From a virus, in IMG/VR virus record IMGVR_UViG_3300029309_003192, positions 1 through 41,410 of that record: a DNA stretch of 41,410 nucleotides; one strand, written 5' to 3'. The notes under the pieces are model-generated. The model was not told the DNA's origin. It did not search any database and saw nothing but the letters and a program-made list of their open reading frames with translations. A program made the translations under genes and the position numbers. Of the stretch, positions 1 to 41,410 are shown piece by piece. Positions within the stretch are counted from its first letter, which is position 1, and each line of letters begins with the position of its first letter.

Positions 1-1
1 C

Positions 2-79
2 TATTTTGTGGGTCATAAAGGTAGAATGAGAGTTGCTGTATGCGACTGGTGCTTGGCTTGTATAGAGGGGAATAATTGA
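2..79 (+). CDS. C-terminal end of a small Cys-rich (zinc-ribbon-like) protein, cut by the window edge
   Basis: The first bases are open in one frame and encode the last 25 residues of a protein that begins outside the window. The tail reads VAVCDWCLACIEGNN, with three cysteines spaced C-x2-C-x2-C. Such spacing suggests a metal-binding knuckle, but the rest of the protein is not visible. Its stop codon TGA shares its last base with the ATG of the exonuclease gene (TGATG), which argues that the frame is real and translationally coupled. The CLAC-[IL]-x-G end closely resembles the end of the mini-protein encoded at 2692-2787, so the two may be related. No function can be assigned. Confidence 0.6.
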   Translation, partial: YFVGHKGRMRVAVCDWCLACIEGNN

Positions 80-684
80 TGAAAATGTTAGCGCTCGATA
101 TTGAGACTGCAAACTTTAGTCACGACATAGGTGGCTTTGGTCAAACTCATTTGTTCGAGCCAACCGTGGTGGCTACATGGGATGGAACTCAAGGTGTGGT
201 ATATTCTAACGAGTCAGTTTCAAAATACTTACCAGAAGACACCGTAGTCAAAAAAATGCATCCTGAAATAATAGGAGACGACTTAGCCAAACATGTCAGT
301 GAAGGCGGTATGGTATTAGGTCATAATCTAAAAAACTTTGATTTGCCTATTATTAGAGACGCATTAGATTGTTATACTGTTGGCGAGATAATGAAAAAAT
401 CCACCGAGCAAGTTTTTGACACATCTGTTTTGCTGAAAAGTATAGTGGGTCACGCAGTGCCCTTGTCAGATGCTTGTTATCATACTTTGAATAAAGGTAA
501 ACTTATGAACAGTCACGATGCGCCTATAGAGTGGCGCAAAGGTAATTACAGTAAAGTCGCTGAGTATTGTTTGAAAGATGCAGAACTTGTATACGAACTT
601 TGGAAACATGGAATGGAAGAAGGGTTTGTAAAAGCAAGATGTAGAAAAACAGGAAATGTCAAAGAATACGAGGTGGACTGGTAA
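79..684 (+). CDS. DnaQ-like DEDDy 3'-5' exonuclease
   Basis: The 201-residue product has the three exonuclease motifs of the DnaQ/RNase H-like fold. Exo I is LALDIET (D7, E9), Exo II is GHNLKNFDLPII (N83, D88), and Exo III is YCLKDAEL (Y163 and D167 in the YxxxD spacing), which places it in the DEDDy class. D114 in FDTSVLL is a further acidic residue near the active site. Enzymes of this class remove nucleotides from DNA 3' ends with two metal ions, so proofreading, end processing or nucleotide salvage for viral replication are plausible; the sequence does not say which. There is no polymerase domain. The ATG at 79 is preferred over the TTG at 76 because it overlaps the upstream stop and follows GAGGGG at 65-70 with good spacing. 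The thermosome follows after 21 nt. Confidence 0.88.
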   Translation: MKMLALDIETANFSHDIGGFGQTHLFEPTVVATWDGTQGVVYSNESVSKYLPEDTVVKKMHPEIIGDDLAKHVSEGGMVLGHNLKNFDLPIIRDALDCYTVGEIMKKSTEQVFDTSVLLKSIVGHAVPLSDACYHTLNKGKLMNSHDAPIEWRKGNYSKVAEYCLKDAELVYELWKHGMEEGFVKARCRKTGNVKEYEVDW

Positions 685-705
685 TGAATTTTGAGAGGGA
701 TACAA

Positions 706-2202
706 ATGAACGAAAACGAGAGCAATACGAGTGCAGTAGTGCATAATATAAGAGCAGCAAAAAGAGCCGTAATGACGGTCAAGACGACACTTGGCCCGAT
801 GGGTATGGACAAGATGATGGTGGATGCCGGTGGTAATGTAATAGTTACTAACGACGGTGCTACTATTCTACAAGAGTTAGACATCAGTCACCCTGCGGCT
901 AAAATGGTAGTCGAAGCGGCTAATACGCAAGAGAACATCTGTTACGACGGAACAACCAGCACAGTAGTGTTGGCAGGAGAACTACTAGGTAACAGTGAAC
1001 TTCTGTTTAACAAAGGGCTTCATGCCAATATCATTTGTCGTGGTTACAGAAAAGCCTCTAAGTGGGCAACTGACCATATACAATCACTGGCTTTCAAGGG
1101 GTCTAAGCATCTCAGTAATGTAGCAAAGACTTCTATTACAGGTAAAGCACTAGAGTCAAGCGTTGAGCATGTTAGTGAACTCTGTGTAGAAGCAGTAGCA
1201 AAGGCAGCGGGTGACTTTGAAAGAATCAGAGTTCTGTGTCAACCGGGCGGTAGTCTCGACGATTCATCTTGCTTTAGTGGCGTAGTCTTGCACAAAGAAT
1301 TCATGTTACCTGCTATGCCTACTCTACCAAATGGTCAGGCTTTGTTAATCAACACTGGTCTAAGCGACATCAAAAGCGATGACAATGTTCAACTCAATCT
1401 GGGCTCTGCTGCTGAATATCAACAATATAAGCGGCAATCAGGTAGAGAGCAATGGGTAGACAAGGCCAATGCCATAACTAACCTTCTGCCAGAGGGAGGC
1501 GTAGTGTTTGTTAGAGACACTGTTCATGAAGTTGTAGGGGCTACATTAGCCAAGCATGACATATCCATGGTGCACAGAATACCTGAAAGTGACATGACGG
1601 CATTAGCCAAGTTGCTCAACACAACTATCGCTCATACTACAGAAGACCTGAACGAAGCAGTAGACTGTAATGCCGAGTGTAAGACCATTGGCGATATGAA
1701 GTATGTCGTAGTCAAGGGCGAAGGGGAAGTTACTACGCTTATTCTAAGAGGCGCTACTAAACAAACTCTTGACGAGACCGAGCGTGGCTTTGAAGATGCT
1801 CTCGGTGTAGTCTGTTTGGCTTACAACAGCGATTCAGTTGTTTACGGTGGAGGGTCTGCTTATCTCAATGCAGCACTACACTTACGCTCAAGGGCTGCGG
1901 AAGCAGGTGGTAGAGAGCAGATGGCTATCGACGCATTTGCTGACGCATTGGAGTCTATACCGGCTACGATTGCAGAGAATGCAGGTCATGACCCACTTGA
2001 CACTATCTTGACACTAAGAAATGAACACAAGGCGGGTAACACTGACAGCGGCCCAGATATAGAAAATGGCGGTGCTTGTTCGATGAAAAAGCAAGATGTA
2101 TTCGAGCCACTTGATTTAGTCAAGCAGGCTATTCAATCTGCTAGTGAAGTTACAATCAGTATACTACGAATCGACGACATCATAGGAAAGCGTGGTGAGT
2201 AA
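706..2202 (+). CDS. Group II chaperonin (thermosome subunit, Hsp60/CCT family)
   Basis: The 498-residue product matches archaeal thermosome subunits along its whole length. Visible motifs are LGPMGMDK (29-36, the family usually has LGPKGMDK), NDGATIL (49-55), DGTTS (81-85), TSITGK (142-147), YGGGSAYLNA (380-389), GGREQMAIDAFADALE (401-416) and ILRIDDII (487-493). The ATPase residues are kept: D81 in the DGTTS loop and D364 in GFEDAL, which aligns with GroEL Asp398. The helical protrusion (built-in lid) region lies at about 215-260. It is roughly 45-50 residues shorter than host thermosomes, mostly because of short loops and a short C-terminus. Chaperonins fold proteins in an ATP-driven double-ring cage in the cytoplasm. 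Folding of very large virion proteins is a reasonable inference here. The ATG at 706 follows GAGAGGG at 693-699; an in-frame TTG at 691 lacks such a site. Confidence 0.96.
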   Translation: MNENESNTSAVVHNIRAAKRAVMTVKTTLGPMGMDKMMVDAGGNVIVTNDGATILQELDISHPAAKMVVEAANTQENICYDGTTSTVVLAGELLGNSELLFNKGLHANIICRGYRKASKWATDHIQSLAFKGSKHLSNVAKTSITGKALESSVEHVSELCVEAVAKAAGDFERIRVLCQPGGSLDDSSCFSGVVLHKEFMLPAMPTLPNGQALLINTGLSDIKSDDNVQLNLGSAAEYQQYKRQSGREQWVDKANAITNLLPEGGVVFVRDTVHEVVGATLAKHDISMVHRIPESDMTALAKLLNTTIAHTTEDLNEAVDCNAECKTIGDMKYVVVKGEGEVTTLILRGATKQTLDETERGFEDALGVVCLAYNSDSVVYGGGSAYLNAALHLRSRAAEAGGREQMAIDAFADALESIPATIAENAGHDPLDTILTLRNEHKAGNTDSGPDIENGGACSMKKQDVFEPLDLVKQAIQSASEVTISILRIDDIIGKRGE

Positions 2203-2689
2203 CTTGAGTGAAGAGCACGAAATACCTCCAGCAACTGACGATGAAATAGATGGCTTTTTGTCCTTCGCTAGTGAAAGTCTGAAATCACTAATTGACAAAG
2301 AACACATCGAAAATGCAGTAGAAGAAATGAAACAAAGAAAAGAATACAAATTAAAGCAAAAATTAAACGCTGATAAGCGAAAAAGGTTTTATGAAAAGAA
2401 CAAAAAAGCATTAGCCCACAATGCGTTTTTTGGTGCCACGACAATAAAAACTGTCGAAAGTCTGGTGGCAATTTTAGAAACAAGGATTATGAAGATATAT
2501 GACGAAATAGACAGTGGCAAGTGGCATGATGAAAGTTTAGGATATGCCAAAGGCTGTTATTTTGAATTGGGAAATCTTTTGGAATTTCTACCGGGTAGTT
2601 TAGGACATGCTGCTGCAATAAAAAATAACGAACAACGGACTATAGGTGAGTGGCTGGGCGTTGAACTTATAGAAATAGAAGAGGAATAA
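2195..2689 (+). CDS. Hypothetical helical, charged protein
   Basis: I do not recognise this protein of about 164 residues. The N-terminal 40 residues are acidic, followed by a strongly basic and helical stretch rich in Lys, Arg and Glu (about 45-75, MKQRKEYKLKQKLNADKRKR). The C-terminal half is mixed helix and ends in an acidic tail. It has no signal peptide, membrane segment or cysteine cluster. It overlaps the thermosome stop by a few bases, so it is probably translated by coupling. The start is uncertain: GTG at 2192 or 2195 follows GGAAAG at 2185-2190, while TTG at 2204 follows GGTGAG at 2194-2199. Its position in the early cluster suggests a role in infection or replication rather than in the particle. 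Confidence 0.75.
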   Translation: MSNLSEEHEIPPATDDEIDGFLSFASESLKSLIDKEHIENAVEEMKQRKEYKLKQKLNADKRKRFYEKNKKALAHNAFFGATTIKTVESLVAILETRIMKIYDEIDSGKWHDESLGYAKGCYFELGNLLEFLPGSLGHAAAIKNNEQRTIGEWLGVELIEIEEE

Positions 2690-2691
2690 AT

Positions 2692-2787
2692 ATGAGACTA
2701 TGCTCAAAAAGAGGCTGTTTCAATCTAGCCCACCGAGGATTTAGATATTGTTTAGCGTGCCTCCGTGGAAAAGAAGAGGAAGAGTGA
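2692..2787 (+). CDS. 31-residue Cys-rich mini-protein, zinc-finger-like
   Basis: This is a very short frame that length filters miss. It starts with ATG three bases after the previous stop and is preceded by GAGG (2681-2684) with 7-nt spacing. The product has cysteines in the order C-x4-C-x10-C-x2-C (C4, C9, C20, C23), is basic in the middle and ends with EEEE. Four cysteines in a chain this short strongly suggest one structural zinc ion. The motif YCLACLRG echoes WCLACIEG at the end of the partial gene at the left edge. Tiny Cys4 proteins are common in archaeal viruses and often bind nucleic acid, but the function here is unknown. Confidence 0.62.
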   Translation: MRLCSKRGCFNLAHRGFRYCLACLRGKEEEE

Positions 2788-2793
2788 CCACTC
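2782..2793 (+). repeat. Palindrome GAGTG-AC-CACTC, possible distal operator half
   Basis: This is a perfect inverted repeat with 5-bp arms and a 2-base spacer, lying over the stop codon of the mini-protein. It shares the GAGT/ACTC core with the palindrome at 2813-2825. The two centres lie about 31.5 bp apart, close to three helical turns. It could also form a weak hairpin at the end of the upstream transcript, although no T-run follows. Confidence 0.35.
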
Positions 2794-2812
2794 AAATGCG
2801 CTCGCTTTCTGA

Positions 2813-2825
2813 TGAGTATTACTCA
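2813..2825 (+). promoter_or_regulatory. Palindrome TGAGTA-T-TACTCA, candidate operator upstream of the TATA box
   Basis: This is a perfect inverted repeat with 6-bp arms around a single T. It ends 5 bp before the candidate TATA box at 2831-2840, so it covers the place where TFB would bind. A dimeric repressor or activator bound here could control the gene at 2860. The position and symmetry are visible; the regulator is unknown. Confidence 0.42.
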
Positions 2826-2830
2826 ATTAG

Positions 2831-2840
2831 TTTAAGTATA
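2831..2840 (+). promoter_or_regulatory. Archaeal TATA box for a leaderless transcript
   Basis: TTTAAGTATA lies 20-29 bases before the ATG at 2860. This is the distance expected if transcription starts at or next to the start codon. The downstream gene has no Shine-Dalgarno, as is usual for leaderless archaeal mRNAs. The box sits in the only intergenic space of more than 50 bases in the window (2788-2859). Confidence 0.6.
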
Positions 2841-2859
2841 GTATGGTATACCAAAACTT

Positions 2860-3141
2860 ATGGCCGACGAAAACAGACCAGAAGAGAGCGAGGGAATAGA
2901 AATTACTGATATTGATTATGTAGATGACAAGGGTTTGTATCCAAATATACAAGCAAAAATTGTAAACATGGGCTCGGATATGATTCATGCTATTAATATG
3001 AATTTTATCGAAGTAGAGGGCTTTGGTGATTATGCTAAAAAAGTGAATGATATAGAGGAATTGAGAAGTAGTGCTATTTCAGTTTACAACAGACTTCTTT
3101 GGGCAGAAGCATTGTTTGATGAATTGCTTAGAGAAGAGTAA
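2860..3141 (+). CDS. Small acidic hypothetical protein (leaderless)
   Basis: The 93-residue product is acidic, with Glu/Asp-rich ends and no cysteine. An N-terminal acidic region (MADENRPEESEGIEITDIDY) is followed by a short beta-prone part and a C-terminal helix that ends in LFDELLREE. I recognise no family. It has its own TATA box and a candidate operator, unlike the coupled genes before it, so it may be expressed at a different time. Small acidic early proteins of viruses often bind host proteins or mimic DNA; that is only a possibility here. Its stop codon directly abuts the stop codon of the leftward gene at 3142. Confidence 0.72.
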   Translation: MADENRPEESEGIEITDIDYVDDKGLYPNIQAKIVNMGSDMIHAINMNFIEVEGFGDYAKKVNDIEELRSSAISVYNRLLWAEALFDELLREE

Positions 3142-3399
3142 CTACCTTCCTAACTTCTCAGCCATTTGTCTGAGATAACGAGACAGTCTACCGCCAGCCC
3201 TTCTCGATACGGGCTCAGCCTTGCGCTTACGGACACCCTTGAATCCAAGTTGTCCGTGAAAGCGTATGTAGTCGCAGAAGGAGCACTGGTGTAAGACCAC
3301 AGGCTCACCTGATACATAGCAACCTGATATCGACAAGGGTAAAGAGATACGATTACAGTTCTCGCATCTTTGCTTGAGCATGTCAATTAGTCTACCCAT
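3142..3399 (-). CDS. Small zinc-ribbon protein
   Basis: The 85-residue product has two Cys pairs, C12-x2-C15 and C39-x2-C42, the usual four-cysteine zinc ribbon, followed by a basic C-terminal third rich in Arg and Lys (about 50-85). The pattern suggests zinc-stabilised nucleic-acid or protein binding. It is the last gene of the leftward virion block. Its ATG at 3399 overlaps the stop of the tail-fibre gene (TGATG), so it is coupled to it. A TTG at 3402 is also in frame but less likely. It could be a transcription regulator or a small virion component; nothing in the sequence decides. Confidence 0.68.
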   Translation of the reverse strand: MGRLIDMLKQRCENCNRISLPLSISGCYVSGEPVVLHQCSFCDYIRFHGQLGFKGVRKRKAEPVSRRAGGRLSRYLRQMAEKLGR

Positions 3400-4577
3400 C
3401 AACTCACCGTATGCAAGTCTAGTTTATGCCAGTTAGCGCCGTCATAAACAAATTTAGCATATTTATTGACTCCGACATCAACATTTATTTTTGTACTACT
3501 ACTATGCCCACCGCTAGTAGAATCAAAATGCAAAGTGTGACTTCCAGCAACATGGTATATTTCTACGACATGACCTCGTGGGAAATCATTTGTAGGGTTA
3601 ATTGTTCTGTTAGTATCGGTTGTGACAATCCATATGTTACCTTGGTCGAAATTAAATGTAACATTGCCACTGGTAGTTATTATTTCCAATCTATTTGGCC
3701 CTAACACATGTGTATCTGTAGAGGGTGTAGCGTGAACATTCCTAGGCGATGCAGCGTACACCAATCCATGCCTACTACCCGCTACATCAGCAGCGTGACT
3801 CTGCCATATAGCGCCGAAAGGACTACCAGCAAAATCACCACCCTCGTTTCCAGCAAAGAACGCATCTAAGTCAGCGGCAGAGTTAATTGAGTTACCGGGA
3901 TATACAGTATTGCCATTTTCAGCCTTAGTCATAGGTGTCAAAAAATTGACAGTGTTATCTAAAAATGTCCTACGGTCAAAGATGATTGGGTCGTTACCTA
4001 AAACACCGCTAGTGCTGATTGTGTATCTTAGAACTGCTATGACTGTGCTTTGATGATTGGAGTCTGTATTAGCGGTTATACTAGGGTCAGATAAGAATCG
4101 ACTAGGTATCAAAGGGGTTCCTGCTGACGCCACGACAGGTGTGCCTATTTCATACATCACATTGTCTTTCGGTGAACCGTTACCAACTAAATATACCACT
4201 ACAAATACCTCTGAGTTTGAAGACGGGTTACTTGGTAAGTCTCCAGAAAAGTTAGAATCTGACTTTACCGTGAACGCTACGGTGCTACCCGGACCGCCCG
4301 CAAACTTATACAGAATACCATCTATTTTGCAGTAACCCCCGTTGACTGTAATTAGACCTGCGTTACCTGCTGTGATGTATCCGGGTGTTCCAGAAACAAC
4401 GCTGTTTCTAAGCGAGTGACCTTTTGCACCATCACTCAATCTTAGTATACCGTTACCGTGTAACCCTTCGTATAGATTAGTAAGACTAGGACTAGTAAGT
4501 CCGTCTCCGTCTCTGAGTCCTTGTGAATTAGCCCCGTAACCTGTTGCGCTTGTATGTCCTGCTTTTGGATTAGTCAT
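3399..4577 (-). CDS. Putative tail fibre / receptor-binding protein
   Basis: The 392-residue product is Gly-, Ser-, Thr- and Asn-rich with a beta-strand pattern throughout. The N-terminal region (1-100) is full of short turns (GLHGNGILRLSDG, GLITVNGGYCKIDG) typical of phage fibre attachment parts. The C-terminal 100 residues (EIITTSGNVTFNFDQGNIW through KYAKFVYDGANWHKL) look like the distal beta domain of tail fibres, where the FVYDGxxW ending recurs. It probably forms a trimeric fibre that contacts the host surface. A GAGGTG site precedes the ATG, and the gene overlaps the fibre-adaptor gene by 4 nt. The assignment rests on composition, the end motif and its place at the end of the tail module. 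Confidence 0.65.
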   Translation of the reverse strand: MTNPKAGHTSATGYGANSQGLRDGDGLTSPSLTNLYEGLHGNGILRLSDGAKGHSLRNSVVSGTPGYITAGNAGLITVNGGYCKIDGILYKFAGGPGSTVAFTVKSDSNFSGDLPSNPSSNSEVFVVVYLVGNGSPKDNVMYEIGTPVVASAGTPLIPSRFLSDPSITANTDSNHQSTVIAVLRYTISTSGVLGNDPIIFDRRTFLDNTVNFLTPMTKAENGNTVYPGNSINSAADLDAFFAGNEGGDFAGSPFGAIWQSHAADVAGSRHGLVYAASPRNVHATPSTDTHVLGPNRLEIITTSGNVTFNFDQGNIWIVTTDTNRTINPTNDFPRGHVVEIYHVAGSHTLHFDSTSGGHSSSTKINVDVGVNKYAKFVYDGANWHKLDLHTVS

Positions 4578-4930
4578 TGTCCCACCTCTATAATTGCTGT
4601 GAACTTTATTTCGTTATTGCTAGTTTTTTCAATTGAGTTGTAAGTGTATCTACACAAGTCAGTGGTATCCGTATCATCGCTCGGATTTTTGTACCTAATA
4701 ACTACCTCTCTCAAAGGTAGCGTGAAACTAACATCTAATGACAGTTTTGCTTCCACCGATAATGTATTGTCGTCTATTATCTTAACATCAGGTTTGACAA
4801 CGACTGCTGGTCTGCCTATCCCGCCGTCTTGTTGAGTAGCAACAGTGCCATCAAATCCAAACACCACTTCATTGATTCTTGCTCTCAATGTATCTATCAA
4901 AAATCTTGTTCCTTCGTCTAATATTGGCAT
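4574..4930 (-). CDS. Putative tail-fibre adaptor / collar-like protein
   Basis: The 118-residue product starts with a helix (EGTRFLIDTLRARIN) and continues as an alternating beta-strand protein. Its second half (REVVIRYKNPSDDTDTTDLC then IKFTAIIEVGQ) resembles the small domain that many phages use to join fibres to the baseplate, in which a strand pair is followed by a field-value strand and a final strand. This resemblance is weak and made by eye. It sits between the hub-like protein and the tail fibre, where an adaptor would be expected. An AGAGG site lies just before the ATG. An alternative is a minor baseplate protein of unknown type. Confidence 0.5.
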   Translation of the reverse strand: MPILDEGTRFLIDTLRARINEVVFGFDGTVATQQDGGIGRPAVVVKPDVKIIDDNTLSVEAKLSLDVSFTLPLREVVIRYKNPSDDTDTTDLCRYTYNSIEKTSNNEIKFTAIIEVGQ

Positions 4931-4931
4931 A

Positions 4932-6584
4932 TCAACCTCTCCTGTTTTTCAAGTATCTACTTTGCACTGCGCCCAACTTGAAGTGGGCGTTCTTGGATTC
5001 TGGAACAGTATCTGACCTTATCAGTAGTTCTTCGTTATCTAACACTGGGTGAACACTTCTTGATTTGATGACAACGGTATTAGTACCCACGCTGGCTGCA
5101 TGAATATGACCTAATTTGTTACCACTAGATGTATAGACTGGTTGATTATCTGTAGTAAAGATAGAGTTAGCGTTAACACCGTCTGTAGTAAAAGATGTAG
5201 TGCCGATGGCGTGACCTCCACCGTTGTTAATCAGAACACCTGTGCTTTGTAACACACGAGCGCCATGTATAGTATCCCTATTGGGCTGACCGAGATTAAA
5301 GCCTACACCTCTGTTGTTATCGACTCTTTCTGCTATCTCCCAACTAATTTTAATCTTAAATCCAAAAGAAGTGGCGAACTCTTCGACGCTAAATTGTCTG
5401 TTTCTATCAAAGTCATCGTCAGATGTATTGCTAATGTCAACCTCTTGGAATTTCTGTAGAACATCCTCTAATGTACCGTCAACCGAGTTTATGTGTAATT
5501 CTGATTTACGATTTATTAAATCATAATTACCACCTAAAACAATTTTCTTATCGCTATCAGTTCTTGACTGATAACTAACTAAATCACCGGGCTGAATGTG
5601 ACTGCCCTCCAGCACTTCACTTAGTATTTTTGAATTGGTAGCCTTCTTTGCCATTCTAAGCATGTTTTGCCCTATCTTTCTAGCACTCGCCTTAGTTAGT
5701 GCAGTAGGTGCATAAATGCCTCCGGGCAATTCGTTGACAGAGTCGCCTTGACTGCCGAAATCATCAATCTGAACTACATTTTTATCATTGTTGGCTCTAG
5801 GCTTACCTCTCACTACAACTCTGTTCGGTAAAGCGTCATTGTTACTTTCAGTAGTTCCCCCGCTGACTCTATTTTCAGTTAGCAAATACTCTCTCTCTAC
5901 TTGAGTTTGGGGTGAATAAACAAGATTGCCGAACCTATCGCTTCTGGGCGAGTAAAAATCATGTTTGGCTAGAAATCTAATGGCAGTCAAGGAGTCTATT
6001 CCATAGAAATCCTGAGCGACAAAGGTCGTGCTGGGTCTTTTTACCCTAAGTCCATTGATAGAACTATGAGAAGAATTACCTAACCTAATTGCTAAGTCAG
6101 AAGTTCTCAAACCCACATCAACTTTCTGAGCAAAACGGATAGTTTTATCCGTGAATCCGATATCATGTAACTTTCTACCCTTTAAGTTCTCTAAACCATA
6201 CCTGTTACCTTTGTTTGATGACTTGATTTCGGACATAACTAATGCTTGACTATGGTTCTCACTACCAACAACCAGTGCGGGCAGAGTGCTAGTTGTAGTG
6301 ACTTTATCACCATCAAAGAATAGCGAGCCTTCATAGGTCATACTGTCTGTCGGATTGTGAAGCAAACGGATGGTATCTTCTTCTTCGATGAGTTTGTATC
6401 TACGCTCAGGTGTAGGTATGAAGTCCGTCTTGGTAGGTTTGTTAGCCGCAAAGCCAGCCTTTACTTTGGTGTATTGGGCGTGGCGTACAGCGTTATCGAC
6501 AAAGCGTGGCTTACGAATCTTCTTCATCACAGTGTTCTGAGCAGCATCTGCTCGACCTGTTGCGAGATTCTTACCTAGCGCCAT
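4932..6584 (-). CDS. Baseplate hub-like tail protein (gp27/late control D-like region)
   Basis: The product is about 550 residues. The central part fits the tail-hub pattern seen in many phages: a helix with a small domain reading a property row (LTAIRFLAKHDFYSPRSD, about 195-215), the strand NRVVVRGK (about 257-264), a helix with TKASARKIGQNMLRMAKKA (about 290-315) and IQPGDLVSYQS (about 330-340). The hub forms the ring that closes the tail tube and carries fibres. Near the C-terminus (about 450-525) it has the small beta module described under findings, closely resembling a segment of the giant protein. The ATG at 6584 follows GGGGAG with 6-nt spacing and is preferred over the GTG at 6590. 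It lies 2 nt after the giant gene. Confidence 0.62.
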   Translation of the reverse strand: MALGKNLATGRADAAQNTVMKKIRKPRFVDNAVRHAQYTKVKAGFAANKPTKTDFIPTPERRYKLIEEEDTIRLLHNPTDSMTYEGSLFFDGDKVTTTSTLPALVVGSENHSQALVMSEIKSSNKGNRYGLENLKGRKLHDIGFTDKTIRFAQKVDVGLRTSDLAIRLGNSSHSSINGLRVKRPSTTFVAQDFYGIDSLTAIRFLAKHDFYSPRSDRFGNLVYSPQTQVEREYLLTENRVSGGTTESNNDALPNRVVVRGKPRANNDKNVVQIDDFGSQGDSVNELPGGIYAPTALTKASARKIGQNMLRMAKKATNSKILSEVLEGSHIQPGDLVSYQSRTDSDKKIVLGGNYDLINRKSELHINSVDGTLEDVLQKFQEVDISNTSDDDFDRNRQFSVEEFATSFGFKIKISWEIAERVDNNRGVGFNLGQPNRDTIHGARVLQSTGVLINNGGGHAIGTTSFTTDGVNANSIFTTDNQPVYTSSGNKLGHIHAASVGTNTVVIKSRSVHPVLDNEELLIRSDTVPESKNAHFKLGAVQSRYLKNRRG

Positions 6585-6586
6585 GT

Positions 6587-9500
6587 TCACTCCCCACTAT
6601 GGTCCCCTGTATTATAAGATGCATCCCCTTTGCTACCTTTTGGATGTAGCGTCTGGCTGTGTCTAGGCTGAACACTGTAATCACCCTCATCATCATCTAT
6701 AGAACGACGACTTGCGTCGGCTCGGAAGTGTTCAAGAGTGTTCTCTGACATGACCATTCTAGCAACTGGGCTGGTAATATCTGATTTGTCGTAACCTGTG
6801 ACATCGACACCGGTTATCTTCGGCCCTTGACTGTCTGGAACAGTAATGCTACTGGTCGGGTTTACAGTGTAAACAGGTGCGTAAGGTGGGCTACTTGGAG
6901 TGCCTGTTCTGGCACCCGGTACATCACTTGTAAACATACCATACTTACCACCAGCAGTTGCCCTGTAAAAATTCGAGTTTTCTTGAGGGCTACTACCTTT
7001 CAGTGCTACATAAGACCTAAACATCTGACTGTGCTTGAAGTCAAGCCCAAATGCAGGTCTATACAAAAACTGTATATTACTATCAGAATGGTTTAAATTT
7101 TCCTTTAGTGGATGCTGATGGTCACTATCTTGGTAAGGGTTAGATGATGATGTAACCCCATCTTTACCCCAACCTGTGACATCTAAGTTACCGGCGTGTT
7201 TACTCCAATCTATTACATAAGTACCGCCAAGCGGCCACATAGCATGTGCATCTGAGTGTTTAACGACACCAGTGACAGGAGCAGAACTCCAATCAAGGGC
7301 AGTCATATCTAGGTCTTTGAGAGTACGGCTTCCGAAGTTGTAAGCGCCTCTAATGTTAGTTCTCTGTCCTACTTCTCTATCAGTGTGCAGACTGTGGGCT
7401 TCTGTTGACATAACGATGTATTCTCTACTTACACCGTCGTTTAGTTCAGCAATAGTATCTACATCTAACCCTAATCTTACATCATCTCTCGAAACAGGCT
7501 CGGCACCTCTAGTGTCTGCGTTGACAGTTTCGATAGCCTCACCAACATGTGCACTAGGCTTGAGTAACCCGTCATCGGAATCTAAGTCTACTCTATCGCT
7601 AATGCCTCTTTCGATTTCACCAGCCTGCAATGTCTCGTTGCTTGGTCTAACCAAACCTTGTCCGTAGACAGGTTCGGCTGTGTTACTTGACAATACAAGT
7701 CCAGTAGCGTCATGATTTTCGCTGACAGCCATAAGTAGACTCTCGTTGAAAACTGTAGGCCATCTACAACCTCTACCATCTCCTCGGTCACCGACTCTCA
7801 ACATACTTGCTGGGTTAAACCAATCAACTACTCCCATGTTAGTAGCATCGTTGTTCACTGTATTTGCATTACCACTCTGTCTATCACTACCATCTCCTCC
7901 GAATAGATTAGTAGCAGAAGGTCTGTGCGTTACATTGGTATCTTTGTAAGCATCTTCTGGGTCCCAAGACGGTCTAAGTCCGAACCCTCTTACAGGGAAA
8001 CGCCTAACATCTTCGCCACGGGTATTACCCCACCAATCAACCATGTAATGTCTATGTGCTCTGGCTAACTCGGCTATACCTTGTCCAGCCTCATCGTTAG
8101 GGAAAAGGCGGGTCACAGTAGATGCGTTTCTTACTGTTCTGACTGGACAGCCAAATGATGCTGTCATCCTCCTTCCGTCACTATATCTAACTTGGCGACC
8201 AATCTGGTCTTGACCGAGTAAACTAGAAACTTGAGTTAACCTTTCAAGTATACCTATGTTGATAGATGCTAGCGCTTCATCTTGCCCATTACCTAGACCA
8301 AAGTATCGCCAATCACCTGCATCTTGTTGTATGAAAGGACCATTGTAATAACCTAACATTGCGTTACTACTAGATACTTCTAGCCAACCACGGATGTATG
8401 GAGACCATCTTGGTCTGTTGTACAGTTGCCTAACTGCCATTCTATAACCAAAGCACCTATTTCTGTCATTAGGTAAAGAGAGAGTCGCAACTCCAGTTGA
8501 GTCTTGATATGTTTCACAGTCCATACCAAAAGTATCACTGCCCCATCCCATAACAGAATGACCATACGAATCTAATCGACTAACACCGCCTCCTCCACGA
8601 GAGCCGCCCGGCCAGAACCCAAAGAAGTTGTATTTGTCTGAGCCCACAGTTCCTCCTTGATGATTTAGAGTTCCAGAACCATCGGTAAGTGCATCAATTT
8701 GTGCGGCAGTTTTGGCTACTCCGTTATGTGACAACGCAGTTCCGGCGTTGTTGTCATGGTCATGAGGGGGTACTACTGTCTTCATACCAAATGCAAAAGG
8801 CCCTTTACTGGCTACATAATTGAAATCGTGGTAATGTATTGTTTCAAAGTGTTCTGGAACATGGTTGTATGGCTTTCGGTCAACGGGTGTATCAGCAGTT
8901 CCAGCCTTGGTGTATATATTTCTCGAAGCGTCGTCACTATACCAAGTAAATGGTCTGCCTAAATTAGGATGCCACATGCACAAAAAAGCATCTGCTGGAT
9001 GCAATGAATTAGTGTCTCTACTTCCGTTAGCAAATTGTGGCAAGTTCCTAGTCATCGTACTTGTATCAGAGTCGAGATAGAGTGTTGATGCACTACCGTT
9101 ATCGTACGGTCTAGTCAACCTAAGCACTGTTCCTGCTGCAATGTTAGACCAAAAGGAAGCATCTGCCACAACATCGTCAAAACCAACCGTTCTACCATGC
9201 GTTCCAGCCACTCCAAGCGGGCCGAATATATTTCTATAACTAGCAGTGTACCTTACTCCATCTTTAGTATATTCTAATCTTTCACCATAGTAAGGAAACG
9301 CTGGAAATAAATCAGAACTATCTGCAATGGTTATTGCACCACCAGTGCTTGTTCCGCCAGAACTACTTGCGTTATTTACCACACAAGTAGGAGACAGGCT
9401 TCTAATTCTTTTGTGAACTTCATATATATCTAAAAATGATGTTGGGTAACCCGCAAGTGTTATCTGAGCACCTACTGCACCATAGTTTGCTCTGCACAAC

Positions 9501-12500
9501 TCATAATAATTATCTGGTTTATACCATTCTAAATGTTTGAATTTACTAGCACCTGTTGCTAAAGCACCGTCTTTATGAAGAACGCTCCACCAAGGTATGG
9601 TCAAAGTTCTACCCGGTGTTGAACTTACAAACATGCCCGGTCTGTAAGGTAGACTTCTGCGGGTAAAAGCAGGACTGATAGACTCTTGAACGCCGAGAGG
9701 ATTGTAAAGAGCGAGAGGTGGTAAACTAGCAAATTGACTACCGGGGTCGGGGTCAACATCTAATATAACTTCGTTTAGTATAACTTCGCAACCTCTCACA
9801 TCAGCCATCATAGCCTCGGCTAAGATAAGTGCATAAGCGCCTCTAGTGTTGACATTCTTTTCTATGGCAATCACTGTGTTAACTTGCTGACCTGTTAGTT
9901 CAGTTACTTTTGCACCAGCCTCGCTAGGTGCTTTTATAGGGTCACTGTGATTTTGATGAAAACCTTGTAACTGTTGTTTAAACACATTCGGCTGAATAAT
10001 AATCTGATATGAGCCGACCTCTAACGGGTCTGGGAAATGATTGTTCATGGTGTATGTAGCGGCTGCTTCTAAGACAAGTGTGTGTCCACCTGCTGCGTTA
10101 ACATCACCAGCGTTTGAACCCACACTGGCTGCTATACCGTATCCTTCGTGCTTTAGTTTGGTCTCAATTAATAATGTAAATGCACCACCGTGTATGTCAC
10201 TAGGACCATAAGCAGCACTTGCTGTAGAAAACCAAACCGTTGGGTCTCTGCCAAAACCATCTGATGCGACAGTATCACCGTCTAATTCTAATCTACTCGT
10301 TTCAATTGTCCCGATAAGCGACTGTTCAAAGAGAGATTGATTAGAACTCTTACATGCTTGATGTAAATCATACATTCTTTGATACACCGGATGTGCATAA
10401 TGACCGGGCATCAGAGCCATAGTAGGAGTAACATAGTGATGGCCCATTCTCGGTATGGGCATAGGTGTCATGACCGGGGCAGTAATATGTTGACTGGGCA
10501 CAGAATTGGCAGCAAACGCACCTGTGTTTGCAGGTAATGAATTGTACATGCTAAACCAGTCTATCTTTTTCATATCTGGACTTGCACCACTATACTCACT
10601 GTGGTCACGCAGACGCTTAGATGCAAACATTCTGGTTGTCCCGGCAGGTATATAGTAAGAAGGTACAACTTTGAGATTTGTTTTTCCAATCATAAACGCT
10701 TCAAATTCAGGTGATACAACTACATTAGTGAATTTTTTTGTGCCTGTATTTGTATAAGATGCGATTACCCCTTTGTCTGTAGTAGGGTCATAAACTCTTA
10801 AGAAATACCTATCCCCACTTACCTGACTAGTATCTTTCCAAATATTAGAAATAGGGGTACTATCAACATAAATTTCGTTGTTTGTTTTGTCATAGTCGTC
10901 AAAGTTTAATTCTTGTAAATCGTGTCGATGTGTCATAGTAGTTCCCATTCTAGTTACATGGAAGTATAATGACCTATCATGCGGCTCAAACGCAGATTTG
11001 AGTGGGTTACTATCAGTATGCTCGGTCCATTTACCTAGTTCTGAATCAGGGAAATTAGAATCTTGAGACAGGTGTTCCCATCCGTTGTTTTCCCATGTTG
11101 GCCAAACTCTTGGGCTAATGTGTTCGTGCTCAAACATCTCTCTAATCTCAGTAATATTTTGTGCAGGGTGTTGTAAGCCGCCAGAGCCAACGGTTTCGTT
11201 TTGATATGCTTGTATTCTATCAAAGCCTGACCTGATTACTATATTGCCGGGTACTTCATCTGGTTCTGGTAACCTTATTCTTAAGTTAGGGTTAACTCCG
11301 GCGCCCGCTAAGGCAGGGGCTAAGCCTTCTATTTCTCTGTCACTAATGTGCCTGAAATCCATAATTACTGTGCCAAATGGCGAACCACCTTCGATTCTAT
11401 GTTCTTGTCCGGTGTCATCTATTACATTAAGACTAATGAATTGCTTATGTTCGTTGGGTATCATCAAAGCATTTCTTACTTCTATCGGGTGTTGTTCTGC
11501 TAGTTGAGGATGTCCTAATTCTTGTGCTTGTATAATAGGGAACATCGCAGCGTTAGTAGTTTCAAAACTAAACCTAACATTACCGAGTATTTTCTCTCCT
11601 ACTGTCTTATACGCATTTGAAGAATCTTTGCGCTTTGTCCAAGGTACCATACCTAATCCACGAGCGTTCAACGCTGGCATGGTCAGACTACCACCATCCA
11701 TACGCTTCCAAACTACATGTTCTGGCAAAAAATTTCTGGCAGCGCTTCTTTTAGCATAAAAACCAAACAAACCAGTCCTACCTTGGTTAACACTTGATGA
11801 TAGATAGTGCTTTTTGCCAGTAATACCTATACACTCTGTTGCATAATCAGATTGATTTTCGTGTATGGAGTTACTTACTACTACACTTTCGTCCCAAAAC
11901 AAATCACCTGTTGGGTATCTACAGGCATTGGCTCTAACCATGTCACCACTTTGTATGGTTCGATGCCACTGAGCATCGCTTGGTAGATTATTACCACTAG
12001 GGTAATCGTCAGCAGTAGTTGGCCTAAATTGATTTTTGTGTATCTGAACCTCTACATGAGGACCAGCAGTAGCAGGTCCGACATACCGGTCTTTGTTATG
12101 AACAAGTAGAGTAGAAAATGCTATAGTACCTGCTTTGGTTATGCTAGATTCTTGACTGGCTAACAACATGTCACCGGTACAGGTGACTCCGTCGATATCA
12201 GCCTTTGCTATCAAAGGTAATTCACTTTCATGACTAACAACAATTAGGTGCCTGCTCGACAATCCGGTGACGCATGTATCACCCGCAAAAGTAGTAGTAG
12301 CACCTTCTGAATTAGTGACTACAGGAGCAGAATCTGCCAAGCATGTTTCAGCAGCCCCATAAGGATTGAATCCTAAAAACGGATGCCATGCGCCCAAACC
12401 AGCAGCATAAGTATTGCTACCCAAGTCTAAAGAATTCAGATAGGAATATCTTTCACCATGCCAACCTATTGCTCCTACTGGTCTAGTTCTATCTACAGCA

Positions 12501-15500
12501 TCCACAAACCCACTATAATGCACTTGACACATATGGTCCTTTGAAGTGTTCTTTGAGTCGTTATTGTGTCTATGTGTCCCTGCCTTAGTCCAAATGTAAA
12601 CTTCGTAAACAGTGCTGTCGCTAAAACTAAACGCACTACTGTCATGAGGATTAATTAAGTTAGTAGAGCCGCCATCAGGACTTTTACCTAATGTTAGTGT
12701 AAGATTTGGTGCAGAGTAAGATGTAGATACATATGGTGCATAATGAGCGTCTGTTCCGTCACTTACTCTCACCCATCCATACTCTGGTAAAGTCGTTAGG
12801 CTACCACTAACCGTTAAACTAGCAGGAGTTCCACTGTTTTCTTCTGAATATGCAACGATTGAAGTTTTAACCCAACCATATCTGTCTTGCTTGTGAGCAT
12901 TCTGCATTGATGGCATGAATGTTCCACCCATTGCTTTCAACGGGTCTTGTCCGGGGAATGTGTTGATTGAAGCGCTAATTATTGTAGCCAACTCTTCTGC
13001 GTTTTGCACCCTAGTTGCGTCAACAACTACGACATTGTCATGAACCTCTTGATTAGTTGGAGTGCCTCCGTAGTAGCCTAAGTAAGCCTTTGCTAACAAA
13101 CCACATGGCCTAAAAGCAGAAGTGTTATGTTCGGCATTATTACCGACATTCAATCTACCAGTTGTCGGATGTGTTGGATTTTTACTTACATGGTTATCGA
13201 GGAAATGTCCACCCGGATGGTAGCCGCCATCCATGTGCCAAACAGCAGCAGACTTTCTAGTCTGTAAGAAATTAGAACCGCCTATGGTATTAGCAGCACC
13301 ACCTGCGATTGCTACAGGAACATGATTAAACGGATGGTAATGTTTGGGAAGGTTGGCTGTTGTAGCGACGCTTCCCTCATAGTAAAATGCTTTATCAAAG
13401 GTTTGGTTGTAGTTTTTAGTAGCACTAGCGTCTTCTGATGGGAATCCTTTGGTAGGCTGCCAGTTCATAACATAGTTAAATGCTTTAAGATTGTTCTTTT
13501 GGAAAAAGGTAGTCATAGGCAAGTGAGCCTCGGCGCTACCTCTGTTGAAACCACTGTGTTCAGTTTGGTCACCATTGGCTAATTGATTTGGTAAAAATGT
13601 ATCTTTAGTTGCATCGCCATTGAAGTGTATGGGGACTGCACTGTAACCGTTACCCAGTGTAACTATACGGGAGCCTTGTGGTTCATGCGCTGCTGTATTG
13701 TGAGGGAAAGCCTGACCGGGGCCAAATATCATGTAAGTAGTATGATGGGTGTTGCTTCCAGTCGGGCTATATCTAGCATGCGGTTGAGCAAATCTCAACA
13801 CTATTGGGCTGGGAATGTTAACACTTACACTGTTAGTGCCGTCAGTATAATCTATACCTGTGACTTTACTGTTAGCATTTTTAGCCATGTCAAAAGTAAG
13901 TATAGCGTCTTGATTAAAGAATGGTGGATTGTTTTGACCTTTGTGTTGGTCAAGATAAGGTGTGCCGGGGAACATGGCCAGCATAGCATTGGTATCTAAC
14001 AGTGCGTAAGAACCAGCCACCTCGCCTATGTTCTGCATACCGGCGCTACCTGTTGGACCAGAAGAGTATGGATGTGTGTAGAATTCACTGTAATCGTTTT
14101 GTGTTCCGTCGTTAATATCTACGACAGCGCCGCTAAATCCACCGCCGAAGTATAACGGCACCCAATGGTCAGGGCTGTCTCGACCTCCACGGAAGAATAG
14201 GAACGGGCTAGATTGTTTACTACCTGCTCTTCTTATACCATCTGTTTTGATGGCATCGTATGTGTTGGCGTAACCCTTGAACACTATGTCATTGGCAGAT
14301 GGTGTGGACCAGTTAGAAGAACTAGCATTACCTACATAGATGACTCTGGTAACGCTATTTGCACCGGGCTCACTTCTTACTGTAGCATATTTGTCAGAAC
14401 TGTATCTAATCAAGAAAGGTTGGCCCCAACTATTAGCGTTGTTAGATGCAAGTTTACCGAACAAGGCCCATGTCTGGCCGCCTGCGACATCTATGTTTGT
14501 AGTTCCGCTTGCAGCACTTATCAGTGCAGAAGGCGAATCAACCCTAGGTATAATTCTGTCACCTGCTACATCAATGAAGTTTTCACCTCGTAGATTTCTT
14601 TGCCATGTAGTAGTGTCGACAATGTTATTCTGACTGTCCACCAAGACAGGAGTGGCTGTGTTGGCATTAGCACCTCTATATTTAGTGGTAATCTGTAGTA
14701 AGGTCTCAGGTATGTAACCGACATCTAATCGAGTGCCACTATCTATTTCGCCTGTGCTAAGACCTCCTGTGTGTTTGCTAGTTACCGTAGCATCTGTTGA
14801 AGCACCGTCTAACAATCCAAAGTCTTTAGTTCGCTTTGCCTCGAACAATTTACTCAAAGATGTTTTTTTGTCTGCTCTTGATTTTATTCTAATAGCAGTA
14901 GGACTAACGCCCCACTCTCCTAATGTCTTACCGTCAGGAGCAAACATGTGCGTGCAATCAAAACTCGTTGCGCCTATGTCGTCCAATCCAGCATCTGGCA
15001 TATTGATAGCGTGTTCTACAGCAGCAGCAATTACCTCATCCGTCAACAGACAAGTGAAATTTATCCTTGGGCTCAATATCAGCCCCGGTCCACCATCTAC
15101 GATTTCTGTAGTGTTAGTGACTCCGTAAAAGAAGTGCTTGTTAGATGCACCTCCCGACTTACCAAAATGAGAACGACTAGTGTAGAATGTAGTCATACCT
15201 TGGTCGCCACTAGTTCCTGCATCATCACTTAGTTGTAACATACCTGATTCTGGGAAACCAAGATAACCTAGTATATCTGGGTGAGAAAAAGAGCCTCCGT
15301 TGTCATACGGGCTAGTTAAAACAACTTCTAATGTTGTTCCGTTAAGAGTCGCAGTTACATGTATACCTACATGTGGGCTTGGATAATTGTTCCACAAATT
15401 ACCTTTGTAAGACTGCAAAGTGCCCCCAGTCAATTCGCCACAAACTTCTCCTTGGCCTACTACATGCTTTCCTATAGTAAAGCCACCTTGCGCTACATCT

Positions 15501-18500
15501 CTATCGTCAAAATGAATGATAACTTCTTCATCCAATGTAGGCGGTAAATATGTGTTATCATTAGCAAATGATTGTCCGAACTGTCTGTAGACCATCCGTA
15601 TGGTATGGTTGTTGCCTCGGTGGTCAACAAATCTAAATCCGTAAAGTGGAGTCTTACCTATGTTTTGTTTTTTCATGTCATCTTTAGGTATATAGCCACC
15701 AGTGTTATTTACGGTGAACTCAGACATGGGCCTTCCTTCGACAGAAGAGGAGCCATATTTCGACCTGAATACCGCTTGAGTGCCATCATTATCAAAGCCC
15801 CACCTACTCACATCAGGTGCCCATCCGGGTATACCTGCCTGTGTCAATCCACCAAAGTTTATTCTAGCCTTTGCTCGACTACCAACTCTCAATCCTTCGA
15901 CTAGGGTTGAGGCAGGGCTTTTGGTTTCAAAGGACTCGTTGAGCAATGTGTTTGCGTTTCTACCACTAACCATCTCTACATTAGCGACAGTCAAAGCGTC
16001 TCCGCTGTCAGCATTATCTGGTCCTAAATTTAAATTGTTGAAAAACGGGTCAGCAGGATTTTCTGGCGGTAGATGCTCTTTCAATGTTGTAATAGGAGCA
16101 AACGGTCTACCAAACCTGTTGATAGGCATAGGTGCAGGGTGCATATTTTCTCCAGTTATCTCGTCCGGTTGACACCAATAGTTTCTGAACCTACCACCGT
16201 GACCTATCAAAAACTGAGGCTTGTATGGACTTTGTGCCTTACTACTATCTAACCAAGCGCAGAAGTTCCGACCAGCAGCCCCCGGTATAGTAGAGTGGAT
16301 GACGACAGAAAACCCTTTTTTGTTATTAGAATCTAATACAACCCTACCTAAATGAGCCCTGACATAACCCATATGGCTACCCCTGTCGTGACTAGAAAAT
16401 GCTTTTTCTACATCCCAAAACGGTGCCGGGTCATGTGTAGACGCTGTTGCAGCAAAGTCAGCGTGTAGGTGTGTGGCTGCTGGGTCGATGTTAGTGCTGT
16501 ATGCGTTAGATTTAGGCCCAGCGCTTGTCAAATCAAAACGAGCGCTTTCTCCCAGATATTGGTCATTTGGTCTACGGGCGTGTGTTTTGCCATTCTTGGC
16601 ACCGGCTTGATTGATGAGCCTAACTACTTCTATAGCAGCAGATTCGATATTAGTTACTCCTTCTTTTAACGACACCTCGCCTAAGTCCACAGTCAGCCTT
16701 CTTACGAAATCCATTTGAGTCCAATGGTCTAAATTGTTTAAGCGAGAATCGGTTAATGTGAGTTGCTTTGACCTTATACCTTTCATAGCCAAAAATACAG
16801 GTATGACTCTAGTGCCGTCAGGAGTATCAAAGAATGTAGAAGACTCTCTAGTAGTTGAGTCAATCACTTGATGTTCCAGAAGAGCGCTATCCGGTAGCGC
16901 CACGGCAGGGTTAGTTCTATCACTGTAGCCTTTACTGATTGTATCAAGTCCACCTACATTGTGTTCTGATATACCCCCAGTAACGCTTTCATTATGTGTT
17001 GAAGCATGAGCGTAACTCGACTCTATAAAGTCGGATTTAGTAGTAGTGTTCATTCTCTTATTTTGACTAGGAAACCCAGCAGCAACATCTAACTGTGTGC
17101 CTGAATCAGTAACATCATTTTTGACAACTCCTGTTTTGTTAGTATCCTCTTCACTAATTCTAGCAGCGGCGGGACTTGATTGAACTTGCATGTGCAAGTC
17201 TTGGAATGCAATAAATTCTCTATCACCTTTAACATCGTATAATAATATTCTAACAAAATCATCTGTGCATTGATAGGGGTCTAAATAAGCGACAACAGGT
17301 GCAGTGGTCGTCGCTGCAAACAATTCAGCACAATTCAATTCAATTGTTTTGTTAATATGTTGGACTAGATTCTTAGCCGTTTCTATACAACTGTCTCCGA
17401 TAAGGAAATTTTCTATAGGCACGCTATCTCTTGGATTACCGTTTGCTCCAGCCATCCCGCCGTTGAATCCTGTCCATACCTCACCTTCGTTTAATGTTCC
17501 TCGACTTTTACAAAACAAACCTTCTACTGCATAAGGATTAGTGTAATGCATATTCATCCATACTGTATCACCTTGTCTTAACCCGCCAACACAATAAGGA
17601 TGAGACCAAGCCCTGTTGAGAAATGTTTCTTTTACTTTAGGCCAAGTGCTAGCAGAAGTAGCGTGTAAATCTTCTACAAATATTTCAGCGCCCACTGCTG
17701 GAGTAAACCCGCTATCAGGGCTTACGATAGTAAGCACATTACCTACTCTGTTATCATAAAACCCACGATTAATTACACCACTTGAATTTATAAATACAAC
17801 TCTATATTTGTAGTCAGAATCAGGAGAACTGATTGGAAACAAACTAGCATCATCTAGCGTAAGAGAGGTGGCGGGGCTACCTGTCACTGAGGTAACCTTT
17901 GCTCGTGGCCTCTTGCTAACAATCTTAGGCAGATGAGGATTAGTTGTTGGACCCGCTCTAAGTTCAATGGCACTAACATATTGTCTGAGTCCATAGTCTA
18001 CATTACCACCTTGTGTCATTACGCTAGACCTATCAAAGTAGAATGAACGGCGCCCTTCATATCCCGCACTAATCAAACTTGGATTGTCAGCAATACTGTT
18101 GTAATTCATATCTTGGTAGCCGGGCGCAGGCGTAAGATGTGCACCTACAGTTAAATCACGAAAGAAGTTTTCACTGGCTATGAAGTCATCACCATGGGCA
18201 CCTGCAACTTCTAAATAGTGGTTAGTTGTATTTCGAGCATCATAAATTACCCACTCGCCGTTAGGTAAGAAAGCCCTGCGGTATCTAGCACCGCCAGTAA
18301 TACCGGCTACATCAACGGCTGGAGCAGTAGGTATAGGGAATATATTAGCATCTTCGACATATATTTTGTGGTCGCTAGTAGTATATGGTCTGGTAACTTT
18401 TGTGCCACTTCTATGATTATCTCTTTGAACCGTATATGAAAAAGGGCCAAATATTTCAGGGTCCTGTGGAAACACTGCTTCTGCTCTTCTGCCTACCGGA

Positions 18501-21500
18501 TTAGGGTTCCAAGAATGTGCAGTATGCGTAGCGTCAATGTGTAGTTTCATACTGTTATCAGGACCGGGGAATATACTTTCTTCTGGGTTATCAAAGAAAA
18601 AGTCTTCAAACAGTGGTATCTCTACCAGCGCTCTAGTGCTTGCATATTGACTACCTAATTGATAATCGTGTTGAACTGTGTCTAATGTTTGAAACAACCT
18701 ATCGTTGATAGTAGTCCCGTCATTACACATTGACTCTTCACTAAACTTATCGTCAACATGTAAAACACTACCTTTAGCAATTCCAGTAGAGGTAATCCAG
18801 TCAGCAAGACTCGCTGCCTCGCTACCGTCTGCTAGAACAAATTTACCTGAACCTTGATGAGTTGACCCACTAGCGAAAGTAAATACATCGCCGGATTTGC
18901 TAGTATATTCTGCACTAGCAAATTGTTTCTGTTCCCCTTGATTAACAGCGAGTTCTAAATATATTTTACCTGATGCAGGGAAGCAGTATGTTCCCCATGA
19001 CTGTAAATCAGTAGCCTTGTTGTTGAGAGGTAACACCGTAACAGTTGTAGAACTAGTTGCACTAACAACTGCTTGGCAGTCTCTACGAGTATTCCAAGCA
19101 AGTCGTGTAAGGGGTGCCGGGTCCCAAGTCTCTTTTGTGTTGACTGCTCCTTGACCACCGCCACCAAGCATCATTGTTACCACTGGCGCACCCGGCATGA
19201 TTTCTTTGACGATGTGAGAATCTGGGCTGGCTGAACCCTTTACATTCACTGTCGATGATGCTATATCGCTCAATAGTCCGTGTGCTCTTAGTGCCATGTT
19301 ACCGTCATTATCACTGCCAAACGATAACACTCTAGCCCTTGACATAAGATGTTCTATGCTTACAACATTGCTTATACCGCCGTCTATCACTGCCTTTGAC
19401 AACTGAGCAAAGCGAGCCCTATCAGTAGGTTGTAAAACCAAACTAGTCGTGTTGTTTTGTGATTTGTGTTCGATTATGTCAAAATACTCATGGACCAATG
19501 TGCTTTGATTAGTGCTACCTCTACCCGCTGATTGTGGTTCAATAAACAATTCATCATCATCTACAACAGCGGCAATGGTGCCTGCCCCAATAGTAATACT
19601 GTTACTAGTGACAGCAGTAACTGTTCCTAAACGCTTACCGTCTGCCTTGAAGATTATATTGCCTACTGCGACTAATTGATTGGCTGTTCCACCATCAACA
19701 GTCATAGCACCACTAGTAGAAGCAGAATAACCTCCTACATTATTGATGAATAAACCTACTCTGCCTCTTCTTCCGTTACTTGGATTTCTAAATCTTACAC
19801 CAGCAACTTCTGAAAAGTCTTTAGATTTTATCAAATTGCTTTTTACTAAAACTCTGTGAAAATTAGAAGACCTAGATGCCAACTCTGTTCTCGCCACTTT
19901 AATTGCTTGAGGTATAGTTTGAGGTGAATCTGTGCTTACTCTAGGTAAATAGTTAGTCGGGCACATGCTCAAATCTAACTGGTCATCACCTACATTGCCT
20001 TCCGAGTCTTCGCCTTCCAAATCACCGTCAGTAAAACCAAACATATCTGGAGTATCAAATGTTATCATTCCTCCGGGCGCTACTATACCCAGCGGTCTAT
20101 TTGCCATACCGTCTCTTATCAAATCGATTATACGAGTTGAGCCTGTGACTATGGTGCTTACATCAGGTAAGGTTTTACTTACTAACAACTTAGGAGAGTT
20201 GTCTGCAAACTTTACAATTGCGTCACTCAAAGCAGCACTGTTAAAACTACTATTGTTTGGTGTAGCAGAGAAGACTATAGTCTTAGCAGAATGATTTATT
20301 TTAGCAGTTTGATTTGTAGCAGATGTAAACGGACTATGCCCTTCTATAGAAATTCTTTGAGCAGGTATGACCATACCATCTTCACCAAACGCTTTGACAC
20401 TTTGAAGAGTCAGTGTAGCGGTAGATATGTTGGCTGTCAACCTAGATGTTGCTCTTACATCAAAATGTTCACCTGTTCTATCTACAGCGTTATAATGAAT
20501 TTGCACAAACGGCGCATAATCGTATGTTTCTAATTCTGGCAATATCAAAGTCGCAATTCTACTTTCTATAGAAGGTATTACTGACTTGATGTTGCTACTC
20601 GAATCTGTAGATGAAATAGACTTTAGTAAAAACGGCGTTGTATCAAATTCTGGACCGCCTAAAGCCAACAGGCCTCTTTGTGTATCATCAATGTCTGCCA
20701 TGCCATTCTCTACCAACACAGAAACTCTTGAAGACGATACTATGTCCTTTAGTGCTACTGGACCATGTTCGTCAAAACTAGATATAACTGAATTCACGGG
20801 TATAATATCTTTGATACTACCATATTGTGATACAAATGTAGCGTTTACCACATCGCTACCTGCATCTAGTTTCTTTTCTACCGTGTGAGATTCAGTCGGA
20901 GGAAGAACACCCATGAACGGGTGACTTGAAACATGATTGAGTATGTGCCTTCCTGTGTGCCCAATCAAGAAGTCTTGTCCCATGTTAGTAGCACTTGCTG
21001 AGAACTGATTGAACTCATGAGAGTCTATGGCCATGCTCAGAGAAAACACTATTCCGTGATTTTCAAAGTCACTTTCGTCTATAACTACCTGACCTTGTCT
21101 TTGAGAAAATTGTGTGCCACTGCCCTGTGGTTGAAACACATTACCGTTACCAGCGTCTACAATACAATCTCCGGTGATAACGACGAACTCACCGGCATCA
21201 TGATTCATCAACAGTCCTCTTTCGCCGTTGGTTGGATTAGCCGAAAAATCTAGGTGAATAGACGATACTTTTATTTCTCCATTAGTTGGGTTTATAGAAT
21301 GAAGCCTTACTCTTTCAGGTGCTTTGTTTGTTGGTTTACCAGTTTTCTCGTCATAACCAAGAGGGTTGATAAGTAAGTTATATGGCACTTTGATTATTTC
21401 TCTGTTAGTAACAGAGGTAGCGCTGTAAACTTTAACGGAATAACTACCAGCACTATAAGGTGCTATTTGAAAACTTTGAAAAGCATCTCCGCTACCACCT

Positions 21501-22327
21501 GTAAGTTCTTGAAGCAAGGACTTAGCAGCACTAGCGCTAACGGTGATTGTAGAAGTGAGTCCTGTAGAAGCGGTCAAAGATGGTGTAGTTACTCTAGTAG
21601 ATATCGGGTCAATTGGCTCCTCGAAACGCCACAACCCTAGTGTGTTATCGCTCTTTACAGGTGCAAAATCGGCTCTGCCAGAATCTGCTGCGTTAGCAGA
21701 AAGATGTATTGTCTCAAGCGTTCCTCTGAAATCTCCACCTCTACCGCCTAAAAACATCTGACTTTGTTGCGGAATAAGTTGATGTTCTTCCTCTAATACT
21801 TGCTCGACGAGTAAATCTCCGTTTACATGCATAGACAGTATTCTCCTATCGAATGTTACTGTCACATTTAGTAGTTCTCTACTTCCTTCTGTAAATGCAG
21901 TAACATCATTACTGTCTTCATCTGAGCCTAAATTAGAACCAGAAATAACTGAGTTGACAGAGGGGAAAAGAATACCATCCCAGTAAGCCAAATCGCCGTT
22001 GGCTTTGTTTACAGGCTTAGCACTAGAAAGCGTGTAGACTGAGTCTCTACCGGTGTTTTTGTTTTGTAATCTCACTTCAAAAATGGCTGGAGCCGAACTA
22101 CTTGGAGAGCCTACACTCAATCTCATAACATTGTCTTGTTCAAATATAGTGCCACCACTATCTGGCACAAACCATGTTTCGAGAGTAAATGTGTTCAATG
22201 TAGTAGGTAATCTCTTTCTTTCTGTTGTTTGTTTACCATGTAAATCTGAATTGTTAGTTGGGACTATAACGCTATCACTGATACCGTTGAATTTCAACCC
22301 ATAACCTGCATTCACCAACAAACTCAT
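6587..22327 (-). CDS. Giant structural protein, about 5,246 residues, N-terminal LamG-like domain
   Basis: This single uninterrupted frame covers 38% of the window. The first 240 residues look like a concanavalin/LamG fold: FTLETWFVPDSGG, LNVTVTFDRRILSMHVNGDL, MFLGGRGGDFRGTLETIHLS and LGLWRFEEP are its typical strand sequences. The rest is a long series of beta-rich segments, rich in Gly, Ser, Thr, Asn and His, with few helices. At about 860-925 it has the small beta module shared with other virion proteins. It also has four helix segments ending in -INx (near nt 17340, 16615, 15000 and 12970) and a duplicated DSGT[QR]LDV motif (near nt 17085 and 14735). No protease, glycosidase or membrane segment is evident. 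Its position between tail paralogues and hub points to the tail tip or a long side fibre. The ATG at 22327 follows AGGTG (22338-22334). Confidence 0.8.
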   Translation of the reverse strand: MSLLVNAGYGLKFNGISDSVIVPTNNSDLHGKQTTERKRLPTTLNTFTLETWFVPDSGGTIFEQDNVMRLSVGSPSSSAPAIFEVRLQNKNTGRDSVYTLSSAKPVNKANGDLAYWDGILFPSVNSVISGSNLGSDEDSNDVTAFTEGSRELLNVTVTFDRRILSMHVNGDLLVEQVLEEEHQLIPQQSQMFLGGRGGDFRGTLETIHLSANAADSGRADFAPVKSDNTLGLWRFEEPIDPISTRVTTPSLTASTGLTSTITVSASAAKSLLQELTGGSGDAFQSFQIAPYSAGSYSVKVYSATSVTNREIIKVPYNLLINPLGYDEKTGKPTNKAPERVRLHSINPTNGEIKVSSIHLDFSANPTNGERGLLMNHDAGEFVVITGDCIVDAGNGNVFQPQGSGTQFSQRQGQVVIDESDFENHGIVFSLSMAIDSHEFNQFSASATNMGQDFLIGHTGRHILNHVSSHPFMGVLPPTESHTVEKKLDAGSDVVNATFVSQYGSIKDIIPVNSVISSFDEHGPVALKDIVSSSRVSVLVENGMADIDDTQRGLLALGGPEFDTTPFLLKSISSTDSSSNIKSVIPSIESRIATLILPELETYDYAPFVQIHYNAVDRTGEHFDVRATSRLTANISTATLTLQSVKAFGEDGMVIPAQRISIEGHSPFTSATNQTAKINHSAKTIVFSATPNNSSFNSAALSDAIVKFADNSPKLLVSKTLPDVSTIVTGSTRIIDLIRDGMANRPLGIVAPGGMITFDTPDMFGFTDGDLEGEDSEGNVGDDQLDLSMCPTNYLPRVSTDSPQTIPQAIKVARTELASRSSNFHRVLVKSNLIKSKDFSEVAGVRFRNPSNGRRGRVGLFINNVGGYSASTSGAMTVDGGTANQLVAVGNIIFKADGKRLGTVTAVTSNSITIGAGTIAAVVDDDELFIEPQSAGRGSTNQSTLVHEYFDIIEHKSQNNTTSLVLQPTDRARFAQLSKAVIDGGISNVVSIEHLMSRARVLSFGSDNDGNMALRAHGLLSDIASSTVNVKGSASPDSHIVKEIMPGAPVVTMMLGGGGQGAVNTKETWDPAPLTRLAWNTRRDCQAVVSATSSTTVTVLPLNNKATDLQSWGTYCFPASGKIYLELAVNQGEQKQFASAEYTSKSGDVFTFASGSTHQGSGKFVLADGSEAASLADWITSTGIAKGSVLHVDDKFSEESMCNDGTTINDRLFQTLDTVQHDYQLGSQYASTRALVEIPLFEDFFFDNPEESIFPGPDNSMKLHIDATHTAHSWNPNPVGRRAEAVFPQDPEIFGPFSYTVQRDNHRSGTKVTRPYTTSDHKIYVEDANIFPIPTAPAVDVAGITGGARYRRAFLPNGEWVIYDARNTTNHYLEVAGAHGDDFIASENFFRDLTVGAHLTPAPGYQDMNYNSIADNPSLISAGYEGRRSFYFDRSSVMTQGGNVDYGLRQYVSAIELRAGPTTNPHLPKIVSKRPRAKVTSVTGSPATSLTLDDASLFPISSPDSDYKYRVVFINSSGVINRGFYDNRVGNVLTIVSPDSGFTPAVGAEIFVEDLHATSASTWPKVKETFLNRAWSHPYCVGGLRQGDTVWMNMHYTNPYAVEGLFCKSRGTLNEGEVWTGFNGGMAGANGNPRDSVPIENFLIGDSCIETAKNLVQHINKTIELNCAELFAATTTAPVVAYLDPYQCTDDFVRILLYDVKGDREFIAFQDLHMQVQSSPAAARISEEDTNKTGVVKNDVTDSGTQLDVAAGFPSQNKRMNTTTKSDFIESSYAHASTHNESVTGGISEHNVGGLDTISKGYSDRTNPAVALPDSALLEHQVIDSTTRESSTFFDTPDGTRVIPVFLAMKGIRSKQLTLTDSRLNNLDHWTQMDFVRRLTVDLGEVSLKEGVTNIESAAIEVVRLINQAGAKNGKTHARRPNDQYLGESARFDLTSAGPKSNAYSTNIDPAATHLHADFAATASTHDPAPFWDVEKAFSSHDRGSHMGYVRAHLGRVVLDSNNKKGFSVVIHSTIPGAAGRNFCAWLDSSKAQSPYKPQFLIGHGGRFRNYWCQPDEITGENMHPAPMPINRFGRPFAPITTLKEHLPPENPADPFFNNLNLGPDNADSGDALTVANVEMVSGRNANTLLNESFETKSPASTLVEGLRVGSRAKARINFGGLTQAGIPGWAPDVSRWGFDNDGTQAVFRSKYGSSSVEGRPMSEFTVNNTGGYIPKDDMKKQNIGKTPLYGFRFVDHRGNNHTIRMVYRQFGQSFANDNTYLPPTLDEEVIIHFDDRDVAQGGFTIGKHVVGQGEVCGELTGGTLQSYKGNLWNNYPSPHVGIHVTATLNGTTLEVVLTSPYDNGGSFSHPDILGYLGFPESGMLQLSDDAGTSGDQGMTTFYTSRSHFGKSGGASNKHFFYGVTNTTEIVDGGPGLILSPRINFTCLLTDEVIAAAVEHAINMPDAGLDDIGATSFDCTHMFAPDGKTLGEWGVSPTAIRIKSRADKKTSLSKLFEAKRTKDFGLLDGASTDATVTSKHTGGLSTGEIDSGTRLDVGYIPETLLQITTKYRGANANTATPVLVDSQNNIVDTTTWQRNLRGENFIDVAGDRIIPRVDSPSALISAASGTTNIDVAGGQTWALFGKLASNNANSWGQPFLIRYSSDKYATVRSEPGANSVTRVIYVGNASSSNWSTPSANDIVFKGYANTYDAIKTDGIRRAGSKQSSPFLFFRGGRDSPDHWVPLYFGGGFSGAVVDINDGTQNDYSEFYTHPYSSGPTGSAGMQNIGEVAGSYALLDTNAMLAMFPGTPYLDQHKGQNNPPFFNQDAILTFDMAKNANSKVTGIDYTDGTNSVSVNIPSPIVLRFAQPHARYSPTGSNTHHTTYMIFGPGQAFPHNTAAHEPQGSRIVTLGNGYSAVPIHFNGDATKDTFLPNQLANGDQTEHSGFNRGSAEAHLPMTTFFQKNNLKAFNYVMNWQPTKGFPSEDASATKNYNQTFDKAFYYEGSVATTANLPKHYHPFNHVPVAIAGGAANTIGGSNFLQTRKSAAVWHMDGGYHPGGHFLDNHVSKNPTHPTTGRLNVGNNAEHNTSAFRPCGLLAKAYLGYYGGTPTNQEVHDNVVVVDATRVQNAEELATIISASINTFPGQDPLKAMGGTFMPSMQNAHKQDRYGWVKTSIVAYSEENSGTPASLTVSGSLTTLPEYGWVRVSDGTDAHYAPYVSTSYSAPNLTLTLGKSPDGGSTNLINPHDSSAFSFSDSTVYEVYIWTKAGTHRHNNDSKNTSKDHMCQVHYSGFVDAVDRTRPVGAIGWHGERYSYLNSLDLGSNTYAAGLGAWHPFLGFNPYGAAETCLADSAPVVTNSEGATTTFAGDTCVTGLSSRHLIVVSHESELPLIAKADIDGVTCTGDMLLASQESSITKAGTIAFSTLLVHNKDRYVGPATAGPHVEVQIHKNQFRPTTADDYPSGNNLPSDAQWHRTIQSGDMVRANACRYPTGDLFWDESVVVSNSIHENQSDYATECIGITGKKHYLSSSVNQGRTGLFGFYAKRSAARNFLPEHVVWKRMDGGSLTMPALNARGLGMVPWTKRKDSSNAYKTVGEKILGNVRFSFETTNAAMFPIIQAQELGHPQLAEQHPIEVRNALMIPNEHKQFISLNVIDDTGQEHRIEGGSPFGTVIMDFRHISDREIEGLAPALAGAGVNPNLRIRLPEPDEVPGNIVIRSGFDRIQAYQNETVGSGGLQHPAQNITEIREMFEHEHISPRVWPTWENNGWEHLSQDSNFPDSELGKWTEHTDSNPLKSAFEPHDRSLYFHVTRMGTTMTHRHDLQELNFDDYDKTNNEIYVDSTPISNIWKDTSQVSGDRYFLRVYDPTTDKGVIASYTNTGTKKFTNVVVSPEFEAFMIGKTNLKVVPSYYIPAGTTRMFASKRLRDHSEYSGASPDMKKIDWFSMYNSLPANTGAFAANSVPSQHITAPVMTPMPIPRMGHHYVTPTMALMPGHYAHPVYQRMYDLHQACKSSNQSLFEQSLIGTIETSRLELDGDTVASDGFGRDPTVWFSTASAAYGPSDIHGGAFTLLIETKLKHEGYGIAASVGSNAGDVNAAGGHTLVLEAAATYTMNNHFPDPLEVGSYQIIIQPNVFKQQLQGFHQNHSDPIKAPSEAGAKVTELTGQQVNTVIAIEKNVNTRGAYALILAEAMMADVRGCEVILNEVILDVDPDPGSQFASLPPLALYNPLGVQESISPAFTRRSLPYRPGMFVSSTPGRTLTIPWWSVLHKDGALATGASKFKHLEWYKPDNYYELCRANYGAVGAQITLAGYPTSFLDIYEVHKRIRSLSPTCVVNNASSSGGTSTGGAITIADSSDLFPAFPYYGERLEYTKDGVRYTASYRNIFGPLGVAGTHGRTVGFDDVVADASFWSNIAAGTVLRLTRPYDNGSASTLYLDSDTSTMTRNLPQFANGSRDTNSLHPADAFLCMWHPNLGRPFTWYSDDASRNIYTKAGTADTPVDRKPYNHVPEHFETIHYHDFNYVASKGPFAFGMKTVVPPHDHDNNAGTALSHNGVAKTAAQIDALTDGSGTLNHQGGTVGSDKYNFFGFWPGGSRGGGGVSRLDSYGHSVMGWGSDTFGMDCETYQDSTGVATLSLPNDRNRCFGYRMAVRQLYNRPRWSPYIRGWLEVSSSNAMLGYYNGPFIQQDAGDWRYFGLGNGQDEALASINIGILERLTQVSSLLGQDQIGRQVRYSDGRRMTASFGCPVRTVRNASTVTRLFPNDEAGQGIAELARAHRHYMVDWWGNTRGEDVRRFPVRGFGLRPSWDPEDAYKDTNVTHRPSATNLFGGDGSDRQSGNANTVNNDATNMGVVDWFNPASMLRVGDRGDGRGCRWPTVFNESLLMAVSENHDATGLVLSSNTAEPVYGQGLVRPSNETLQAGEIERGISDRVDLDSDDGLLKPSAHVGEAIETVNADTRGAEPVSRDDVRLGLDVDTIAELNDGVSREYIVMSTEAHSLHTDREVGQRTNIRGAYNFGSRTLKDLDMTALDWSSAPVTGVVKHSDAHAMWPLGGTYVIDWSKHAGNLDVTGWGKDGVTSSSNPYQDSDHQHPLKENLNHSDSNIQFLYRPAFGLDFKHSQMFRSYVALKGSSPQENSNFYRATAGGKYGMFTSDVPGARTGTPSSPPYAPVYTVNPTSSITVPDSQGPKITGVDVTGYDKSDITSPVARMVMSENTLEHFRADASRRSIDDDEGDYSVQPRHSQTLHPKGSKGDASYNTGDHSGE

Positions 22328-22328
22328 A

Positions 22329-24311
22329 TCATACACCTATTACATAATCAGAGGCCATCAATTCAAGATTGAATGCGTAGTAGTTGTTCCCAGCATCATA
22401 ACGCACATGAAGTTTCTCCGGTATTATTCTTATACCACCAGCATTACCAGAGGGTGATTTGTCAGTGAGAGTTATCCACAATTGTTGACCTGCACCCACT
22501 AAAAAACCAAAAATAGATTCTATTTCGTTTGGTATCAACGGCTCTATAAATTTGTCATACCAACTATCGGGGCTCTCATCTCCAGAACCACCGTCGCTCA
22601 TACCAAGTAATAAATTTTGCATGTTCTTTGATGCACTTCTTGTATTGAACTCCGACCCTTTTTCCGTAGGTATGATTTCACCAAAGGTGGTAAAGAAGTT
22701 TCTAGCAACACCTGTAATCCCTGTGCTTGTCACTAAACTATCATAGGGTATTTGTATACCTCTTAACAAATCATTGTTCCTATTAGCATTAGATACGACC
22801 CCTATCAAATCTTGAACCTTGTCACCTGCGGATTTTTTTGCCTGACTCTTTGGACTGTTTCTACTTTGAAACTCGACACCGCTGAAAAGTTGTCTAAGAT
22901 TTTTACTCAACAAACTAGGATGTTCTATTTCTGTAGCAGGATTGTAACTTTGTATAAACGCTAACATTACACCGTTTTGTTGCACTGTAAAAGCGTCACT
23001 AATTGTTTTTCCACCAGCCGGATTGAAGCCAGTTGTCACTGAATCTATTACATCCCCTGATATTTCAAATGCACTTTTGACTAGTGTAGCCATTGCGAGG
23101 GCAGGATTGTTGGCCAAGTCTATATCTTGAACTGGGACATTTATCACAGCATCGGCAGATGCCACATCATTCGTTAGACCCATTCTCACTAATCCACCTG
23201 TTCTAAGCAAAGATGGATTTGAGCCACTTGACACAGTTACTCCAAAGTTAGTAAGTCCGTTCCACTGCGTGTTGAAGTCAAACTTTAATCTTATTCCTGC
23301 CCTAGGAATATTTTCGCTAGGAATACTGGTATCTACGAGACTGTGTTGAGAGCCTATGTGCATAACTGTATCGTATAGTAGTCCAGTAAACGGTGGATTT
23401 TCTAACCAATAACTAGGAATGATTTTAATCGTTTGGGAATTAAAATGCTGCAAAGCACTATTTTGTGAGTTTATTGTTACTCGCATACCTTGCCTTATCA
23501 GTGCTTCATTGACAGCAGTTAAGCCAAGTGTGTAAAGGGCAGTGTCACCATCATCTACGGCTGGGTCGTCAATCAAATAATCTGCGTAACCCACATCTTC
23601 ACCCATATGATTGAATACTCTAAGTGATTGGTATATTCTTTCATTAGATGCTAAAGATACTGAGGAAGAAGTTGTAAAAGTAATAGTGTTGTTAGATATA
23701 GATTGAATAAAACCAATGAGGCTACCGTCTTCTCTAACTAATCTATCGCCTACATTAAGCACATCTTCTACTACTAATTGTGCCGTAGCATAAAAATTAG
23801 TTAGTGTAATTTGAGTAAAGCCTGATGAGTAACTTGTTGAAGTTTTGAAATTGGTATGAGGCCTAACATTGAGTTCTTCGGTAGCCCTAGATGCATGTTC
23901 AAATAGTCCCCCGGCGGGCGCTACTAGATTGATGGTGCTGCTCTGACCTTTAGGGACATCAGCCGTAGAATTGAACTCGAATGAATTAAGAGGACCTCCG
24001 CCGTTAACTGCGTTAAAAGAATTCGGCTCGGTAGGTAAAAGCGCACCAAAATTTATCATACTTCTCATAGGATTTGCGTCAACTGTTACATTATTACTAC
24101 CTTCTACAACCAACCCCTCATCGTCAACGAATATACCGTTGATGTCTATTTTGATAGATGGGACATTCGTATCTACTGCAAATCTCTGTAATAGATTGTT
24201 AGGTGTAGGAAAAGCGCTGACATTTCTATTAACTGACATATCTAGGCTTTGGGCAATTAAATCAATTTGGTCATTGCCGTTTGCCATAGTTAGTCTAATC
24301 GGTATTGCCAT
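22329..24311 (-). CDS. Tail protein, paralogue of the upstream 848-residue protein
   Basis: The 660-residue product begins MAIPIRLTMANGNDQIDLI and shares its start, a KIDINGIFVDDEG strand, the C-terminal motif KSAGDKVQDLIGVVSN (about 490-505), RGIQIPYDSLVTS, the RNFFTTF turn and its last strand with the gene upstream, so the two arose by duplication. The small beta module (GDRLVREDGSLIGFIQS, about 190-210) is inserted in the middle. No enzymatic motif is visible. Gene position between the short tape-measure-like protein and the giant protein suggests a distal tail or baseplate component. AGGTG precedes the ATG at 24311 with good spacing. Function is inferred from context only. Confidence 0.7.
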   Translation of the reverse strand: MAIPIRLTMANGNDQIDLIAQSLDMSVNRNVSAFPTPNNLLQRFAVDTNVPSIKIDINGIFVDDEGLVVEGSNNVTVDANPMRSMINFGALLPTEPNSFNAVNGGGPLNSFEFNSTADVPKGQSSTINLVAPAGGLFEHASRATEELNVRPHTNFKTSTSYSSGFTQITLTNFYATAQLVVEDVLNVGDRLVREDGSLIGFIQSISNNTITFTTSSSVSLASNERIYQSLRVFNHMGEDVGYADYLIDDPAVDDGDTALYTLGLTAVNEALIRQGMRVTINSQNSALQHFNSQTIKIIPSYWLENPPFTGLLYDTVMHIGSQHSLVDTSIPSENIPRAGIRLKFDFNTQWNGLTNFGVTVSSGSNPSLLRTGGLVRMGLTNDVASADAVINVPVQDIDLANNPALAMATLVKSAFEISGDVIDSVTTGFNPAGGKTISDAFTVQQNGVMLAFIQSYNPATEIEHPSLLSKNLRQLFSGVEFQSRNSPKSQAKKSAGDKVQDLIGVVSNANRNNDLLRGIQIPYDSLVTSTGITGVARNFFTTFGEIIPTEKGSEFNTRSASKNMQNLLLGMSDGGSGDESPDSWYDKFIEPLIPNEIESIFGFLVGAGQQLWITLTDKSPSGNAGGIRIIPEKLHVRYDAGNNYYAFNLELMASDYVIGV

Positions 24312-24320
24312 TTTATCACC

Positions 24321-26867
24321 TCACAATATTATATCAGCCGCTATGAATACCAAACTGAATTCGTAAGCCTTCATAGCAGCATCCCTATTCACATTGAAAT
24401 CGCTTACTAAACCACTGATTCCGTTCTTTTCATGCCCCTCAGCGGTGTGTGAAAAAGCACGACTAGCGTGTCTATCGTTTGCCGTCGACATCTTATCGGA
24501 GGTGCGTGCATTAGTCGTGGTCAGGAAAAAGTTTCTTTGAGCCACTTCTGTATCAAGAGTATCGTCACCTTTTGTGGCCAAAGTATTGTAAGGTATTTGT
24601 ATACCCCTGATGTAGTCTCCTTGGTAATCCTCGTCATACATCTCTTGTTGAACAAATCCAGTAGTGGCATCTATTATACTGTCTAACAATTCAGACTTGC
24701 TGTTTTGTATGTTCAAGAAGTTATTACTGTTCGCTAAAATACCGAACAAATCTTGCACTTTATCACCAGCACTTTTTACCTGCTTACCAGCCTTACCTCC
24801 TGAAAAATCTTGTATGACAGGAATAAGACCTGCGCTTAGGTTAGTATGTATTTTATTTTTTTGACCAAGCGATGTGGCATACTTTTGTGTTATCGTTAAC
24901 CTTGCATTGTGTCCATGATATGATTCTGATATACTAGTGGTGTAAATATTGTTTAGAGTAGGCGTGCTTCCAGCAGAATCTATGTCTCTGCCCAACTGTG
25001 CGTATGTAGATGTCAGTGCCTTAGATAGTAAGAATGTGATATACTCATCAGTTCTTGTCAAATCAGCACCATGGTCAGCGGCGTTCCTAACACTAGTGTC
25101 TTGAAAATCAGGATGAGATGGGCCTATCGCTTCTTCTGAAATAATTCCCTTAATATATGTATCAGCATTTCTTATAGGCAAAACCCATACAGGTGCTACA
25201 TCTGTGCCGATTAGACTAGCCCTACCATAATCTACTGGCTCGATAAATATGAAATCGTTGTCAGCATGCGTTCCTCCAGTTTTGTTAAAATGCACAGTGA
25301 TTGTATTAGAGGTTACAGATACTACTTCTCCATGGTAATCATCGCCGCCGCTTGTTTGTCTAACAGGATAGCCCCCCTCACTAGCGCTAAATGTTATTCT
25401 ATGTCTACGAGGATTACTTGTCTCAAACCAAGTGCGTGGGTCTCCGTCTACCGTCAGCGTCGAAACCAAGGTATTAGGTGGTGCTGAACCGGGATGATTC
25501 AACCTCATACTGTTTATCGCTTGTTGAGTGGTGGCTCTTCTTCTTTGATTGAGAAAACCATACGGCTCTACTTTAGAGCCTATCATTTGATTATCAAATA
25601 CAACTCTTATGTGTTCTGTCTGATTTGAATAACGACCCGTGCCTTTATACTTACCCATGATTAAATTTAGACCGTATTTTCTAGCAAGATAGCCTTCTAC
25701 ATTCTGCCTATCTTCATCAGACAAAACAGTATTGTAAATCAAAATTTCATAAATTGACCCTTTGAAATAGTTACTACCATCATAACCAATTCTAAGAGCG
25801 CCGCTAGTAGCAGGTGTATAATCAACTCCAAATGCTTCTGTGCCTACATTCGCTCCGTTAAAGAATATGTTTACTTTGTCCGAAGTGTTGTCAGAGTCAG
25901 TGTCTTCCATAGTATATGCGAATATACCAGCATCAAATCTGTTCAAACCAATAACAAAAGCCGATGAATCTTTACTATCTGGGCCACCTCCATCTACCCA
26001 TCGAGCGGTAAACTTTGAAGACGCTATCGAGGATAGCCCGCTCGCTTGTAAAGATAAACCGTAGCCATCTGTTTCAGAATCTAATATAGGCTTATCATTA
26101 GAAGAGTTTGAACTTGCCACTATGAATATGGTAAACTCTTTGCTATTTAGAGCAGAGTCAAAGGGTATTTCTAAAAAGTCATTGCTGCCTGCAAAGAACA
26201 CATATTCATTGCCATTCACTCCGTTTTCCACGGCAAATGGTTTGTTTGCACTATTAGATTGAGTGGCATTTCTAGCAAAGCCGCTAGCATCTGTCCAAGT
26301 CCCATCAGAGTAATTCTCGCCTTTCAGCCAAAGTTGTAAATTTGTTTTGCTTGGATTGTCCAAAACCTGATTTTGCTCTACCCAGTAAGCCACAGGTAAA
26401 TCGATATAACGAGTATCCCAGTTATCGGTTGTTATGCTGTGTAAAGCAGGAATAACTAACGCTGTTCCTGAGTTTCCAACCCCACCACCCTTACCTTGTC
26501 CCGATACAGTTTCTTTACTACCCCTACCTGTCTGGTCAGTGGATTTCTTCTTCTGATTATAAATACTCTTTTCTTTGTCGGACATTCCTCCACCCTTGCC
26601 AGCAAACAAATCATCACTAAGCAACGCTTGTGGTTGATAAAAATCTATGATTGCCTGAGATTGTGCGCTCTCTTCTTGCCCAGTCTCATCGGCAAATACG
26701 CCTTGAACCTCTATAGACACAGACGCTTGATTCAAATCTATACCCATCTTTTTTGCATCAAAAAAAGGAATACCGAAATTGCTTACTTGTCTTTCTACTA
26801 CTATATCTACACTAGTTGCGTCAAGAGAAATTGTTTCGCCGTTCTCTTGAACGAGGCGAATAGGCAT
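24321..26867 (-). CDS. Tail protein with inserted LamG/concanavalin-like domain
   Basis: The product is about 848 residues. Its ends match the 660-residue neighbour: MPIRLVQENGETISL at the start, VSIEVQGVFADETGQ, KSAGDKVQDLFGILAN (about 697-712), RGIQIPYNTLAT and the last strand. Between them, at about 170-398, lies a clear LamG-type domain: LQLWLKGENYSDGTW, EYVFFAGSNDFLEI, EFTIFIVASSNSSND, LRIGYDGSNYFKGSIYEILI and DRQNVEGYLARKYGLNL. Such domains often bind glycans, which would fit attachment to a glycosylated archaeal surface. A small beta module follows (GEVVSVTSNTITVHF). Start choice: ATG 26867 follows GGGAGAGAG and aligns with the paralogue's start; TTG 26885 (AGGAG upstream) and GTG 26894 are also possible. 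Confidence 0.78.
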   Translation of the reverse strand: MPIRLVQENGETISLDATSVDIVVERQVSNFGIPFFDAKKMGIDLNQASVSIEVQGVFADETGQEESAQSQAIIDFYQPQALLSDDLFAGKGGGMSDKEKSIYNQKKKSTDQTGRGSKETVSGQGKGGGVGNSGTALVIPALHSITTDNWDTRYIDLPVAYWVEQNQVLDNPSKTNLQLWLKGENYSDGTWTDASGFARNATQSNSANKPFAVENGVNGNEYVFFAGSNDFLEIPFDSALNSKEFTIFIVASSNSSNDKPILDSETDGYGLSLQASGLSSIASSKFTARWVDGGGPDSKDSSAFVIGLNRFDAGIFAYTMEDTDSDNTSDKVNIFFNGANVGTEAFGVDYTPATSGALRIGYDGSNYFKGSIYEILIYNTVLSDEDRQNVEGYLARKYGLNLIMGKYKGTGRYSNQTEHIRVVFDNQMIGSKVEPYGFLNQRRRATTQQAINSMRLNHPGSAPPNTLVSTLTVDGDPRTWFETSNPRRHRITFSASEGGYPVRQTSGGDDYHGEVVSVTSNTITVHFNKTGGTHADNDFIFIEPVDYGRASLIGTDVAPVWVLPIRNADTYIKGIISEEAIGPSHPDFQDTSVRNAADHGADLTRTDEYITFLLSKALTSTYAQLGRDIDSAGSTPTLNNIYTTSISESYHGHNARLTITQKYATSLGQKNKIHTNLSAGLIPVIQDFSGGKAGKQVKSAGDKVQDLFGILANSNNFLNIQNSKSELLDSIIDATTGFVQQEMYDEDYQGDYIRGIQIPYNTLATKGDDTLDTEVAQRNFFLTTTNARTSDKMSTANDRHASRAFSHTAEGHEKNGISGLVSDFNVNRDAAMKAYEFSLVFIAADIIL

Positions 26868-26886
26868 TCTCTCTCCCGGTTTCAAA

Positions 26887-27297
26887 TCATCCACTCCTAC
26901 TAAAACCGCTTTGAGTTAACGAGCCGCCAATCTTAGACTTGAGTTCTTTGGACACCATAGCACTTATTTCTTTAGCCAGCGCTCTTTTGTCGGTTTTGTC
27001 TGTAACACCACTAACATCTATCTTGAGGTTGACGGTAACATTTGTTTCTTGGCTTATACCACCGCCTCCAGCAGGGCTTGCAGTATCACCTATTGCTTGT
27101 TGCATAGGCTGTGTGTTACTCATGTCTTTGAGCGACTTTGTCAAATCGACTGTATTTGATTTAGTCATGGCCATAGATTTGGTGAATTTGTCCATTTGTT
27201 GCTGCAAAGCCTCCATGTTTTCTTTGGCTGACTTACTGTAGTCGCTGAACTTTTTCATGGACTCTACAGTCCGAGGGTCTATGTTTTCTTCTACCAT
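26887..27297 (-). CDS. Short tape-measure-like / tail assembly protein
   Basis: The 136-residue product has an N-terminal coiled-coil half (about 10-60, ESMKKFSDYSKSAKENMEAL) and a C-terminal half that reads TVNLKIDVSGVTDKTDKRAL then AKEISAMVSKELKSKIGGSL. That end closely resembles the C-terminus of phage tape-measure proteins, where a short strand is followed by a helix before the gene ends. Real tape measures usually have many hundreds of residues; this one is very short. It lies right after the chaperone pair, where the tape measure is normally encoded. GGAGG sits 7 nt before the ATG, and the start overlaps the preceding stop by 7 nt. Alternatives are a baseplate initiator or a remnant of a longer ruler. 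Confidence 0.55.
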   Translation of the reverse strand: MVEENIDPRTVESMKKFSDYSKSAKENMEALQQQMDKFTKSMAMTKSNTVDLTKSLKDMSNTQPMQQAIGDTASPAGGGGISQETNVTVNLKIDVSGVTDKTDKRALAKEISAMVSKELKSKIGGSLTQSGFSRSG

Positions 27298-27566
27298 TCG
27301 TCTTCCTCCAATCTAGCCAAGATGTCATACCCCAAATAAACTGCGTTCTCAGCAGCCTGCTCTTCACCCTGCATTGCTTGAGCCCAGTAAAGCAGTTGCT
27401 TAGCATCGTGTATGTTCAAATTTCTCACATCCTTTAGTGTCATGCTGTAGTGTGTCATCAGTAGATATTCCATTGCTTGTTTTTGATAGCGAAGCCGGTC
27501 ACTCAAAGGTCTCCCGTTGATGAAGTGCTTGATTTGTCCGACTTCGCTGGCCGAAAAACTAACCAT
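27291..27566 (-). CDS. Tail assembly chaperone, downstream (T-like) part
   Basis: The 91-residue helical product (QAMEYLLMTHYSMTLKDVRN, LLYWAQAMQGEEQAAENAVY) lies between the tail-tube gene and the tape-measure-like gene, as gpT does in lambda. Its frame is -1 relative to the gene at 27503-27838, and the two overlap by 64 nt. The ATG at 27566 has only a weak upstream AGG, so expression by -1 frameshifting from the upstream gene, or by reinitiation, is likely. A frameshift at the T5 run (27554-27558) would join 95 residues of the first product to 87 of this one, giving about 182 residues. The family assignment is by position and architecture rather than by a strong motif. Confidence 0.6.
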   Translation of the reverse strand: MVSFSASEVGQIKHFINGRPLSDRLRYQKQAMEYLLMTHYSMTLKDVRNLNIHDAKQLLYWAQAMQGEEQAAENAVYLGYDILARLEEDEW

Positions 27567-27838
27567 TCCATAACCTGACTTGGGTCTGGTAGGAGGCTGG
27601 TAAGTTTCTTACCGTCTTCTGGTGATAGGCTTTCTATGTCAAGTTCTATAGATTGCCCATCTGGATTTGTATAATGAAGCCAGTGACCGAAAGCATGCCG
27701 CCAGTAGTCTGAAAAATCTAGGCTACCATGCATCATCAGCGGAGCCACTTTTTGTATGTGGTAAAAAGTCAATCGCCGCTTACTAACTTCTATTGGTTTG
27801 CCATCTATCGTTATCTTACTCTTGTTCTCCTGTGACAT
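27503..27838 (-). CDS. Tail assembly chaperone, upstream (G-like) part
   Basis: The 111-residue product has an N-terminal beta-strand pair (KSKITIDGKPIEVSKRRLTF), a helical middle (FSDYWRHAFGHWLHY) and a Ser/Thr-rich low-complexity tail after residue 95 (KSDKSSTSSTGDL). Two-frame chaperone genes between tail tube and tape measure are widely conserved in long-tailed phages. The short form coats the tape measure, and the frameshifted form recruits tube subunits. The low-complexity end lies exactly in the overlap with the next frame, as expected if the overlap serves the second frame. Its start overlaps the gene before it by 23 nt. The ATG at 27838 has only a modest GTGAG site. Confidence 0.6.
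   Translation of the reverse strand: MSQENKSKITIDGKPIEVSKRRLTFYHIQKVAPLMMHGSLDFSDYWRHAFGHWLHYTNPDGQSIELDIESLSPEDGKKLTSLLPDPSQVMEWLVFRPAKSDKSSTSSTGDL
27554..27558 (-). promoter_or_regulatory. Candidate -1 ribosomal frameshift site (GTTTTTC on the coding strand)
   Basis: In the coding strand the 111-residue frame reads TTA GTT TTT CGG over this run of five T, which lies 11 nt inside the 64-nt overlap with the -1 frame. Slipping back one base on TTT gives TTT again. It is not a full X-XXY-YYZ heptamer, because the GTT codon does not re-pair well, so efficiency would be modest. No strong downstream hairpin was seen by eye. Confidence 0.35.
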
Positions 27839-28049
27839 ACTTACTCACTTCCTCGTCGGATAGTGCCTCTTCCAAGGGGCTATCCTCCAGTTTCAGGTGA
27901 GCGAATGGATTATCACTGGCTCTCCCTGCTTCTGGGTCAAAGAGGTATTCTCCACCCTCTTCCTCTTCTTCTTGTATATTGTCATTCATTTGCCTGTAAA
28001 AAACAGCCTCTAACACTGCGTTCATAGAGCGTCTTATTCTCATGGGCAT
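27816..28049 (-). CDS. Small acidic protein between tail tube and chaperones
   Basis: The 77-residue product starts with a basic helix (MPMRIRRSMNAVLEAVFYRQ) and continues as a strongly acidic chain with a run of five Glu and an acidic end. No family is recognised. It lies immediately after the tail-tube gene and overlaps the chaperone gene by 23 nt, so it may be part of the tail-assembly set, for instance an assembly cofactor. A strong GAGGAG site lies 5 nt before the ATG at 28049, so it should be well translated. The overlap and SD support it as a real gene. Confidence 0.65.
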   Translation of the reverse strand: MPMRIRRSMNAVLEAVFYRQMNDNIQEEEEEGGEYLFDPEAGRASDNPFAHLKLEDSPLEEALSDEEVSKYVTGEQE

Positions 28050-28058
28050 ATTATCTCC

Positions 28059-30101
28059 TCAACAATGGTAAATCGTATCCTCGCTAATTACTTTGATGTT
28101 TTGTGGCTTTATGTGCATCGTAGTGAACAAAAGCCCCTTGTCATCAGGCACAGGTATTGCTAAATCAGTTATGAAGTAATCGTCTGCAATGATTCTCAAA
28201 CTTGGGGTTGTGCCAGAGCCCGTTGATACCGGCTTTGTAAAGTGCAGCATGATAGTGCCCCCGGTTGCACCAACAGTCCCACCACGCTGTATGTGAGTTC
28301 TTAACTCATGGTAAAGAGCAGCATCTTGTAAAGCAATAGTAACTTCCATATCGAAGTTCTCTTTCCCCTCTCTAATTATTGATGCGTTACGAGTGCCGCC
28401 ATAAGGAATTTGCTTCGTGCTTAAATTATCAGAGTTTACCGTTTCGGCTATCGGGTTGCTTTGGATAGTGTGGAAAACTTCTACACCTGTCTTACCCTTT
28501 AACTCAAATGCACTAACGAATCCTAAGTTTTGGTCAAAAGCGCTGATTGTCCCGTTGTAAAACATAAACGGTTTTTCTGAGCCTTTTGCTATACCTGATG
28601 CCTTTTTCTCAGCCAGACCTGTGGCAATGTTTTGAAACATACGATTAGCAGTGTATCTGTCTCCCTTGTTAGCGCTTTCTAGTCTACCTGTATCAGTATA
28701 ACAAGAAAGAGCGTCGAATACAGCACGATACTTTAGTTCGGCGTCTACAGTGCTAGTCAATTCGTATTCAACTATCTTGCACCCTTTGAATATTCTAGTC
28801 AACTGTTTGGTGTCTCCGGTAGAGCCGGGCGCTATCGTAGTCTCGTTAGCAGCGTTGAATGAACCTAGGTCCCTAGTCCTTACACTGTGTTCTATAGAAA
28901 AACTTGGCACAGTTTCACCAGAGAACAGTAATCTTCTAACAGGGTTGAGTATTTTTTTATTAGTTCCTACATGAGGGCTACCAAATGGTTCTGGAGATAG
29001 AGTTCCATCATCTTGTCCATCATAGTATTTTCTAAGTTCTATACTGTCAGAAGTCGTGTGTTCAAACTGCCATCCGTCGTCAACATAAATACGAAAGCCT
29101 CCAGATATCTGTTCTATTGCACTTATTCTTCTACATTCACTACTTTCTGCCCACTCAAAGTGATGAGCGTCTGATGATAAGCCTGCACCGTTTGGCCAGT
29201 AAATATTGCTACTGGCCCCTGAATCTGGCGCTTTGTAAGTAGTAGTTGGAACTAGTGTGCTATCTTTGATAAGTAAGTAATTACCTACTGCGGCAGTGGC
29301 ACCTTTTATAGTAAGGCTAGCAACATCAACATGGCTTTGACCCGGATGTATATTTTTCAATGGATTTACCGCAGAACCAGAAGATGCGATTCCACAGGCT
29401 GTCTGGTCAACGACTTCTCTACCAAGGCTATAGTAAAGCCACTTTGGACTATGTAGCGGCATTTCTATAGAACCGCCCATGTGATGGACTTTTCCTGTTT
29501 GTTGAACTGCGACTTGTCTACCCAAACCAACTACATGATAACTGTGCAAATCTACCTTAGTGTCAGGCAATGTCATGAACGAAGCCAACCCTAGGAAGCC
29601 GTCTATCAAACTAGCCTCCTTTGTATCAGAGGCATTTGCGTGTAATACGGTTTCGTTGTTTCCGGCAACTGTTGGTAACCCTGTTGAGTGAAAGAATATA
29701 CTGTCGCCTGTTCCACTATTGATGGTCGGTTGAGTAAGAGCGGGGACTATTTTTATTTTAGTAACAGAGTCAAAGGTATGGTCTATGATTGTATAGAGTC
29801 TACTTTTCATGTCGGTGTAGTAAAACAGAGAGAAATTGTTTTGACCAGATGCAGTAGAATGAAATGACATCTTTTGACCGATTAACATACCTACGGGTAT
29901 TTTCAATGCAGCCTTGGCGCTTTCAAACACACTAGCGTTACCAGATGCTGTTCCGGCAAATACTATCTCTGTGTGAGTTGGATTAGTAAGGTCTGTTGTA
30001 GCAGTCCATGTGCATGGTTCACCGTGCTCAATCATCAAACTAGTCTCATGTCCCATGACAACCTCAGAGACATCACCTTTGAAATGAGCACCAAAACTCA
30101 C
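28059..30101 (-). CDS. Major tail tube protein-like, extended
   Basis: The 680-residue product shows the features of tail tube proteins: GSIEMPLHSPKWLYYSLGRE (about 230-250), the strand LPTFSIEHS-type segment seen here as VPSFSIEHSVRTRDLGSF, KGCKIVEYELTSTVDAELKY (a standard tube strand pair), EKPFMFYNGTISAF and a C-terminal set of strands up to MHIKPQNIKVISED. Tube subunits stack as hexamers around the DNA channel. It is much longer than the usual 150-350 residues. Extra beta segments, including two like the small beta module (about 80-150 and 265-370), account for the excess and probably stick out from the tube. The start is GTG at 30101 (GGAG upstream), overlapping the previous stop as GTGA. 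Confidence 0.66.
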   Translation of the reverse strand: MSFGAHFKGDVSEVVMGHETSLMIEHGEPCTWTATTDLTNPTHTEIVFAGTASGNASVFESAKAALKIPVGMLIGQKMSFHSTASGQNNFSLFYYTDMKSRLYTIIDHTFDSVTKIKIVPALTQPTINSGTGDSIFFHSTGLPTVAGNNETVLHANASDTKEASLIDGFLGLASFMTLPDTKVDLHSYHVVGLGRQVAVQQTGKVHHMGGSIEMPLHSPKWLYYSLGREVVDQTACGIASSGSAVNPLKNIHPGQSHVDVASLTIKGATAAVGNYLLIKDSTLVPTTTYKAPDSGASSNIYWPNGAGLSSDAHHFEWAESSECRRISAIEQISGGFRIYVDDGWQFEHTTSDSIELRKYYDGQDDGTLSPEPFGSPHVGTNKKILNPVRRLLFSGETVPSFSIEHSVRTRDLGSFNAANETTIAPGSTGDTKQLTRIFKGCKIVEYELTSTVDAELKYRAVFDALSCYTDTGRLESANKGDRYTANRMFQNIATGLAEKKASGIAKGSEKPFMFYNGTISAFDQNLGFVSAFELKGKTGVEVFHTIQSNPIAETVNSDNLSTKQIPYGGTRNASIIREGKENFDMEVTIALQDAALYHELRTHIQRGGTVGATGGTIMLHFTKPVSTGSGTTPSLRIIADDYFITDLAIPVPDDKGLLFTTMHIKPQNIKVISEDTIYHC

Positions 30102-30571
30102 GGTATCAACTCCGCTAGTATAACTACTTCTACTTGGAATGTGTGTCTGAACAATTTCTTAGTTCGGTCTGATAAGTCAGTTCTGGTTTTGAGCACCATG
30201 CGGTCAAAGTTGATGCCGTCGCCTTTGCGATTTACATGGATGACTCTTCTCATTTCGTTTTCCATTTTTCGCAATCTTGAACGACCCCTTGATGTTCTCA
30301 TATCTATTGTGATATTATAACGAGTAGTTACAAAATTATACATCAAATCAGGCACTTCTTCGTTCTGCGCTGTTTCATAGCACAGTATGTAATCGTGCCT
30401 CTGCAAATCGACACGCTTCCCTCTCTCAGGCGTTTCGTTGGCAATGTCTACAATTATTGGTTTTACATTGTCAGTGTTGCCTCTGTTCCAACCGGCCCCT
30501 GTCCCAGCATCATGATTGGCTGTGAGTATGTCAATGACGGTTTCAAGTGGCTCTTTGAATGTAGCAACCAT
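30098..30571 (-). CDS. Putative tail terminator / neck protein
   Basis: The 157-residue product has an N-terminal helix (EPLETVIDILTANHD), a strand pair over HDYILCYETAQ, RYNITIDMRTSRGRSRLRKM and a final strand VEVVILAELIP. This helix-then-sheet order and size fit tail terminator (gpU-like) or tail-completion proteins, which cap the tail tube and join it to the head. It lies between the adaptor and tail-tube genes, the usual place for this protein. Its ATG shares one base with the adaptor stop (TAATG), and it overlaps the tube gene by 4 nt. There is no good Shine-Dalgarno, so reinitiation is likely. Family identity is by size, order and pattern. Confidence 0.58.
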   Translation of the reverse strand: MVATFKEPLETVIDILTANHDAGTGAGWNRGNTDNVKPIIVDIANETPERGKRVDLQRHDYILCYETAQNEEVPDLMYNFVTTRYNITIDMRTSRGRSRLRKMENEMRRVIHVNRKGDGINFDRMVLKTRTDLSDRTKKLFRHTFQVEVVILAELIP

Positions 30572-32148
30572 TAGGAGAACACCACCACTTCTTTGTAGCG
30601 GGCTAACAGTTCTTCTGCTTCTTTTCTAAACAATTGAATCTTAGAACCTAAATCCACATTTTGCCCGCCCTCCGGTATCAAAACGCTACGGTCATCTGAT
30701 AGCAACAAGTCAGCCGCTACCATCTTAGTAGCAGCCTCTTCTATGGCTTTTTCAAGATATCTTTCACCATAGATGTAAGATACCTTGACAGAGTTGTGCT
30801 CAAAGAAAGGATAGGAATTGTTAAAGTAAATTATACCCATCTCTGCATCTAACCACCAATCACGCAGTCTTGCTTGGTCACCACTAGACGAACCTGCTTG
30901 TAGGTCCAATTGAAATTGATGCTGAGTTATAGTTCCTGCGATTGCTCCTAAAGTGCCTGTCACTGCTGCACATCCTGTAAAAGTTGTAGCAGTTTTTGCT
31001 GTATATCTGAATATATCTCCACTAGCGTCTATGCATACGCCTGAATTGAGAAAACCGCTTGTTGAATCTACGGCGATTGTTTTAGAACCATCTGATTCTG
31101 TAGTGAGACTAGCAAATGTAGCAGTTGCTGTTGAAGTCTGTGACAAATCGATGCCACTAGATGCTACAATAGAACATTTTTCTCCACCTTTAGTCTGCCT
31201 CATGCTCGTAACTTTGAGTTGTCCATTACCGTAATCAGCATTAGCCGAAGCAAGAAACTCGTTGTGAACTGCGATGTTAGATGTAGAGCCTTCGAGTGTG
31301 AATGCTGGAGCAAACTCTACAGCAGCCTTACTTACCCTATCTTCTTTATTAATCAGGTCGGCTAAGTTTTGAGCAGCAGTGACCTTGTCAAAATCCTTTC
31401 TCCAAGTAGTCGAGGAAGTTCCTATTGAAAGTAAAGCAGAACTACCGTTACCGGGTGAAAGTGCAATATTACCATCAGTCGTAGTTAAATCATCAGGAAG
31501 TGTTATACGAACCTCTGCTCCGCATATCTCTCTGTAATCTTCGCCTTGCCACATTTCTATTCTTAGCATCTGTTGGACATTCCTAAACAGCAATGGCGTA
31601 GTTCCGACATAATCAGTAAAGTATCGGCGCCTGTATGGTTTGTATGTATCAAAATTAAGATACTCTGCCGCTACAAGATATGGCCTCCAAGCGTTGTGAG
31701 TATAGTTGTCTATACGGTCTTGAACTTCCTTAATTCTGGTTTCGACTATTGACTTTTTCATGCCACGAGTTTTGCCGTTAGTGAACGAGGCTTGGTTTTC
31801 GACAAAGGTGTTTGCGGCTGTAGTAAAATTGCCGTGAGTAAAAGATGTGTCGGTGACCAACTTGACTCCACTAGCGCCGCCGTTTGATGTAGATGTAATG
31901 TTCAATTCTACGCCTAAAGGGTCTGTATCGCTGTAAACAAGCACTGTGTCTCCGGCGCTAAATCCTACATTTCTAAAATCGCCACCAGTGACAAACACGC
32001 CATCAGACACAGAATTAGCGCTAGCCGCCACCGCTTCACTAGGTCCAATACCAAGTAAGTCTGCTACCTTTTGGGCAGTAGTATAGACTATTGCATCAGG
32101 GTCAAGAGGGCGAGTCTCAGGCTCTCCGGGTGAAAATACTACAGGCAT
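30571..32148 (-). CDS. Putative head-tail adaptor with inserted beta domains
   Basis: The 525-residue product starts with VYTTAQKVADLLGIGPSEAV, like adaptor proteins that begin with a helix binding the portal. It continues with RIKEVQDRIDNYTHNAWRPY (about 130-160) and ends with VKVSYIYGERYLEKAIEEAA and MVAADLLLSD, a helical end typical of head-tail connectors. Between these ends are inserts: a beta module near 45-110, a helix ending NLADLINKE (about 260) with following strands, and DSTSGFLNSGVCIDASGDIF (about 360-380). The adaptor ring sits under the portal. Its length, about 3-5 times that of a simple adaptor, reflects these inserts. AAGGGG precedes the ATG. Confidence 0.6.
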   Translation of the reverse strand: MPVVFSPGEPETRPLDPDAIVYTTAQKVADLLGIGPSEAVAASANSVSDGVFVTGGDFRNVGFSAGDTVLVYSDTDPLGVELNITSTSNGGASGVKLVTDTSFTHGNFTTAANTFVENQASFTNGKTRGMKKSIVETRIKEVQDRIDNYTHNAWRPYLVAAEYLNFDTYKPYRRRYFTDYVGTTPLLFRNVQQMLRIEMWQGEDYREICGAEVRITLPDDLTTTDGNIALSPGNGSSALLSIGTSSTTWRKDFDKVTAAQNLADLINKEDRVSKAAVEFAPAFTLEGSTSNIAVHNEFLASANADYGNGQLKVTSMRQTKGGEKCSIVASSGIDLSQTSTATATFASLTTESDGSKTIAVDSTSGFLNSGVCIDASGDIFRYTAKTATTFTGCAAVTGTLGAIAGTITQHQFQLDLQAGSSSGDQARLRDWWLDAEMGIIYFNNSYPFFEHNSVKVSYIYGERYLEKAIEEAATKMVAADLLLSDDRSVLIPEGGQNVDLGSKIQLFRKEAEELLARYKEVVVFS

Positions 32149-32192
32149 CTGTCATCCCCTTAACTAAGCCATGACACGATACATGATTAAAT

Positions 32193-32477
32193 CTACTGCT
32201 CTTTCACTCCTAGATTGAAGTCCATTTGTTTGCCGCATGTCCTACACTTATCGACCCAACAGAAGTAAAGCATACCGCAATGTTTGCATCGTGTGCCGCT
32301 ACCAATGTTCAGAACATCGCCAGCATTCTTGTTACGGTTACGCTGCTTCATAGTAAACCCAGCAAGTGGGTTATCTTCGTTGGTTCTAATGGATGCACCA
32401 TATGATTCGTCTAGCCTGATACCACGCTTTTGTAAACGCTTTATATCGTCAAGGCCAAGATTACCAAACGATTGCAT
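32193..32477 (-). CDS. Small zinc-ribbon protein in the head module
   Basis: The 94-residue product has a C-terminal zinc ribbon: C64-x2-C67 and C78-x2-C81, with an additional C73 between them (TRCKHCGMLYFCWVDKCRTC). The N-terminal 60 residues are basic and may be helical. It lies among head-completion genes, 10 nt after the small gene before it and 44 nt before the adaptor gene. This 44-nt gap is one of the larger ones in the late block and is AT-rich. A packaging cofactor, a minor head protein or a regulator of late genes are all possible. No family is recognised. Confidence 0.7.
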   Translation of the reverse strand: MQSFGNLGLDDIKRLQKRGIRLDESYGASIRTNEDNPLAGFTMKQRNRNKNAGDVLNIGSGTRCKHCGMLYFCWVDKCRTCGKQMDFNLGVKEQ

Positions 32478-32486
32478 GTCTGCTCA

Positions 32487-32693
32487 TCACGCTTTGTAAA
32501 TGATTACCAAATAAGCGTTTCCTAGAACATTAAGCATTTCTATACCAACAATGGTGTCGGCTGTGTTAGCATCTGTTACAGCATCAAAGCCTGCATCCAA
32601 AAGAGTCTGAATAGCAGTTGCTCCTGAAAAGTCACCCGGTGGTAAAGGACCAACGACTTTTGATTTTAAGTTACCTAGACTTGCACTGCCCAT
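32487..32693 (-). CDS. Small hypothetical head-module protein
   Basis: The 68-residue product begins MGSASLGNLKSKVVGPLPPG, has one helix (TAIQTLLDAGFDAVT) and ends with a hydrophobic strand (YLVIIYKA). It is neither clearly membrane-bound nor secreted. A GAGGTG site lies 6 nt before its ATG, so it is probably a real gene. Its place between putative capsid-associated proteins suggests a minor head or neck protein, but no family is recognised. Confidence 0.6.
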   Translation of the reverse strand: MGSASLGNLKSKVVGPLPPGDFSGATAIQTLLDAGFDAVTDANTADTIVGIEMLNVLGNAYLVIIYKA

Positions 32694-32715
32694 TTAAGAC
32701 ACCTCACTGGGTGAA

Positions 32716-33276
32716 TCAAGCCCTGCTACCCAGAATAAAAAATCTACCTACATTCTTAAGATTAGTATTAGTAGCAGAATCGCTTCCATGACTAAATACC
32801 ACTCTTTTGTTTGTTTCATCTACATTTACAGTAAAGTCACCGGACTTAAGAGTTATCGCCCCGGTATTAGGTCCGAATTTTCTGAGCACTGTGTTATCAG
32901 ATACATCGTGAAGAAGTTTTCCAGTGAATGGTATAGTTGTTGCGCCCAAGTTGGTCAAACCGTTTGTCCCTATAGTTCCCAATCTTTTCAATACCCCTGA
33001 GTCTTCAAAATAAACATCCTCTTGATTGTTAAAAATCGTGCGAGCATCTGTAGTTTTGACAGTTATACTGTTTGCGCCTGCGGTAAAATTACCGTCAACT
33101 ACAACGCCCGTAGAGAAAGTAGATAACAAGTGTCCACCCGCTGCAAGCACTGTGCCTAGTAGACCGTCATAAGAGATACTACCGCTTAATCCGGTGTTAT
33201 CTCTTGGGTCAATTGTTCCTGTTATCATAAGTAAATCACCTAATACATGCGGTCTTGGGTCTATTGTTATCGGCAT
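32716..33276 (-). CDS. Putative capsid-associated beta protein
   Basis: The 186-residue product is almost entirely beta: ITIDPRPHVLGDLLMITGTI at the start, then the small beta module (QEDVYFEDSGVLKRLGTIGT, about 87-106) and a final ITLKSGDFTVNVDETNKRVV. It has no cysteine and no enzyme motif. Its ATG shares a base with the previous stop (TAATG). Decoration, head-fibre or neck-fibre roles are plausible for a beta protein of this size between the capsid and adaptor genes. I do not recognise a named family. Confidence 0.6.
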   Translation of the reverse strand: MPITIDPRPHVLGDLLMITGTIDPRDNTGLSGSISYDGLLGTVLAAGGHLLSTFSTGVVVDGNFTAGANSITVKTTDARTIFNNQEDVYFEDSGVLKRLGTIGTNGLTNLGATTIPFTGKLLHDVSDNTVLRKFGPNTGAITLKSGDFTVNVDETNKRVVFSHGSDSATNTNLKNVGRFFILGSRA

Positions 33277-33707
33277 TATTCTTCAACTCCGTCTGTCTTT
33301 ACGATAGTGTCTTCTGTTATAGTTTCTTCTACAACTTTTTCTGCTACAGACTCAAGAGCGACCTCCTCAACCACTGGCTCTGGAGCCGGTGGATTGAGTG
33401 TGGTCTTTACTTTGTCCAAGAGTTTTGCTTTAGTAGCATACCCTGTTACAGTTACTCCTTTGTCTTTCAACCAACCTGTAATATCTTTCTTAGTCCAGCC
33501 TGAATCGGGTAGTCCGTCGTTTCCTTCGTCTGCTGTGATACCTTCGTCGCCTTCTATGATTAGATTCTTAGGACCCTTTTGTCTTGCCCAGTGTCTGTAT
33601 TTGTTAAGCCACTCTTGGGAAACTTCTCTAACTTCGCCACGATACATTTCTGTGTCGTCTCGCAATTTGAGATAAGGGTTAGAACCTATGTAGGTTATCT
33701 TGGGCAA
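33276..33707 (-). CDS. Head protein with HeH/SAP-like helix-extended-loop-helix motif
   Basis: The 143-residue product has an N-terminal strand pair (ITYIGSNPYLKLRDDTEMYR) of the type found in phage head proteins near the capsid gene, a WxxxD-type helix-turn-helix stretch at 71-104 (WTKKDITGWLKDKGVTVTGY then ATKAKLLDKVKTTL) that fits the HeH/SAP motif, and an acidic C-terminal tail rich in Glu, Pro and Val. HeH-bearing proteins are frequent next to major capsid genes in tailed phages, where they are thought to bind DNA or the head interior. The start is a TTG at 33707 with GAGG four bases before it. Known from the family: location. Inferred: DNA contact in the capsid. Confidence 0.66.
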   Translation of the reverse strand: MPKITYIGSNPYLKLRDDTEMYRGEVREVSQEWLNKYRHWARQKGPKNLIIEGDEGITADEGNDGLPDSGWTKKDITGWLKDKGVTVTGYATKAKLLDKVKTTLNPPAPEPVVEEVALESVAEKVVEETITEDTIVKTDGVEE

Positions 33708-33718
33708 GTTTCCTCACC

Positions 33719-34141
33719 TCAAGCCACTATCATCAAACAAGTTACTAATGCATCGGATGTTCCAGTTACCTTGAAAGTCGCTACACCGCTAGCGCTGATT
33801 GCTTCTTTTAGTGTCACTCCTGCTGCTGCCGTAGAGTTGTCACCTACGATTACTGCCTGAATTCTCGATGCATTACCAGATAAAATCAGTGTCTCATTGT
33901 TTACTAACCCTGTGGTAAATCTTCCCATAACTAGTTTAAGTCCCTTTACTGCGTTTCCATCGGTGTTAGAGGCGTTAAAACCTGCTAATGAACCCGGATA
34001 AGAACCACCTGCATTTCCATCCAACCAATTTGTATCATCGACTGGTGTCCCTGCATATAGGTCTAAAACTAAGTCTTCTGTGAAAACTGCACTGTTCAAA
34101 GTTGTATATATAATTCCGCTTGCTCCTGTTGTTGCTGCCAT
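33719..34141 (-). CDS. Putative capsid decoration protein
   Basis: The 140-residue product is a Gly/Ala/Thr-rich beta protein (ASGIIYTTLNSAVFTEDLVL, VKGLKLVMGRFTTG, ASGVATFKVTGTSDALVTCL). It is encoded directly after the major capsid gene, where decoration or cement proteins are usually found. There is no helix-rich part and only one cysteine, near the C-terminus. The gene is separated from the capsid gene by 40 nt containing a strong GGAG site and an A-rich stretch. It should be made in large amounts if it decorates the capsid. Identity is inferred from position and composition only. Confidence 0.55.
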   Translation of the reverse strand: MAATTGASGIIYTTLNSAVFTEDLVLDLYAGTPVDDTNWLDGNAGGSYPGSLAGFNASNTDGNAVKGLKLVMGRFTTGLVNNETLILSGNASRIQAVIVGDNSTAAAGVTLKEAISASGVATFKVTGTSDALVTCLMIVA

Positions 34142-34181
34142 ATTTAATCATCTCCTAATATTTTTTTCTCCATCATTATCC

Positions 34182-35351
34182 TCATTGTAGGTCACGGATT
34201 GAACCCATACCTCCAAAGAAAGTTGTCCATACTTCACCCATGGTTCGGTAAAGTCCTTCCTGACCCAATCTGTTGATTGCGAATGGGTCACCAGTTTCGA
34301 TACCGGACTCAAAGTATTGTGTAGGTTTAGCAGTGCTGTAGTAGATGTAATCAGTGTCTAGCATGTAAATTCTGCTAATACCGTCAGCCTCCACATCCTT
34401 GGATGGGATAATTGGAACACCGTTGTAAGTAGCCACGATAAATCCTGCTTCCATACCCGGAACACCCTTCACACCGTTGTAAGTTGGGACTACTCTCTTC
34501 TCTTCCATGAACCTCTGTTGGCTCTGCAATAGTTGTTGAAGCCTCATCAAAGTATCATAGCCCATCAGCATAACCTTTGGATTTCCACCTCTCTGCCAAA
34601 TCTTCCTGAATAATTCATCAAAATGGTCAAGAGATAGAACTCTGTTAGTAGGAGTTCCAGAAACACCGTTAACCGACATCTCAGCGTTAGCCCATGATGC
34701 GTTAGCCTCACGGTCTATTGAATAGATATCTAAGTCAGTTGCTGCACTGATGTGACCTGTTCCGTCTGCAATTGCACTTGTGCTGGTAGTTAGAGAGCCA
34801 GCGTGAGCAGCGGTGATTCGGTCAAGCGACTCGATATCATTACCTGCTGGGTTGTCAGCGTCTCTAAGTAGCATCTTGTTAATCATCTCTGCGTGGTGCT
34901 TACCCATTTCCTCTTTCAATACTGAGCGAATGTCACCTAGACCGTCATCCTTGTCGTTAAGGAAGATTGCTACCTCAGACATATCGAATGAATGAGCGAT
35001 GGTTTTTGGCTTTGCTGCAACATTTTGGAAAGTTGGTTTTTGGGTCTCTGGTAGAGTGCCATTCTCTGCAATTCCACCGCCAACGGTAGCAGAAGGCTTA
35101 GCGGTTACTACACGCCATCCACTTCTGTCCCATGGCTTCTTAGGTAGGATAGAGAAAGCGTTGAACTCTTGGTTCAACTGACTCCATACTTTTCTACCGT
35201 AGATTGCTTGGTATGTTCCTGCTGTTGTGCTCAATAGAGGAGCATCTGCTTTCAATAGTTCTGAACCTGTGTAGGAATATCCCATGCTTTGTCCAGCACC
35301 GTAGTAGTAGCGCTCCATATCATTTACTGTTCTCATATAATTTCTTGCCAT
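34182..35351 (-). CDS. Major capsid protein, HK97 fold
   Basis: The 389-residue product has the order expected for HK97-like capsid proteins: an N-terminal arm (about 1-60), the E-loop with the strand WDRSGWRVVTAKPSATVGGG (about 74-95), the spine helix with MSEVAIFLNDKDDGLGDIRS then LKEEMGKHHAEMINKMLL (about 123-160), the P domain and A domain (LDHFDELFRKIWQRGGNPKV, MLMGYDTLMRLQQLLQSQQR) and a C-terminal strand (PIIPSKDVEADGISRIYMLD). It forms hexamers and pentamers of the icosahedral head. There is no long delta (scaffold) domain, which fits a separate scaffold in the protease gene. Its Shine-Dalgarno is perfect (see 35359-35365), as expected for the most abundant virion protein. Order with the protease is the standard one. 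Confidence 0.88.
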   Translation of the reverse strand: MARNYMRTVNDMERYYYGAGQSMGYSYTGSELLKADAPLLSTTAGTYQAIYGRKVWSQLNQEFNAFSILPKKPWDRSGWRVVTAKPSATVGGGIAENGTLPETQKPTFQNVAAKPKTIAHSFDMSEVAIFLNDKDDGLGDIRSVLKEEMGKHHAEMINKMLLRDADNPAGNDIESLDRITAAHAGSLTTSTSAIADGTGHISAATDLDIYSIDREANASWANAEMSVNGVSGTPTNRVLSLDHFDELFRKIWQRGGNPKVMLMGYDTLMRLQQLLQSQQRFMEEKRVVPTYNGVKGVPGMEAGFIVATYNGVPIIPSKDVEADGISRIYMLDTDYIYYSTAKPTQYFESGIETGDPFAINRLGQEGLYRTMGEVWTTFFGGMGSIRDLQ

Positions 35352-35358
35352 TCATATT

Positions 35359-35365
35359 CCTCCTT
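35359..35365 (-). promoter_or_regulatory. Full-consensus Shine-Dalgarno of the major capsid gene
   Basis: AAGGAGG on the coding strand lies 7 nt before the capsid ATG at 35351 and includes part of the protease stop codon. It is the longest match to the 16S anti-SD in the window, against 4-6 bases elsewhere, and would favour capsid synthesis over its operon neighbours. Confidence 0.7.
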
Positions 35366-36812
35366 AGTTGGTAAATACACTCCCTGCGAGTCGGTGAACT
35401 TCATCCCAACTCATGCTTCCAAGTGCCTCAGTAGATGGGATTTCTACATTGGCCATATCACTACTCTTACGAATCGGTGATTCTGGAGCAGCACTGGAAA
35501 TGTTGTCTATTCTGTTACTCAAGTCAGACAGAGCCTTTTCGATGTTAGCAAGTGGTGTTCTTGCATCGAATGAAGCCGCCTCTCTTGCGTTTGCTTCTTG
35601 AGTAAGTTCTTTGTTTAGCCTGTCAGCGAATACGCCGCTTAGGTTGTGCTTGAATTGTTCTTCAAGAGCCGCTGCTTTGTAAACTTCGTAGGCTGCCTCT
35701 ACATCAGTAGGAGAGACTATACTTGGGTGCAAGTAGCCTTTTGATACTGCTCCAGCGCCGCCTTCGCCGCCACCAGAGTTTAGTTTACCAACTGCGTTAG
35801 TAGAAGGAGAGCCGCCTTCTTGGGCTCGACCCTTTACTTGTCCACCGAAGTAATCAGCACCGTCACCAATTTGTTCAGGTGTGCTTCCTAGGTTAGCCTT
35901 GGAGATTCCGTCGAAGTGTGCACGAGCACCGCCAATGTCGACACCCTGAGATTTCAGAGTGCTTTCCATCCAATTTAGATATTCACTAGAAATGATATCA
36001 GAGTATTCTTCACCCTTTGCCATTTCGCCATGCATACCTTTGTGGTCAGCGCCATACATTTTTTCATCTTTATCTTCATCAGCCATTTCTTTCGCCTCGT
36101 CTTTCTTATCTTTTTTGTCTTCCATGTGTTCTCTAAGACCCCTTGGCATGGCTTTGTCATCCATTTCTTTCGCAAGTTCGCCCTTCTCCATTGCGTCTAG
36201 GCGGCCATTCAGTCTGTCTAACACACTTGACAATTCTGCCATTGTATCTGTTTCTGTCATATCAATATCCTCCTTCAATATACGGAATGTCGCCTCCGGG
36301 TTAATACCTTTTTCGCAAATAGTGACCTCATGTAGTTCCAGTTTGGAGATTTCGGTGTAGTCGCCATGACTAGCATCACTCTTTCGCATTCTCTTGAATG
36401 CTTGTCCTCCAATACTGAAACCTCTAAGGGCCCCTTTGCGAATTTCTTTGGCAACTTCTCTTGCCTTTTCTATGTCATCTCTTAATTTGATGACTACAAA
36501 CATACCAGCATCATCGACGCCGGACTTCCACACTCTGCCATCAGAGTCAGTATAATGTGGAATTACTTCTCCAACCTGTATGTTAGAGTGTGCGAGTTGA
36601 ACATTTCGATAACCGTCTGCTTTCATAAAGTCGCCAAAAGCATTTTTCAAAGCGCCTCTGGTAATCAAATCTCCTTGCTTGTCTACCATCTCAACAGATG
36701 CATATCCAGCGATTACCAAGTCGTTATCAGCCTTGATTAAATTGATGCTACCATTGTGAGTAACCGGGGAGGTTCTCAACATCAAACTGGCTGTCATCGT
36801 TTCTATAGACAT
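35364..36812 (-). CDS. Prohead protease (S78/HK97 family) fused to a scaffold-like region
   Basis: The first 180 residues fit the caudoviral prohead serine protease: VIAGYASVEMVDKQGDLITR (33-52), the His motif VQLAHSNIQVGEVI (His75), the Ser motif GALRGFSIGGQAF (Ser133) and LELHEVTICEKGINPEATF (158-176). It cuts the capsid scaffold during head maturation. Residues about 190-275 are highly charged and Met-rich, with Lys/Asp/Glu runs (EDKKDKKDEAKEMADEDKDE), and the C-terminal 200 residues are helical (EEQFKHNLSGVFADRLNKEL, LANIEKALSDLSNRIDNISS), like internal scaffolds. A protease-scaffold fusion is common where the capsid protein lacks a delta domain. The ATG at 36812 lies directly after GAGGG, closer than usual. 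Confidence 0.84.
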   Translation of the reverse strand: MSIETMTASLMLRTSPVTHNGSINLIKADNDLVIAGYASVEMVDKQGDLITRGALKNAFGDFMKADGYRNVQLAHSNIQVGEVIPHYTDSDGRVWKSGVDDAGMFVVIKLRDDIEKAREVAKEIRKGALRGFSIGGQAFKRMRKSDASHGDYTEISKLELHEVTICEKGINPEATFRILKEDIDMTETDTMAELSSVLDRLNGRLDAMEKGELAKEMDDKAMPRGLREHMEDKKDKKDEAKEMADEDKDEKMYGADHKGMHGEMAKGEEYSDIISSEYLNWMESTLKSQGVDIGGARAHFDGISKANLGSTPEQIGDGADYFGGQVKGRAQEGGSPSTNAVGKLNSGGGEGGAGAVSKGYLHPSIVSPTDVEAAYEVYKAAALEEQFKHNLSGVFADRLNKELTQEANAREAASFDARTPLANIEKALSDLSNRIDNISSAAPESPIRKSSDMANVEIPSTEALGSMSWDEVHRLAGSVFTN

Positions 36813-36828
36813 CCCTCATACTATTTAA

Positions 36829-39800
36829 CTAAGTATGGAAAACAGCAGAGTCGTCTGTTATTTCTACAACACCACTCTCTGTGGGCACAGTCATGTGTTT
36901 AGGCTTGTCTTTTGACTCAGTATCTTCATCTATAGAAGATTCTTCTTCCATGTCTCTTACATCATAATCGGGCATAGTCTTCTTGTCATGTAAATTAGTA
37001 GGCCCCATGGGTGATTCTATAGGCGTGGCATAATCAATGCCGAGTCCCATGGTGCCAGTGCTAGACTGACCTACAGCCCCTACCCCGCTCTTGAGAAGTT
37101 TCTCAACCAATTGTAAACCTTTGACTAACACTTTTTCCTTTTCGTGCTTAGACCACCATTCAGAATCCCTAATTTTTCTTGGGGGCGTTAGTGGTTTACC
37201 ATCGCCCTCTGTTTCATGAACTTCGGCTTTATCTTCTTGCTCTTCGGCGGGAGCGGCTATATTCACATTGGCTTTGAGCAGCGCACCCGCAACAGGTGCC
37301 CAGTAAGGTCTTTGACTTTCGGACATACGAATCAAATAACTATTGGAAGCCAACGGACTATGTGCTGTCCAAGACTGACCCGACTGTGTGCATTTATACA
37401 CGACATCGCCTTGAGGCATAACGACCCTTATACCACTACCTGTTCTATAGACTTCACACAACCACTGCGAGCCTTCTGACTTAGCAAGTAGACTCAATGT
37501 TTCTTGGCTAACCAAACCCTCACCCTCAGCCTCTTCTTCAATCTTAGAACCGGTTACGGTAAACAATTTTTGACCTTCGGCTGTTTGTGACTCACCTACA
37601 TTACTGACATTAACTCTGACATGGTCACCCTCGTTGTATTTTTCTTCACTGTCAAAAGCAGCGCCAACATCCATGTAGATGTCACCATCAGATTCTACTG
37701 CCCTATCACCTAACTCTTCGTCTTTAGTAATTGGACCAGTGCCTAATCGATAAGTGTAAGGACCATTGCCTCTTCTTTCTAACACTCTAAGCACGACATC
37801 ATTACCCGGACTTAGCAAAACCCACTTAGGGTGGCGTAGTTCACCAGCCATGTAAGTAGACTTTGCATCACGAAGTAACAACTTTTCATTCTCTTTCTGC
37901 AAGTCTTCTACTGTAACTTTAAGGCCAGCATCATCTGTAAGTCTAGTATCGCTAGCACTAGGAACATGCACATTTTCAACACCATCCAAACCACCTCTAA
38001 GTATTTTAATTCGGTCATCTATCGGCACATCATGCACTTCTTTGTCATCATATTTGAGAACATCAAAGATATAGTAGCCCTCTTCGGTCTTGAACACATC
38101 TAAGTGATAATCGTTATCAGTTACTTTCTTGAAGTTGCTCTTGTCTTCATCTGACAAAGTAAAATTGGTCGAAGTAATTTCATCATCCTCTTTCTTAACA
38201 AAGCCTCTTTCACCTTCTGGCATAACAGATACTATCCAGTCGCCTGTAAAACCACGCAGATGTTCGAGGTCACCCAAATCAAAAATACGATGCATCGGTT
38301 GTAGGATAGGAACGCCTTTACCTATCTCTTTGCGGATAATGTCAGGATTAGTAAGTGTTGCTAAGTTAGCATCTGACTTAGCAATCGTGTTAGTTTCGTT
38401 CCTATTATTCTTAAACTGAGCAGGCATATGCTCTTGTTGAAGGAAAAGAGGCTGGTTCCAATCAGTTCCATATAAAACATCAGTCAAACCTGCTCCCCTC
38501 CATATAGCCATTGTCGGTTGAACTAACCTATCTCGTATAGGTTCAGGCAGTGGGATTATATCTATCTTCCCGTCTTTGCCTATCTTATAGTCGAAAGTAA
38601 CAGGAACATTGTGACCAAACTCCATCCGATAAAGCGGTGCATTGTAAGTCGAAGCCACTATGTTGTGAGCATTCGGCCCAACTGGTTCTATCGGTTTAGT
38701 GACTCGACCACTCAGTCTAGCGGTGACTGCGGCAGGAGCAGCGCCCGGCTCGATAAACGGGTCACTATAAATCAAAGAATCAAGAGTTTGTTGTGCTCTG
38801 TAAGACTTACCAGTGCTTGCGAAATGCTTACCCTTTCTATAAGATTCACCGTATTTTTCAGCGTGTTTGTCCTGTAACATTCTTTTGGTATCTTTGTCTA
38901 ATACTAGACTAGCATTAATCATCTTTGCTTTGAAATTTTTAATATCATTTTGAACCTTATTACGCTTAGGGCCAGTAGATGCTTTACTTTCTAATTCCTG
39001 CAAAGCGGCTAATTTTTCTTTGAAGTAGTCATGCACCCTTTCATCAGGATTGACAGCGTGATGTATGTCGAAACCCATTTGATAATTTCTTTCGTCGACA
39101 CCAGCCTTTTCTGCACCACCCATACCTCTTCTATGTGGCACTAATGCATTTCTTAAATTGTTAACCATGGTAATTAAATTACTAGCATCTTCATTGTCAA
39201 AACCCCTAGTCTTCCTCATTTGTTCAAGTGTCGCACCAAAGTCAGCATCTGGCGTATCAAAATGATGCTTAGCAAAATTACCAATTGTCTGTATAGGCAT
39301 ACTGAAATTCAACAATTCCTCGTTTAGTCCTTGTTGCTGTAAATCGTTTATGTAGGGAGATATGATGTCTTGATAAAAATGCCTCATAGTTTCCTGAGTG
39401 TGGTAATCTTCTGGGTCCATTCCTAACTTTTCAGCCAATCCCCCTAAATATCTATCAAGGTTATTGTCACCACCTGCTCTAATAAAATCCTGTATACTAA
39501 AGACAACATCACTATTATGGGCAAAGTCCTTTGCTTTTTCTGCAATCGGGTTCATATTCTCATTCATTTCTTTTTCGCCGTATTCGTCTCTGGATGTGAG
39601 TGAACTCAAGCCGTGTGCTTCTGAGGGGGCTTGATGAAAATAATCATTTAGCATTCGAGCAAACTGTCTTAGGTTACCCTCGATTATGTCAGGGGGCAGA
39701 CTTCTATCAAACAGTTCTGGAAACTCAGCGGCTTTTTGCTTGGCTAAATCTGCATAGGCTTGGTCATCAGCCTCTAACTTTTCTAGTAACATTTTGGTGC

Positions 39801-41410
39801 CTTCTGGCATCTTGTCACCAAACATCTTAGGCTCAAGTGTAGGAATCATCGACAACTGTTCTTCCAAATCCATAAGTTTGTTTTCGATTATTTGATTGGC
39901 TTCACCCTCTTCTTGAGAGGCGGCGTTTTCTAGTCCCTCTATCTGGCGCTTAAGGTTATCAGCCCTTACTTTGTTAGCACGACTTCTGTTAACATAGTCC
40001 TCACCGTATGTTAACGGTAAGTAAACATCTTCGTTCATCGGTCTATGACCATCGTGAACTTGGCCTATCTCTACAGGTGTGCCCGGAGGACCAGCAAGAT
40101 GTTTGTGATGCGCTATCAAGACTGCATCCTTACCAGCATCCTTTTCACGAGCAGCAGGGTCGTGACCGCCTCTGAAAGTAAACGGATTGTGAGTTTTAAA
40201 ATGACCTGTTATTTTACCTTCTAATTTATCTCTAATATCACCTTGTTCTTTATCAGTCGCCTCTGGCGAGTCAACTACTGCTTCATATTCATTTAGATGT
40301 AAGTTAGTGACCGCTGGATTGAGTGACTGAGCGTGTCGAGAAAAGAAATTGTTAGTTCCTACATTTTTATTGAAGTGGTTAGGAAAACCAGCAGAATGGA
40401 TGTTAATTGCGTGTTCGGGGTGGGCAAAATCTACCTGTGCTTTGTCGCTAAACTTAGAATCAACAACCTCTATTGGTCTAGGTAAAAACGGCGCAAATGC
40501 GCTTTTAGTATTGAATGTAAGGTGTTCGCCTCCATCGCTATCTTCATGTAATCTTCTATGTTCAAGTTTACCTGTATTAGGATTCTTCATAAAGAACAGG
40601 CTTTGTTCATACCCTTTGTTATCCATAGTCACTTGGTCAGCGGGATAACCGTCGTCATAAGGTCCAACTTTTTCTTCTCCAGCCCGCATCTGAGCGAAAG
40701 CCTGTTCAAATATATCTAACTCTTCTTCCTCTTCACCCTTGATGTCGGTCTTGAAATGATTTTTACCGTGAAGCAATGTAGCCTGATGAAGTAACTCAAA
40801 CAACAATTGTGGATTCTTATTCAGTCCACCAACCTTGAAAGGAATACCCCAGTAAGTCGCTAAGGAATCGTTGCTCGTTCCACCCTTAGTGTATTCGGAG
40901 TCAAAGTCTTCTTCATCTATGTGAGGAGCATAATGTATGCTAGCCTCTCTCCTACCTATCTTGCCTGCAAATATATTACGAGTTCGATTTATTCTTTCTC
41001 GCATTATCTTGTCAACTTCTTCTTGACTGAAAGGGCCTTCTTCTGGGTTCCATCTATCCCTATAAACAGGGTGCTGGCCGGGAGCGTGTAATCTACCGTT
41101 TTTGTCTGCGCCTATCAAAGCAAGCAGGGTATCAAATTCCATACCCATCTCATGACCTAAGATTTGAGCCTCATCAGTAACTTTAGTTTGCTGACCTGCT
41201 CTTTGAATAGGAGTGAATTGTATACTGCGATTAACAACCTTATTTGGTTCATTAGGGTCAGTTGAAAGTTCGTAATTTATGTAAGGTCTTTGACTGTAGT
41301 CGATTTCAGGTATGTTTTCCATTTCTTGTAAATAGTCCAGCGCTCTTTTGTAACCGTTCTCCACAGCGCCAAACGCTGACATGTTTTCAACTGGCCCCGG
41401 CTCTCTGGCA
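36829..41410 (-). CDS. Very large portal-position protein with an inactive-looking DNA ligase-like domain; 5' end open
   Basis: From the ATG at 41382 the product has 1,517 residues, but the frame stays open to the window edge (residues AREPGPVEN precede the ATG) and no Shine-Dalgarno lies before 41382, so the gene may start outside. Residues 1-1000 are mainly charged and helical and I recognise no family. At about 1030-1190 the sequence follows the nucleotidyltransferase domain of ATP-dependent DNA ligases: FTGDWIVSVMPEGERGFV at the motif I place, FDVLKYDDKEVHDVPIDDR (motif III region, 1106-1124), LLLRDAKSTYM (motif IV region) and HPKWVLLSPG (motif V region, W1187). At about 1195-1275 an OB-like part follows (YMDVGAAFDSEEKYNEGDHV). 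The catalytic Lys of motif I and the Lys of motif V are absent. The tail is acidic and disordered. Its position before the protease is where a portal is expected. Confidence 0.6.
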   Translation of the reverse strand, partial: AREPGPVENMSAFGAVENGYKRALDYLQEMENIPEIDYSQRPYINYELSTDPNEPNKVVNRSIQFTPIQRAGQQTKVTDEAQILGHEMGMEFDTLLALIGADKNGRLHAPGQHPVYRDRWNPEEGPFSQEEVDKIMRERINRTRNIFAGKIGRREASIHYAPHIDEEDFDSEYTKGGTSNDSLATYWGIPFKVGGLNKNPQLLFELLHQATLLHGKNHFKTDIKGEEEEELDIFEQAFAQMRAGEEKVGPYDDGYPADQVTMDNKGYEQSLFFMKNPNTGKLEHRRLHEDSDGGEHLTFNTKSAFAPFLPRPIEVVDSKFSDKAQVDFAHPEHAINIHSAGFPNHFNKNVGTNNFFSRHAQSLNPAVTNLHLNEYEAVVDSPEATDKEQGDIRDKLEGKITGHFKTHNPFTFRGGHDPAAREKDAGKDAVLIAHHKHLAGPPGTPVEIGQVHDGHRPMNEDVYLPLTYGEDYVNRSRANKVRADNLKRQIEGLENAASQEEGEANQIIENKLMDLEEQLSMIPTLEPKMFGDKMPEGTKMLLEKLEADDQAYADLAKQKAAEFPELFDRSLPPDIIEGNLRQFARMLNDYFHQAPSEAHGLSSLTSRDEYGEKEMNENMNPIAEKAKDFAHNSDVVFSIQDFIRAGGDNNLDRYLGGLAEKLGMDPEDYHTQETMRHFYQDIISPYINDLQQQGLNEELLNFSMPIQTIGNFAKHHFDTPDADFGATLEQMRKTRGFDNEDASNLITMVNNLRNALVPHRRGMGGAEKAGVDERNYQMGFDIHHAVNPDERVHDYFKEKLAALQELESKASTGPKRNKVQNDIKNFKAKMINASLVLDKDTKRMLQDKHAEKYGESYRKGKHFASTGKSYRAQQTLDSLIYSDPFIEPGAAPAAVTARLSGRVTKPIEPVGPNAHNIVASTYNAPLYRMEFGHNVPVTFDYKIGKDGKIDIIPLPEPIRDRLVQPTMAIWRGAGLTDVLYGTDWNQPLFLQQEHMPAQFKNNRNETNTIAKSDANLATLTNPDIIRKEIGKGVPILQPMHRIFDLGDLEHLRGFTGDWIVSVMPEGERGFVKKEDDEITSTNFTLSDEDKSNFKKVTDNDYHLDVFKTEEGYYIFDVLKYDDKEVHDVPIDDRIKILRGGLDGVENVHVPSASDTRLTDDAGLKVTVEDLQKENEKLLLRDAKSTYMAGELRHPKWVLLSPGNDVVLRVLERRGNGPYTYRLGTGPITKDEELGDRAVESDGDIYMDVGAAFDSEEKYNEGDHVRVNVSNVGESQTAEGQKLFTVTGSKIEEEAEGEGLVSQETLSLLAKSEGSQWLCEVYRTGSGIRVVMPQGDVVYKCTQSGQSWTAHSPLASNSYLIRMSESQRPYWAPVAGALLKANVNIAAPAEEQEDKAEVHETEGDGKPLTPPRKIRDSEWWSKHEKEKVLVKGLQLVEKLLKSGVGAVGQSSTGTMGLGIDYATPIESPMGPTNLHDKKTMPDYDVRDMEEESSIDEDTESKDKPKHMTVPTESGVVEITDDSAVFHT

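Follow-up and report, generated by a model that had tools for sequence, protein, structure and literature searches.

A 5,246-residue, largely non-repetitive protein encoded in the tail module of a probable archaeal virus, with insertion ports for exchanged modules

The window analysed is the whole 41,410-nucleotide stretch of IMG/VR record IMGVR_UViG_3300029309_003192 (positions 1 to 41,410). On its minus strand the genes follow in the order protease, capsid, small genes, 525, 157, 680 (tube-like), small overlapping genes, 136, 857, 660, the giant gene, 552, 118 and 392 (numbers are protein lengths in residues; Table 1). The small overlapping genes lie at the place expected of tail assembly chaperones, which would be their putative role. 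The stop-free frame of the giant spans from a GTG at 22336 (or the ATG at 22327) down to the stop at 6587, and the in-frame GTG would give 5,249 aa. The alignment of relatives begins at the ATG at 22327 (MSLLVNAG / MTLTIDPG / MTILIDPG), so the coordinates and the 5,246 residues of the initial annotation are right, as is its mass of about 570 kDa (computed, 569 kDa; 569.3 kDa to one decimal). A giant of about 5,250 aa is among the longest genes known in tailed viruses. It was also said to take up 38% of the window and to burden a small genome; the latter is not supported, as the window is a 41-kb fragment and relatives' records reach 90-115 kb, so that the gene makes up about 15-17% of a genome and not 38%.

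Table 1. Features of the window. Residue numbers within the giant count from the GTG at 22336; G and L numbers are our handles for other records and loci.
Feature	Coordinates	Strand	Evidence or remark
Thermosome (group II chaperonin) subunit	691..2202	+	PF00118 E=1.7e-129
Tail protein, 392 aa, conserved neighbour	3399..4577	-	
Tail protein, 118 aa, conserved neighbour	4574..4930	-	
Hub-like protein, 552 aa, directly downstream of giant	4932..6590	-	position; sub-threshold PF13550 E=0.07
Giant gene, 5,246 aa from conserved ATG	6587..22327	-	ORF and relatives' alignment
Conserved C-terminus, residues 5065-5249, ending QPRHSQTLHPKGSKGDASYNTGDHSGE	6590..7144	-	A1; 52 loci
Insertion port, residues 5058-5064	7145..7165	-	~240-aa LamG module in relatives
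Insertion port, residues 4536-4565	8642..8731	-	260-315-aa propeller-like module in G004, G043, G047, L062, L064
Insertion port, residues 4262-4335	9332..9553	-	63-89-aa modules in G045, G052, L026, L098
Insertion port, residue 4022	10271..10273	-	153 aa in G028/G022, 77 aa in G045
Insertion port, residues 3213-3222	12671..12700	-	GSGY-type and ~115-aa modules, G007/G020/G033 group
Highly conserved segment, residues 2680-2780 (..VPLYFGGGFSG..DINDGTQNDY..FYTHPY..)	13997..14299	-	A8
Highly conserved central segment, residues 1955-2100 (..IGHGGRFRNYWCQPDE.TGENMHPAPMPINRFGRPFAPITTL..)	16037..16474	-	A7; 258 loci
Insertion port(s), residues 1490-1677	17306..17869	-	64-84-aa modules in G005, G019, G020, G040, G041, G054
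~78-aa module, residues 858-936	19529..19765	-	hhalign, blastp
Predicted N-terminal LamG/concanavalin-A-like domain, ~residues 4-240	21617..22327	-	AlphaFold model and Foldseek
Dit-like tail protein, 660 aa, directly upstream of giant	22329..24311	-	N-terminal similarity to 857-aa protein
Dit-like tail protein with LamG domain, 857 aa	24321..26894	-	PF13385 E=4e-9
Mini tape-measure-like protein, 136 aa	26887..27297	-	weak phrog_10780 match E=0.0015
Tail-tube-like protein, 680 aa	28059..30101	-	hhalign to HCTV-5 tail tube, probability 53%
Major capsid protein, HK97 type	34182..35351	-	phrog_24667 E=6.7e-54

The frame had been taken for one real gene, neither a chance ORF nor a set of fused neighbours, and window shuffles, independent records and purifying selection bear this out. 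Among 100 shuffles of the window the longest stop-free run was 216 codons, and third-position G+C is low all along the frame. The downstream 552-aa gene, used as a query, retrieved 23 loci, and the records that hold both neighbours have the same single ORF (5,497, 5,272, 5,610 and 5,355-5,360 aa). Searching with the profile of the C-terminus led to further full copies; together with the window there are 26 full-length copies in IMG/VR records, a set that includes a few near-identical pairs from different assemblies, of 5,168-6,137 aa and 42-100% identical to the window copy, with 1,078 invariant positions. Of 20 long records chosen by their capsid protein, 11 have the giant's C-terminus in an open frame (5,173-6,140 codons), and a twelfth (G039) has 4,959 aa of the giant before the contig ends. 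The central 146-aa segment was matched at 258 loci in viral_contigs, of which 80 were fetched and all 80 are open throughout. Over the whole gene dN/dS is 0.04-0.13 in six pairs and below 0.35 in each computable 525-codon block, some blocks of G000/G001 being synonymous-saturated and hence not judgeable; in the pairs compared the giant is under purifying selection. Disrupted copies are rare (G004 is split into several frames; G017 and G032 are interrupted by ambiguous bases) and look like sequencing or assembly faults. Since independent records have the same single ORF beside the same neighbours, the misassembly that the initial annotation named as a possible refutation is not seen. A chance or mis-assembled open frame has unusual length as the sole point for it, is contradicted by the independent assemblies, the selection and the shuffles, and is to be regarded as refuted. 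Relatives of the giant were found neither in prokaryote genomes nor in annotated phages.

The virus itself appears to be magrovirus-like. Besides the match given in Table 1, the thermosome subunit matches NCBIfam thermosome alpha (E=2.6e-126, slightly under the curated cut-off); the major capsid protein is 33% identical to that of the haloarchaeal HCTV-5, and an S78 prohead protease is also encoded. PolB, RFC and ERCC4 nuclease, with terminase and portal, are encoded in relative G004 (90.8 kb), the window itself being without the replication module. This virus type, as judged from the thermosome gene, the Druskaviridae-related capsid protein and the relative with PolB, RFC and ERCC4, makes Poseidoniales the likely host. 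Poseidoniales are among the commonest archaea of the surface ocean. Passages of the published descriptions of magroviruses, which are viruses of Marine Group II archaea (Poseidoniales), report a thermosome, an HK97 capsid module, PolB, RFC and ERCC4, with structural and replication modules running in opposite directions (PMC5332604, PMC10160649, PMC12999244), and thermosome-type chaperonins mark clade 1 of Nishimura (PMC5332604). Magrovirales group A (Apasviridae) is thus matched by the thermosome and HK97 capsid module in the window and, in the window's relatives, by PolB, RFC, ERCC4 nuclease and the oppositely directed structural and replication modules. Those published passages do not mention a giant tail gene; an earlier mention in other magrovirus papers is possible.

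The placement of the giant between tail genes and a hub-like gene, as first annotated, is true and conserved across relatives, where the synteny of the tail module is kept (in divergent ones, on the upstream side). Position and weak matches point to a Dit role for the 857-aa and 660-aa proteins and to a hub role for the 552-aa protein. The 857-aa protein also matches phrog_10356, a virion structural protein (E=2.4e-17). Its N- and C-terminal parts are common to the 660-aa protein, and the two genes look like a duplicated Dit-like pair; the divergent relatives G040 and G041 have a single Dit-like gene ahead of the giant. The tape-measure-like protein has 136-304 aa in relatives and 480 aa in HCTV-5; a tape measure of only 136 aa, if that is what the protein is, would imply a very short tail. 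Against the G007/G020 group the giant is 63% identical, as compared to 33-41% for the 660- and 857-aa proteins and 52-56% for the hub-like protein. The 78-aa module of the giant is common to the 552-aa hub-like and the 660-aa proteins (hhalign probability 97.8% and 93.8%; found also by blastp). When gene families of the window and pieces of the giant were compared by hhalign with the tail proteins of HCTV-5 and vir519, the tube was the sole match.

An AlphaFold model of residues 1-1100 is beta-rich with a modest mean pLDDT of 48.9, and Foldseek of this model retrieved LamG folds in PDB and BFVD. The LamG-like start of the initial annotation is in agreement with this (perlecan LG3, TM-score 0.51 normalised by target), and on so modest a predicted model the N-terminus shows a LamG jelly-roll fold; Pfam, LamG included, gave no match in residues 1-1750. 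The BFVD search also matched A0A1B1IU10 along the whole modelled piece (E=8.8e-43; 1,174 columns, 25% identical), an unannotated virus protein in UniProt that is likely a distant homologue. The model of residues 4150-5249 is not usable (pLDDT 24.9), and the structure beyond residue 1100 is presumed to be beta-rich. The backbone matched no family in Pfam or PHROGs, five overlapping pieces gave nothing credible against PDB sequence profiles (two weak matches were at chance level), and no hydrophobic stretch of membrane-span strength was found. The claim of repeated structural motifs up to the end of the protein is mostly wrong: a nearly complete all-against-all profile self-comparison gave one module of about 55 residues in three places (about 1323-1380, 1490-1540 and 4310-4375), and beyond it no tandem or internal repeats as in an adhesin or fibre shaft were found. 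Foldseek also retrieved binding domains of botulinum toxin, which have the LamG jelly-roll in common with the model; these matches do not point to a toxin. A virion RNA polymerase was considered and set aside, there being no Pfam match, and a tape measure was rejected as the giant is not helical by model or composition and a tape-measure-like gene is already present.

Alignment of the relatives shows that the backbone is conserved and that insertions occur at fixed places, with at least five such ports. Of 71 C-terminal sequences, 16 have a LamG module at the port 5058-5064, with some records counted twice; the copy inserted at residue 5063 matches a PHROG of virion structural proteins as well as PF13385 (E=8.5e-6, marginally below the curated cut-off). 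The module at 4536-4565 has a repeated DGTK...LSTPFD pattern, which suggests a propeller, and no match to it was obtained in Pfam or PHROG. Both of these ports are empty in the window. For the small GSGY module the PHROG matches are to families of virion structural proteins, tail fibres and baseplate wedges. To compare modules with their surroundings, identities were calculated for both, those of the modules including short flank stretches so that the true values differ slightly. The flanks of G001 and L006 are 99% identical and their LamG modules 48%; for G001 and G005 the values are 95% and 42% (35% in a second comparison), and for G043 and L062, 93% and 35%. In G047 and L090 the order is opposite (flanks 65%, module 79%). 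As flank and module identities disagree at two ports, the LamG or propeller-like modules have been exchanged there between viruses.

The initial annotation had called the product virion-type, which stands, and left its role open between fibre, spike and adhesin; of these the best fit is an adhesion scaffold at the tail tip or close to the baseplate, since the backbone is better conserved than neighbouring tail genes, is largely non-repetitive and in relatives has exchangeable modules at fixed sites. We consider it reasonably probable that the giant is such a scaffold at the tip of a magrovirus-like tail, displaying swappable binding cassettes, and prefer this reading since it accounts at once for the synteny, the conserved backbone and the exchange of modules. 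The giant would be a largely non-repetitive, probably beta-rich virion protein of an archaeal virus tail, located at the tail tip where it adjoins the Dit-like and hub-like proteins. The N-terminal LamG and the optional LamG, propeller-like and small modules would face the cell, exposed on the exterior, and attach to glycans or proteins on the surface of Poseidoniales cells, acting in receptor binding; a module swap between viruses would change the target bound while the scaffold stays constant. With sugar-binding-type parts swapped at fixed slots of a conserved scaffold, the giant probably shapes which cells these viruses infect. Against the scaffold it counts that the backbone is more conserved than typical host-range adhesins, that its sequence matches none of the known families of tail or receptor-binding proteins (Pfam, PHROGs, PDB profiles) and that no fold is solved or well modelled beyond the N-terminal LamG. 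A stronger version, in which the tail tip is mostly one single-chain mega-protein whose standardised internal ports take recombined unrelated binding modules, a plug-in display platform of Poseidoniales viruses folded with the aid of the viral thermosome, we hold only tentatively and think doubtful.

A long side tail fibre, that is, an oligomeric extended adhesin with modules along its shaft or tip, would also agree with the very long chain, with LamG and other beta modules and the location in the tail module, and small GSGY modules occur also in a PHROG named tail fibre. It is unlikely, as the giant has almost no repeats, unlike most fibre shafts, its backbone has diverged less than the tail genes that flank it upstream, and its place is between the Dit-like genes and the hub-like gene and not beyond the hub. 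Extreme length, non-repetitive sequence and the encoded prohead protease could instead suit a virion polyprotein from which the S78 or some other protease would release several proteins of the tail or head. Yet the gene is never split into separate genes in the 26 full copies, all 80 central loci are open, and prohead proteases normally act on head proteins, which makes this reading improbable. The least probable of the three is a capsid-surface or neck-attached decoration (whisker or head fibre) in place of a tail-tip protein: LamG/ConA modules also match PHROGs under head and packaging, but the giant is syntenic with the tube-like, tape-measure-like, Dit-like and hub-like genes and has a module in common with the hub-like protein, and we give it very little credence.

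The gene is real and widespread. Its kind is ordinary, that of a large modular tail protein; its size, few repeats, host group and port-based modularity are unusual. Druskaviridae (HCTV-5, HVTV-1) have the same order of protease, capsid, tube, assembly chaperones, tape measure and tail-tip genes, and a LamG protein, but in HCTV-5 several genes of 240-500 aa occupy the giant's place, and hhalign gave no profile similarity between HCTV-5 tail proteins and the giant. In length the giant is comparable to virion proteins of PHROGs such as phrog_701 (6,136 positions), phrog_2885 (baseplate wedge, 4,179) and phrog_5342 (tail fibre, 3,319), none of which matches its backbone. The small module of GSGY type in the inserts of relatives is matched by phrog_701 and phrog_5342, and phrog_2885 has a weak match to the 525-aa gene of the neighbourhood. 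Phage receptor-binding proteins also have a conserved carrier with exchangeable binding parts; here, however, the swaps are at ports inside a backbone of 5,000 residues and not at a fibre tip. To our knowledge the receptor-binding machinery of Poseidoniales viruses is uncharacterised. A hallmark gene of this share of the genome with swap ports would give a host-range handle from metagenomes, the module type at each port being comparable with host and site. The few giant virion proteins known are joined by a conserved one of about 570 kDa that is largely non-repetitive and is not represented in the sequence libraries of Pfam, PHROGs and the PDB.

Some observations on other genes may be added. 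Between the giant and the hub-like gene there is a variable slot in relatives (L046:5891-6370, minus strand; L012, L019, L005, L010, L073) that is empty in the window. The slot genes have a common N-terminal leader of about 30 aa, M(K/R)RMTPMDEAWMILKRQTTLGE.. (shorter in some), and unrelated bodies, among them a PARP-like ADP-ribosyltransferase (PF00644 E=6.4e-5, below cut-off) and an HD domain (PF13328 E=1.5e-6); the leader may serve as a tag by which cargo is loaded into the virion. A similar xFxxAWxxLK leader opens other genes (L035:13324-14157, minus strand; L040, L209, L006, L013). A 1,517-aa protein (36829-41382, minus strand; 1,551-1,863 aa in relatives) is encoded between portal and protease and has a weak match to ATP-dependent DNA ligase (E=1.7e-4; 1.5e-4 in G004). 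In G004 the true portal is a separate upstream gene, and in HCTV-5 a large zeta-toxin/ParB protein is encoded upstream of the protease.
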